In this document: positions 1-64,000 of the stretch, piece after piece
How positions within the stretch are numbered: position 1 is the stretch's first letter
How the letters are laid out: each line of letters starts with the position of its first letter
NCBI GenBank assembly: GCA_021234155.1
Contig: JAJEKV010000039.1
Coordinates: 2,294,001-2,358,000 of the forward strand
DNA length: 64,000 nucleotides
Source: Isoetes taiwanensis
Taxonomy: Eukaryota > Streptophyta > Lycopodiopsida > Isoetales > Isoetaceae
Direction: 5' to 3'
Notes under the pieces: generated by a model
What the model saw: only the letters and a program-made list of their open reading frames with translations
Database searches by the model: none
What the model was told of the DNA's origin: nothing
Position numbers and translations under genes: made by a program

Positions 1-33
1 TACACTGTTGCTATCTCCATGATTTAATCAAAT

Positions 34-419
34 TCATAAACTACTCATAGCTTCTTGCAAAGCTCTTCTCCAAACAAAATCTCGAGTCCAGCCACCTGCA
101 ATTGCTGCATGCTGTTGAAGGATTTTCAATGCTTCCTCGTCTCCATGAGACTCACTAAAAGACGTCCCACTTATGGGCATGGGTTGTGCAGCAACAACTG
201 GAAGTATAGATCGTGCATATGCTCCAAGATCAGGTGCATACATATTGGTACCAATTTGGCCAATTGAATCTATTCCCTGAACGAATCATATAAAGTTAGT
301 GCCATGATTCAATATAAAAGATTCAACAAAATAAATGGGTTATAACTTGCCTGCTCATGGAATGGCTTGATATTTGTACGGCCTTGCTCTTTCAAAAGTG
401 TGCCAGCTAGTTCTTCAAC
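34..419 (-). CDS. Last two exons of a spliced gene, product not recognised
   Basis: Two exons join in phase on the minus strand: 351-419 (23 codons, starting VEELAGTLLKEQ) and 34-276 (80 codons plus TGA). The joined C-terminus is 103 residues and includes NMYAPDLGAYARSILP and ends WRRALQEAMSSL. The acceptors (ACATAG and GTTCAG) are normal, but the donor after 351 reads GCAAGT, a GC-AG intron. No upstream exon is visible before the PPR remains begin at 760, so the 5' part lies farther right in a long intron arrangement or is missing. I do not recognise the family. No stop or frameshift interrupts the two exons, so this could be a live gene's end. Confidence 0.5.
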
Positions 420-759
420 CTATGTAAGATATGGAAGCCCATACAAAAGAAACAAAAGTTGTCATTTCAGGGAATAGCATTCTCTGAAAAACCGTTGAAT
501 GAGACTGTCTGCAGACAGAACCAATTGGCTCAAGCTATAGGCTGCCGGTGTAACCAGAATTATCAGAGTTAAGCTACTCTTCCAAGTGCACTCTTAAATT
601 CAAAACACAGATTGATGCAATTGGAACATGTAAAGACAGAGTGAAAACTTGTTTGCACATGAGGAGTCTAAATGTAAAGCTTAATATCTTAGATTTTATT
701 GCGTAACATTTGTGTGTTGCAGATATTACCTGCCTCTTGCAAAGATGCAGGAAAGAGAG
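420..759. other. Stretch without a gene
   Basis: No ORF, repeat or RNA is recognisable. On the minus strand it would be intron of the gene whose last exons lie at 34-419. Confidence 0.4.
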
Positions 760-1293
760 AAGCTTAGATTACGGAAAGCGTTTGCACATGCATATTCTTA
801 ATAACGGGCTTGAGATTAATATGTATGCCAAATGTAGCTCACTCCCAGAAGCATAGGAAGTTTTTGACAATATGCCTGTCAGGGATGTGGTCTTATGGAA
901 TGTGCTAATATCAGGTTATTCTGAAAATGGGCTTGGACTAGAAGCTCTGAAATGCTATAGAGATATGCAATTAAATGGGATATCCCCAAATGCTATAACA
1001 TTTTCTAGCTCACTCAAGGCATGTAGCAATGATTTTTCCCTTGAAATGGGTCGAGAAATACATTTAAAATTTGCACAGGAGGGATTGGAGGCTGACATCT
1101 CTACAACAATATCTGAATTGTGGCTCTCTTGCAGAGGCACAAGAAGTTTTCAACAAACGCAGTATTCCAAATTTACACTAATTACGGGATATATCGACTG
1201 TGGGCTTTGTTGGAAAGCATTAAAATGTTATGAACAGATGGAACTTAGGGGGATAACTGGAGATGCCATTACTACTTTTTACGGGCATTTATA
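760..1293 (+). pseudogene. Degraded pentatricopeptide repeat (PLS-class PPR) gene fragment
   Basis: The translation carries clear PPR signatures: YGKRLHMHILNNGL, MYAKCSSLPEA, EVFDNMPVRDVVLWNVLISG, ALKCYRDMQLNGISPNAITF and a second ALKCYEQMELRGI. These repeats normally bind organellar RNA. The copy is dead. A TAG sits inside the repeat at about 855 (A-stop-EVF), residues are missing before MYAKC, and after about 1110 the frame shifts, because NCGSLAEAQEVF reads in another frame. Only about four repeats remain of the ten or more usual in the family, and there is no E or DYW end. Confidence 0.85.
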
Positions 1294-1294
1294 A

Positions 1295-3940
1295 TTCTAT
1301 TTTATTACGAGCCACTTTTACAAGGGTGGATGTGGAATTACTGGCATGTCTGGCCTGCCAGCTTCTGTCTTCTGCCCCTCTGCCCCCACACCAGTGTTGG
1401 GGAATGTTTTTGACCTTAATAGGAAAAATTCCTACTACTTTTGAGGGCATTCGAAATTTACAAATTCTCGGAAGCTTCCTTCAACCGAAAAATTTCGAAT
1501 TTGATAAATTAAAATTAAGTTTTATATTGAGTTCCTTCTATGATATAACAAAGCATATAATATGCAGAAACAAGAAAAAAGGGTTGTATTCTTGTTTAAG
1601 GCACAATAGAGATAGACAAGATTCTGACCTTTGACATACAAGAGTTGCATATAAGAGCAAACAAAATCTATCTTGTATTCTCAACTGTGCTCTTCCTTTC
1701 ATGACATTATTTTCTTTCATCCTACCGACCAGGATTTAATTGATCGGCCATAGCCTGTGGTTGTGATGCTTAAGAAATAACACACATATGCCGTCCCCTG
1801 CTCTGCAAGGCGGCAAGAATTCGAAATCACTCAAAAATTGTGCGGGATGTGTTCCGTTAGGTTTCCATGCCATACTGATAATTATTAATGTTGGATTGTA
1901 CACCTACCATCTCCCGGGGGACTTCCCCAATGCTGCCCCACACATCGATAAACTAATGTAAAACATACCCCAATTATTAAGTACTGCCCTTATTTTCTTT
2001 TCCTTACCACACCCACTATTATATCATAGGTGGTTCATTATTTCTTTCTGCAACGCACCAAAGATTTCTTTGAAGCCAATTCTCATAAAGTCATGGCATC
2101 AAGTATTCTATTGTCTTGATGTAGCAATTTGAATTGATTGTCAAGACTTTGAACTATCATTTAAGCCACTTCACCCTCCGGCCATGGAGGGCAACCCTCC
2201 GTGCGCAGCACCTTGTTTATATTAATCTTTACACAAAACCACTATAGTAAACTAATATTACTATGTGGGTTAATGTGTTGAGTAACCACGATTGATAATT
2301 TACCATAGTTCATTGTGATGGTTCTTTATGTTATTTAATTTAATTGGTTTAGTACTATATTTTATTTGTATGTTTTAAGTGTCTGGTTTAATTAGTAATG
2401 TAGGCAATGAATAACTAATGATTTGATGTGAAATATTCTTGTAATTTATTGTGGTTTATAAATGAAGCTATTTATTCTTTTTTTGTATAAGCCATTATTG
2501 TTCCATACAATAAAAAATTTCAACTTGTATTAAAAAACATATGCTATGTGCTAATGGCTTTGTCAAGATAGTGATATCCATTTGGATCAAGCTGATAATG
2601 TTTTGAGCATGCGATTGGTATTGGTTTAATAAATATGGTCACACATACTCTATCGAGGACTACTGCCATTTTGCAAACATAAGTGGCCACCCATTCTTAT
2701 GAATTGGTAATGGCTTCTCCATCAAATTATTTGATGTTTTCTTAATAATTCGTACAGCAAACTTGAAATGTTCATTGAATGTCCCATTGTTAGTTTAGAG
2801 CAGAAAGACTATTAATTCGTATTCAAAACTGTTAAGAACATAAGAAAATTAACACAAGTTTCTATGTTAAAACTTGATTATTTTACATAAAAAATACGTT
2901 ATCCTTTAGCGATGATGCTATCTTGTGATGTTAAATATACCCTATTTACTCAGTTCAAGGGCCCAGGGACTTGAACCCTGATATTTCCATTTTTACCTCG
3001 ACATACAAACCAGGTATAACAATGCAACACAAGCAGCCAAATTCGAGCTTCAATCTGCACCTTTCTGCTGGAAACTTGACCAATCCAGTGTAATGATCAT
3101 CCTGGAGATGAAAATAAATGCTTATCTATCTAGAATTTGCAGAAATAAGATTCAATGCCACACACTCTACAATGTGAAAGAAATTTGTTGGATCTGCCTT
3201 TGCATCATCACTTTCACGCATAAATTAGAATCAAGATGGAGGAGAGACTGGATGTTTCCTGTAAATCAGAATCAATGGGTATGAACTTCAGCCAGACATT
3301 CATCGCCATGAAATTAAAGAGGAAAAGATGAACAACAGAATTGATGGTTTGAAATTAAATCAAGGCTGCAAAGATGTAAACAAAATGCATAAATTCTAAG
3401 GAATGAGCTTTGTCACAGTAAAAAAAGCATAAGAAGCACTTTGAACTCAATACTATGAGTCTTATGAACAATCTGCTTACAAATGAACTACAAAACTGAA
3501 CCAAATTTTCGCCTAGCATGACAACAAATATTTTGAACCATTCCCATGCATGAAAACGGCAATATATGCATTCTAAGAGATAGCAAGAAATGAGGGCAAA
3601 ATCTACCTTTTTTATCAGATCTTAAAGAGGTTTTTGTCAAAACGAGAGCAGTGTCAGATAAATCTATCAATATGAGAAAAACGCTCATTTGTGAAGCGTA
3701 CACTACTTCCTAAGAGGTGATTTGCATCTGCAACGCAATAAGAATCTCTCAACTCACAACAAAGCCCCACTGAACAAACATGCAAACATAAATCTGATAC
3801 CATAGTAGATCAAAAGGAGAACAAATCCATCTCTTTACATAAGAGGCAGTATCAGCGAGATTAAGATAACAAATAAATGTAGGCTCTAATTCGTTCACTA
3901 TTTCTGAGCAAGAGATAAATGCAGGTGAGGCAAGGATGCT
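1295..3940. other. AT-rich DNA without a recognisable gene
   Basis: Short ORFs here have no family features. The only structured spot is a tRNA T-arm-like sequence near 2950-2985 (minus strand), too isolated to call. Nothing else is supported. Confidence 0.5.
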
Positions 3941-3953
3941 ATTGAGTACTTAC

Positions 3954-4286
3954 AGCAGCCATACACCTTCTCTGGCATCTTGGAACAGCAGAGGGAGCTC
4001 CACGACCTGCAAAGCAAGGCCAAACAAGCACAGCAGTTGTATTGTTAGCACCCACAAGCAGAGAGAATTTCGAGAAGTAGACCTTCACCAGTCCAAAGGG
4101 GATCTGCCGATTTTATGAAGCAGCACAAAATGCAATAACTCTGCAGACCATATTTCAAACAGATGTCTGAGATTAACAGAAGACACTACCTCTGCAGACC
4201 ATGTTTAACCAATGTATCAGATTAACAGATGCGGTAATGTGCTGGCCGAAATACCTGTAGTCCGCAACCGCCATGGCTTGCGGCAT
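3954..4286 (-). CDS. Candidate first two exons of a minus-strand gene
   Basis: Exon 1 (4255-4286) would encode MPQAMAVADYR, with a second ATG at 4274 in the good plant context GCCATGGCG, and ends at TACAG/GTATTT. Exon 2 (3954-4006) starts after TTTGCAG and ends at a consensus GTAAGT donor. Together they read on in one phase (SWSSLCCSKMPEKVYGC). A GC-rich, CpG-containing island covers 4250-4330, as expected near a plant start site. No further exon could be placed with certainty. It could be the 5' end of the gene whose 3' exons lie at 34-419, about 3.5 kb away on the same strand, but the link is only positional. Confidence 0.3.
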
Positions 4287-4289
4287 CTG

Positions 4290-6137
4290 CCGCGCAGCGA
4301 CCTCGAGGGTCTCCTAGGAACCCTAACGGCGAAGAGGAGAAGCCCTAAAATTTGGAGGGAAATTGAATTTCGTTTCCTTTTGCACGGATTCAATGGTGAT
4401 AAGCATTTCCATTTTCACAATATAAGGCTGTTTTCAAAGGTATTCTACATTTCCATTCAAATCTTGAACCGATCCCTTGCATCGCGCTTATTTTCCCAGC
4501 TTTCAGTTGAATCCTTCCCTTTCTCTTTAATCTTTCGTGATGCAGATTATTTCCATGGATTCATCTCACAAGAGCATCTCGTTTACTCTGAATCGGCGGC
4601 ATAGCAGAATGTATCCATCTGCCCGCGTTCGCTGAAGTGCTGCTTGGCACTTTTCATGCCCGAAAATCCTCCTGTGGCAGAGTATCGAGTCGACCTTTTC
4701 TTCCCTCAGGCTGCTCCTGGTAAAGCTTTCTGAAAACCCTGTTCGGCATTGTTGCAGGATATTATCGGAGTTATGAACAGGTGCTGATCAATCCCGCCAT
4801 AGCCAGACGATAGTGGCAATTTTGGGCGAAACTGAAAGCGAGGAAGCCATTGCTGAACTTGAAAAAAAATATTAAAAAATGGAGCAAATTTGGATACGTT
4901 GGAATCCATTTTTATTTCTACTCTTCTCAAATTCATCCCTGCCTAATTCATCACTTGAATTAGAGGGCACTGCCTGAAATGATAGAGGAGAGATTACCTG
5001 CACCTGAAGATCATTATAAGTAAGTGTCTTTTACATTTGTTACATTTCTTTGTTGGCATCTCGTCTCAGAACACCACTTTTGGCTCAATTAGTGGCGGAT
5101 CACCAGCAAAAGCCAGTTGGGTTGTGCCTATCGCGAACCTTCAACTCCGAAAATGTAAATCCGGCCTCTGTCGCTGATTTGTGAAGAACCCAACCCAAAA
5201 AAAATGATTTCCCTGAAGATTTACACAGGCCCAACTCAAACATAGGCGAACTCCTCATATTTTGGGCGATTATGCAGAACGAAACTTTCGGTTTAGGGCC
5301 TTGAAAGACTCGGTACTAAAGCGGAATTTGTTTAAGAAACACTTTTTGCTGCATATCTTAAACGTAGAGGCAAAATAAGCTCTCAACCCCACAGAGTTAT
5401 CAAGCTAAAGCTTGAATCATCATCAAGACAGAGCTTTTGGCCATTGGAATCTAAAAGCTGATACATCCATCTGTCTTGAAGGGGAAAAAATGCTTATTTT
5501 TTGTGCCACAGGGCTTACATCCGATGGAATGGCTGACAAAAGGCCAGGATGGTTTTCCCTTGCAGTAAAAGGGAGAAGCTTAGTGCTACAGAAACAATTC
5601 TGCCGGAACTATCCCTCGGCATACTAAGTTCTAAGTACCCATGCCTTTGAAATGGCATCAAGTCCACTATTAGGGCTGCTTTTAAAGACTTGCACATCAC
5701 AAAACTAGGCTAAGCCACCTTCTTCAGTTTGGAGCTTATGCAGTAAAACTAAGTAACCTGTTTTATTTCTTACAGACGTCGAAGCTTTTGCTCTGTGACC
5801 CAGGTGCACCTTCATTTTTTCTAAGCTTGATTGAGCGCAACTGCACTGCAGAGGCAGCTAGAAGCTCGGATTCACACTAAATGGGGGGGGGGTTGTTTTC
5901 ACAAAAGTTTTTTTTGTGGTCTCTTTTGCACACAAGTGCTATTATGTATCTATTTAATAAGGTCATGCTCTCTCCACATTGCAGTATACTACCTCTACTT
6001 TGCGTTGGATAGACATCACGTCTACTTTGAGTTGGATAGATTCAGAAAAACTCCTTGTTTAATGCATTAGCTTAAAAAGCTATGAACAAGAATAACAAAA
6101 TTGTTCCATCTTCTTTGCAGCATGTAGTGCAAAGCTG
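4290..6137. other. No certain gene; possible divergent start region
   Basis: A plus-strand ATG at 4979 opens MIEERLPAPEDHYK and ends exactly at a GTAAGT donor (5020), which could be a first exon divergent from the minus-strand candidate at 3954-4286. No following exon was found. The rest holds only short unrelated ORFs. Confidence 0.25.
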
Positions 6138-6325
6138 AAGCTCTTTTTCTAGGGCTATTCTATATAGGCAAAGCATTAAGATTATTGAGAAAAATGCTTT
6201 ACTAGGTTCTAGATTATGACACATTCTCTAAAGCTCTTTTTCTAGGGCTATTCTATATAGGCAAAGCATTAAGATTATTGAGAAAAATGCTTTACTAGGT
6301 TCTAGATTATGACACATTCTCTAAG
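6138..6325. repeat. Perfect 93-bp tandem duplication
   Basis: The 93-bp unit starting AAGCTCTTTTTCTAGGG at 6138 is repeated without a mismatch from 6231. Two copies plus the next three bases are present. It is non-coding and must be recent. Confidence 0.95.
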
Positions 6326-6628
6326 AAAATAACATATAACATTGACATTACAATTCAACATGTGGATAGATATTTATATTACAATAATAAGTTTTAAGCT
6401 TTAAGCTTAGCTGAAGCTTGCAATCTTTATATACTATGGTGGACACATATAGCAACAATAAATTTTGAGCTTAGCTTAATCTATGCATGATCTGTGTTCA
6501 TGGTGATCATGGCCTGGTAGTTTGACCGTTGGATACGGGTGCTCCCCAGTCCACCGGCTATCATTGCATGGCATGTTTGAAAAAAAATAAAATATAATCA
6601 GGAATCTCATAGTCGTTATGATCAGCGC

Positions 6629-6652
6629 TCTTCTTTCTTTCTTTCTTTCTTT
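6629..6652. repeat. (TTTC)n microsatellite
   Basis: Five to six consecutive TTTC units. Confidence 0.9.
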
Positions 6653-6730
6653 TTATACTCCAGGTGAATGAATGCAGGTTCAAATCATGCATGTTCTAGC
6701 ATGTATAAATGAGTTGGTGAAGAGAAATGT

Positions 6731-6755
6731 TCGCGGCGGCCTTGGGCCGCCGCGA
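6731..6755. other. Perfect GC-rich hairpin in AT-rich DNA
   Basis: TCGCGGCGGCC, a 3-nt TTG loop and the exact reverse complement form an 11-bp stem. It stands out from flanks of about 35% GC. Similar GGCGGC hairpins occur near 35455, 50790 and 51685. Confidence 0.8.
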
Positions 6756-6759
6756 TAAA

Positions 6760-8258
6760 TTTCTTGTATTACTAACAATATTGTGGTGTAAGTCCACCGT
6801 ATTTAGCAAAATAAAATGATTAAATGAGGCATCATCTTTCCCCACAAGCATTTTGTTTGGCCAGTCTATACCATCTTAGAATATGGGTCTATTGATTTCG
6901 ATATTGCGAACGGATAGTTGTGATGCATGACCCCAGGCAATTTTGGTTAGTTTGTTTGTGTGCCATCTAGAAATAATTTGGGCGATTTAATTTGTAGGGG
7001 TAGTTCGGTAAATTTTTAAGCACAATCGGCATCGTTCCCGTTGGATCTAGCCAGCCTACCAGCTAAATACTCACACTCCATTCTTATCAGAAGTAACCAG
7101 AGAAAGCATTGTTTTTAACAGGAAATGTTCCTGCTATATCTAAACTATAGTGTGAATTTCTAGATTTACACGGTAGATTACAAGAGTTCCTCGAAAATTC
7201 CCCAAGGAAAATGTTGTTGGCCCTTAAAATGTGAGAAACATTTGTTTTTGTTTATTTCTTCTTTTGTGAGATGCAGCAACCAATATCGCATGAAGAATGC
7301 AAAGAGACGGATAACTCAGACATGGTGTGTTGCTAATTGGACATCGATGTTCTGGATTCTTCTTCGTCCGGTGGTATATCCACAAAGACACCTTATCAAA
7401 TAATTGGGCTTTTTATAGAGTACGTGATAGGGTTTACTTCCTCCGTCCTTTTTTCCTTTCATTTTGCATTCCTTCCATGGCCATAGTTGCATGACATGCC
7501 AACAAAGGGCACAACGATTGAAGCAGGGACATTTCTATGGGAGGTTGCATTGGCCATTGCAAGCAAAAAAAGTTGTATTAACCATCTAAAACTATCTCCA
7601 TAGATGTTGACAAATTTATCCTGTCTTATCTATCAGTTTTAAAGATCTGGAATATTATTTTTGCTATCATGTTGATACTAGATTGCATTTACCAACTCAT
7701 GGATTGTTGTCTAGTATTGATACAGTCATTGCATAGCAAAATAATTTAGATAAAAGTTTCGCATTCAACATTCTATTGTTCTTTCTAGTTGTGAATTGCT
7801 CGTCCATCTATTGTTGATATGTTCTATAGTTGTTATTGCCCTTTATCTTTGTCAAATGTCATGTTCAGTTTTTGGCATGCATTTTTTCACATCTCTTTTT
7901 GTCATACGTTCTTTTTGAGCAATGAAGGAGAATATACCATGTCCCTAGATCAATCCCAATCATCCAGTGTCAAGGACACAGGCGAGCGCACATGCATCAA
8001 GAAATCAAATATACAAATAAAATATTTATTCACAATTGAATAAATATTGAACAGCATAAATTAGGCAGGATATGTTGAGACTGAAGTGACTGAATGTGTA
8101 TCCATATCACATTGAGTGGCATTTGGTGAAAAGATAAATTGATTTGAAATGAGAAGAGAATTGTAAATGTCAAAATGCTAGTGTGGAAAGCCACTTTGAT
8201 TGAACATCCAAAGGTAATTCAATATTGTGAAGATGGTCAACAACCATTGGGATTCCAA
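6760..8258. other. AT-rich DNA without a recognisable gene
   Basis: No domain, repeat array or RNA gene could be supported. It ends at the target site of the large minus-strand LINE. Confidence 0.5.
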
Positions 8259-8273
8259 AATTTCATGGAATGG
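8259..8273. repeat. Target-site duplication, left copy
   Basis: AATTTCATGGAATGG, identical to 14606-14620, directly followed by the T-run that is the LINE's poly(A) on the other strand. Confidence 0.9.
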
Positions 8274-8401
8274 TTTTTTTTTTTTGAAGAACTGTGTCAG
8301 CAATATATTAAAAGAATGGTAATGTTACAAAGCAAGTGAGGAGGAAGGAGAACTGCCCCAAAGAGACAGTGATACCTCGACACTCCACAACAACTGCAAC
8401 T

Positions 8402-8860
8402 CTACTGCTGTACAAACTGACCATCACCATCTACCACACCCAAGAAGTCCCGCCAAATGGAAAACTTCCGCTCTACTAATCCCGGGAACACCAAAAAGCT
8501 TTGAAATAGCTTGTACCTGAGTCGAGGAATCAGAGAGGCTGCAGGCTGCTGAATCCCCTGAAAGATCCACAACCGCCGCCGCTTCCAAATCAACCACACC
8601 AACCAAGCCACGCACAGATGCAAGGCTTGCTGCCGTACGAGCGGCCAAGCACCAGGATATACATGAAGCAGCAATTGTTGGCTATTCAATCTCACCAAAA
8701 GCGAGCCCGACCCAATCCCGGGCAACCCGCAAGTGAGGGCATAAAACCGCATAATGCTCCACAGCCTCAATGATGAAGGCCACAACAAGGGCAAAGAGGG
8801 CTCACACCCTACCTAAACCGACTCACAAGGACATTCACCCCGATACGGCCGGTGCACACC
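8402..8860 (-). pseudogene. LINE C-terminal (zf-RVT-like) region
   Basis: Reads in two or three frames. EAVEHYAVLCPHL matches the Cys/His cluster region that follows plant LINE reverse transcriptases, and AWLVWLIWKRRRLWIF matches the Trp-rich end (usual form W-LW-ARN-RIF). The frames are interrupted, so no single product is possible. It is the last coding part before the poly(A) at 8274-8285. Confidence 0.7.
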
Positions 8861-9749
8861 ACCGCCACATAAGCACCCGAACCTTCGGTGGGGAAGTGAG
8901 CTCCATGTCCACGTCCAAACCGAAGCCATCGAGAACCCGGAGCCGCAGAGACCACTTGCCCGGAAGGGGCGAGTGTCATGAATAGCCAACACCCTAACAA
9001 GACCGCACAAAACAAGAAGATACAACATCCGGATGAACCTTCCAAACCTGCACCACCACATCACCCCGAGGGACTATAGGTATGTGTAGCGGAATACTCC
9101 CCGCCACTTGTTCCCGTGATAGCCCTGGCCACTGCGTCCTTCAGGCGAAAGCGAGCTCGAAGAACTCCCACGGGCTAGCCGACCATCCCAATACCAATCC
9201 TCCAAGGTGAGCACATCACCGCCTCCAACGGCTACGTCAGAAGCCCCGAGCATGCACAAAGGGCGCCCAAGGGCAAGTCGCAGGAGGTAGAGGAACCCAC
9301 AAGAAAGGAGAAGAGTGGTGATAAACCGAGGCATAATCTAGTTGGAAGAGCACACGCACGCGTGATCCCAAGCCCGCAACACCCCGTGGAGAAAAGGGGA
9401 TGCATGTGGGAAAGGCCGAGACCATACAACAAAGTGCCTGGGCAACTCTACATGCACGATGACTTTCCAAATGCCACACAATGGCTAAGAGATTGCCACA
9501 ATAGTGCCGCACTGTGAGAAGATGCTCCATCCCGCATGCTCCAAATAAACTTAGAGACCAACACCTTACTATGCAAAGTGCCAAATCCGAATGGCCAAGC
9601 CCCCATCCTCCCGGGGAGAGACACTTCCACCAAGCCACTTTAACAACCGCCCCTTCATCATCCCCCGCCCCACACAAAATTTGAACAATCTTATCCAAAG
9701 CATGTATCTTACCCTCGGGAGCTAACATCGCAGATGTCAGATACACATG

Positions 9750-11400
9750 AGTGCTACAAAGTCCGACTTGGCAATAGTGATCCTACCGCCATGGACAACT
9801 TGCTACCCTTCCACCAATTGAGGTGTTTCGCAACCCCCAAAATCTCATCCCACACCCTCCCCATGGAAACATCCCCTCCAAAGGGAATACCCAAATGACT
9901 TAGTACACACATTACCCGAAGCACCTTCCAAGGGAATAGAGCCAAACAAGGGGGAGGCGGAGTCAATCGGGCCCATAATGCGAGCATTTACCCCAATTCG
10001 TAAGAATGCCTGAGGCCAAGGAGAAAGTATCCAAAGAACCCTTCACATTCCGCAAAATTCCTTCTCTCCACCAAGAAGAGAAAAGTGTCATCGGCGAACC
10101 GTTAATAATCTGGCGACTACCATCCCGCATCCAAAGCCCATCCACCACCCCTCCTCCACTTTGCAGCCAAAAACAATCGAGACAATGCCTCCGCCACAAT
10201 CGAACAAAAAATGGTGCCAAAGGGCACCCCCGACGCACCCTCCCGCCTAAGGAGAAAAAGGCGGAGGGTTCACCCCTCGCACACCACCGTAGCCCGTGGC
10301 CGACCTATGCGACTTCATGATCGTGATCTGTAAAAGCGTGGACCACAGCCCAACGCTAACATCATGGCGCATAAGAACTCCCAACGGACACTATCATAAG
10401 CTTTGGCAAAGTCAAGCTTAAGATAGGCAATGCCTTGACCTGTTCTCCGCCCAATAAAGGCCCTCATAAGTCGCTGGCAACATTAGTCAAAATGTTCCTC
10501 CCAGAACAAACCCGGTACCGCACCTTACTAATGGAAGAAGTCAACACCGCTTCAACTTCTCGGCCAGGGGCTTTTCGCAATAATCTTGTACACAGAGGAC
10601 AACAAGGATATAGGCCTCCAATCATTAATAGTAGAAGGTCGCTTAACCTTAGGAATCAAGGAAATGCATGCGGTATTCAAGATCCTATCCATGTGAGAAG
10701 ACTGCAAAGAACTCAAGATACACCGTACAATGACTCACCAGCCCACTCCCAATAAGTCTGAAGAACTCCACAGGGATGCCATCCAGCCCAGGACATTTAT
10801 CCTTGGCCATGCACATACATGCCTCCTCTAAATCCTCTCTGAGAGCTCCCTCGCTCCAAGCTCTCACGTTGGTGAGGCAAAATAGATGGTTTAATGACCC
10901 CAAAACAAGCTCCCCGCATCTCTCCCGCTCATACGGAAGAGTGCGGCTGCGCAAAAACCCCGAGAAATGAGCATGCACATACCTACCGCAACTCGGCGGG
11001 ATCCTCCAAAGTCCGCCACCAGTGCAAAGCAAGGGACGCCATAGATGTCGCATATCGCCACGCCTAGTCCGCCTCAAGAACACCGACCGAATTTGTATCC
11101 CCTCCTTCAACCCGGTGGGGCTGCCTTCACACGCCTCATGCACTTTAACCTCGCCCAAAGCAACAATACGCTGCAATACTACATTCTCCCTAATGCCATC
11201 GAAGGGCTGCGCCCGGTCTTCTCCAACTCCCCGATAAAGACTATGCAACTCCTCGCCGCTCCTGCCGACACGCCGCCTACCAAAGACCTTAGCAAAACGC
11301 TTCACCCCGCCAACGCAGGTCACCATACCGCACATACCCTTCGAGGAGATGAAAAGGTATCAAGCCACAACTCCTCGGCACCGGGCGAAAATCCGCATCG
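9750..11400 (-). pseudogene. LINE reverse transcriptase, broken
   Basis: The palm motifs lie in order. KDKCPGLDGIPVEFF is at about 10770-10808, LKLDFAKAYDSVRWE at 10381-10424 (first catalytic Asp region), RGCPLAPFF at about 10206-10238, and FADDTFLFLV ending near 10070, with the catalytic DD pair at 10085-10098. These define a LINE-type reverse transcriptase that copies element RNA at a nicked target. Several frame changes separate the motifs, so the enzyme cannot be made from this copy. Region 8861-9749 continues the thumb and connection part with no motif I can name. Confidence 0.85.
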
Positions 11401-11488
11401 CCTGAAGCCGGGGTGTTCAAACGGAACACCGTCCCGAGAAGGCCGAGAGGCAACCGCACCTCGACCGACAAAACCTCGAGGGTAATGA

Positions 11489-12200
11489 TCAGAAATGGAG
11501 GTAGACAATGTTACTCCGGCGCAAAGAGGGCACACCATCCAATGCGCATGGGGAAGCATAGCACCGGCCATGCCTAGCATACGCCCGCCCGCACCAATCG
11601 CCTATTACAATAGGTGAAAGACAAGTCCCCGTGGACCTCAACCAAGGCCAAATCACGCAACAAACGAGACCACCGGTCCCTCTCAAATCCCTCGCACAAG
11701 CCGGGTGCGAAACCAGAGCGATCTTCTACTGGCTCTACCATATTGAAATCCCCTAACAACAACCAAGCAACCCACAACCCACCAAGGGCTCGCAACTTAT
11801 TCCGGATGTGGGCCCACAAAGCACCCCGAGAAGGCTGATTAGGGGCATAAACATTAACAATCCCCCACTCTTGCCCGCCCTCCAACCACTTAATTATTGC
11901 CCACCAACCAAACACGTCACACGCAGAGTATGTGACCTCGCACATCCATCTTCCAAGCAATAAGAGTACCCCCACTAGTCCGCCCGTAAGAAGAAGCAAT
12001 AAAGCCAAACTGCCTACCAACCATATTCATGAGCACGGACATATCACCCTCGGTGACACTTATGCTCCTGAATGCAAACAATATCGGGGCGCAACTGCCG
12101 GCGCCAAAGAAACACGGGCCCTCTTACTACTAGAGGACCGCACCCCGCACATTCCAACTGAGGATCGACCTATTCATCCCAGAGGAGAAGTGTCCAGCCC
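11489..12200 (-). pseudogene. LINE AP-like endonuclease, broken
   Basis: The domain begins near 12170 with MNRSILSWNVRGAVL, the usual start of plant LINE ORF2. It continues with LRPDIVCIQEHK (metal-binding Glu) at about 12052-12100, then WGIVNVYAPNQPSRGALW and LLLGDFNMVEP (GDFN motif) near 11740. These residues form the nuclease that nicks the target DNA. At least two frameshifts and tandem stops after VRGAVL break it. Confidence 0.85.
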
Positions 12201-12295
12201 CACATGCCTACCCACCAGGCCATCAGCCCACTCCACGTAGTCAGCATCTAGAGCCGGAGGATTAATCACAAAGAATGTGACCCACAGCCGCTCTA

Positions 12296-12410
12296 CGTGA
12301 TATTCCACTTCCAACACGTGTTGGAAGTCCCCCAGGCACCTCCACAGAGTCATGGGCCACAACTCGTGATATTCCACTTCCAACACGTGTTGGAAGTCCC
12401 CCAGGCACCT
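12296..12410. repeat. 46-bp direct repeat within the LINE, period 69
   Basis: The stretch CGTGATATTCCACTTCC...CAGGCACCT at 12296-12341 recurs without change at 12365-12410. Each copy contains the palindrome CCAACACGTGTTGG. The second copy abuts the MITE insertion. Confidence 0.9.
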
Positions 12411-12691
12411 GGGTGAAAGCATGCTAGGGTGTACCATTTAAAGTACTTTTTAGGGAGTGCAAAACTACCCAGAAAAGTACCCAGCACTGGGTACTGGGAA
12501 CTTGCATAAATGCCACAATAAACAATAAGTTTGAGAGTTAATTCATTTATTTTAGTCTCTAATAGTATTGTTATTCTCTAGTACTATAGATTGACATGTT
12601 ATTGACCTTCAATTCAAAAAATTTCGATTGATTTTAATGGAAAGAAAAACTAGAGGGTTCCAAAAGTGGTACACCGTAGCATGCTTTTACC
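12411..12691. mobile_element. MITE nested in the LINE, non-autonomous
   Basis: This AT-rich block of about 281 bp has no ORF. It begins GGGTGAAAGCATGCTAGGG and its far end is the near-perfect inverse (GGTAAAAGCATGCTACGG when read in reverse complement). The inverted repeat runs about 25 bp. CACCT (12406-12410 and 12692-12696) is duplicated at the junctions. The flanking LINE sequence rejoins as CAGGCACCTCCA, the same as the intact tandem copy at about 12332-12345, which confirms the insertion point. A 4- or 5-bp duplication cannot be told apart. The superfamily is not clear. Confidence 0.8.
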
Positions 12692-12696
12692 CACCT

Positions 12697-14445
12697 CCAT
12701 AGAGTCATGGGCCACACTAGTCTCTACCTCCAACCGGGTTGCTCCAGCCACCTCATGCTCAGCACATACCGCTACTGGGACATCCCCAGCAGGATCACCA
12801 GCCCCTGCCACAACCCTGTCCTCAGATCTAGCCACAACCAAATCATCTGAGCCCTCCCCTGAGCCACCACGTCCCCTAGCCCCGCCATCAAAAGGGCGGC
12901 CCGGCAAAGAAGCCCCCCGGCCTCGTCCCACACCACCTCTCCCAACCACACCACCTCGTCCAACTCCACTCACTGCACCACGGAGTCCTCTCTCGCCTCG
13001 TGACCTCGGAACCGAGGAATCCCGGGCCCCTCATCAACACCGCAACCCCTACCACATCACAAGCACCAGCCGGACTAGCGGGATCATCAACGTGGTCAAA
13101 TGGTAGCACAATAGATGGAAACATCCGCCCGGATCTCGAGCCATTCAAAAGCTTCAATCGGAAAAGAAAATGCCGGGGACCACTACGCCTTTGGAAGAGA
13201 AGTGGGCACAAAGCTGCAAAGCGAGAGCAACAACACGATCTTGGGGACCCGCACAATAGAATGAGCCAAATATATACCCGTGCCATTGGCCATAGAAACC
13301 AAGAAATCGGCACCATCGGTCGGGAGGAAGATCCTCGAATCTGGAACCAACACGGATTTTAACCAATCAAAAGAACCGGTGGACATTGCCGGAGTATAAT
13401 ATCGATACAACACATATGAATCACCCAACGTATCCACCCCCGACTAACCAATTGGCTGCCGCACGTAAGACTCGGCCTCAAACATGATTAGGAAGAAATT
13501 ATTTGGTAAGAATTTCGAGACCGATACCGGGCAAACCAATCCGCCTCGGATGTCCAAAGAAGCCAAGAGCTAAACCTCCTCGTGTCCAATATGTAACCCG
13601 TGAAATAGCCCAACACCGCAAATGAAACTAGATTCTCAATGGTCCGAACATGCCCGGTATGATCAATATCTATCCATGGAGTCTCGGAAGAGTCGCCACG
13701 CAAGTCAACAGAGTGATGATCCTCCACAAACTTCGCTTTCTTGAACACGGGCGCTTCTACACTCCGAGCCTTGCGCTTAATCCAATCAAAAACCCTACGA
13801 AAGTGATGCGAGCAACAAGGTGTCATTGTTCTCCGCCAGTCCGGGCAAGACAGATTTGGGCTGCCGCCTGCACCCCGAGAGGGTATCCAGAGGCACCCCA
13901 GACACACATCAGCTACATGCACCCTAGAAGAGGGCGATCACCAGCAAGTGATCCCTTCCCAAGCACAAAGGAGGGCATCACAGATCCGGTTTCCAAAGGG
14001 GCATGCTTGATGGAATCAAGACCGAGAGTCTCCAAAACACAATCTACTTGGGTCTCGTAATTATATTGAGAGGAAGAGCAATCCACATACCTCTCAACCA
14101 AGGGGATTCCAAGAGCTCCCTCATCTACGCCACCAATTGCATGTCACTTCCTACAGCCCGCGCCTCTTCATGCATGCTGAGACCCGCGCCCTTCCCCTTT
14201 ACTGGAGGATTCTTTCTCCTCGCCATCTCCCTTGGCTTCAGCCCCAAGCCATGAGGCTCAATCGAGCCCCCATCAGCCTGTCTGGCAGGAGCCATGTCAT
14301 CCGGACCAGTCCGGAAATCAGCTGTTTGCAGCAATAAATCACATGCAAAACAGCTGATGCTATACACCGCTGGAAAAAGCTCAGAGCAAGCTTTCCAACG
14401 AGCCCAAGCACGCCAAAATCCGACACCAGATAAGAGAGATATCAC
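12697..14445 (-). pseudogene. LINE ORF1-like region, broken
   Basis: This region lies upstream of the endonuclease, where plant LINEs encode the RNA-binding ORF1 protein. Translated pieces include a charged stretch (FDWIKRKARSVEAPVFKKAK) and FARYRSRNSYQ, spread over all three frames. I see no intact CCHC knuckle or complete DUF4283 fold, so the assignment rests on position and composition. Confidence 0.5.
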
Positions 14446-14605
14446 CGATCAAAGTTTTGCCGTCAGAACCCTAGCTCCAGGCGCCTGTAAGAGATTATTT
14501 TGATTTGGGCTAAGACCTCTCTACACTATTGTCTTATTTTAGAAAATATTGCCATTTTCCACGGCTTTTGCAAACGTAATGATTTTCCATCTAAATCAAT
14601 AGATC

Positions 14606-14620
14606 AATTTCATGGAATGG
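14606..14620. repeat. Target-site duplication, right copy
   Basis: Second copy of AATTTCATGGAATGG, at the 5' end of the minus-strand LINE. Between here and 14861 there is only AT-rich DNA. Confidence 0.9.
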
Positions 14621-14861
14621 TTTTAACAAGCCATTACTAGTTTAATGAACCGTTGTAATATGCAAAAAGCACTTATAAACCATAACTAATTTTAATAAAC
14701 CACTATATCATTACAATCAACATTAATAACCATATCATAAACCACTATCAATTGTAAAAAACCACTATGGCATGTGGTTTTCTTCTATGAAATAAATTCA
14801 TGCATAAAAAACTATATATATCATGGTTGACATGGCATTGGTTAAATTTGCTCCTTGTGAT

Positions 14862-15189
14862 CCTTCCAGTTTGGGCAGGTTTTTACGATTGATCATCTAC
14901 TCACTTCTGGACCGTCAAATACCTCCTCTGCAGTTGAAAGGGCTCATGGCATTGGTGCTATAGCATCACTCGATGCCTTGTCAGATTTTGTTGATTTCAC
15001 AATCGTTCTTCAAGATGGTCATTCAATATTCATGGCATTGACCGCGTTACTAATGCGAAACGCACTATTCTTGTAGCTGGTGGTACTGGTGGATATAAGT
15101 ACGCTACTGGCTTTGTAGACGTCACCAACTTCTCTGTTGATGGACCCAACTTTATTGTCCTTTACAAAGTGCATATGAAACTACTCTAA
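14862..15189 (+). pseudogene. Dirigent protein pseudogene, 5'-truncated
   Basis: This matches the second half of the intact dirigent gene at 23729-24235, from the FQFGQG region to the end HMKLL. It lacks the signal peptide and the first third. It differs by a net insertion at about 14920-14950 (extra CTCCTCTGCAGTTGAAAGG) and by loss of one base near 15020 (GATGGTCATT against GATGGTACATT), which shifts the frame. It can make no functional product. Confidence 0.92.
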
Positions 15190-15295
15190 TTTTATACTTG
15201 CTAGAATAAGACAACTACAATTTTATATAGACATTGTAGTATAGAAGATAAACTACTTTTATAGCATATATATATTCCATAGTCCCAATGGACGT

Positions 15296-15382
15296 TTAAT
15301 AATAATAATGATGATGATGATGATGATGATTATCTCCTCCTCCTCCTCCTCCTCCTCCTCCTCCTCCTCCTCCTCCTCCTCC
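15296..15382. repeat. Compound microsatellite (AAT)n(GAT)n(CTC)n
   Basis: Runs of AAT, GAT and then about 15 CTC units. The duplicate at 24338-24383 has far fewer units, so the array expanded or shrank after the duplication. Confidence 0.95.
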
Positions 15383-15399
15383 CACCGCCACCGCCTAAC

Positions 15400-16689
15400 T
15401 ACTTAACCGACATGGACATCTCTCTTTTATTTTTGTAAATTTTGCAATTTTTGAATTGGTCATTATGCCAAAACTCTGGGTGGTAGAGCCTAAAGTATAT
15501 TACTGGCTTGATGCTTTTCTTGCGGCCCAGATGTTGTTTTCTAGAAAAAATGTGACAATTATCAGGTTAGACTATCACTGGCATGCGGTGGGGATCGTCT
15601 GAATTTTACCTATTGTGTTGGTAGAAACTCAAATTGACCTTCGTGAATGGTAAAAAAAAATCAGAGTGGTTAGCTTGATTTTCTGGTAGATCTAGGCCTG
15701 TTTAAGCAAGGACAGAGGGAAGAAGATCCTTTGTCGGCCCAGCATCAGATGTTAAGCAGATTTCGGGCTAGATCATCATGTTTTGTTCCATTTGGTATGG
15801 GTTTTAGGTGATGTCAGTGTAGACAAGAATTCTATCCAGGCACCTTCGACTACCTCCATCGCTCGTTATGAGGAAGAAGAAGTTGAAGGTAATAAGCTAT
15901 AAAGATTGAGCCGTCTCCTGAAACTTGCTTGAGCTTTGTGAAGAAGACAAACACTGGAGGTTAAAAGAAAAAATTGACTAAGAAGATTATGGAATGCTTT
16001 TTTGGGGAGGTATGAACATTTTATAACACGCGTTAGATGTTCTATATCAGTAAGGATTATGCAATGGCTTAACATCTAAGCTTTGTCAGCTCATGTAGGG
16101 TTCAATTAGTATGAACAAAACCTCATGACAAAACTTTCTCACACTTGCAGACATATTTGGGAAAACAAGCTTGGGAAATGGAAAAAGTATGCTCTAGAAG
16201 CATTGCAGCATTATTTAGGTACCAAGCTGCTTTCAGCTGAGATTCGAATCTCAACAGAGCTCTTGACGAAGCTTCCAAATCGAAAGAGCCTTACACGTAG
16301 GGCGTGACAAGAGCTTACAGGCACTGCAGCTGTTATTTAGGCTGGTTATGGAGCTTTTGTTACCTGTATTCTTCAAGCTTTTTCCAAACATGATTTTGTC
16401 AACATTTCGAGACAAGGAAGGAAGGAAGAAAGGAAGTATAATTTAACGTCCGCGGATGCCAAATCGGCCTATGGGACAGTACATGCCAGACACAAGCAAA
16501 CACAAACAAAATAAAAGACACAAAAAACTAGTGTACAATGTATCCCTACTACCGGGATGAAAAAACCTCCACATGGAAGGAAAAACCCTGGTAGTAGGTT
16601 CTCGGATCCCTTGTCCTATAAGAGATGTTCTGATGGTGGAGACTTGCAGAATGTAGGATCCGAGGCGTGCCATCATTGGTGATGCAAGC
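15400..16689. other. Duplicated DNA without a recognised gene
   Basis: This matches 24395-25689. A short plus-strand reading, RHIWENKLGKWKKYALEAL (16149 on), is shared by both copies but matches no family I know and is not preceded by a convincing start. Confidence 0.4.
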
Positions 16690-17143
16690 AACTGATGCAG
16701 CAGTGTCTCCGAGCGTCTAAGATCAGCATGAGCTTCTCATATATGTGTTTATGCCGGGCACTCCTGCAGAGTGTGATGTTCATCCTCTATTTTTTGCATG
16801 TTGCAAACCTGGCATAACCTTTCCTCTCAGGGGATCTCTGCTATGCACTCATGCTCCAATGGCCTGTCTTAATTATGAAATGATGGAATCCAGTTCTCAT
16901 GCCAGTGATAGCTTTCCTTTTTTTTGTAGAGATATGTGCTTTCAAGTATGAATGGAGCCATGATCCAGTGCAGGATTCACCTAAGTGTGCTAGTGTGCTG
17001 TTTTTTTGCTTTGCCAGAGTGGTTGCATCCCACAACATGGCCGCAAAACAGTCATTTATGTGCACATCATGTGTTGCGGCATCTGCCATAGCTATTATAT
17101 GTATGTAGTCGATTGACCACCTAGCGAACCACCCCTTACAATG
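16690..17143 (-). pseudogene. LINE C-terminal fragment, copy A
   Basis: Minus-strand translation gives EHCKGWFARWSIDY, then LWDATTLAKQK and KRKAITGMRTGFHHFIIKTG, the arrangement seen at the end of a LINE family also present at 25690-26830 and 45817-48080. It is cut at 17143, where copy B continues upstream into the same LINE's reverse transcriptase. Stops and frame changes make it non-functional. Confidence 0.7.
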
Positions 17144-19053
17144 CTCAAGCTCCTTCGGGGTCCACTAGGCCTATACAGATTTCTTGTCTTTCCCACTTTA
17201 GGGCTTAAGACTAACTTGAGTGTACTCAATTCTCGGTAATGTGCTTATTGAGAATTTTCATATGTATACAAGACATGTGAGGCTAGTTCACGAGGCCATT
17301 TTGAGAGGTAACAAGCTAGAATTGTGCTGGCAGTGCCCAGCAGAAGTTAGTCCTAGGGCTGTCTAACGAACTTTGGCTGACTATTTGGGGGAGTTAGACT
17401 CATCCCATGATACTAAAACTTGGCCATAAGGTGAAGATAATATTTTGAGTCAAATTGCAAAGTTTCAGACCCAATATTGTTTCTTATACACTGTATGAAA
17501 CTTTTGCCCTTTTTTTGAGATAGGAAACTCCAATTGACATGAATTTTTACCAGTAGGTAGGTCTCATATGGGGAATCTGTGTTCCAAATTTCAGCTCAAA
17601 AATGCTACTCTTTCAACCACATCTGCTACTCTTTCAACCACATCTTAGCGTCTCAATCTGACATTGGCTCATCTCATAGAGGCGTCTAAGATCGTCTTTG
17701 AGCAGGCGTAGCAGATATTTGTACGCCATGCGGATTGCTCGATATGGCACTCATAATCAGGGAATTTCAGCTTGTTATTCGATGAACGCCCACACCTCGA
17801 GATTCGTGTCCGTCCGTATATCGTGCGGGTTGGTTGATATAGCAATCAAAATGAGGCATTTCTATCTCCTTCATCGACGAACGCGTATGCCTGGTTAGAT
17901 ATACTCAGATCTTCCAACCCTTTTAGTGAAATCACAAAATTGCACATGCACTGGCTCTGTCTCGGTATTTCCAACTTCAATAAATTGTCTCTCTTGGAGA
18001 ACAAGGTATGCAAGGACGGCTTTTGGAGGGCGTGCGGGGTGGTCGATATAGCAATCAAAATCGCCCCCTTCTGATCTCCTCAACGACCAGTGCGCACGCT
18101 ATAGTCAACATACTCTGTTGACTTCTGCTCTTCACCAATTTTTTTTGGTATTTTCTTAAATTTGAGCAATTCTCAAGGCTCCTTGGTAATCCTTCTTGCA
18201 TGTCAGACTGTGGTAACTAACATCAAAATAGCACTTTCTCTACTACTTACACTGTAAGTCTGGCGAGTCAAGTCTGACATCTTGTGTTCATAGTAAACAC
18301 AAAGACCAATATGGCTCTGGCATCGAAGGCTTAGTATTACACCTATACTAATTACCTCACATTCAAAAAAAAATTACAACTCAGGGCCTCACAATTGGGA
18401 ATGGCATTGGCGATCAATGTCACTGTCCCCGACGCTGGGCTCTTCTCTTGCATCAAACTTGTTTCGCGGTCAAACAAACGCAGCTACCGGAGAACTTCCT
18501 AGGATTACTACTGGCGATATCTAACAATTAGAAAGGCGAAATGCATCAAAATTTTCGGTATCTTTCATCAGGAGTGAGTGTCACCGTCTGGGAACACTCA
18601 AATAATCTCAGAGGGGATAAGGGAAATGTCAGGAGGAGGAATTTGATGATGAGCATGGCATGGCACTTGATTTGAAGAAGGCCTGCCAAGCTAACCCTGA
18701 AAACTTGAGCTAGATAGTGAGCTTGAGAAGTTTCAGGGCATATAAGGATAGGGAATTGGGGGTGCCACGTCAGCGTGATGGACTGACCGCTAAGTTGCAC
18801 CTAAACCCCCATGTTACAGTCAACCTCACGCCCTGTCTGTCACGCCTGTATATTTGATAATTTAATGGAAGGATTTTTCAGAAATGTTGGATATAATTGC
18901 CTCCACGGCCTCTGAACTACTTACTGCATTCAACATCTCCTCCAATGAGTCAATATTCTGTGCGGGGAGATCAGCGTGACGGACTGGCCGCTAAGTTGCA
19001 ACTAAAGGGGCATGCTACAGTCAACCTTGCACCCTGTCCATTACGCCCAGTTA

Positions 19054-19723
19054 ACGCTCTAAGGTTTTGATACTGAGGGAGCGTGGCCACAGTTAACGTT
19101 TCACTTTAGGAAGTGTGACCACCCCTTTGACAATTCTACTACCCCTTTGAAATGGTCTTCTTCTTCTACTTAGTTTGCATGAGTTGTGAAATACTTCGGT
19201 TGGCCCAGGCCAGGTCAGGCCATGATATTTTCCAAGATTTGCATTAGATAATCTGAGGCAATTTGTTGCAGTTGGTGTTTCCTGACCATGATTTTCCTCA
19301 AAAACTTGGAAGTGCAGGCCTTTTAATCTGAGTGAGGAAACTCCAACCATTGTACTCCCACAGTTTATAAGTAGTTTTTTTTATTTGTTTTACTGTCATT
19401 ATAGGACAATGTCTTGAAAAATATCATTTTGTTGTTGTCGACATGAATGATAAGGCTAGGTTTTGCTTCACTGTGTCATTTGTTTTAGAACAATAAACAT
19501 CTGACAAATTAGAAAATAAATATACCCCCCTAAATATGGCTTGGTAAACATTTAACATTTCTTTTTTAAGATGAGGTATATCTTGACAACAATTTGACAC
19601 ATATCTATAACTTCTCACGATGGAATACACACTGACTTCTAGTCAATATAAGTGTTATGACAATACCTATTTTTTCTATGTTTCATCGATACAAAGTCCA
19701 TAAACTTTAAGACGAGAAATTAT
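19054..19723. other. Unique DNA between duplication copy A and the second LINE
   Basis: AT-rich. No endonuclease motifs of the LINE that follows could be read here, so that LINE probably starts 5'-truncated near its right end. Confidence 0.4.
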
Positions 19724-21873
19724 GTGTCCTATAAATTTAACTGTGCTCTTCTTGAGAGTGATTCCTTTGTGAGGGATCTTAAAGATTTCTATCTTCACAT
19801 TCCTGAAGAATGTAATCAGCAATCCATGAAAAGATTTTATGGTAAAATTAAAAGGATCAAAAGCTGGATTAAAGACTGGTCAAAAAGCAGACATATGTCC
19901 AAAATTAATGAGAAAGAGCACTTGCTTTTCAAAATGAGAGATCTCAGATCACTCCTTCAAGAGGATCCTTATAATCTAAATTTGCAACTTGGTGAGGAGC
20001 TGCTTGAGAATTATCTTAAAAGCATTGAGGAAGTTGAAGCCAAAAGCTCAACAATCAAATACGAGATAAAGTTTAATAAAGACATGGACTGTGGAAGCTC
20101 CAGATTCTTTTTCAAAATGGCTAAAGTCAGACTCCTAAGAAATTCAATCACTCAAGTTAGAACTGATGCAGGGTTATCTTTAGAGGATCCTAAGCTTATC
20201 AAATCCTTCTTTCAAGATAGCTATGCCTCCCTTTTTTCCAAAGTTTTTGCTCAACATATTGACTCAGTCAAAGAAAAGAATTTCCCGGATCTGCTAGAAA
20301 AGGTGATTCCATCTTCCATTGATTCCATGGAAGAGTCTATTGTTGCCCAACCGGGGAGGATGAGATCTTTAAGATGCTTAGATCCTTTGGCAAAGGTAAG
20401 TCTCCTGGACCAGATGGCCTTCCAAGTGAATTTTATATTCACGTTTGGGATATTCTCAAGTCTGACATTATTTCTATGGTTGGAGGTTTTTGGGAAGTCA
20501 ATTATCTTCATCCATCTATCTCAGCTGGTTTCATTCCTCTTGTCCCTAAAGTAGATAATCCATCTGCTTTCTCGGATTGGAGGCCTATCTCCCTAACCAA
20601 CACCTCTTACAAAATCTGTGCCAAAATTATTGCAAATAGAATCAAAGCTTACTTACAGAAAAATATCTCTCATTATCAGTCTGCCTTCTTATCTAACAGG
20701 TTCATTTTGGACAATTACATCACTGCTATAGAAGGCCTTCACTGGAACAGAATCTCCAATCAAAATTGTGTGCTATTAAAGCTTGATTTCAAGAGAGCTT
20801 TTGATACTGTGAGATGGAATTTCCTTGATCTTGCTCTATCTAAACTTGGTTTTCATCCCAAGCTAAAGCTTTTGATTCATGGATTGAATGCCAATTCTAA
20901 CTCTGCTATCATTCTAAATGGATCCCCTTCTCACTTCTTTCCTTTAGCTTGAGGTGTTAGACAAGGCTGCCCACTTGCACCCTATCTATTTTTTATTGTG
21001 GCTGAAATGCTTACAAGGGTTGTCTTACATTTCAAAGAGCTTGGAAAAGTTAAGGGTCTCAAAATGCCAAATAGTGAGGAGTTTCTCACCCTCTCACAAT
21101 ATGCTGATGATACTTTTTCTTTTTTGGATGCTGATATCTCCAACATAGAATTTTTTCTTGAGATCATTAAGCAATTCTCAGTTGCTTCTGGTGTCCACTT
21201 AAATTTGGCCAAATGTGTGATTATAGGAGATAATATTCAGCCAAATTTTTGCAGATATTAAGGTTCTTAATTGCAATCAAGCCTCCACTTTACTGGGAAT
21301 GCCTCTATCTCTTAATCCTAGCTTAAAAGGTCTTTGGCAGCCTATCATTGACAGAATCAGAAAGAAGCTAAATAACTTTAGAGGGGGATTATCCTTTGCT
21401 GGCAGAACTTTAATTGCTAATTCTGTTCTTGCTAGTTCTCATATTTCTCTTCTGCTCTAGTGGCTCCTAAGGCTGTTTATTCTGAGATTGAGAAAATAAT
21501 TAGAAGGTTTGTGTGGAAGGGATCTCATTTAGTAAGTTGGAAGTACATTACCAAGCCTAAAAAATTTGGTGGCTTAGGTTGCAAAAATCTTCATTTGCAG
21601 GCCTGTGTTCTAGCTGGAAAATATATATGGAAGTCCTTTATTAATAATTCTAGTCCATCTTCTCAGTTTATTAGCTATTGGCTCTCATGCTCTCACCCTG
21701 ATGGTCATCCTTCAATTGGACATATTTTACCTGATTCTTGCTTCAATGTTCTCCATGCTGGTGCTAATACTTCCCCCCTTATGAGGAACATTATTATGGC
21801 TTGGAATAAAGTTCAATCTGCCTTTGACTATGCTGCTCCTCAAGATCTTAACCTGCAAATGACAATTTTCTAG
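19724..21873 (+). pseudogene. LINE reverse transcriptase, lightly damaged
   Basis: The motifs run in order: GKGKSPGPDGLPSEFY (about 20391), FSDWRPISLTNTSYK (20571), LLKLDFKRAFDTVRWNFL (20776), VRQGCPLAPYLFF (20957) and QYADDTFSFLD (21098; catalytic DD intact), then the thumb region LGMPLSLNPSL and KKLNNFRGGLSFAGRTLI. Damage is limited: a one-base shift near 20355, an in-frame TGA at 20950-20952 just before the VRQGCP motif, and shifts near 21255 and 21455. It is a relatively young copy. Confidence 0.92.
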
Positions 21874-21912
21874 AACCCCATTCTCAAGAATCATCCAAGT
21901 AAAGTCCTGGCT

Positions 21913-22551
21913 TTGAGACATCCAAAGATCTACAAGAAGTGGTCTGACTCTGGTTTCCAGTTCTTATGTGACCTTTACATCAATAACAAGTTAATTTCTT
22001 GGACTGCTTTGAGAAACATCATACAGGGTACTTCAAGTGATAAAAAGCTTTATCTTCATATTAAATCAATTATGCCTCATGTCTGGCTAAATAATGTTGT
22101 TCCTAAGGCAACTAACTGGAGCCTCGAGGGTAAATGCCATTATAAGGTTAGTAAGATCTACTCAGTCATTAATAGATTTGATGTCCCTTCCAAGGCAAGT
22201 TCTAAATGGTCTATATCTGAGGAGGAAGTTATGGCTCTCTTTCATGAGGTTTGGAATTCTTACTGTTTCCCAAAGGTCAACTTCTTCATTTGGTTGCTGG
22301 CCAATAAAAGTATTCCAAACTTACAATTGCTTTCCAATAGAAATGATGATATCCCTGCCCTATGCCATCTTGGATGCAGTTTGGATGAAAATCTTGATCA
22401 TATATTCCTTTGTCCTAAACTCAATCCTTTTTTGTCTTGGTTTAATGATAAGCTGGGTTATCTTTTCCCCAACAAGATCTCGGGTAATTTATTGTCACAT
22501 ATTCAAAATAATTGTGTCTTTGCTCATACTATTATGTTTATTGCTCTTTGA
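21913..22551 (+). pseudogene. LINE zf-RVT (Cys/His) region
   Basis: This continues the LINE polyprotein after a break at 21873. It shows KVSKIYSVINRF, FPKVNFFIWLLANKSIPN and LCHLGCSLDENLDHIFLCPK, the conserved Cys-His-Cys arrangement behind plant LINE reverse transcriptases. A TGA ends it at 22551, and the usual NVWKARN motif follows directly after that stop. Confidence 0.85.
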
Positions 22552-22575
22552 AATGTTTGGAAAGCAAGGAATAGA

Positions 22576-23205
22576 GTGGTTTATGGTAAGAAGAATTTCT
22601 CAACCTTTTGGATTAAGATGCACTTTCAACTTGATGTTGAATCCACTGCCTCAGCAAACAAGAGAAAATTTGCTGAGAAATATAACAGAAAATGGGACTC
22701 AATTGATCTATGCAGGGGGTCTTTTGATTTATTTGCATCAATTTCAATGTCATTAATTCTAATTCTGCCTTTTGTGATGATGCTAGCTTACTTGAGGATA
22801 TGCAAGGAGAGCTTGGGGGAAATGGGGGATAATCTTTTCAAGAAGGATGTTGGCCATGATCTGAGTTTGTTCTTCAGCAAACTTACTATGAATGAGACAG
22901 ATTTGTGCAAAAAGACAACTTTAGCAAGAATATTCTGTAGGGAAGTGGTGCAGGTGTATTGTATATTCGACTTCCTTTCTATGTACCACTACTTTATGTC
23001 AGGGGATCAGTTTTCAAGGTTCAGGGAGCAGTACTACACACACAGATTGCTGGCAGACCTATATGGCTCTTTGCTTTGCTTAAGTGAGACTGATCTCTCT
23101 TGCTTTGATGAAGTTGCTGAGCAGACTGATGACTCCTATTCTTTTGGATTTGCTGCTTCTTTCTATTCTTACTTTAACTCCAAGCTTGACTCCATGTGCC
23201 TTTAA
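22576..23205 (+). CDS. LINE C-terminal ORF of unknown role
   Basis: An uninterrupted 209-codon frame follows the NVWKARN region. Its start looks like the normal end of a plant LINE protein (VYGKKNFSTFWIKMHF), but the remaining 150 residues (from about FVMMLAYLRICKESLG) match nothing I recognise. They include a hydrophobic stretch and several Cys residues. In many plant LINEs an RNase H domain sits here, but I cannot see its DEDD residues. It may be a lineage-specific tail or non-coding 3' UTR that happens to be open. Confidence 0.4.
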   Translation: MVYGKKNFSTFWIKMHFQLDVESTASANKRKFAEKYNRKWDSIDLCRGSFDLFASISMSLILILPFVMMLAYLRICKESLGEMGDNLFKKDVGHDLSLFFSKLTMNETDLCKKTTLARIFCREVVQVYCIFDFLSMYHYFMSGDQFSRFREQYYTHRLLADLYGSLLCLSETDLSCFDEVAEQTDDSYSFGFAASFYSYFNSKLDSMCL

Positions 23206-23688
23206 ACTGCCTAGCCTTTATCAACACTCTTGGCTTCATCTTCTATCCTGCCTGGTCATCAATTGCTCAATTTTACCTCCTAATCTGGCTCGGATTTTGG
23301 TTGCTTTTTATAGGTGCTAACAAGGTCCAATTTTGGTTGGGGTCGTGACTACTCTCCTTTCACTCGAAGACTGGTTCATACTACCTGATTTCTCTCTGGA
23401 CAATATAGTATTCTTCAGACTTGACTTGTTTTATTTACTTTTGGACTATATTTCCTCCTTCCATGTAGGATGGTTATAGTTAAAGACCTCTGTTAAGATG
23501 TATTCTGCTAGTCTAAGCAGATCTATGTATTGTTTTTCTTGATAAATGGAAAAATCTATTCTTACTCTAAAAAAAAAAAAAAAACAAATAAAATTATAAT
23601 GCTCTTTTATTATCAAGGAAGGTGCACCGTACCTTATCTATTACAAAATCAACCACATTATTGGACTTGTTGTAGAGACCAAATAAGC

Positions 23689-23696
23689 TATAAAAA
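23689..23696 (+). promoter_or_regulatory. TATA box of the dirigent gene
   Basis: TATAAAAA stands 40 bp before the ATG at 23729. This implies a very short leader of about 10 nt if transcription starts 30 bp downstream. Confidence 0.55.
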
Positions 23697-23728
23697 CGGT
23701 AGTGTCTCATACAAAGGAGCACGTTAAA

Positions 23729-24235
23729 ATGGCAATGAAGCTTACATTTGTTTTCATATTATCGATGACAGTGATAACAATTATGATGCATTCTGTAAAT
23801 GCTCATCACGTCACAACCCCAGTGGCCAAGGTAGAAAATGTAATTGATTTGCAATTCTACTTACATAATGTGGTAACAGGTACAGGAGCAATAGATGTGC
23901 AATCAGGAGGGCCACTCTTCAATGGAACATCCTTCCAGTTTGGGCAGGGTTTTACGATTGATCATCTACTCACTTCTGGACCGTCAAATACCGGCATTGG
24001 TGCTTTAGCATCACTCGATGCCTTGTCAGTTTTTGTTGATTTCACAATCGTTCTTCAAGATGGTACATTCAATATTCATGGCATTGACCGCATTACTAAT
24101 GCGAAACGCACTGTTGCTGTAGCCGGTGGTACTGGTGCATATAAGTACGCTACTGGCTTTGTAGACGTCACCAACTTCTCTGTTGATGGACCCAACTTTA
24201 TTGTCCTTTATAAAGTGCATATGAAACTACTCTAA
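23729..24235 (+). CDS. Dirigent protein, intact
   Basis: A single-exon gene of 168 residues. Residues 1-24 (MAMKLTFVFILSMTVITI, ending VNA) form a signal peptide, so the protein is secreted to the cell wall. The dirigent beta-barrel follows: LQFYLHNVVTGTGA, FQFGQGFTIDHLLTSGPS, FVDFTIVLQDGTFNIHG, VAGGTGAYKYATGF and FIVLYKVHM. Dirigent proteins steer radical coupling of monolignols or related phenolics without being oxidases. The substrate cannot be read from sequence. I chose the ATG at 23729 because it opens the signal peptide. No stop or frameshift is present. Its 3' two thirds are duplicated as a pseudogene at 14862-15189. Confidence 0.92.
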   Translation: MAMKLTFVFILSMTVITIMMHSVNAHHVTTPVAKVENVIDLQFYLHNVVTGTGAIDVQSGGPLFNGTSFQFGQGFTIDHLLTSGPSNTGIGALASLDALSVFVDFTIVLQDGTFNIHGIDRITNAKRTVAVAGGTGAYKYATGFVDVTNFSVDGPNFIVLYKVHMKLL

Positions 24236-24337
24236 TTTTATACTTGCTAGAATAAGACAGCTACAATTTCATATAGACATTGTAGTATAGAAGATACTTT
24301 TATAGCATATATGTATTCCATTGTCCCAATGAACGTT

Positions 24338-24383
24338 TAATAATAATAATGATGATGATGATCTCCTCCTCCTCCTCCTCCTA
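24338..24383. repeat. Short compound microsatellite (AAT)n(GAT)n(CTC)n
   Basis: Counterpart of the longer array at 15296-15382. Confidence 0.9.
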
Positions 24384-24394
24384 ACTACTTAACT

Positions 24395-25689
24395 GACATG
24401 GACATCTCTCTTTTATTTTTATGTAAATTTTGCAATTTTTGAATTGGTCATTATGCCAAAACTCTGGGTGGTAGAGCCTAAAGTATATTACTGGCTTGAT
24501 GCTTTTCTTGCAGCCCAGAAGTTGTTTTCTAGAAAAAATGTGACAATTATCAGGTTAGACTGTCACTGGCATGCGGTGGAGATCGTCTGAATTTTATCTA
24601 TTGTGTTGGTAGAAACTCTGATTGACCTTCGTGAATGGTAAAAAAATCAGAGTGGCTAGCTTGATTTTCTGGTAGATCTAGGCCTGTTTAAGCAAGTACA
24701 GAGGGAAGAAGATCCTTTGTCGTCCCAGCATCAGATGTTAAGCAGATTTCAAGCTAGTAAATCATGTCTTGTTCCATTTGGTATGGGTTTTAGGTGATGT
24801 CAATGTAGACAAGAATTCTATCCAGGCACCTTCGACTACCTCCATCGCTCATTATGAGGAAGAAGAAGTTGAAGGTAATAAGTTATAAAGATTGAGCCAT
24901 CTTCTGAAAGTCGCTTGAGCTTTGTGAAGAAGACAAACACTGGAGGTTAAAAGAAAAAATTGACTAAGAAGATTATGGAATGCTTTTTTGGGGAGGTATG
25001 AACATTTTATAACACGCATTAGATGTTCTATATCAGTAAGGATTATGCAATGGCTTAACATCTAAGCTTTGTCAGCTCATGTAGGGTTCAATTAATATTA
25101 ACAAAACTTCATGACAAAAATTTCTCACACTTGCAGACATATTTGGGAAAACAAGCTTGGGAAATGGAAAAAGTATGCTCTAGAAGCATTGCAGCATTAT
25201 TTAGGTCCCAAGCTGCTTTCAGCTGAGATTCGAATCTCAACAGAGCTCTTGACGAAGCTTGCAAATGGAAAGAGCCTTACACATAAGGAGTGACAAGAGC
25301 TTACAAGCATTGCAGCTGTTATTTAGGCTGATTATGGAGCTTTTGTTACCTGTATCTTTCAAGCTTTTTCCAAACATGATTTTGTCAACATTTTGAGACA
25401 AGGAAGGAAGGAAGAAAGGAAGTATAATTTAACATCTGCGGATGCCAAATCGGCCTATGGGACGGTACATGCCAGACACAAGCAAACACAAACAAAACAA
25501 AAGACACAAAAAGCTAGTGTACAATGTATCCCTACTACCGGGATGAAAAAACCTCCACATGGGAGGAAAAACCCTAGTAGTAGATCTCAGATCCCCTATC
25601 CTATAAGAGATGTTCTGATGGTGGAGACTTGCAGAATGTAGGATCCGAGGCGTGCCATCATTGGTGATGCAAGCAACTGATGCAGCGGT
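24395..25689. other. Duplicated DNA without a recognised gene
   Basis: Counterpart of 15400-16689. Nothing coding can be supported. Confidence 0.4.
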
Positions 25690-26092
25690 GTCTCTGAGCG
25701 TCTAAGATCGCCACGAGCTTCTCGTATGTGCGTTTATGCCGGGCACTCCTGCAGAGTGTGATGTTCATCCTCTATTTTTTGCATGTTGCAAACCTGGCAT
25801 AACCTTTCCTCTCAGGGGATCTCTGCTCTGCACTCATGCTCCAATGGCCTGTCTCAATTATGAAATGATGGGATCCAGTTCTCATGGCAGCAATAGCTTT
25901 CCTTTTTTTTGTAGAGATATGTGCTTTCAAGTACGAATGCGGGCCATGATCAAGTGCAGGATTCACCTGACTGTGGTAGTGTGTTGTTTTAGGCTTTGCC
26001 AAAGTGGTTGCATCCCACAACATGGCCGCAAAATAGTCATTTATGTGCACAGCCTATGCTGCGGCATCTGCCATAGCTATTTATGTATGTAG
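25690..26092 (-). pseudogene. LINE C-terminal fragment, copy B (left of MITE)
   Basis: Same sequence as 16690-17100: LWDATTLAKPK, then KRKAIAAMRTGSHHFIIETG and a Cys-containing end. It connects across the inserted MITE to 26370-26830, which supplies the upstream part of the same LINE. Confidence 0.7.
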
Positions 26093-26364
26093 GGTAACTT
26101 TTTTATTGACCTACCCAGTTTTTTGACCATCACAGCACATACAAGCACCTTCACCAAATAATTTATGTCATCATCATTTGCATCACTAATATGCTAATTA
26201 TATCCTTTATATAATAGAAAACACTCATGATTTTTTGAAGGGCAATGAAGGGCTATGGAAGGGCAATGAAGGGCAGTTTGAAGGGCAATGAAGGGCAGTC
26301 AGCACCTGTGCAGCACATGTGTCGCCCACATGCTTTTTTGAGTATGTGAATTAAAAAACCACCC
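26093..26364. mobile_element. 272-bp MITE-like insertion in copy B
   Basis: Copy A has the empty site (GTATGTAGTCG). Here TGTAG is duplicated on both sides (26088-26092 and 26365-26369). The ends are inverted and A/T-rich: GGTAACTTTTTTATT on the left, and GGGTGGTTTTTTAATT on the right in reverse complement. Inside, GAAGGGCAAT-type decamers repeat five to six times at about 26237-26300. It has no coding capacity. Confidence 0.85.
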
Positions 26365-26369
26365 TGTAG

Positions 26370-26830
26370 TCGATTGATCACCTAGCGAACCACCCCTTAC
26401 AATGCTCCTGCCAGACTCTGTTAAGCCGTTGGGGCCCTTGCGCCAGTAACAAAGCCCTGAGGAGGAAGACATTGTGCATCTATTTTGTTGACCTTATAAA
26501 AGTATGCAAGATGGCTTCTCATAGCAGAATGCTGCAAAGGCCAAAATCCAGTATCATATAACAAAATTGGGTAAGGAACTGTGTCCTTGACGCCCAGGCT
26601 GTTTGTTAAGAAGGCCTTCTGCATCCTCTCCAGCTTATCCCAGGTGTTTTTACCAACTGCTGGACCCCATACCTCTACCTGATACAACAAGATTGGCTCA
26701 ACCAACGCTTTAAGCAGGTGTGCTCTCCGGGCCCAGTCATAGAGGCCTATTCTGTAGCAACTATTTCGCATGGCATACAAAGCTTTCCATCTGGCACTGA
26801 CTATTCTCTCCACACATTCACTCATAGCAT
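26370..26830 (-). pseudogene. LINE reverse transcriptase C-terminal part
   Basis: An open minus-strand frame (26421-26825) reads ARRAHLLKALVEPILLYQVE, then VWGPAVGKNTWDKLERMQKAF and LGVKDTVPYPILLYDTG. This is the segment behind the palm of LINE reverse transcriptases (usual form LLYG-E-WG, then KAFLR--LGVK). It is contiguous with the fragment at 25690-26092 apart from the MITE. Its presence past 26408, where copy A breaks, shows that copy A lost sequence. Confidence 0.82.
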
Positions 26831-28642
26831 GTTAGTAGAAAAATCGATTCCCAAATATTTCAAAGTTCTCACCACATCTACCTTCTATCTTCTATAATGC
26901 AAATCTGGGATATAATGTTGCGAGGACTAGACACTAGGAGCTTAGTTTTCTGTATATTCACTATGATGAAAGAATAGGTAGAACCAAGCCCATGCTAGGA
27001 ATGTTGTAGAACATAGTGAAGGAGTAGGAAATGAAGCATTTGTATTATGCAGCGAATGTTATTACAACATTATGTAATTTCAGAAGGGCTTTAAATAAAG
27101 GAAATCAATGTACTTAATATTTGCCATTCTTTATTATAGCCATTAAAGCATACTTGGCGTAAGCTATGGCGTTAGAATGTTCTAGAATACTTAGTTCACT
27201 GAATACTTTAAATAATAGTCTTTCTGCATCTGCCAAGCCTACCTAATGTAAGGTCTGTCAAAGCTATTTGCTTATTGAATATTATTTTCTATTGAACCTC
27301 AAAATGCAAATTACATTTCGTTTTTCTCCAAAAACCATGAAGAAAAGGAAATGCAAGCATTGAATATGTAAAATTTTACAAGACATCGTTGTAGAGATGG
27401 CTAAAGAGACCCACTTGCAATGAAGAACTTTGAAGATTTGTTGAAAACTAGATAGGTTCATCAATAAGGTTGGTACATTGGTCAATAAGGAAGTCATTGT
27501 TTGAGCACTATGTATTGATTGTGGTAAACTGCATTATGTGCACTGGTAAAGAAAATTTGAAATTTGATAAGCTCTTAAATGATGAGTTAATGACTGGATA
27601 AGATCAGCAGTTCGGTGGTGACTTATTATTCCATTGCATGAATTGCTAGCAGCTATTATACTGATAAGTACACCATGTTTAAGTAGTATATGCAAATATA
27701 TAAGAATTCAATCTATGGCATCGATGCATATACAATATAGTCTTCCAAATGAGTTGGCTGTGTAAATACATCCTTCTTTTTGTGTCTGGCCTAACATGAA
27801 TCTAATACTACCTTCTACATGTTGCAAGATCAAAATAGATGAGAAATTGATTCAATGTGAAGGCAGGGAGTGAGATATGCTTTGCAAAGTGAGGTATCTC
27901 GATCGAACAACATGGTCAGTTTTGCAGGATGAGTGTTGTTCTTACTGTGTTAGCTTTATCTTTGGCGGGTTTCACCAGTTTTATTTAGATCCTAATTTGT
28001 TGTCCTCTTAATATTCCATTTTGATTTGTTTGAACAATCCATGCATCAGGGTTTTCTCAAAGGGTGTCCAATTCATCCTCCCCCTACTACATCCTTGTGA
28101 CATTTGAGTTCGGATCCTTGTTGGATCAATCTAACGTACAAAGAGCTTTTCATGCATATTTTTCTCAGCCTCAAAGTCCTTAAGTTTTAAAAGCATGTTT
28201 TTATGCCATTTGCATGGAGATTTATAGAATCGTATAGACGCTTAGAATGTTGAAAATGAGTCAATATTTGTCTGTCCATACGGATCGATGACATGGCATA
28301 GATTTAGGGTTTTTTCGGTTGCAGATTGGGTCTGCATCATTTAGGTGGTTTACTTCTGTTCCTGATGATCTTCTTGCATAGAATTAGCGTTGTTCTTCTT
28401 GTCTGCGCCTTAAGAATCTAGTTCTTGACTCCAAAAGGACGATGTTGTACTATGGATTTCTGTTCACAAGCAATACCATTTGGTGTCTCTCATTTGTTGT
28501 GCTTTCAAGCTTGTTTGATGTTCACATTTATGCTTGTTATTCACGTTTGTATTTTGCTACCAACAAATTGTTCATGCAAAATGTTGTGGGCCCACCCCAC
28601 GGCTTCGAGCATGCAAAATAGCAGAAAAAATCTACATTTACC
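26831..28642. other. AT-rich DNA without a recognised gene
   Basis: Present only in copy B of the duplication. No family features were seen on either strand. Confidence 0.45.
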
Positions 28643-28874
28643 ATGGCTAGAAATGATGAAATAGAGATCATAATGGCCTCAAAGTGCCGATTTGTGGAGC
28701 GTTTTGAAGAAAAGAATTTCTCCACATGGAATGGAGCATGGAATTCTTGCTGGAAAATAAGAAATTTTGGGCTATTATGTGCCTCAATCAGGTTGAAAAT
28801 TCAGCAACAAGGGGTAGTAGCTATTGATGGAACAAATGGATGAAGTTCCATTTCAACACAAACTGAAGGGAATT

Positions 28875-29033
28875 TGTAACGTTCCTAACCGACATGCCCT
28901 TAGCCAACTGGGCAAAACCGTCTAGACGTTTATGAGTAGTCGCTTCTACCCCATTTATGCCGGTGTCTCGGGAACGCCCCACAGGCACATTCAAGGATCG
29001 AATACTCGAGCGGTCTACCATGGGCCCGTTACA
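28875..29033 (-). repeat. TRIM LTR (3' LTR in element orientation)
   Basis: 159 bp, bounded by TGTAACG and CGTTACA, so the LTR ends are inverted repeats of 7 bp. Confidence 0.95.
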
Positions 29034-29173
29034 GTCTCTCCCACTAGAACTATGCTCGTCCTCGAGCATCCAAGACTATACCATGTCTATGTCATACCAT
29101 GTCACAATGACTACCAAGTCTTTGCAAATTACCCATGCATATAGGCACCCATGGAGACTTGAACTCGAGACCT

Positions 29174-29185
29174 GCTCTGATACCA
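29174..29185 (-). promoter_or_regulatory. TRIM primer-binding site
   Basis: Reverse complement is TGGTATCAGAGC, complementary to the 3' end of plant initiator tRNA-Met. Confidence 0.9.
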
Positions 29186-29187
29186 AC

Positions 29188-29346
29188 TGTAACGTTCCTA
29201 ACCGACATGCCCTTAGCCAACTGGGCAAAACCGTCTAGACGTTTATGAGTAGTCGCTTCTACCCCATTTATGCCGGTGTCTCGGGAACGCCCCACAGGCA
29301 CATTCAAGGATCGAATACTCGAGCGGTCTACCATGGGCCCGTTACA
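29188..29346 (-). repeat. TRIM LTR (5' LTR in element orientation)
   Basis: Second 159-bp copy. I saw no mismatch against 28875-29033, which points to a recent insertion. Confidence 0.95.
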
Positions 29347-30013
29347 GAATTTTACTGAAAAGGATGACAGAGCTAAGCTAATGATATGCATGAACCTGGG
29401 AAATGGACTCGCTGGAATTGTTAAACATTTGAGCATTGCAAAGGAAATGTGGGAAGTTTTAGAGGCTAAACATGCACCTAAGGATGCACTCAACATGATA
29501 ATTCTCAAAAAGAAAGTGAACAATCTAGAGGTGTCACCCAAAGATACCATAGATCAACACATTTCAAAGGTATGCACTATCATCGATGCTCTGGCTGCAA
29601 TTGGGGCTCTAGTAGATCAAGACGAGCAGGTTCATAGTTTACTTGGATCCTTGACTTTAAAATTTGAGAATTTTTGTGTTACCTTAGCAAACAATGCTAA
29701 CAATTTTTACTTTGAAGAGATAGTAACCAGAATCAAGAATGAAGACCTAAGGCAAATCGACAATCAAGACTCGGGGAATCTTCCAATCTTGATTCTCTAC
29801 TTTTCACCTCAGATGGTAGACACTGGACAGATCGAAATGACAGGGATCAGCGTGACGGAGGATGTTTCACATGCTATATAGATGTGGAGCTGCTGGTCAT
29901 CTTGCAAAGTTCTGCCTTGCACTAATGCCATGCCATAACACCTCTGATACTTCTTCCATATCATCAAACTCTACATCTGCACAACCTGAACATAGCAATA
30001 CTGTTCTTGACTT

Positions 30014-30897
30014 TTGTTCACAACTAGAATTCCCTCTGCCATTCAAATTCCAAACGACCCTACCATGTGGTTTTTTTATTTCGCTGCAACCACACACATG
30101 AGCCCTTTCAAGAATCATTTTGTGGCTTACACCTTGTTGCAACCACCCGGAGAAATATCGATGGAAAACAACACACCTCGTCAAGGCCTCAGTATTGGCA
30201 TTGTTGCAATTACTTCTGAATCCACCACCAAACACATCTCCAATGTGCTATATGTTCCTGGCCTACATGTAAATCTTATTTCAGTTAGCCAAATTGCATA
30301 TTCCGGCTTTAGAATATCTTTCTCATCCAATACATCCGAAGTATTTTCTGCAGACAACAAAATCAGGATCTATGGTGCCCGTTCTGGAAATCTTTATCAA
30401 GTCTCTATTGCTCCCATTGATTGCAAAGAATACCACACTTGGCATAATCGTCTGAGGTATACTGGCTACACCAAGATGCATCATTTGCACTGTCAAGGAA
30501 GAATCCACTTTGATCAGGACCTTCTTACATTCCTTGATGACTGCTCTAGACATGTCAATGTATACCCACTATGGCAAAATTTAGAAGCTTTTGCTCATTT
30601 TTGTTCTTATATTGCTGCAACAAAAAGGCTTCTTGGCACTAAGCTTGTCACACTAAGAATAGATAATGCTGGTGAGTATTTCTCTAGTGAGTTTGCCCAA
30701 TATTGAACACTCTTAGAATCACTGATAAAACCTCTACAACCTATATGCCTGAGCAAAATGGCCGCTCTAGAAGAATCAATCGCACTCTTCTGCTTTGCAA
30801 TTTAATTTGTCCTAATTCTGAAGGGAGTTCTCTCCTTCTTGCTTTCGCTCTGACTAGAACAGAGAGACATGGCGTAAGTAGTATGCAGATCACTTAG
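30014..30897 (+). pseudogene. Copia pre-integrase and integrase fragment
   Basis: VLYVPGLHVNLISVSQIA and EYHTWHNRLRY are the end of the protease spacer and the pre-integrase His motif. The integrase core follows: TFLDDCSRHVNVYPLW (first Asp region), LVTLRIDNAGEYFSSEF (second Asp) and, after a break near 30705, TYMPEQNGRSRRINRTLL (Glu region). The N-terminal zinc motif is reduced. The sequence stops being copia-like at about 30860. Confidence 0.88.
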
Positions 30898-31284
30898 ATA
30901 CTTTTATGGTTTTAATTTCTGATGTGCATCTGGAAAGTGTAGAGCTCGCGATATAAGATGAAATCTTCATCATATGCATATTCATAAGAGCTTCCAAGCA
31001 GGAATTGCTCTTGGGCCTGCTTGTTCTGTTGAGTGGCTCGCATGGCAATTGATCAAAGGCTGTTTTGGGGTGGGGGTGGGTTATTTCTTCTCTTCCCTTC
31101 TCTGAACCCAATATATGTTGGAAGCCTGTCTCTCTTTTGCATTATGAATGGTCTTTCTTTCAATAGGGAAGCCTGTCTTTCTTTGCTTCTTCTGTATCTC
31201 TCTCTTCTTTCTAAGGACTTCTCTCATTTATCATATCCGCTTCCATCCTCCTCTTGAAACTTCTCTTTTTGACTCTCAATATAG
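30898..31284. other. End of the block unique to copy B, no gene
   Basis: Contains C/T-rich low-complexity DNA (about 31080-31260). The duplicated sequence resumes at 31285. Confidence 0.4.
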
Positions 31285-33182
31285 TTCAAGCTCCTTCGGG
31301 GTCCACTAGGCCTATACAGATTTCTTGTCTTTCCCATTTTAGGGCTTAAGACTAACTTGAGTGTACTCAATTCTCAGTAATGTGCTTATTGAGAATTTTC
31401 ATATGTATACAAGACATGTGAGGCTAGTTCACGAGGCCATTTTGAGAGGTAACAGGCTAGAACTGCGCTGGCAGTGCCCAGCAGAAGTTAGTCCTAGGGC
31501 TGTCTAACGAACTTTGGGTGATTGTTTGAGGGAGTTAGACTCATCCCATGATACTAAAACTTGGCCATAAGGTGAAGATAATATTTTGAGACAAATTGCA
31601 AAGTTTCAGACCCAGTATTGTTCTCTATACACTGTAGAAAACTTTTGCCCTTTTTTTGAGATAGGAAACTCCAATTGACCTGAATTTTTACCAGTAGGTA
31701 GGTCTCATCATGGGGAATCTGTGTTCCAAATTTCAGCTCAAAAATGAACATCTGCTACTCTTTCAACCACATCTTAGCGCCTCAATCTGACATTGGCTCA
31801 TCTCATAGAGGCGTCTAAGACCGTCTTTGGGCAGGCGTAGCAGATATCTATACCGCATGCGGATTGCTCGATATGGCACTCATAATCAGGGAATTTTAGC
31901 TTGGTATTCGATGAACGCCCACACCTCGGGATTCGTGTTCGTCCGTATATCGTGCGGGTTGGTCGATATAGCAATCAAAATGAGGAATTTCTATCTCCTT
32001 CATCGATGAACGCGTATGCCTGGTTAGATATACTCAGATCTTCTAACCCTTTTAGTGAAATCACAAAATTTCGCATGCACTGGCTCTGTCTTGACATTTC
32101 CAACTTCAATAAACTATCTCTCTTGGAGAACAAGGTATGCAAGGACGGCTTTTGGAGGGGTGCGGGGTGGTCAATATAGCAATCAAAATCGCCCCCTTCT
32201 GGTCTCCTCATCGACCAATGCGCACACTATGGTCAACATACTCAGTTGACTTCTACCCTTCACCAAATTTTTTTGGTATTTTCTTAGATTTGAGCAATTC
32301 TCAAGGCTCCTTGGTAATCCTTCTGGCATGTCAGACTCTGGTAACTAACATCAAAATAGAACTTTCTCTACTATTTACACTGTAAGTCTGGCGAGTCAAG
32401 TCTGACATCTTGTGTTCACAATAAACACACTGACCAATCTGGCTCTGGCATCGAAGGCTTAGTATTACACCTATACTAATTACCTCACATTCAAAAAAAA
32501 ATTACAACTCAGGGCCTCACAATTGGGAATGGCATTGGCGATCAATGTCACTGTCCCCGACCCTGGGCTCTTCTCTTGCATCAAACTTGTTTCGCGGTCA
32601 AACAAACCTAGCTATCGGAGAACTTCCTAGTATTACTACCGGCGATATCTAACAACTAGAAAAGCGAAATGCATCAAAATTTTCGGTATCTTTCATCAGG
32701 AGTGAGTGTCACCATCTGGGAACACTCAAATAATCTCAGCAGGGGATAAGGGAAATGTCAGGAGGAGGAATTTGATGATGAGCATGGCATGACACTTGAT
32801 TTGGAGAAGGCCTGCCAAGTTAACCCTGAAAACTTGAGCTAGATAGTGGGCTTGAGAAGTTTCAGGGCATATAAGGATAGGGAATTGGGGGCGCCACGTT
32901 AGCGTGACGGACTGACCGCTAAGTTGCACCTAAACCCCCATGTTATAGTCAACCTCACGCCATGTCTGTCACGCCTGTATGTTTGGTAATTTAATGGGAG
33001 AATTTTTCAGAAATGTTGGACATAATTGCCTCCACGACCTCTGCACTACTTACTGCATTAAACATCTCCTCCAATGAGTCAATATTCTGTGCGGGGAGAC
33101 CAGTGTGACGGACTGGCCGCTAAGTTGCAACTTAAGGGGCATGTTACAGTCAACCTTGCACCATGTCCATTACGCCCAGTTA

Positions 33183-33482
33183 GCAGATGCCGCGTCAGCC
33201 AGATGCACGAACTAACCACAGTAAAGATGAATGCTGAACGTCTAGCCCGGAGGGCTAAGACTATGACCACTGAGGTCATATGTCGACTTGTCACTAGCAC
33301 AGCTCATGCAGACTTTCTACATGTTTATGTCCTGGAACTAGTAGATAGATTTGTAAATCAGCATGAGCAGATTGCTTTGCCACTCGGGTTGTCTTCGGGA
33401 CGCTTGGAAGCAGAGCTCCAATTGAGCCAGAGGGTTAATGCAGGTAGGAGATTCCATATTATGAACGATGGCCCCAGATAAT
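33183..33482 (+). other. Coding-like stretch before the H3-like pseudogene
   Basis: An open frame to 33481 ends with LELVDRFVNQHEQIALPLGL and VNAGRRFHIMNDGPR. Its amino-acid use looks like real protein, and it starts right at the end of the segmental duplication. I do not recognise the family. It could be an upstream part of the element that carries the histone-like ORF. Confidence 0.3.
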
Positions 33483-34365
33483 CTACGATGTTGTTAGACA
33501 AGCCATCGATGCTTCAGTGGATGGTGGTGGTGGTGGTGGTGGTGGTGGTGGTGGTGGTGAGTTTGAGGAAGCTCGGCTCATGGGGTATAACCCCAAGAAC
33601 ATTTCAGACACAAGGCGGAGAAGAAGGCTTGAAGAATGGGATAGACCAGTGGGTAGGGCAGTGGAAAGATCTGATAGTTGGAAAGCTTATTACGATGAGA
33701 GGGCAGAACCGTACTCAGACACCGAAAAACGATTGCCCTTCAAGATAAACTTGAGTGGCATTTCCAGATCAGAGGGGTCTAACCCTACACGACTGCAAGG
33801 GGAAGATCAGCGGCAAGACCAAGACCAACCGCATGAGCAACAGCAAGAAGAGCAACAGTGACAGGTTAAGAAAGAGGCAATCAGAAAAGGGAAGAGGCCG
33901 AGGGCAAGTTGAGGGGAGACCTCTCGCCCATCCAACCCCCAGGTTGAAGGGGAAGAGGCTAAGAAGAAGCATGAGTACACCCTGAGGTGGGTCCACCCTA
34001 CGGACTTCCCAAGGGTGAGAACTTTCAAACCCCAAAGTAGTCAGGTACCACCGGAGAGGAGAAGCGGGAGTAGGATACCCCGCAGTTTGGAGGAGATCAG
34101 ATATTATCAGCAAAGCTGGGGTCTCCTATTACCAAAGGCAGCCTTTGCTTGGCTTGTCAGAGAGATCAATTTACAATACAAGGCCGACTTCAGGTTCTCT
34201 CTAGCAGCTATGCTCCACTTGTAGGAAGCAGCGGAGGCTGCAGTGGTTGGGTTATTGGAAGACACAAACCTCTGCGCCATCCACGCTAAGCGCGTAACTA
34301 TCCAACCTAAGGATGCTCAATTGGTAGTAAGGATTAAGCATGATCCTGTTTTTATGAGTGATTAG
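33483..34365 (+). pseudogene. Histone H3-like protein with long N-terminal region, dead copy
   Basis: One reading frame of about 294 codons carries three stops (33859, 33910, 34222). The first half has a poly-Gly run and a charged stretch (NISDTRRRRRLEEWDRP), then Gln/Glu- and Lys-rich tail sequence. The last 95 codons align over the whole H3 histone fold: the alpha-N helix SLEEIRYYQQS, then AFAWLVREINLQYKADFRF (alpha 1/loop 1), [20 protein letters not shown] (alpha 2) and [16 protein letters not shown] (alpha 3). Cys, His and Asp of the H3-H3 four-helix bundle are kept. Loop 1 has canonical H3 length, not the longer CenH3 form. The stop at 34222 replaces the Gln of the ALQEA motif by a C-to-T change. 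A similar ORF lies in the retrotransposon at 54529-55631. Confidence 0.85.
33522..33560. repeat. (GGT)n microsatellite encoding poly-Gly
   Basis: Twelve to thirteen GGT units, in frame with the H3-like ORF as glycine codons. Confidence 0.95.
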
Positions 34366-34568
34366 CCTCAAGATTGAGCACTCCTATTGTACATACCAAT
34401 TTTGTTAATACAAGAATGTTACTTTTTTGAGGTACATGTTATGAGTACTCCTTGTGTATTGTTGATTGAATTATTTCATTTTTATGTATGTTATTATCAA
34501 TTGGGGATTTGGGGTACCTTATGAGACAAGATTTTAAGTTTTGAGAAAATCCTAAAATTTTGAAGGCC

Positions 34569-34575
34569 TATAAAA
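34569..34575 (+). promoter_or_regulatory. TATA box before the second cassette ORF
   Basis: TATAAAAGGGC lies 93 bp before the ATG at 34662. A comparable box (TATAAAAATA, 56319) stands 118 bp before the related ORF at 56437. Confidence 0.5.
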
Positions 34576-34661
34576 GGGCAAACATTCCCCGCATTTTGCA
34601 CACGCTGACCTTCATACTCCCTCCCTTACCCTTAGGCGCCCGCACAGTTTCTGCATCTAAA

Positions 34662-34859
34662 ATGGCTTCTGTTTCTTTCTCTGAATGGTATGCGGCAGAC
34701 GTGCACAATGATGTTGAGGCCGAATAGGTCCTCCCGCTTTTTCATATGACCATCTCGCTTCTAGAGAATATGAGACGGTATCTGAGTTATGAGGCTTGGC
34801 TAACCTGGCACGAGGGCCTATTTTTAAGATTTTGCTGGCCGCATGCACCAGGTGATTAT
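34662..34859 (+). pseudogene. Second cassette ORF, fragment related to the ORF at 56437
   Basis: Starts MASVSFSEWYAADVHNDVEAE, then a stop, then PLFHMTISLLENMRRYLSYE. The copy at 56437 starts MAPSNFERWYNDASHIHQLP. Shared features are MA-x2-3-F-x-x-WY, an acidic or Val-rich step, a helix with F-x-L-x5-L, and Tyr near the end. Both follow an H3-like ORF and a TATA box at a similar spacing. The function is unknown. Similarity beyond the first 60 residues is lost. Confidence 0.5.
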
Positions 34860-35408
34860 TAATAATGTTGTGGCTACTTGGTCAAACCCGCCCTCGTCGA
34901 GTCTCATTCCCGAAATGATTTTAAAAGGCGAAAAACTCTGTTGATGTCCTGTTGACGTTCTTGGGCGGCGCCGCTTCCTCTGTGTTTCTGCACAAGCCCA
35001 ACGATCTGCACTACTCCAACGATCTGCTTCTTCAAATGCGGATCTGTGACTGCGCAGCAGAGTACCATGCCAAGATCTATGCGAGACATGCTAGTAATCT
35101 GATCCGCTTTTCTAATTATTTTTCTAGAGGCAAGGGCATAAACAAGACAAGATCCAACAGATAAGGGCATAATCAGAAACAACGACCATATATGAAGATG
35201 AAGCTTCGTTATTCTTGCCTTTTTTATGCTTTTTTTCTTCGATGCCAGAGATTTGACAGAAGTTTTGGGCCTGAATCTGGCTGCAGCAAGGTCTCTGAGA
35301 CGAAAATCCAATGATGAACTTCAGAAATCAAAACTAAAGGCAAAAGTACATCAAGATCAGCTCACGAGCGGGCAAAAATTTGAAGCTGGATCAAAATTTC
35401 ATCGAAGA
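34860..35408. other. No certain gene
   Basis: Several short ORFs on both strands, none recognised. The minus-strand reading ending QQDINRVFRLLKSFRE (near 34904) looks protein-like but has no family features that I can name. Confidence 0.35.
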
Positions 35409-35534
35409 ATTTGAATGACCATCAAATTTCTGAAGGAAATTTTCAGGTGACCTGGCGGCGCCACTCGCGGCTCCGCCGCTCGTGACCCGCCAGTCACCTG
35501 AAAATTTCCGTCAGAAATTTGAAGGTCATTCAAA
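35409..35534. repeat. Foldback inverted repeat with 43-bp arms and GC-rich core
   Basis: Arms 35409-35451 and 35492-35534 are inverted copies with two mismatches (ATTTGAATGACC...TTTTCAGGTGAC). The 40-bp centre is itself a GC-rich partial hairpin (CTGGCGG/CCGCCAG). The arms are AT-rich. It resembles a small foldback transposon, or a transcript that would form a long hairpin. Confidence 0.85.
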
Positions 35535-35748
35535 TTACTCCGTCCGTAATAGAGAAGAACAACACTATTGCGGCACTCGATTACTTGGGTAGGGCCGCCA
35601 CCGATGCGAGATTTAAGCTGCATGACAAGTTGTAATTTTATTTGACAAATTAATGAATTGAATTTTGTTCAAGTGTTGTTTATCGGCTGTGTATCTTCCA
35701 AAAAAATTTTGGTTTCGTATTATGAGATCGAACACTGAATGGTAATCA

Positions 35749-35955
35749 GTGCAGATGGATTATAATATACAAGTATCACCCCAACCAGCAGCCGACGGGC
35801 AGTTGCAACTATCTCAAGAAGAGTTGCTCATGGTTAGAGAAATGGTTGAGAAATACAGAGCATGGGGGGGAAATGCTGTGACACCTATAGAAGATACACT
35901 GAAGAAACTACCAGTAGTGGGTCGCTCTCACGGCCATCCAGATCATATCAAGTGA
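35749..35955 (+). CDS. Small ORF, not recognised
   Basis: The frame encodes 68 residues (MDYNIQVSPQPAADGQLQLS, then an acidic helix QEELLMVREMVEKYRAW). Composition is protein-like, with a Gln-rich start and an amphipathic helix. There is no family match, and it lies beside a Harbinger transposase. It may be an exon or a transposon ORF remnant. Confidence 0.25.
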   Translation: MQMDYNIQVSPQPAADGQLQLSQEELLMVREMVEKYRAWGGNAVTPIEDTLKKLPVVGRSHGHPDHIK

Positions 35956-35963
35956 GCTCCCAG

Positions 35964-36900
35964 TCAGCATCCCCTGAATAGAATAACTTTGTCAAAATAA
36001 TATGCTTCGTTTTCCAGTTGAAGGAAGTTATGCAAGACACAACATGCAATCACCACTTTAGATGCATGAGGCATCTTCATTGGAAGATCCTTCAAAATGT
36101 TCCAACGGCTCTTTAACAATGCAAAAGCATTATCGATGACGACTCTAGCCTGTGATAAGTGCTTTGAAAACTTTATGACATCCTGTGGATTGGAGCGTTT
36201 TTTCTTCTTCACAACTAGCATATATTCAGATGTTGGATATCCAGAATCTGCCACAAGGTAAGGTAGCACACGTCTACCATTCAATCGCCTGCTTGGTCCA
36301 CGCAAAATAGTTCTACGTGACAACTTTGTGAATAATGCAGATCTATAGAAATGATTTGTGTCATGTGCACCTCTAGAAGCATCACAACAAACATTCCAAA
36401 ATGTTAATGACATATCACATACTGCTTGTAGAAGAATCGAATGGAAATGGTGTCTAGACCAGTAATTTGCAATATCAAATTTCTTCATTGGAGCTTTTAT
36501 AAAGGGAATATGTGTTCCATCAATAGCTTCGGCTACCTGGGCACTCCTGATACAGCCTAAAAGTCATACATATTCTCTTTCAGGCGATTACCAAATGGTC
36601 AACAATGAAATCAGGCTTCAAAATGCTAGCAATGATATCAACAACAATTCTAGTGTATTTGTGAACTGTGCTTGCACCCAATCCAAACATCTCAGAACAA
36701 ATGAATTCTCTTTCATTGTGCAAGCCTCCATATAACCACAACCACAGCTTTGATTTTATCCTTTGGCTCTCTAACCATTGTTTCAAGATCAGCCTGAGGG
36801 ATATGTGGAATGACTAACTGTAAAAACTTCTTGAAACTAGAAGGACGCATTCTATACCATCTAAAGATATTCAAGTCCCAGACATACTAGATTCAAGCCA
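35964..36900 (-). pseudogene. PIF/Harbinger transposase (DDE_Tnp_4), broken
   Basis: Reading 36900 to 35964: a start region (FRWYRMRPSSFKKFLQLV), a helix-turn-helix part (MFGLGASTVHKYTRIVVDII), then the catalytic domain. First Asp in AEAIDGTHIPFIKAP (about 36500), second Asp in YLVADSGYPTSEYM (about 36240), third position in ARVVIDNAFALLKSRWNIL (about 36130), where the usual Glu is replaced by Asp. A frameshift lies near 36700 and an in-frame stop at about 36555. The second Harbinger ORF (Myb-like) was not found next to it. Confidence 0.87.
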
Positions 36901-37309
36901 CAGTTTTGAACTCACTTCATTCCAGAATGTCAGTTGTCAAGGATAAACTCAGTATTGCCTGCGTATTCTTTGGTCTTGCTGCATCAAGATAGCAAGAAAT
37001 TGATACACAAGGAAAAAAACAAATTCCATAGCTGATTGAATGTGGAATCCTCACAAGAAAACTCTGTTGCCTGTGTGGATTGCTCATATCCTTCACAGTA
37101 ATAAGGATCAATATCTTCTGATTGCTCAAGACAATCCATTCACCAAGGTCTACCAAAATTTGTAGAAAGGAGGAAACAAGCAGAGTGGTAATTTTAGAAA
37201 AAAGTAGACCCGATTCTGTTTAAAAACCGATTTTGTTCAAAAATTTGAACCCGATTTGTAAAAGCGTGCAAAATTTTGGACCAACGGTCCTTTTCTGGCT
37301 GTTCCTAAT
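36901..37309. other. No gene seen
   Basis: Holds direct repeats of CCGATTTTGT-like sequence near 37210-37260. Otherwise without recognisable features. Confidence 0.35.
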
Positions 37310-37447
37310 TTGGCGGCATCTCCTTCTAGCTGTTGCTATTTTTTCTCCTGTTCGTCAGCGGTGCAGCGGGAGCCAAGTTGGGAATATGACCATGTGAATA
37401 TAGAGGGCATAAAAGCCAGATTGGTTGTAGTTGCATGGTTGTTGTAG
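37310..37447 (+). pseudogene. Fragment of a small secreted Cys-containing protein gene
   Basis: One frame reads LLLFFLLFVSGAAGAKLGI, a stop, then PCEYRGHKSQIGCSCMVVVA. It pairs with 52154-52311 (LLLISILFTNGATGEKKEL, HPCECKRYKGHGCSYVVVA). Both show a hydrophobic signal peptide, a small-residue cleavage site, a PCE motif and a GCS motif at equal spacing. Internal stops make it non-functional. The family was not identified. Confidence 0.55.
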
Positions 37448-37552
37448 CTACAAAATCGTTCCTCCATGTGAGTGTTGCATAAGATCATGTCGTAGACTTA
37501 ATGGATAAGTAATGTAAATGTCTCATGTCATAGACTTAATAGGGATTAGTTT

Positions 37553-37618
37553 AGATAGATGGATGGATGGATGGATGGATGGATGGATGGATGGATGGAT
37601 GGATGGATAAATAGATAA
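37553..37618. repeat. (GGAT)n microsatellite
   Basis: More than ten ATGG units flanked by TAGA units. Confidence 0.95.
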
Positions 37619-37682
37619 AGAATTTCATGTCCACGAGAAGACGAAACTTATACAGACCTAGATCCAGCACTGTACATGGATA

Positions 37683-37897
37683 AAGTGGATCCTCCCCCCA
37701 CTCACTTTACAATGATCATGGCTACTTTTATGGTTGGATGTTAAATCCATGACCTTGGCATGTCAGTTTAAGGTTATGGCTTAATGTAAAGGTTATGGCT
37801 GAAGTGGACCCTCCCCCCAGTCGCTTTACAATGATCGTGGCCACTTTCAGAGCAGGACGTTAAACCTGTAACCTTGGCATGGCAGTTTAGGGTTACA
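37683..37897. repeat. Diverged 119-bp tandem duplication
   Basis: AAGTGGATCCTCCCCCCA at 37683 recurs as AAGTGGACCCTCCCCCCA at 37802, and both continue through CTTTACAATGATC and ACCTTGGCATG. About 80% of the bases agree, so it is old. Confidence 0.85.
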
Positions 37898-37948
37898 TGA
37901 AAAAAAGGAGATCCATAGCTTTTGCGATTGAATTCAGACCACATCATC

Positions 37949-38260
37949 TTATGGCTGGGAAAACCTCGACAAATTCAAGACACCAATCGAAGGCACATTT
38001 TCTAGGAAGGTACATTTAGAACATGAGAAGTGGGCAGCAGTAGCGGCAGCAACAGGCGTGCCATTAGCAGCATCTTGAAAGAAAGGGCTTGGAGGATGAG
38101 GGTGCAAAATATGGAGCATCATAATGTGTGTTCTCAGCTTTGAAGTATGCATGTGTAATGGGAGAATGGACTCGAGCAGTAGTGGAATGAATTGTCGTAG
38201 CATGATCAAATGTATCAACAAATGATGCATGTGGTGGTGTAAAAATACATAGTTTGCCAC
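37949..38260 (-). other. Low-complexity His/Leu-rich reading frame
   Basis: The frame is open, but the composition (many His, Leu, Met) looks like chance. No call is made beyond noting it between the Harbinger and ORF1-like remains. Confidence 0.15.
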
Positions 38261-38333
38261 AAATCAATGCATCCTTACCATCATTCTTTTAAATGTTCTA
38301 GACCTTCTAGAAAGCTTGATGTCTTGCTAACTA

Positions 38334-39304
38334 CTATGACTTTATAAGATCAAAATCCAAATACAAAGATGTCCCTTTCAATCTCTTGGCCTGCTTTAGG
38401 ATGTTCAATCTAGTCAAATTTGGCACTGTGAATTTCATTATGCACGGGTGATGGGGTTGTAATGCTCTTACCCTATGCACAGTAGTGATAACAACTATTG
38501 CTGTAAGGTCTATTTTTTCCAACACCAGAGTTTGTATCTTATGTTGCAAGTACTTTGATGCTTCCTCTGGCATACAAATGATTTTCACCAAGTTATACTG
38601 ATGGCTATGCCTATCAATGTGTTCTTTATGCCTCTGAGCAGAAGTAGATGCAATTTGCTACATATGGGTGCCGAAACTATGCGAAGGTAAACTAGGCATG
38701 GATTTCACAGTAGGATCATTATGCTTTGAAGAAGACGCTGGAGTTGCATTGGTTGCATGAGAATGTGAATGTTCTAGAGCAACAACTTGACCAATCATTT
38801 TCTTATCAAGCTCTTTAACTTTTCATATCATGCTTTCTTCCAATGCTATCATGCGAGTATTACAACTAATAGACACATAAGAAATGTGGCTGAGAAAATC
38901 TCGCCGCTGCTGATTGCCTATATCAATCACTAAGTGTTGTACATTTTTATAACAAGCATAGAAAACAACTTTGCACCCCTCAAAAGCATCCCAAAGATTT
39001 GCATGTTTGACAATTTTATATATTAGCATTTCAAGGCCACTATGACACTTTGTCAATTCAGACCTCAAGTCACATCTGCCATCTCTTATATAGTAGTAAT
39101 AATGCCAAACTTTTGCTCCCATTCTTTTTGAAGTGAATTGACATAGAGGGGAAAACTGGATGGACGAGGGATCTTGGTTAATTCTTCTGGGGTCAAAGCA
39201 TTAGCAATCCACTCATTTTTATCAGTTTGTGTTGAACCTCCAATACGTTGGAGGTTCTTTTGAGCAATTTGCACTGTTAACACCTGTGGAAGGTTGCTTT
39301 TCAT
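38334..39304 (-). pseudogene. Unknown protein with coiled-coil/ORF1-like C-terminus, broken
   Basis: Read from 39304 down, coding-like sequence runs through LTPEELTKIPRPSSFPLYVN, WEQKFG, LWDAFEGCKVVFYACYKN, KELDKKMIGQVVALEH and finally HHPCIMKFTVPNLTRLNILK, then AKRLKGTSLYLDFDLIKS. The last part resembles the end of L1-type ORF1 RNA-binding proteins (R-I-VKF, IL--A--LKGT). Breaks: a frameshift near 39110 and stops at about 38823 and 38660. It may be ORF1 of an otherwise lost LINE, or an unknown plant gene. Confidence 0.45.
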
Positions 39305-41239
39305 AACATTTTTTCATTTGAGAAACGTACCTGAGTATCTCTCTAGGAAAAGGTCCTTTGCAAAGCAACAAGTGGTGTATTGAGCTGAATGAAATAAGTA
39401 CAATGACCCATAGGAGAACACAATAATGAACCCCAAATGAGTAATAACAATAAGATAATAAGATCATCCTTGGTAGTCCAGACAACTCAAGTTGAGCACC
39501 AATCGCCCTATCTCAAAGCAAACATAATGGAAAATCTCTAGATGGAACCACCAGACTATCACCGTCCGCTATGTTGCAAGCTCCCATCCTTGAACCCTCA
39601 AATCCCCAAACTCGACCCCCATACCCATGGCGCCGCTCTGGAAACTGCTCGGGGCTTGCCACTCCCTGGTACCCGCATAGAGAAACTCCATTGTAAAGCT
39701 GGCCCTCTAGCCATGTTTTCTGCCATACATTTGACATTCTTTGATGTGGGCCTTGTGCTATTGTTATTATTTGGGAATTTAATTATGCAAATAACATATC
39801 GGATATGAACAGTGGATATCAGATATGAACAACAAATTGTAGATCAGATATGAATGGCAGATTGTAGATCGGATATGTATAGCAGATAGATTTAGCATCG
39901 GAGAGGTCCACGCAACGGCTAGATTGAGCAGCAAAAGCAGCTCTGGATGTTAAAATACTTTTTCGCCCTTTTGTGCGGGCAATCCTTTCTGTGGCAACAC
40001 CTTGTTCTATTTAATTTTTGATGGATCATAACATCACTTGTGCCAATAAAATTTCTTGGCAATCTTGCAAAGTTATTTCTCATTTATAAACCCTCTCTTA
40101 ACACTCATACAACACTCCTCAATGCCAGCGTTATTTTGGTGGCTATATATCACAAAACTGCTATATTTTTTGTTTTTTGAGGAAATTACCATGTTTAGTA
40201 GGCTTCCTTTAGCAAAAAAATATGAGATTAATTTGCCAAATCTCGTTGGAGAAGTCTTCTCTCGTCTACTACATTAGCCAACTATATGAACTTGGTGAAG
40301 GATCTTTTTCGTCTTTATCAATAATCTCAATTCTTAAATCTCTAACAGATCGCCTACTTACCATTGAGCTATGTATTCCATATAATCAGGGAGTATAGAG
40401 ATGAAGGTTTTGAATTTTGACTAGCGCCATACTTATCCTGAAATGTCTACAAAATATGATAAAGACATATCATTTTATGTCTTTACCATGGGACATAAAA
40501 ATATTTTGAGAAAATAGTACTCTCAAATACAATTATTAAAACAAAATCGAAGTTTACAGTATTAACTAGTGATTTATGTGTGCCATTATGTTGCACTCGA
40601 TAACAATGCTATGGTAGGAATTAAACATCGCCAAAAGTACTACACAAATACTTTCATGATTCACACTATACAAATTCTTAAATGGTCAAAATTTATCGTC
40701 TTCTAAAAAAAGGTCGAATCTAAAATTATCGCCAAAATAGTTAGTACCCAGATTACAATATAGTGCCACTAAAATCATCACCGTTCTCAGACACCTAGCT
40801 CCATTTTGATTTGAAGAAGTGATTTCAAACTTCTCTTCCTGTGATGGCATTTCCAATGGTAGCATTATTATGATTGCTCATGCTTTTGATTAGCATGGCG
40901 AAGTTGGCATCATCATAAATTAACTAATTAATTTTAGTGCTGCCCCATAATGTGTCCGAAATTGCAAAGCGTATAGTTATACCATAAGATTTGGTAATGG
41001 TTAAGGGGTGTATTGGTATGGGAAATCGTATGTTGCTGACGGTGGCAACATAGATTCCCAACCCTAGAATCATGGGCGGGCATTTTGGAGTTCCCGAGCG
41101 CTGGTTGGGTGCAGGTGTTGGTGTCGCCTTGGGCTTCTACAGGGATGGCGGAGCTCCTGGTGATGTGGCCGCTGTTTTGGTTTGTTTCTTTATTTGTTTG
41201 GGTGGATAAGCTGGGGTCGCGGGCGTTGGCGGGGAGCGG
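39305..41239. other. Stretch without a supported gene
   Basis: A GC-richer patch at 39542-39720 has ORFs on both strands but no recognisable domain. At 39800-39880 short GGATATGAAC-like units repeat (GATCAGATATGAA, GATCGGATATG). The rest is AT-rich. Confidence 0.4.
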
Positions 41240-42300
41240 ATGTGCAGTGTTGAAGAAGACAGAGGTAAGCTTCTTGCTTTTGCTGCATTGTTTTTATCTG
41301 CTATGTCGATGAAGAGGGCAGCCAGAAAGGCTCAGAGTGGTCGCTCCTCTGGCCCTGCTTCTGTGAGCCATGTGTTGAATTCCAATTCCGGAGTGAGAGG
41401 CCAGGATTTCTTTGCTGATCAGGATTGGAACCTGATAGATGTGAGTGTGACTCTAGGTTTGTCTGGGCAGGATGTCCCTGTGAGTTTCTACGATGGCCTT
41501 GTCGGTTTTTGTGATAGGAGGTGTGTTGCCGGAGCTGTAGCTATGGAAAGGGGTGCTACTGTAGACCACTTGCACTGTCAGGCTGTCTTTAGAGGGCGTT
41601 TCAAAACCCCTAGGGCCATGAATGATGCCATTAAGAAGGAATTTAACTGGGCTAGTAAGCCTCCTGGTATTATCCTGGTCTGTAAAGCCTTGAAGAATAC
41701 CCGCCTTCACTGTTTTGAAGGTATGGTTGGTTATTGTATGAAAGATTTTGGAAAGGTCCACTATGTCTGTCACCTTCATAATATCAGTGAGGATTGCATC
41801 GAGAAAGGTAAGGATTTATACCTGAGATGGGGAGCTGGTGACACCAAGAACTTAGTTGCTTGATAATAAGAATTTGCTTAATCGTGCTGCCCATTATGTT
41901 AACTATCATGGCAACCGTAAGATGACTGCTAGCCTCCTGTTTACATTGGCCAGAATGATCCGTTCTGGTAAGTTTACACTATCTAGTTCTTGGATTATAC
42001 CTTCCAATACGCCCACATTAACGAAAGCACCGTGTCCGGGCAGCATGGAGGGCTCCCTAAATCCTTCTCAATGCATGCCCTCCCACATGAGAACTATTTT
42101 GTTTGGGCTACCTGGGTTGGGTTCGTGCTGCACTAGAGCGAAAATGGCCCAGGAGGAGAAGGTATTGGGATGATAGCATCCCCGAGGATGAGCAAGACTT
42201 TAATTTCCGGGATGTTTGTGATGAGTCTTATAGTCATGACAAATTGATGATGTGGTTGTTTTGGAGCCCGGTGTGGATTTCATCCCCGCAATGGGGGTGA
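41240..42300 (+). pseudogene. HUH endonuclease (Rep-like) protein of a mobile element, frameshifted
   Basis: The frame 41240-41863 has the two hallmark Rep motifs. HLHCQ (HUH metal-binding motif) follows CVAGAVAMERGATVD at about 41563-41577, and GYCMKDFGKVHY (catalytic Tyr with downstream Lys) lies near 41730. Spacing of about 50 residues fits single-tyrosine HUH nucleases, which nick and join single-stranded DNA in rolling-circle replication or transposition. Two TAA/TGA stops at 41862-41870 end the frame, but an adjacent frame continues as LLNRAAHYVNYHGNRKMTAS and LLFTLARMIRSGKF, so a frameshift broke one longer protein. No helicase motifs are visible. Eukaryotic transposons of this sort are known as Replitrons. 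Membership is my inference. Confidence 0.65.
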
Positions 42301-42732
42301 TTGCACCATGGTCATTTGGGTGATCATATTTGTTGGCTTTGGAGTGTACGGTTTTGTCTTTTTTCATGGCTTTGTTTGGTTCTTAGTTGCGGTAGTGATG
42401 GACACCGATGGAGAGCCTCATTGTCGGGGTGGAACGACCTCCTGGCCAGATCTTTGCCCGATTCCTATATTTCCTCTAGAGTTGAAGCTTCACATCCAGA
42501 TCCGGTCATATTCTCGGCTGAGCCTGAGGCAGTTTTCTCTGCTCAAGAATTTGTTAGTAGCATCGTGCAGGTGGGAACTGAAGCGCATAGGATTGCGGCG
42601 TCCTTGCGCTTGCTTAGGAGGCAGCTCAATGGGTTCTATGCTTCGATCCAGAATGCTATCTCTGCTGTGGAATGGGATCAATTGGGGGTACCATTGTGTC
42701 GAAGTTACATGTCTTTAGCGCCTCTCATATGA
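42301..42732 (+). CDS. ORF downstream of the Rep-like gene, unknown
   Basis: A 143-codon frame. After about residue 33 it becomes coding-like (HRWRASLSGWNDLLARSLPD, later HRIAASLRLLRRQLNGFYAS) with predicted helices. It follows the Rep-like gene on the same strand and precedes the hairpin at 43080, so it may be a second protein, or the C-terminal continuation, of that element. No family was recognised. Confidence 0.35.
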   Translation: MHHGHLGDHICWLWSVRFCLFSWLCLVLSCGSDGHRWRASLSGWNDLLARSLPDSYISSRVEASHPDPVIFSAEPEAVFSAQEFVSSIVQVGTEAHRIAASLRLLRRQLNGFYASIQNAISAVEWDQLGVPLCRSYMSLAPLI

Positions 42733-43079
42733 GCTTAGCTAGAGTCTTGCTCGTGCAAGAGATTCGGCGGTTGGATGAGCTGATTAGGCATGCTCAGAGT
42801 GGCGCGCCCATGAACTGATCTGTTTTCATGTCCTTCTTTCTGTTTTTGTGTGGCCTGGAAGAACTGCTTATGCTTTTATAAATGAGAAACTTGTTTATTT
42901 TCTGAATGTGTTGTTCAGTTTGTTGCAGCTTGGTCTTCATTGGCAGGTATGATCTTGACACGTGTTGATTCTTTTGCATGAGGCTGCTGTGTAAACCGAG
43001 TTTCAGAGTGGCTCTTTATTATATTGAAATAATCTGTTGATACTAACTCCTTTTGTTTCTTAGTGGGCTTCGGCCCCTA

Positions 43080-43119
43080 GGTATACTAGGCATCTCTCCT
43101 TTGAGATGCCTAGTATGCC
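43080..43119. other. 17-bp stem-loop, possible element end
   Basis: GGTATACTAGGCATCTC, loop TCCTTT, then its reverse complement with one mismatch. It lies about 350 bp behind the ORF that follows the Rep-like gene. Terminal hairpins are common in HUH-based elements. Confidence 0.7.
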
Positions 43120-43567
43120 TGGATGAGCGTGGGATCTTCTACTGCGGTTCGACTCCCCAGGCTCATCATTCTCTATTTTCAATGTTTAATATTCTTGTTT
43201 GGCTGCTAAGTGCGAAGCATGATATTTTTCCAATGGTTTTATCAAATGTTAGGGGTAAGTCAAGCAAGATAGGTGGGCCCCACCGTTGACCCCATCTTGA
43301 CTTGTGTTTGAGGGCTCCAAATTCGCCCCATGGCATATGCTGTGGCATATGCCAACATCCAATGGCCCAGATTAATTTTAATACACCCAACTTCTTATAA
43401 TACAAAGACATCTTAACAAACTCAACAAAAATATTGGGCTTTTTTTCGAGGAAAAGGAAATGCTAGTTGAGAATATTGGGCATTTTATCCCTTTAAATTT
43501 TACAAAGCTACTGGAACTGCAGTTATTTACATGATCAGTTTCATTCTTTGAAAGGTATACACTTAAA

Positions 43568-45151
43568 TCACCCTTCCAAAGGAGCTTCTATGAGGTTTTG
43601 AAGCAACTCTTTAATGCTTATTTCATTGGCCTCATTGATGCACTTCATCTTCCTCTCTTGCTCCTGCCCCCAAGTCAATAGATACAAACCAATCACTACC
43701 AATACGGCACCGATGCCACTGAAATAAAGAATAGCCAGAATTAAGTTTCAGATAGAAGTTCTTCATTATTCTGTTGAAGTTTACCTGTTAACATGAAAGG
43801 TTCCTTGGAAAAAGAAAAAGGAAATAAGGGTAACAATCACAGTCTCTAGTGGCTGGTAAGCTGCAACTATAACAGGACCACCCTTCTTTACTCCCCAGGC
43901 TTGTATTCCAGATACAAGCCCTGATCCTATCATACCCTGAAATAAAATAGAACGTGATTATAAACATATGAGGCTCTTTGAGAAGTCAAGTAATTTTGCA
44001 ATAAGCTTGCCAAGTTCATTTTCATAGAATTTAGAACATCTCACAACTTACTGCATATAAGATGCTCAGTCCTTCTTCTATATTAGAAAATAACCAATCT
44101 GATGGCTTCACAAGAATGAGAGAGAACACTCCAAGCTGAATTGTACTGAAAAAACAAGAAGCTGCCCCTATGGACAATGCTGCAGGATAATCTCGTAAAA
44201 ACGAGGCCTGTAAGATGAAAGGGTTTTAAATTTATGAAAAATCATACAAATCGATAATCATTGCCCTTGCGATCCTTACAGTCATGATGAGAAAGATTGC
44301 AAAGGATAAAAATGATAAGATGAGGCAGACCACCCCCATGTCCCAAGGATTATATGTCACTGTCAAGCCATTGGTGAAAGTTGCAGTCTGCACTACTTGT
44401 TGAGATGAAGGAGATGATTGTGGTTGTATTGATAAAAAAACTGCTCCAACAAGCCCTAAAATTGTGCCAAGTACTTTGGCCCTTCCATCAAGTCTTCTGA
44501 TGTTTATTTTTTCTGCTCTGATATACAGCCACAAAGAATTGAAGTTAGACAAGTCAATTGCTTTAAAACCTTGTTATTTCAACAAGAAACACACAGAAGA
44601 CTTACCTACAAATGGTGGCCAATATAAAAGTTAAGGAAGGAGTCACATTCCTTAATGCAGAAGCAAGGACTGTAGATGTATGATTAAGACCAATCAAGTA
44701 GAACAACTGATTTGCAGTTACCCTGGGTAGCAAATTAAACAATTAGCCCCAATGTTGGACATAGACCAATAAGAACAGAATCATGAGCTGGAATTACCCA
44801 AGAAACCCAAGGGCGTTTAGAACGAGAAAGCTTCTCAGAGTGAGGCGGGGTCTCAATTCTCTGCAAAAAATATGGGAAATTAGCAAACCATCAATTGTAA
44901 AATCAAGAGTAATATAACCTAATGTTACCTTACCTCTCTAAGAAATAAGCCACTGGCAGAAGAACTGCGGAGGCAATGACATTCCGGTAAAGAGAGAAAA
45001 CTAAAGCGTTTACACCCTGATAAAGAGCAGCCCTAGTTATGAGCTCAAATCCTGCGAATGCAATCTGGGCCAAAATCAAGGCAGCATAAAGGCTAAACTT
45101 GTTGGGTTTAGATGCAAAAATGGGTCCTTGCAGATCATCCGGCCAAGCCAT
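43568..45151 (-). CDS. WAT1-related (EamA family) transporter, seven exons, intact
   Basis: Exons: 44934-45151, 44798-44860, 44606-44722, 44280-44517, 44052-44207, 43785-43936, 43568-43718. They join to 1095 nt (364 residues plus stop), all introns GT-AG, no stop. The protein starts MAWPDDLQGPIFASKPNKF and has two EamA repeats with about ten membrane spans: AALILAQIAFAGFELITRAA and NQLFYLIGLNHTSTVLASAL in repeat 1, then SCFFSTIQLGVFSLILV, GIQAWGVKKGGPVIVAAYQP and IGAVLVVIGLYLLTWGQ in repeat 2. The family (nodulin MtN21/UMAMIT) moves amino acids or auxin-related compounds across the plasma membrane or tonoplast. The substrate cannot be told here. Length is normal for the family. It is the best-supported gene in the window and is flanked by mobile DNA on both sides. 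Confidence 0.95.
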
Positions 45152-45370
45152 GGCCTAGTTTGGCTGGGCTCATGCAACCATTTTTATTGGACAAATGGTG
45201 GTCAAGGAACAAGAAAGGAGAAGTCTTCAAGTTTGGGAGAAACAGTGGCATTTTGGAGATGCGAATCCGGCAACGAATGTGAAGCCGGAAATTCTCTCAA
45301 CGTGGCAAAGAGGCAAAGTCAAGGCGTGGCCTGCAGACGACCTTGGAACAACTATAGGCCTAACGGTGTC

Positions 45371-45655
45371 CCTCAATCTTAATCTTGAGTCTTAAACTTG
45401 AGGAATATCTAGATCCCCCTCAATCTTAATCTTGAGTCTTAACTTGAGGTTTATCTAGGTCTCCCTCAATCTTAGGGTACTTTCTCATGGGACTAAAACT
45501 CAGGGGTTTTCTTGAGGTCAGGTGCAATCTAGGTTTAGGACCTCATTTCCAAGTATTCGTTATCCATTTCTCATTTCTGAGGTCTAAGTATTCACTATCC
45601 ATTTCTCAACTCTCAGGTCTAAGTATTCACTATCCATTTCTCGGCCCTCAGGTCT
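45371..45655. repeat. Two short tandem repeat arrays
   Basis: A unit of about 48 bp beginning CCCTCAATCTTAATCTTGAG repeats about 2.3 times at 45371-45475. A 39-bp unit around AGTATTCACTATCCATTTCTC repeats about 2.5 times at 45555-45655. Both lie upstream of the transporter start. A distant relative of the phrase TTCTCATGGGACTAAAA recurs near 49425. Confidence 0.75.
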
Positions 45656-45816
45656 TAGATCTGATTTGCCATTTTATGCCATTTTTGGATCTGTTTATGC
45701 AGGGAAAGGTTGAAGCAATGAGGTTAAGGGCAGATCCCCATCCTGAGTTTGCCATGTCAGCCAAATCCAGACTCAAATCGAGCAATCATTCCTATTAGCA
45801 ACCAACATTTTGAAAA

Positions 45817-46410
45817 TTGGAAACCTACAATGTGTACATGTTGTATGAGATTTGCTCAGGACGACTAACACTGACAGGACAACCTATCAGCAGTAGTATT
45901 GGGGTCCGACAGGGATGCCCGCTCTCTCCAATGTTGTTTGGTCTCTACATTAACCAATTGGAAGATGGGTTATTGAATACAAGGGTGACGAAGCTTAGCT
46001 TGTGCACCATATTATTAAGCAGCTCATATATGCTGATGATGTTAACCTTCTAACCCACCCCGCGAAAGACATGCAACAACATTTGCATGCCCTGGACACT
46101 TTTCTCGAGCCACGGGAATGCAGGTCAATGTAACCAAGACTAAGGTACTGGTTGTCTCACTTCGTGCATCTAAGGCTCCCCTCCTCCACAACGCTACCTC
46201 CGTGCACATTTGCCACTGAAAAAGCGTAGACTGATAGCTTCCATTTGCACAGGTTCACATCACTTGCGAATTCAGACAGGCAGATGGGCCCGGGAAGCAC
46301 GGGAGTATAGGCTGTGTCTGTGTTGCAATAGGGTGCTATTGAAGATGAAAGCCACATTCTACCCCGGGGGATTCACCTTTGATCAGCGTATAACCCATGA
46401 GAGTTCAACG
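45817..46410 (+). pseudogene. LINE fragment: RT palm joined to C-terminal part
   Basis: SGRLTLTGQPISSSIGVRQG continues with CPLSPMLFGLYINQLE. Then, after a shift, QLIYADDVNLLTHPAKDMQQ holds the catalytic DD. It jumps straight to the LINE end RLIASICTGSHHLRIQTGRW (about 46225), so the middle is deleted. Same family as the fragments at 16690-17143 and 25690-26830. Confidence 0.85.
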
Positions 46411-46589
46411 TAGGGGTGTTTTTTGGACCATTTGCGTACGTATACTTAGGGGTTAAGAGTGTTTTTAGGCACTGATTTGGAGCAATATCTATACACAAAG
46501 GGGTCAAATTGCCTTTTAAAATTGCGTATACAAGAAGGTTTTTTTGCTACCCTCCGAACGCAGATGCCATACCCCTTTTATGTATAAGT

Positions 46590-46980
46590 GCACCCCCCAG
46601 GCATTCTACAACATTGTCTGGCATTCAGTCACGTTCGCGCCAACTATGCTCAATTGATCCTGCCTAACCAGTAGCTGCATGCATTGCTGGATACAACGTC
46701 AGTGGGCTCGCTAGGATCTTACCTTCAGGACATCATGGATGCCCGCACTCAGTTATGTCCTCGAACGAGGCATAGAGACATATCATGATATACCATTGTC
46801 AGATATCATTGTACAGTTTCTTAGCATACCTATTACTGCCCAGGTTTTTCCCTGGAAAACCCTCTGGGGCGGGGTTTTTTTAATCCTAGCAGTAATATGC
46901 TTTGCTGTATTCCTTGTGTGAGTCCCATAGGCCAATTGGTCTCCGCGGACGATAAAAAACAATTCAATTCAATTCAGTTC
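46590..46980 (+). pseudogene. LINE 3' end
   Basis: YAQLILPNQ, a stop, then LHALLDTTSVGSLGSYLQDI, followed by a GC hairpin-like CCCTCTGGGGCGGGG and an (ATTCA)n tail at about 46960-46980. It is about 70% similar to 47690-48080. The stretch 46411-46589 has no coding sign. Confidence 0.7.
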
Positions 46981-47460
46981 ACTATTCAGAGGCAAAATAT
47001 GGAGGTAGCACCCATCTACAAGTACCTGGACATAAAGTTTCCCGCTACCACATACTGGATTACTTCTAGAAGTCTGGGACTCATTCATATTCCTGGCTAT
47101 CTAGAATAAATTGGAGCAGGTAGAGAAAGCCTTTCTGGAGTGGGCACTTGGGGTAAAATCCACAGTCCTCTATCAACTTCTTTTGCAGGAGACATGTTTC
47201 TTATCTTTACAGCGAGCAACAGTCGATCCCCACATTATCTACTTCCAGAAGGTAGTCGGTATGGGCAATGATCATCTCTCAACCTGGCTTATACAGTGGC
47301 CATGGGTCCGTAGTGCCTCAAAACATGTTGAAAGGAGAGACAAGCTCAGCGGTTCTTCCAATAGAATGTGCAAGAGCACAGGTGCATACAGTTTGAAGCT
47401 AAAGAGGATCACCATCACTTGCGGCTGTACTTTGATACTTTTGCGATACTAGTGCCCTAG
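46981..47460 (+). pseudogene. LINE fragment: post-palm region, second partial copy
   Basis: KYLDIKF (the usual YLG motif area), then KAFLEWALGVKSTVLYQLLL and QRATVDPHIIYFQKVVG correspond to KAFLTNSLGVKDTVPYPILL in the fragment at 26421-26825. Stops and deletions are present. Confidence 0.75.
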
Positions 47461-47559
47461 AACAGATTAAGACAATACACTATCAGCTTCAGGTCAATCC
47501 CATGCTTACACGAGGTTCACAATGGTACCTACATACACATCTTATCTTAAAAAAAAAAG

Positions 47560-48080
47560 CATAGATTGATAACTTCAATTCGCATAAGTGCATATTGCCT
47601 CCGAATTGAGACAGGCACATGGGCTTAAGAGGTGCACAAGAATAGCCTCTAGTTGCCCGCAAGGGGCCATTGAAGATGAATGTCACACGCGCAGCAATGT
47701 CCAGCATTCAATCACATCCGTCCCTGCTATGCTGAGTTGATTCTGCCTAACCAGCCGCTTCATGCGTTGCTGGACACGACTTCAGTGGGTTTGCTAGGAT
47801 CTTTTCTCCAAGATATCATGGATGCGCACACTTGTTTCTCCAAGATATCATGGATGCGCACACTTGGTTATGTCCTCAAACATGGCACTAAGATTAAAAT
47901 GTATCATATGTATCATTGTACAATCTCTCAGCATACTTATTACTGTCAAGTTTTTTCCCTCAAAATCCCCTCGAGGAGGGGATTTTTTAATCCCCGAAAT
48001 AATATGCTTACTATAATCTTTGTTTGGTTCCCATAGGCCAATTGATCTCCACGGACAATAAAAATCAATTTAATTTTCAA
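47560..48080 (+). pseudogene. LINE 3' end, second partial copy
   Basis: Ends the fragment from 46981: CYAELILPNQPLHALLDTTS, GLLGSFLQDIMDA, then CCCCTCGAGGAGGGG (palindromic) and an A-rich end near 48060. An internal 32-bp duplication disturbs it (47803-47866). Confidence 0.7.
47803..47866. repeat. Perfect 32-bp tandem duplication
   Basis: TTTCTCCAAGATATCATGG... at 47803-47834 is repeated exactly at 47835-47866. Confidence 0.95.
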
Positions 48081-50199
48081 AAGTGCGAGGTGTCTATGTC
48101 GTAGTTATGATAGCTTTGTACTTTTTAAGAATAGAATAGAATAGAATAGATTTTTTAAGGGGATGCTTTTAAAAGTCCCCACATATTTGTCTGTAGTTGT
48201 TTAAGCCCTTGTATGCTAAGAAGTTGTCAACATGCTTCTAATTTGGCAGCAATTAAAAAACCAGCCAATTTATGATGATCGTTGATACGAATACGAAGAA
48301 TCACAACATTATGGGAAAAATGATATGTTATTGGAAACGCCATCAGAGTAACAGAAGTTTAAAATTCTCATCAGCAAATCAACATAGTCCTACTTGTATC
48401 TGTGTTAAGAGAGGGCTTAAACATGAGGAAGAATGCTCGTAGCTTTGACATCCTTTTAAGATTGCCAAGGAACTTTTGTTGGCACAAGCAATGTAAAGCA
48501 TTGTTTATGAAAGAATGTTCCAATTATCTACGGTGAAGAAAACAAATTCAAAAGGAATATTTCAATTGTATATGGCGAAGAATGAAATAGATAGATAGAT
48601 AAAATAGAAAAAAGAGAATGTTTCAATTGTATATGGTGAAGAATAAAATAGATTAAAATAAAGCAATGTTACAATTGAAGAATGGACTGGCATGCACATA
48701 GGCAATGACGTGAAATGACACTCCAAGTGTGGGGTTTTTTTAGTTATTTATTATTCATTTATTTCTTAAATACAGGGACATTTTAAAAATATTAGGGCAC
48801 TTTTAGAAATCTTAGGTTTCTTTGTCAAAAAGATATGAGCAAGTGCAATGTTTCTAATATGTGGATGAATAGAAAGATAGAACATACCATTTGTCATGAC
48901 AACACAAGTCAAACAGAGTCCTTTCAAAGCTAGTACACGGCCATATTTATATATTTTATTCAAAAGATCTCAACATTAGCAGGGTCCCTGATTTTGAAGG
49001 AACAACTTTAGAAAGAATATACCTAATGGACCATGGAGTGTGACAAGTTTAACAAGGATGTAACATCGAGCATAAACACATGGGAACCACTTTGGTCAAA
49101 TTTTGCATTTCTTATACCTCTTTTAAATCACCACATAGGACTGTGACAAATAGTCCTAGTGAGAGCTCTTGTGGGCTTTCATAGAACACGCAACTTGGGA
49201 GGGGAGGTTTTCTCTCAAAAACTTAGAGTAGGGGTTTTTAAAACTTAGGGAGTGATGGTCTTCTTGTATCATTTTGGCCTCACTGGACAATAAAAGGCTA
49301 GGCTCCACCTCATGCATTTTAACTTAAACATGTAGTTGAATGCAATTTGTTAACATCTATAATGTGCAACGTTAGATCAAAATTAGACCTAGATATTCCT
49401 CAAGAATATGGGTGTTTTCTCATGGGACCAGAAACTTGAAGGTGGTGGCAAGGTCTACCTCAAGGCCCATCTCCATAGGATTTTTTTATGCCTCGGTGGC
49501 AAGGCAAGAAAAAGAAAAAGCATATCCATTACCTTGGTTCTGCTTCATCCCACAAGTCATTAACTTTAGAAAATTCAGATGGGTCTAGGAGACATCTGAA
49601 AATATGAAGCATGTCTAGCTTTGTCTTCTGTTTTACAGATCTTTGTCTTTTAACAACATCGAATTTATCTTCTAGTCTTCACTACAGGCAGTGTATAAAA
49701 AACCTTTTTTTGTTGGTTTTTTAGGAAAAAAGTCTTATCTTTTCTAAACTAATAGAACTATATTAATTTGAACCGAATTGACCCTTCCAAACTCCAACAA
49801 GGCCGCTGTCAAATTTGCAAACATCTCCTCATCCAGGGCAAAAAACAAAAAGGATAGAAGTGTGGAATTGAAAAAACGAATTTGTTGGAGTTTCTTGCTT
49901 GGTTACTACAATTTTGCCCCTTTCTTTTCCCATCCCAATTTGCTGTGCATGTAATGCACTATTTATAAAATGTTTGGGAGATGGTTGTTTAAAGGCATTT
50001 AATAGTGTTAGATATATATTAAATATAATATTGGCATCTCTATACATAAATAGCTTAGTAAGAAAATCCTATCAGTGTAAAATATAACCGAAAAAAATCT
50101 CAGGACCTCTGGCTTCAACCGACCCAAATCCTTATCCGCCATTTTTTGGATCTGCGTATATCCTAGACTATTTCATGTGGATCGAGACATTTTAACTTT
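48081..50199. other. AT-rich DNA without a recognised gene
   Basis: Contains a (GAATA)n run at about 48128-48150, ATAGATAGATAGATAAA near 48590, and two related phrases about 70 bp apart (GTTTCAATTGTATATGG, 48540-48640). No coding features. Confidence 0.45.
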
Positions 50200-50573
50200 A
50201 GGTGGATTGTTTGTTTCAATCCTACGACTTTGTTGCACACTGATGTACATCGTGTTTTACAGGTCCATAGGAGCTCCCGACTATCTTAACCTTTCCCACA
50301 ATCTTTCTCGAGGCACAGTGTCAAAAAGCCTTTGCGAAATCGACGAACAGCAGTAGAGGTCCTGTCATTGATTCCTGCTATCCTTAATTAAGGTGCACAG
50401 TGTGAAAATGTAATCAATGATGGAGTGTCGAGGTCTAAAGCCTGCATGTGCGAGGGCTCCTGCTTCTGTTTTTCCGTCCACATCATCGATTGTTCAAAAT
50501 TCCTCCTGCAGCGTCCTTTCTGTCTGCATGCATATTTATATAAGGGGTGACTTCGTGCACCTTGACTAGGCAT
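50200..50573 (-). pseudogene. LINE reverse transcriptase N-terminal palm fragment
   Basis: Minus-strand reading across two frames gives AGFRPRHSIIDYIFTLCTLI and then FAKAFDTVPRERLWERLR, the finger/palm motif with the first catalytic Asp, followed by GAPMDL. It is isolated from other LINE parts. Probably the same broad LINE type as the fragments at 45817-48080. Confidence 0.75.
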
Positions 50574-50901
50574 TCAGTGTAACAGTAAACCATCGATTGT
50601 AAAGTTTACAGTAGACTAGCAGATCCATTGTTTAGAGTGGTTGTAATCCATTAGGGAGCAAAAGTAAAAGGTGCATCTATCTACGTGGACTATGACCTAA
50701 CATCATCACAACAGGAGTTAGGCCACAAAGAGCTTGCTTAAGTGAGAGGTATAAGTGCTAGGGAACCACCTACTTTGAGGGGTTTCCGGCTGGAAACCGG
50801 CAGCGGCGCCGCCCGCGAGCGGCCAGCCGTAAATCACGGGTAGTCGAAAATTCCGTTGATTCTTTTTACTGTTTTTTGTCTTTTCTGCATCGGCTATGGC
50901 G

Positions 50902-50984
50902 GAGCTCCGCCGATGGCGCTCTCCACGATGGTCGAGGCGCTTGAGCTCTGCTGATGGCGCTCTCCATGCTGGTCGAGGCGCTTG
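50902..50984. repeat. 41-bp tandem repeat, two copies
   Basis: GAGCTCCGCCGATGGCGCTC at 50902 and GAGCTCTGCTGATGGCGCTC at 50943, each followed by GGTCGAGGCGCTT. Confidence 0.85.
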
Positions 50985-51403
50985 AGGTTTGGCTACCTGG
51001 CTGGCGATTTTTTGTTTGAAATGGGGCACTTCCGGAGCTGTGATGAATATTTTATTATCCGTCGAGTTCATTTCTCTGTATAGAGGTCTTGATGCGTTTT
51101 TATGCATTTCTTTGCTGCCTTTTCTTGAAATAGAGAAGAATCTGATGATTTTCTTTATATTTCTTAGGTTCTTTGAGTTCCAGTGGCAAACTCTGTTTCT
51201 AGGTTCCCACCACGAACCAAACAGTGAAAGAAGCTGGCTGTAGCGATGTTGAAGCTCTTGTTGTGTGGCTCAGAACTATTTTTAATGGCATGCAAGCCGT
51301 TGTTTGTGTGTTTAGGGTTACTTACAGCATCAACAATGAAAGCAAGCATATAACTGATTATTTATTGCTGGATTTTATCTGGGCAATGATCTGCAGAGCT
51401 GCG

Positions 51404-51471
51404 GAGCTTCCTGATCTGCACAATGCTGAACTTCTTGATTTGCACAATGCTGAGCTTCTTGATTTGCGGTG
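51404..51471. repeat. 24-bp tandem repeat, almost three copies
   Basis: Units starting GAGCTTCCTGATCTGCACAA (51404), GAACTTCTTGATTTGCACAA (51428) and GAGCTTCTTGATTTGC (51452). In one frame it would encode an ELLDLHNA-type repeat, but no gene surrounds it. Confidence 0.85.
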
Positions 51472-51797
51472 CCTTTAACCTGAGCCTTAGCTTGGGTCTT
51501 TGCTTCTGTTTTAGCTAATGCTTGGTCCTGCGCCTCTGTATGGATGCCGAGAAGTCATGCATGGTTTATATGGGTTTCAGAGAGAATGAGCTGTTACGCT
51601 CATAGTTGTATATGGGATTTGAAATAGAGAAATACTGTGCTTTTTACTTCAAATATTGTATCCTTTGATTGTTAAGCAAACTTGTGGCGGCGCTCTAAGC
51701 GGCGCCCCCAGAAACTACAGAGCAAAAAATTACCCATTTTAAACAATGCATCAAAAATCCAGGAATTTTCGACTACCCGTGGTTTACGAAATAATAA

Positions 51798-52061
51798 AGG
51801 TGTCGTTGCTCTGGTTTCGGGAAGGGTGAGAATTTTTCGTTCGCCTGCCTCAATGTTAGTCGATATTGTGCAAAACAAAACAGATTCTTCATTTGTAAGA
51901 ATGCCAAGGCTGGTGCTCAAGCTAGTGCTACCTCTCAGGGTGCTGCAACTACTACTGATGCTACTGATCCAGCCCCCAAGGGTGCCACTACCACTGTTGT
52001 TGCCTCTGCAACCTGCCATGGGACAATTGCCACTAATGTCACTAATGAGACATTCACATAG
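51798..52061 (+). CDS. Possible last exon of a secreted Cys- and Thr/Ala-rich protein
   Basis: The frame opens directly after two TAA stops and an AATAATAAAG, possibly a 3' splice site. It encodes a Cys-rich part (RCRCSGFGKGENFSFACLNV, then YCAKQNRFFICKN) followed by a Thr/Ala-rich tail (TTTDATDPAPKGATTTVVAS) ending NVTNETFT. Codon use looks real in this frame only. The Asn-x-Thr sites suggest a secreted protein. It may belong with the signal-peptide fragment type seen at 37310 and 52154. The family is unknown. Confidence 0.35.
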   Translation, partial: RCRCSGFGKGENFSFACLNVSRYCAKQNRFFICKNAKAGAQASATSQGAATTTDATDPAPKGATTTVVASATCHGTIATNVTNETFT

Positions 52062-52153
52062 GCTTCTTTTTTTGTAGTAGCGGGAGTCTGCAGCAGCTCG
52101 CTCCAACGCTGCTTCAAATTGTTTGTCCGCCACGCTGAAGGGTACATGCGAAA

Positions 52154-52311
52154 ATGGCTATTGCTGGAGCGGCCTGGCTGTTCCTGTTGTAGCTATTGCT
52201 AATTTCTATCCTCTTTACCAACGGTGCAACTGGAGAAAAAAAGGAACTTCACCCATGTGAATGCAAAAGGTATAAAGGCCATGGTTGCAGCTATGTGGTT
52301 GTAGCAGCTGC
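52154..52311 (+). pseudogene. First exon of a small secreted Cys-containing protein, cut by the LTR element
   Basis: ATG at 52154 opens MAIAGAAWLFLL, a TAG at 52190, then LLLISILFTNGATGEKKEL, HPCECKRYKGHGCSYVVVA. This is a signal peptide and a short mature part with Cys residues. The reading ends at 52311, where the retrotransposon's 5' LTR begins, so any rest of the gene would lie beyond the element outside this window. Confidence 0.55.
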
Positions 52312-53955
52312 TGTGACGGTCCAGGGGAATATACGCCATAAATACGTATATTCCTGGATCCGTCACCATACAAGTCTATCTTCATAGCCTTGTATACCAT
52401 AGATTGTGGCACTAGGGGGCATGGCTAAGTTATTCTCATAACTTAGCCAACCATAGGTTAAGCCATTATCCACGTGGCCTTAACCTATTGGGGCACCGCC
52501 ACACAGGACTCACCCGATTGGTGCCACGTGGCATCCTAGGTGGACCTAACTTATATAGGCATAAACCCTAACCCTAGACCTCTTTCCAGCCCTAGCACCC
52601 AGAGACTCACCTACTGCTTGAACCCCGCCAACATCGTTTCTTGTGGCATAGATAGGCGCAAAGAGCCCCAGCCAGGTAGAACTTCGTTCTTGGAGTAGGA
52701 GCGGCATCTCGTGAGTCCGGAGACCATGGAGGCACACCGGATCCGGAGGGAGAGCTTGGGAGCGGTATGTAGGATAGTAGTTGTGATAGCTCATCCGAAT
52801 TAGCATTCCAGATGTGCTAGTATCTTGTATCTAGAGTAGAGCCATCCTAGAACCCATATTCAACATCTTGAACCCTAATCAAGGAACCCTAACCATTAGT
52901 TAGTTGTATGATTAGGTTAAGATGTTCTTCTTATGATTATTCTCATGATGTGATGATTATGTGATGATGGTTGATCATGTTTGCTCCTCTTGTATTGGGA
53001 AGGGGGGTAGAGACCTAGAGCCATATGTAGTATGCTCCTAGAGTAGATCCCTTAGTTCCTATTAGTTGCGGCCTGTGCATAGGAGCCCACCGGGCTATTG
53101 AGGCTATGATATGACTCAGCCCATATAATGGGGCTAGAGGGAAAGTGGAGGGAGGATCCCTGCCGAGTGGGGGCTTCGGGGGATCCCATAGTGGGCTAGG
53201 CTTATGGTCGGTCACTTCGTGTGGGCCGAGCATGGGTCCGACACCTCCTGGGGCAATGGTGTTGCCCTGCCTCTCGAGAGCTGCAAGTGTTGGCTTGGCT
53301 CTCGTTTTGGGGGTTCACCGGTCAGTGCAATCGCGTGTGTCGCCACGATTCTCTAGCCCTAATGCACCTCTAGATCCCGGGAAGGAGAGATGCAACCCTT
53401 CCTCGCCTCATCCCGGACCGGGGAGATGCAACCTTGGAGTAGTCCCGATGGGTGATGCCATGGGATTGCGTGTCCCGAAGGCTAGAGTCCCGTCGAGCCC
53501 CGATCTAGCCCATTTGCAAAGTATGCACGTGAGGGGCGGATGGAGTGGTCAACCCTAGCCATTGTTCTATGCCGAGCCCTCGCCATTGCCATGACTCGGG
53601 TCGCTCTATCTTGAGGCCTAGCCCGGTCGGTCATCCTCCTTATGAGTCCGAGGGGTAGGAGCTCTCATGTTTTATGGTTCGTGATTATCATCTTTGCCTT
53701 GGTTTATGAGTGATGCACTACCCTTCGAGGTAGTATTTGTATATGTTGATGCTAGTTCTCGACGTGTTATCGCCTTCATTTGTTATAGGAGCCCATAGGG
53801 GAAGGGCGCGCAAGACACCTACGTGTTCCCTTCCCGCACTAAGAGTCACCTCAGAGTGCGGGGTAGACGAAGGGCCCATGCGGTTGTTGAGCCGGATGAG
53901 GGATTTCCTGCCGAGTGTACGGCCGGGCGCCGTACGTTTAGCAGGGAGCGTCACA
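52312..53955 (+). repeat. 5' LTR, 1644 bp
   Basis: Bounded by TGTGAC and GTCACA. The first 55 bp can fold into a hairpin (GTGACGG...CCGTCAC with AATATACG/CGTATATT). U3 ends near the TATATA at 52553. The sequence AAACCCTAACCC follows at 52563. The first 122 bp match the 3' LTR apart from a few changes, all inside the hairpin. Confidence 0.93.
52553..52558 (+). promoter_or_regulatory. LTR TATA box
   Basis: TTATATAGGC about 240 bp into the LTR, upstream of a telobox-like AAACCCTAACCC. It would start element transcripts near 52585. Confidence 0.5.
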
Positions 53956-53956
53956 A

Positions 53957-53968
53957 TGGTATCAGAGC
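53957..53968 (+). promoter_or_regulatory. Primer-binding site
   Basis: TGGTATCAGAGC, one base after the LTR, complementary to initiator tRNA-Met. From 53969 to 54528 lies an untranslated leader without ORFs. Confidence 0.95.
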
Positions 53969-54433
53969 GATGTTCTTGGTTGACCAAGAACTAGCACTGA
54001 CCATAACCATGAAGTAGTCTAACAGGCCTATAGGGGTGTGAAATAAACATTTCCACCATCGAACCGCGGAAATGGGGGAAAAATTTTTCTCCTAGGAAGT
54101 GGGTCAGGACTTAGGTTAAATGTTAGACGAAGGTTTGAGTGATTCAAACGCATCTTCTAGTAAATTTGGAGTGAAAATTATGCATCTGTATCAAATTTCA
54201 CCAAAAATGGGTCGAAGAATCATGCCAATCGGAGACCCAGGTGAAAAATGGCGCAAATTCATAAATTGCACTTCGAACCATTAGGAAAATTCGAAAATTT
54301 AAAGATAATATCAATTAATATAGGTTAATATATACATTAATAGTTAAATAATTATTAAATATCTTGTAATTAATAAGGGGGGCTAATAAATAGGGGTAAT
54401 TATGGTAGGAGAATATTCCCAGGGATCCTCCTT

Positions 54434-54442
54434 TTTAAATAT
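54434..54442 (+). promoter_or_regulatory. TATA-like box before the H3-like ORF
   Basis: TTTAAATAT lies 95 bp upstream of the MARTK start codon, and a C/T-rich stretch follows as in plant leaders. Suggestive only. Confidence 0.3.
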
Positions 54443-54528
54443 CTGACACCTCATTTTCTCTCTCCAACCCTTCACCTCCAACTCTCTCTTGCTCAGCCTT
54501 TCGTCACCCATTTTCTGAACCATAAGAT

Positions 54529-55631
54529 ATGGCTCGCACCAAAAACGCATTGCCCAGAAGCCGTGACAAATGCCTACACTTTCGATGGCGCACTTAGCAG
54601 CGGGACGCCATGTGAAGAAGATCCCGGAGCACCTCCGACCCAAGAAGGGGGAAGAGGAGCTTCCTCCCAGCAGCAGCAGCAGCGGCGATACTTATCACGA
54701 TGCCGAGGAGAGCCCCAACAGCAGCTCGTCATCGGGAGGCACACAGAGAACAGATGAGACTCGCCACTTCGGGCCCTCAGACACCGAGGTGGAGGAACAG
54801 GTTGAAGAACAGTGGAGGAGCAAAGACCACCACCGCATCAAGAAGCCGGCCCTTCCGCCCAAAAAGAGGGAAGGAAAAAGTCATGAGTGGCCGAGGAGGA
54901 GAGGGCCGCCGTAAAGAAGCTGAGCGGAAAGGGAGCCGAGGGAGCAAGAAAGGCGCATCGAAGAGAAGGAACGACGGCCTCACGGACCGGCTGCTATTGA
55001 AGAGCCCCGGTCAGAGGAGGAGCCACAAGAGGAGGGCGCGGAGGAAGAGGAGGAGGAGGGGCAGCAGGACCCCGACGCTGGGCCACCCTACCCCAGTGGC
55101 CGGAACCACCTAAGGTGGTGAAGAAGCAAAAGGTAGGGGAGGGCATTCAAGGGCCCAAATAGACCGCGAAGTTCAAACGGAAGATGGTGGTGATATTAAG
55201 GAGTACCTTCGCCGCTGGACGCAGGTACAATGAGTGGTATTGCCGCCAGAAGTGCGCCAAGCCGTGGGAGGGCGGCAGTCAAGAAGAACCAGCCCAAGCC
55301 ACCCCCACCGGGCCGAAAAACCCAAGAGGGAGTTCACCACGGGCCTAACAAAGACGCACGCCTCGGTGTTTAGGGAGATTCGCACTTCGCATGTGCACGG
55401 TCTCCCCGATAAGGAAGGCTCGGAAATGGCCTCCTTAGAGAGGTGTTGCAGCAGTTCCGGACCGATTATAGGGTTACCCCTCTAATGACCCGGGCCCTGC
55501 AAGAGGCTTCCGAAGCAGAGCTGGTTCAGCTCTTCGAGGAAGGGAACCTCTGCGCTATCCATGCTAAGAGAGTTACCCTTATGCCCAAGGATATTCACTT
55601 AGCACGGAGGATTCGCAGAGAGAGGCCTTAG
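54529..55631 (+). pseudogene. Histone H3-like protein with long tail inside the retrotransposon
   Basis: The ATG at 54529 opens MARTKNALPRSR, the canonical H3 beginning. The frame then shifts several times through a long tail of charged and Ser-rich sequence (VKKIPEHLRPKKGEEELPP, acidic EEEEEEGQQ near 55060). From about 55340 the H3 fold appears: HASVFREIRTS (alpha N), then in another frame [20 protein letters not shown] (alpha 1, loop 1), [19 protein letters not shown] (alpha 2) and [20 protein letters not shown] plus RRIRRERP (alpha 3). Dimer-interface Cys, His and Asp are kept. Loop 1 has H3 length. An H3 of this kind would enter nucleosomes. The tail of over 200 residues is unlike normal H3. 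The fold is the best preserved part. Frameshifts lie at about 54560, 54915-55240 and 55420. Confidence 0.85.
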
Positions 55632-55862
55632 GCCTCAAATTTTGTAAATTTTGTTAGAAAAGAGAAACTCCCATGTAATTGTGTTTCTTATTAATATAAA
55701 AGTCACTTTCCCTCTGTAAATTAGAAAAATGTTGTATGCTTGAAATATAGGAAATAGAACCCAATTGTGGTAGAATTCTTCATAGCATGTCTAGAAACAC
55801 CCTAGAAATCATGACTACAACAAAATTTTGGCAAAAAAATCATCAAAAATGCTAAAAATTGG

Positions 55863-56137
55863 GCCAACCGGGTGAGACCGCGCCAATGGCCTCTGCGTCC
55901 GCGACGCGGGCGCGTTTCGCGCGGATTCACCCGCCTACCCCCAAAAACATGCTTTTTGGTGTCAGTTTTGCTCAAAATAAGTTGCTAGTTAGGTTAGAAT
56001 CGGCATAATTAGCCATATTAGCATCTTCAAATTCCCTAAATTGACCAAAAATTGGCCCAAAACAGGCCAACCGGGTGAGACCGCGCCAAATGCGTCTGCG
56101 TCCGCGACGCGGAGGCCATCCGCGCGGATTCACCCGG
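55863..56137 (+). repeat. Two CpG-rich 72-bp direct repeats between the extra ORFs
   Basis: Copies 55863-55934 and 56065-56137 share GCCAACCGGGTGAGACCGCG, TCTGCGTCCGCGACGCGG and CGCGCGGATTCACCC. Each copy is bounded by GGGTGA and TCACCC, so it can fold on itself. They stand upstream of the TATA box at 56319 and could be promoter elements. The flanks (55632-56318) contain no gene. Confidence 0.85.
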
Positions 56138-56318
56138 GTCAGGCCATCTTTGAGCCAAATTAGCCAAATTTGATCCAACAAATTGCCATGTAGTGTTTCT
56201 TGCTTTGTTTTGCTTAAGTTTGCACTTCATGGTAGTTCATTTGGACACCCAGAGCCATAGAACCAAGGTCGTCTTAGGTAGGCACCTTTTTGCACGAACC
56301 CCGAGGTCACCCATAGTC

Positions 56319-56328
56319 TATAAAAATA
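56319..56328 (+). promoter_or_regulatory. TATA box before the second extra ORF
   Basis: TATAAAAATA, 118 bp before the ATG at 56437. A similar box is at 34569 in the related cassette. Confidence 0.55.
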
Positions 56329-56436
56329 GGTCTCATTTGCCATTTTTCCTTCTACAGAACTGCTCCCAGCCCCTTAGGCGATTTTCTGAATCTCCACTGA
56401 TCTTCGCAAGCCAATTTCTACACCCTTTCCTGCTAA

Positions 56437-57641
56437 ATGGCGCCCAGCAACTTTGAGAGATGGTACAATGATGCCAGCCATATCCATCAGCTTCCAGTAG
56501 ATCAAGCCTTCTCTGTGTTTGATCACTTGTTTGATCTTCATGCAACCTTGACTAGAACACCCTACTACACAGACATTATGTGCCAATATGACCAGCAGGT
56601 CCTGCCTTGGGAAGTTAGACTGCCTCCTAGGGGAGGGAATTGGGTTTCCCTTGAGACACTTACCCAAGCCTTAGGTCGAGAGTTGGCAGGGATCCAAAGG
56701 CAAGAAGCGCCTATGGGATAGGACTAGGACCATGCCCGATTACATGACCTGCTTGCACATAATAGGCATAGGTACCTTTCACTCGGATGACCCTTGCCCT
56801 CTTCATGCACTATAAGTCAATCAACAAAGTAGGGGAACCCTCTGTTCAGCCCTTAGACTTAGCGCCACTTGATACCCGTAGAGGGCCCGGGATCAAATCC
56901 GAATATAGAGTCCTCCGCCCTCACGAATACTATGGCACGACGTCCGGGGGCACCATCTCTACAGATCCATGAAGACTACGAGCAGCTAGGGGAGCGTAAC
57001 CCGTAATGGGAGAGCAGGGGAGGCAACAAGAATGCGGAGGTATGCGTTGAGGCATGACGACGACGTGGAGAACGGCCACCACCCACCCGGGTCGGCATCA
57101 CGCCTTTGTCGCCGATAGTCATCGACGGGGAGGAGTACATTTTGCAAATGACATCCTCAACTTGTCCTATTGTCGAAATCAGGGTCTCCTGATCGATGAG
57201 CTCTTGGGCATGATAGCACACCTGAAGAAAACCAAGACCTCATCGACTACTCATACCAGGAGATTCCAAGGGAGTCGGGCGAGAGACACTCTTATGTTTG
57301 GCGCAAATGCCGGACATAGCGACCTATCGGCCAGATAAGGGAGATCTATCGGCCAGGAACCTATCATCTCGAGAGGAGGAGTTCCAGCAGATCTGAGCAC
57401 ACTCTACAAACCGGGAAGGGCCCAAGCTCAAGCCGACCCGGTTCGAGCCGAGAGCATGAGGGAAGGGTCCAAAGAAGATCAACTTGGACAACGCAACCAA
57501 AGCATGTGGAGGGATCATGAAGACCTGATGGCGGTGGATGCCTACGGTGAAGCGGCTTCGAGGAAGGGCACCGGATCGCGAGGCGTAGGGAAGGGCACGG
57601 CACGCCGCTACTATCTTCCAGCCCTCACCAAGGGCAAATGA
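56437..57641 (+). pseudogene. Second extra ORF of the retrotransposon, unknown protein, broken
   Basis: The first 94 codons are open: MAPSNFERWYNDASHIHQLP, then FSVFDHLFDLHATLTRTPYY and VLPWEVRLPPRGGNWVS. After a stop at 56719 coding-like pieces continue in changing frames (LALFMHYKSINKVGEPSVQP, RRGPGIKSEYRVLRPHEYYG, IDGEEYILQMTSS, later GSKEDQLGQRNQSMWRDHED), so the original protein was probably over 350 residues. It has no zinc knuckle and no gag or pol motif. A related start is found at 34662. The function is unknown. An accessory protein or first gag-like product is possible. Confidence 0.5.
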
Positions 57642-58295
57642 TAGTCTTCCACAAGGAGTTCAGCCCAAGGGGAAGAAGAATCCGGCACTTCTCATAGCAC
57701 TTTCGGCCGGGCAGCACTCAAGATATAAGCCCATGCCGATCACATCATTCTTTTCAACAGCAGGCGGTCAGGCTCCATTGCCTCGACTTTGCGAGAGGGG
57801 CACCTTAGGGGCCAACACTTTCGAGTGGTAGCGGAACAAAGACCGGGAACTTCCTGGCGGAGATGGCCCGAAACACTTGAAGGAAGATCGACGAGGAACA
57901 TCTTGCGCAACCTCGGCAAAGGCCTCCCATTCGGGGATGTCAAGAACTTCTTCAGGCTTTCGGGAGGCCATTGAATAGTTGTAAAATTTTCTTAAGTTTT
58001 GTGCTAAATGTTTTGTACCCATTGTGCTAAGATATATCTACCTTATCATGTAATCCTTATGTATTAATGACTATTAACTGTTTTACAAATGCAAGGCTTC
58101 GTATGATTTCTTTATAACTAAAAATAATTCAATTACAAGTAAGATTGATCAACATCTAACCCAAATAAAATGTATTGATGATCAATCCTTGCAAAGAAGG
58201 AACTCAAGTCACGGGATCTCAAGACCAAAGACCGACCACATAATTGGGTACCAAGGAACTTGTTTGGCAGAGAACAAGAAGATTTTGAGCAGGAT
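57642..58295 (+). other. Spacer before gag
   Basis: Only fragments of reading frame (to about 57975), then AT-rich DNA. A gag start upstream of 58296 by a non-ATG codon is not needed. Confidence 0.4.
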
Positions 58296-59460
58296 ATGTC
58301 ACCAGAAGCAGTCAATGCAAGGTTGGTGCAGATGAGGAACCAAATGCAACATCTCATCAATTGGGCGACACCTCTCATGAATGCACAGGAAGATGGTCCT
58401 CCACCTCCACCTTGTTTTCCGGGTGGTGACGAAGTCCCTCAGCAGGAAGGGGAGGCCAACCAGGGGAACGTTAGGGATAGGAGAAGGAAGAGGAGAACCA
58501 GGAGTCCACCATCATCTAGCTCCAGCTCATCAGACAGCTCTTCCAGTGAGGACAGCTCTAGCTCCGACAGTCAATCTGGCACACCTAAGGCAAGAAAAAG
58601 GGCGAGAAAGACAGATGACTATCAGAAAAAGGTGGATAGTGCTATGAGCAATGTATGGAAGACAAGGAAGCTCGGCCAGTTCTCAGGGAAAGACAGATCA
58701 GGTATGGAGGCTGAAGCATGGCTTGATGAAATGGAAGAATTTGGCAACTTATACGGTATGAAAGACAAGGACATAGGGAAAGTTGCTACAGCTAACCTTA
58801 TTGGACCGGCAAGGATCTGGTGGAAGGGATATGCTAAGTCCAACAAGCTGAAGAGGAACAATTGCAGGTTTAAGACCTTCAGCAAGGCTTTCCGCAAGCA
58901 CTATGTGCCAAGATCTCATACTAGTAGACAGATTCAGCCAGCTTTTCTGAGTTGAATCGGGGTAGCTTATCGCTGGCTAAGTATACCGAAGAATTTATGA
59001 GGCTCAGTACGCATGTTCCCCGAGTCTCGAGAGGCAAGCCGTGGATACTTATATTGAGGGGTTGAACAGCAATATCAAGAGGCTCGTTAGAGCAATCAAC
59101 CCGAAGTCACTGCACCTGCGGTAAGATAAAGCTATAAGTTTGGAAGAGGCACCAGCAACTCCAGCAGAGAAACAGTCAACCTTCAGGGGTAAGAGTTCAG
59201 CGCAGTATCAGGGGCAATATCAGGGTAAGCAATCAGCAGCTACACCATCAGGGAGTCAGCAGCAAGGTAAGGGTCAGAACAAAGCTTTTGGGGACCGTAA
59301 GCCACAGAATGCATCAGGGGGCAGTGCTCTCAAGCGTCTCCTAGACAGTTTGCCGAAGGAAAAGAGACAGGAATGCATTGAGAAAAAGTTATGCTTCAGG
59401 TGCTTCCGGCCGGAACCACCGAACACATGATTGTCCATTCGTCATGCGATCGGCCTTGGC
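58296..59460 (+). pseudogene. Gypsy gag with zinc knuckle region, broken
   Basis: The ATG at 58296 (MSPEAVNARLVQMRNQ) starts a gag with a Ser/Asp-rich and basic linker (SSSSEDSSSSDSQSG, KARKRARKT). The retrotransposon gag core follows: FSGKDRSGMEAEAWLDEME, IGPARIWWKGY and FSKAFRKHYVPRS. A shift at about 58950 is followed by ELNRGSLSLAKYTEEFMRLS. A Gln-rich tail leads to the knuckle start KKLCFRCFRPEPP near 59385, whose His/Cys half is out of frame. It normally forms the particle shell and binds element RNA. Confidence 0.9.
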
Positions 59461-59639
59461 GAGAACTTTTGGATTGGGACTCCCCAACCGAAGCCGGACG
59501 AGGACGCGGGGCGGCGACCAGCCAGGAGGGCGGGGACTTCATAGATGGTGAGTGCCACATATGTGCAAACATTGAGGCAATTGATATAGAGAATCGGTCA
59601 CCGTCATCATCATGGTACCGGGATCATAGATAGTAATCC

Positions 59640-60000
59640 TTATGTAGTCCTCATAGATACGTAGCTCTCATAATTTTGCATCTCCTAGATTGGCTGCTCT
59701 AATGAAGAACAAGGTATTGAAGTCTAAGCCAAGGCCCGGTAGCTATGGCAAAAACGGCGCCATTCTAAGACACTAAGGGGAGGAGGATCACCTTTGACAT
59801 AGACCTTAGTGGGGCTAAGTGGCCGATGGGAGCAGAAGTCATGGACATCGGAAGATATGATCCGATAGTGGGGATGGAATTTTTGAAGCCAGCCAAAGCC
59901 ATCATTGATTGCGACTGGAATGAAGTCACCATGGCGGCGCACCGGCGGCGACAAGTTGATAGTAAGAGGTAAGAAGCTAGATTCTCCCATGCGGTGTATT
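59640..60000 (+). pseudogene. Retropepsin-type protease region, broken
   Basis: VVLIDT (59645) begins the active-site loop, but the next codons are disturbed by a small deletion, and SHNFAS follows in another frame. Downstream RITFDIDLSGAKW, EVMDIGRYDPIVGMEFLKPA and IIDCDWNEVTM are the usual protease tail of plant gypsy elements. From 60000 to 60280 a frame-broken linker (HAVYFFEAAKEEYRK, GLFQFKDVFPDEI) leads to reverse transcriptase. Confidence 0.75.
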
Positions 60001-60279
60001 TCTTTGAAGCAGCTAAAGAAGAGTATAGAAAGGAATAAGGTGGACTACATCTTGAGGATGGAATCGGTTGAGCCGTGCAAGCGGGAGGGAAGTGACCCAA
60101 AGGGGAATCGGTTGCCCGAGGCGGATAGCAAGGCTTATTTCAGTTCAAGGATGTATTTCCGGATGAAATCCGGCAGTACCACCTTATAGGGGTGTGGAAT
60201 GTGAGATCACATTGGCTCCGGGATCACGAAAGCCTACCAAGAAGCCATATAGAATGAGCACCCTGATTGATTGAGCTCA

Positions 60280-60917
60280 AGAAATAGCTTCAGGAATTGC
60301 TCGAGCTTGGATTTATAAGAGCAAGTGTGTCTCCTTTCGGAGCACCTATACTCTTTGTGAAGAAGAAAGATGGGAGCTTAAGAATGTGCATAGACTATCG
60401 CCAGCTTAATAAGCAGACGATAAAGAACAAGTATGCATTGCCAAGGGCAGATGATCTAATGGACCAGTTACAAGGAGCAAAGGTATTCTCTAAAATTGAT
60501 TCGAGGTCAGGATACCATCAGATAAGAATAAAAGAAGAGGATATCCATAAGACCGCTTTCAGAACGCGGTATGGTCACTTTGAGTTTACAGTAATGCCCT
60601 TTGGACTATTGAATGCTCCAGCAACGTTTATGCGCCTCATGAACGACATCTTCAGAGACTTCTTGGATGAGTTTGTTATTGTCTTCTTCGACGACATCCT
60701 AATCTACAGCAAGTCCCTTGAGGAGCATTGTCAGCATCTCAGGAAAGTGTTGGAGAAGTTGAGACGTCATCGGTTGTATGGGAAGCTCTCTAAGTGCCAC
60801 TTTGCAACAGGCCGAGTGGAGTATTTGGGGCATGTAGTAACATCCGAGGGAATCTCCACAGATCCATCTAAGATTGAGGCAATAGTTGATTGGCCAGCTC
60901 CAAGGAATGTGGCGTAA
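60280..60917 (+). pseudogene. Gypsy reverse transcriptase core, open frame
   Basis: The best preserved part, open from 60297 to a TAA at 60915: [52 protein letters not shown] (first Asp), [34 protein letters not shown] (catalytic DD; FFDD instead of the usual YIDD) and [20 protein letters not shown]. It copies element RNA into DNA in the particle. No internal stop. Confidence 0.95.
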
Positions 60918-61450
60918 GTAAGAAGCTTTCTGGGTTGGCGGGATATTACGAAAAGTTAGTGAAGGACTTTGCTAAGTGGGCGTCCCCTCTGTCGGACCTC
61001 ACTAAGGCCAAGAAGATTAAGGATTGGACTAGCCATTGGTTAGAGAAAGTCCAAGCTTCTTTTGAGAAGCTTAAAGAGGCCTTAACAACAGCACCAGTGC
61101 TTGTTCTTCCAGATCCGAGTAAAGATAAGTTGGTAGCAACAGATGCAAGCAAGATAGCAACAAAGCGCCTTGATGCAAGAAGGAAGGGTAGTAAGCCTAC
61201 GACTCGAAGAAGATGAACGACGCCGAAGCAACGCTACCCAACCCATGATCGTGAGCTGCTAGCCATTGTCGGGCATTGAGGATATGGAGGCATTATCTGG
61301 CCGGGAAGGAAGTTTTGGTTGGATCTTTGATCACCGAGCCTTCGGTATCTTTTCACCCACCCACTCCTCAACTTAAGGCAAAGGAGGTGGATGGAATTCC
61401 TTGAGGAGTATGATTTTGATATTATATATAAGCCCCGTAAGCTTAATGTT
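60918..61450 (+). pseudogene. Gypsy RNase H region, degraded
   Basis: LAGYYEKLVKDFAKWASPLS is the connection domain. KLVATDASKIA holds the first RNase H Asp. ATLPNPHDRELLAIV-like sequence and WRHYLAGK follow in broken frames (61220-61310), then [14 protein letters not shown] at 61412. Several short deletions prevent a product. Confidence 0.8.
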
Positions 61451-61639
61451 GTAGCGATGCCCTCTCCGTGAGACCATTTCGCACAAGGGCGCATTGTAAT
61501 GCGATTTCCACTCTTCGAGTGAGTTTGGCAAGAAGATTGAGGAGTCCTTGCCAACGGATGTGGACTTCAAGGAGGTATGGGAAAGTCTTTCCAAGGAAGC
61601 CGAAACAGATAAGGAGCGGGAAGCCTTCAAGCATTATAA

Positions 61640-62330
61640 GAAGGCAACCTATTGTATCACAAGCATAAGTTGTGTGTGCCCGAATCATCAGGGGTAAGGA
61701 AGCTAATTCTTCATGACACACATAACAGCCCAATAGCAGGGCATGCTGGCTTCATGAAGACTTATTTCAAGATTCAAGTAGCTACTTCGGCCAGGAATGA
61801 AGAGGCGTATAGCTGCATATATTCGGATTGCCGCTTATGTCGCCGAGACCAAAGCGGAGCAACTTCGGATTCCAGGTGCTCTTGAGCCATTGGGGGTGCC
61901 AAATGCAAAGTGGGAGGTCATAAGCATGGATTTCATCACAGGTCTCCCTAGAACTCTTCGAGGCAAGGATGCATTGATGGTTGTCGTAGATAAGTTATCT
62001 AAGATGGCACATTTTGTGCCTTGCAAGACTACTGACACCGCATTAGATACTGCCAAGTTATTTGTAAGGGAGATTTTTAGACTCCATGGCATGCCTCGGG
62101 AGATAATATCCGATAGAGATTCTAAGTTTATGAGTGCCTTTTGGCAAGATCTCTTCAGCACCATTCAGACGAAGCTCTCTATGAGCACGGCATATCATCC
62201 CCAAACAGATGGCCAGACGGAAAGGACGAATTGGATCATTGAAGACATGCTTCGAAGCTATGTGTGGAACAAGCAGTCCAAGTGGGATGAGTACATCCAC
62301 TTGGTGCAATTAAGCCTACAATAATTATAG
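61640..62330 (+). pseudogene. Gypsy integrase, zinc domain broken, core open
   Basis: LILHDTHNSPIAGHAGFMKT and CRLCRRDQSG are the HHCC zinc region in one frame. The core is open in another (61797-62324): WEVISMDFITGLPRTLRGKD (first Asp), HGMPREIISDRDSKFMSAFW (second Asp) and AYHPQTDGQTERTNWIIEDM (Glu), so the DDE triad is complete. It joins element DNA to the host genome. The stretch 62331-62739 continues as the C-terminal part in broken frames (SPFMVNYGTD, HQMLGDISRLVEEVRGYLL). Confidence 0.92.
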
Positions 62331-62739
62331 CAGGAGTCATCTCGGATGTCTCCTTTCATGGTAAATTACGGTACCGATGCTTAACCCCCTGATACCGCAC
62401 AATCCGTGTCCAAGGTAGAAGTATCCCACCAGATGTTAGGGGATATCAGCAGGCTAGTGGAAGAAGTAAGGGGTTATTTATTGGCGGCAAGAAGTCGGCA
62501 GAAGAGTGTAGCCGACAAGCCTGGGACCGTAAGAGAGTTCAAGGTAGGCGATAGCGTCCCGGTTGAAGATAAAGGTGAAGCAAGCCAAGCCGCGGGATTG
62601 GGAGCTGCAAGAAGCTTGCCCCTAGGTGGGCTGGTCCGCTCAAGATTTTGGAGAGAGTGGGCTCTCAAGCCTACAAGTTGGATCTTCCAGCCCATCTCAA
62701 GGTTCACAAGGTCTTCCACGTAAGTTTATTAAAAGGCAC

Positions 62740-62965
62740 AATCCTAACCCCGAGGAGGTTTTGGATACTCCAACCTTGTTGGAAATGACCGAGGAGCAAG
62801 TAGAAATAGTGCTGAATTGCTTCTTGATAAGTCATTCAAGAAGACTAGGAGGTCTCGGTTCCTCCAATATTTGGTTAAGTGGAAGCACTTACCCGTGGAA
62901 GACGCGACATGGGTATTGAAGCAAGATTTGGAGAAGCAATACCCGTGGTTTATGAAGGAGTTTGA
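62740..62965 (+). pseudogene. Integrase chromodomain, one frameshift
   Basis: PEEVLDTPTLLEMTEEQVEI leads, after a shift near 62815, to LDKSFKKTRRSRFLQYLVKW and KHLPVEDATWV, then LEKQYPWFMKEF. The YLVKWK-x-L-x6-TW pattern is the methyl-lysine reader of chromoviruses, which directs integration to heterochromatin. Confidence 0.88.
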
Positions 62966-63095
62966 TGGGCGAAGTCGCTCTCTACTTGGTCTCAACCCGA
63001 CTTGCCGGTGGTTAGCTAGTATGTTGTTAGTTAGCCTTAAGCCCGGCGCATGCATTCTAGTTACTAGGGTGCATGTGCGGTAACCTTGATCGTGT

Positions 63096-63420
63096 GGGCG
63101 ATGATGGGATCGCCTTTTAGGGCATTCTCTAGGCCACACGCACCAAAAGAGGTGCGCATGACCATTAGGGTCATGTGAGTGAGGAATGAGGCATGGTGGG
63201 CGATGATGGGACATCGACGGATGATCTCTATGCCACGATCGCGGGTACGCACACCGGGCCGTAGGAGGGTCATGGTGAAGGTTAAAGTGATCATCTTGCG
63301 ATGATGGGATCGTGAGACGTTCCCCTAGCTTCAAACCCGTGGGGCATGATGCACTAGGGGTTTTCGGCACCGTAACCGAAAGTACAAGGTAGCACTCGAT
63401 CATGGGCGATGATGGGAGCA
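63096..63420 (+). repeat. Four copies of GGGCGATGATGGGA spaced about 100 bp
   Basis: Near-identical motifs start at 63096, 63198, 63297 and 63404, with related flanks (for example CATGAT and CTCAAATCCG-like stretches). They lie in the non-coding 3' part between the chromodomain and the polypurine tract. Nothing else is recognisable from 62966 to 63865. Confidence 0.85.
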
Positions 63421-63865
63421 TCTTAAATGATCCTTAAGCTCAAATCCGAAGGGCCATGATCTTGGGCAAGGTAGTAGGACAACCTTGAGTCAGTAGTTCA
63501 GCTCAAGGGGGTAAAGGGGGTGGTCCCCTAAAACCACAAATTATTAACTAAACTAACGTAATGTGCTCCTTTTGCAGGCAAGTAGAAGGTGGACTTCAAC
63601 GAGGAGCGCATTACGAGAAGATAGGGGGAGCCATAATTTAGATTATGAACCCTAATAACTCTTACAATAATGTTTTGAATTATCGTAAGAAATAACCGTG
63701 TTAAGGCTATATAATTTTGTATAACTACAAATATAGCCTAAATTTTTGACTTGAACTAATAAAACTTGATTACTATAATAAACTAAAGGTTATGACATGT
63801 TGTTGCTTGTGCAGGCATAAGGTAGGGTCGTCACCTTAGCGCAATGCTGAGGACAGCATTGTCCT

Positions 63866-63878
63866 AAGGGGGGGAGAA
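63866..63878 (+). promoter_or_regulatory. Polypurine tract
   Basis: AAGGGGGGGAGAA directly before the 3' LTR. It primes plus-strand DNA synthesis. Confidence 0.95.
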
Positions 63879-64000
63879 TGTGACGGTCGGGGAATATACG
63901 CCATAAATAATTATATTCCCTGGATCCGGTCACCATACAAGTCTATCTTCATAGCCTTGTATACCATAGATTGTGGCACTAGGGGGCATGGCTAAGTTAT
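63879..64000 (+). repeat. 3' LTR, first 122 bp
   Basis: Starts TGTGACGG like the 5' LTR. The last 70 bases shown are identical to the matching 5' LTR bases. It is cut by the window edge. Confidence 0.95.

Follow-up and report, generated by a model that had tools for sequence, protein, structure and literature searches.

The chromovirus and its H3-like sequence

Near the end of the window (the whole stretch of DNA that was analysed, 64 kb), the plus strand carried an LTR retrotransposon. Its 5' LTR (52312–53955, +, 1644 bp, TGTGACGG...CGTCACA) had TG..CA ends and was followed, one base further on, by an exact match to the primer binding site (PBS) TGGTATCAGAGC (53957–53968, +), which we take to pair with initiator tRNA-Met. 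A polypurine tract (PPT), AGGGGGGGAGAA, and the start of the 3' LTR (63879) were located at 63867–64000 (+), where the window end cut the LTR. Of the 3' LTR, the initial 122 bp lay inside the window, too little to date the insertion well; this piece (63879–64000) matched the start of the 5' LTR with 95.2% identity over 124 columns, the comparable 122 bp of each differing by 2 substitutions and 4 gap columns in 3 gap events. Two of these gap events were single-base run-length differences. Pfam domains were found in the order gag (58260–58955, Retrotrans_gag at 24.1 bits, which equals the Pfam cut-off), reverse transcriptase (RT; 60297–60917, RVT_1 1.6e-39, open over 206 codons), integrase core (61797–62324, rve 8e-11) and chromodomain (62817–63083, Chromo 2.9e-10, residues 3–50 of its ORF), all on the plus strand and with the frames broken between domains. 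Since these four domains lay on one strand, together with a TG..CA LTR pair, a PBS and a PPT, the element was classified as a chromovirus, an assignment that rests on domain content and not on an RT tree. The chromodomain contained the sequence YLVKWKHL, whose L presumably occupies the place of a cage aromatic. Rfam gave no match at gathering scores in the whole 64-kb window. Approximately 4.3 kb separated the PBS from the gag piece, and this stretch held two candidate extra genes.

The first of these was H3-like. Positions 55431–55631 (+) encoded the C-terminal two thirds of the H3 histone fold (H3 residues 71–135) and a stop, with 66 codons and no internal stop. Pfam PF00125 (Histone) matched at 55443–55631 (+) with an E value of 2.1e-18 (67.2 bits, cut-off 26.4). 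At E ≤ 0.001, the fold had matches to 175 distinct PDB sequences, the strongest at 7e-21; the best 60 of the 175 were all named histone H3 or histone-domain protein. Residues 71–135 of a typed canonical H3 were identical to 55431–55625 at 44 of 65 positions (68%), ungapped, with an alignment score of 211 compared with a maximum of 37 in 30 shuffles of the region. The core histone H3 fold was thus recognised by sequence, and one diagnostic H3 segment was exact both here and at the second locus described below. The predicted structure of the H3-like piece was uninformative (pLDDT 48.5). The first-pass annotation had placed an H3 fold inside a chromovirus, on the strand of the element and between PBS and gag; this placement was confirmed by the histone match, the 5' LTR at 52312–53955 and the gag, RT, integrase and chromodomain matches. 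A typed H4 gave no match in the window at E ≤ 1.

Upstream of the fold, a start codon and a broken, charged tail occupied 54529–55430 (+). The sequence MARTK at 54529, identical to the first five residues of H3, lay 560 bp 3' of the PBS, was unique across the six frames of the 64 kb and arose in 3 of 3000 Markov resamplings of the sequence between PBS and fold. Over 15 residues from MARTK, the likeness to the H3 tail was unremarkable (tied third of 2832 ATGs). The MARTK frame reached a stop after 22 codons, and the fold sits in another frame. The intervening stretch was charged, of low complexity and read in changing frames; the best path through 54529–55631 needed a minimum of 5 breaks (stops or frame changes), and shuffles that kept the dinucleotides (n = 60) needed a mean of 6.6 and a minimum of 4. 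Because its breaks fell within the range of shuffled DNA, the stretch from MARTK to the fold was only putatively coding in this copy. The MARTK start reported in the first-pass annotation was therefore retained, but the continuous ORF to 55631 was not. In place of an intact H3 of approximately 135 residues with a canonical tail, the tail was broken and, MARTK apart, divergent, and none of the copies in the window had an intact H3-like ORF. ARKS was absent in any of the three frames at either locus, and ARK was present twice in one focal frame. In a check for the poly(A) of a processed pseudogene, runs of A in the 214 bp downstream of the focal stop reached a length of 7 at most. The MARTK codon was preceded by a TATA-like motif (TTTAAATA) and a pyrimidine-rich leader (54434–54528, +), a putative promoter. 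The spacer between the H3-like gene and the following ORF contained a pair of 89-bp direct repeats (55845–56136, +; 82% identity), each ending in CGCGGATTCACCCG.

Some of the breaks may be assembly noise, since two of the LTR gap events were single-base run-length differences. If all of them were sequencing indels, the focal H3-like gene would be intact in the plant. The LTR starts, with 3 gap events and 2 substitutions, are consistent with this explanation, as is the similar rate of breaks in gag-pol (4.8 per kb) and in the H3-like stretch (4.5 per kb). However, the RT was open over 206 codons, and allowing frame changes did not make 54529–55631 more open than shuffled DNA. We regard an intact gene as possible, if somewhat doubtful; this estimate stands apart from those for the other explanations and is compatible with the best one.

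A second H3-like gene and the ORF2 start

A tblastn search of the window with the focal fold recovered a second H3-like gene (locus 2) 20 kb away, at 34153–34344 (+), with 48% identity and an E value of 5e-16; the next match had an E value of 0.61. Locus 2 extended over about 33481–34365 (+), with a tail and an H3 fold (34084–34344) in one frame. Residues 48–134 of canonical H3 were 60% identical to locus 2 (E 4e-28). The frame of the fold contained 3 stops in 290 codons at 33481–34350, compared with 8 and 22 for the two remaining frames, and the tail (33481–34083) contained 2 stops in 201 codons. Over 33201–34359, 4 breaks were required, compared with a mean of 10.6 and a minimum of 7 in shuffles (n = 60). 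Judged by this open frame upstream of the fold, an H3-like protein with a long tail was probably encoded at locus 2 in the past.

The surroundings of locus 2 contained no recognisable LTR or gag-pol and no exact PBS. The nearest PBS-like site had 2 mismatches and lay inside the gene, and the total of such sites in the window was no more than expected by chance. Locus 2 may therefore not be a retrotransposon. It adjoined a duplicated block containing a dirigent gene. The two copies of the block (14860–19053 and 23929–33182) matched in two parts, with identities of 91.6% and 94.4%; the second copy started inside the dirigent gene (23702–24235) and was split by a copia-type element. A 160-bp exact direct repeat (28875–29034 and 29188–29347) overlapped the start of a copia gag ORF and was accompanied by a match to TGGTATCAGAGC on the minus strand (29174–29185). 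On the other side of locus 2, a self-complementary stretch of approximately 130 bp (35408–35536, 87%) adjoined a DDE_Tnp_4 transposase on the minus strand (35964–36488). Elsewhere in the window, an ORF at 41240–41863 (+) contained the HUH endonuclease domain of replitrons (Pfam PF21859, 3.6e-20), a recently described kind of transposon, and the PPR repeat ORF at 872–1294 is of a style that would point to a fern as host.

The second candidate extra gene of the chromovirus, ORF2, started at 56437 with MAPSNFERWY... and was open over 94 codons (56437–56721, +). It had no Pfam match at E ≤ 0.1, and for its fold (AlphaFold pLDDT 67.4) the best PDB match had an E value of 0.35, above the threshold of 0.001. 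ORF2 was preceded by TATAAA (56319) and a leader with CCCTTAGGCG (56319–56436, +), both of which were also present at locus 2 (TATAAA at 34569, leader at 34569–34661, +). The locus 2 leader ended at a candidate counterpart of the ORF2 start, MASVSFSEWY... (34662–34817, +), with one in-frame stop in 52 codons. The ATG at 34662 lay approximately 300 bp 3' of the H3-like stop. When the 15 residues after each ATG were compared, ungapped, with the focal ORF2 N-terminus as the reference, it had the highest score among the 2826 ATGs of the two strands (23, with 11 for the runner-up). A score of 23 was reached by 328 of 200000 shuffles, and 15 ATGs were present within 500 bp past the H3-like stop of locus 2. 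TATAAA, AATTTTGTTA and CCCTTAGGCG were present in both spacers and in an identical order, an agreement that may also arise by chance.

Other comparisons gave a fainter signal. A first local alignment test of the ORF2 likeness was equalled by 69 of 2000 shuffles, and the spacer DNA scored 58 between the loci, with a shuffle maximum of 60 (n = 200). In an anchored test over 52 codons, 196 of 20000 shuffles scored as high when the stop was treated as X and 54 of 20000 when it was treated as Q, and 34662 ranked second of 870 ATGs. The tails showed no detectable likeness between loci in six frame comparisons (19, 47, 50, 142, 226 and 470 of 500 shuffles as high), nor did the tail DNA (score 29, shuffle maximum 31, n = 40). 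On these alignments, the H3-like gene and ORF2 appear to form a real but faint two-gene cassette. The order of H3-like gene and then ORF2 seems common to the two diverged loci, which argues against a one-off insertion.

The first-pass annotation had set its proposal against the possibility that this copy alone has the histone sequence. The diverged H3-like gene at locus 2, with its similar ORF2 start, answers this in part, but neither an LTR nor gag-pol was recognised with it, nor an exact PBS; an H3-carrying retrotransposon family is therefore only a candidate, and the argument for it rests on two loci in one 64-kb window. A genome contig collection yielded one confirmed H3-like locus among 269 pattern matches (L001:6001–6159, 60%); the contig was filed under a Desulfosporosinus MAG and may be a eukaryotic contaminant.

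Divergence of the folds and origin of the cassette

Over 64 codons, the two folds differed at 25 first, 20 second and 40 third codon positions, with a pS of 0.77 and a pN of 0.34. The low pN relative to pS fits constraint on the protein, and silent differences already present among host H3 genes could also account for it. Within each fold, replacements were no more conservative than in a neutral simulation (P = 0.33 and 0.35), and the stop counts in each copy fit neutrality. The number of positions retained in both folds was 30, with 28.2 expected (P = 0.24), and the same derived residue was present at one of the 9 positions changed in both. Selection was thus suggested by the pair, yet by neither copy alone. 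Given the few substitutions in the comparable 122 bp of the LTRs, the divergence of one third from H3 probably predates the focal insertion.

The focal sequence is homologous to H3 and lies between PBS and gag, and the second H3-like gene is likewise followed by a similar ORF2 start. We favour, with moderate confidence, the explanation that a chromovirus lineage captured a host H3 of the canonical type and kept an H3-like gene and ORF2 as a cassette between PBS and gag. The host gene would have been taken up long ago and carried ever since, in a cassette where ORF2, which has a TATA box of its own, comes after the H3-like gene. Within the mobile lineage, the identity of the fold to H3 would have dropped to about two thirds, and a long charged tail would have taken the place of the H3 tail, most clearly at locus 2. 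The copies in the window would be worn ones, the focal element having partly broken genes and locus 2 being an older remnant. We infer a single capture, vertical descent inside the element and expression. Overall, the H3-like sequence of this chromovirus is real and probably recurrent, and it may be inherited cargo.

Cargo could also be passive: a host H3 gene or retrocopy may have been caught and be drifting without a role, with the second copy either caught by a different element or a host pseudogene. This is the main rival to the mark-dilution mechanism proposed below. The replacements in each fold look neutral, only one of the nine doubly changed positions was shared, and focal 54529–55631 was no more open than shuffled DNA, all as expected of passive cargo. 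Such drift would, however, have to accommodate an ORF2 start that seems to be common downstream of both loci, a tail at locus 2 whose 201 codons contain only 2 stops, and a pS far above pN between the copies. The few substitutions in the comparable part of the LTRs also place most of the divergence before the focal insertion. On this evidence, we consider passive cargo doubtful.

The H3-like gene and ORF2 may instead have entered one chromovirus together, either as a separate unit of mobile or viral nature or as two neighbouring host genes. The pair at locus 2 without a recognised LTR element around it, the separate TATA-like motifs of the two focal genes and the length of the PBS-to-gag stretch (approximately 4.3 kb) are compatible with this origin. 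Against it, the pair lay on the strand of gag-pol and between PBS and gag, and it was not flanked by repeats of at least 40 bp in a scan of 44000–64000, which shorter repeats would escape. Among viral contigs, none of 20 pattern matches to the H3 piece was confirmed; two of 13 pattern matches to ORF2 were confirmed over 22 residues and taken as chance, and there was no phage match. An independent unit therefore seems quite unlikely.

That the element encodes a CenH3 steering insertion to centromeres, as the divergent fold and tail and the centromere targeting of CRM chromoviruses (available part of PMC3059260) might suggest, is highly improbable and was rejected, since both folds scored higher against canonical H3 than against the one typed rice CenH3 used (focal, 211 vs 160; locus 2, 230 vs 185) and needed a gap at the CenH3 loop-1 position.

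Possible function and comparison with known systems

The roles suggested in the first-pass annotation, which were chromatin targeting, packaging of the element's DNA and blunting of silencing, are candidate roles. Plant LTR retrotransposons are silenced mainly via DNA methylation and H3K9 methylation. An element supplying its own H3, if this is true, would attack the substrate of host silencing. In a working copy, the retained region, which runs from helix 2 into helix 3, would be expected to support pairing with both H4 and a second H3. This region and the lack of ARKS led us to prefer dilution or evasion of marks as the mechanism. An expressed H3-like protein would pair with host H4 and enter nucleosomes, where, without the ARKS contexts of K9 and K27, it would dilute the marks written by host enzymes. 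That such a protein would dilute or evade silencing marks on the chromatin of the element is a tentative proposal, and we think it rather unlikely to be correct as it stands. The broader idea that chromoviruses encode their own H3 variant and an ORF2 partner, as a camouflage chromatin that host silencing enzymes are unable to mark, is more speculative still; the variant would have lost the canonical K9 and K27 contexts and gained a long charged tail. No own-H3 route for retroelements was found in the literature among the matches listed. Even as cargo, a core histone sequence carried by an LTR element would be an unusual case, which the second, related copy would help to date.

The bracovirus histone CpBV-H4 provides a working analogy. 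According to the available part of PMC5423620, its extra tail of 38 residues changes host gene expression after it joins nucleosomes, which indicates that such a mechanism can exist. CpBV-H4 resembles the sequence described here in being a core histone of a mobile or viral element with a changed N-terminal tail. Viral histones differ from it in being H4, or H3 of DNA viruses (PMC5423620, PMC9145170, as far as available). Single viral H3s are known (available part of PMC9145170), and in the same text 'retrotransposon' and 'retrovirus' had 0 occurrences. CenH3 shares a divergent H3 fold and a divergent tail; unlike CenH3, the present folds lack the loop-1 insertion and are better fitted by canonical H3.

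The element resembles plant chromoviruses, as described in the accessible portions of PMC6317226, PMC3350952 and PMC2864245, in its LTRs, PBS, PPT, gag, RT, integrase and chromodomain. It differs from them in the distance from PBS to gag, approximately 4.3 kb, and in the two candidate extra genes located there. Some Gypsy elements are marked with additional ORFs of unknown function in a figure legend of PMC2864245. In the available text of PMC6317226, 'histone' occurred once, in the chromodomain sense, and none of four phrases denoting extra ORFs occurred. The first-pass annotation had also linked the chromodomain to the reading of H3 tails. The domain is present, but the link is not secure, because the aromatic cage is partly missing in type II chromodomains of plant elements (PMC6317226) and a partner of these was not found (PMC3350952), according to the portions of both papers at hand. 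A chromatin-related domain in a retrotransposon is also known from an Ectocarpus Gypsy lineage with a C-terminal Tudor domain (PMC12477816, in the part available), which is of the reader type and not a core histone.

Among the matches listed, no H3 gene in an LTR retrotransposon was found in titles or openings of abstracts, a scope outside which most subscription papers fell. A captured H3 is already known from hAT DNA transposons of fungi. No hAT domain was found in the 10 pieces searched by Pfam, and no inverted repeats of at least 40 bp in the scan of 44000–64000, which terminal inverted repeats (TIRs) of approximately 20 bp would escape. In Dothideomycete fungi, H3-like genes are carried by hAT elements of Pyrenophora tritici-repentis (H3L, PMC3538342) and Pseudocercospora fijiensis (PMC6710886), where, in the parts of these papers available, an H3 was likewise caught by a mobile element and multiplied. 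The P. tritici-repentis element contains a further ORF of unknown function (same source). The fungal elements are DNA transposons with TIRs, whereas the H3-like sequence described here has a divergent tail and lies in an LTR chromovirus, between PBS and gag.
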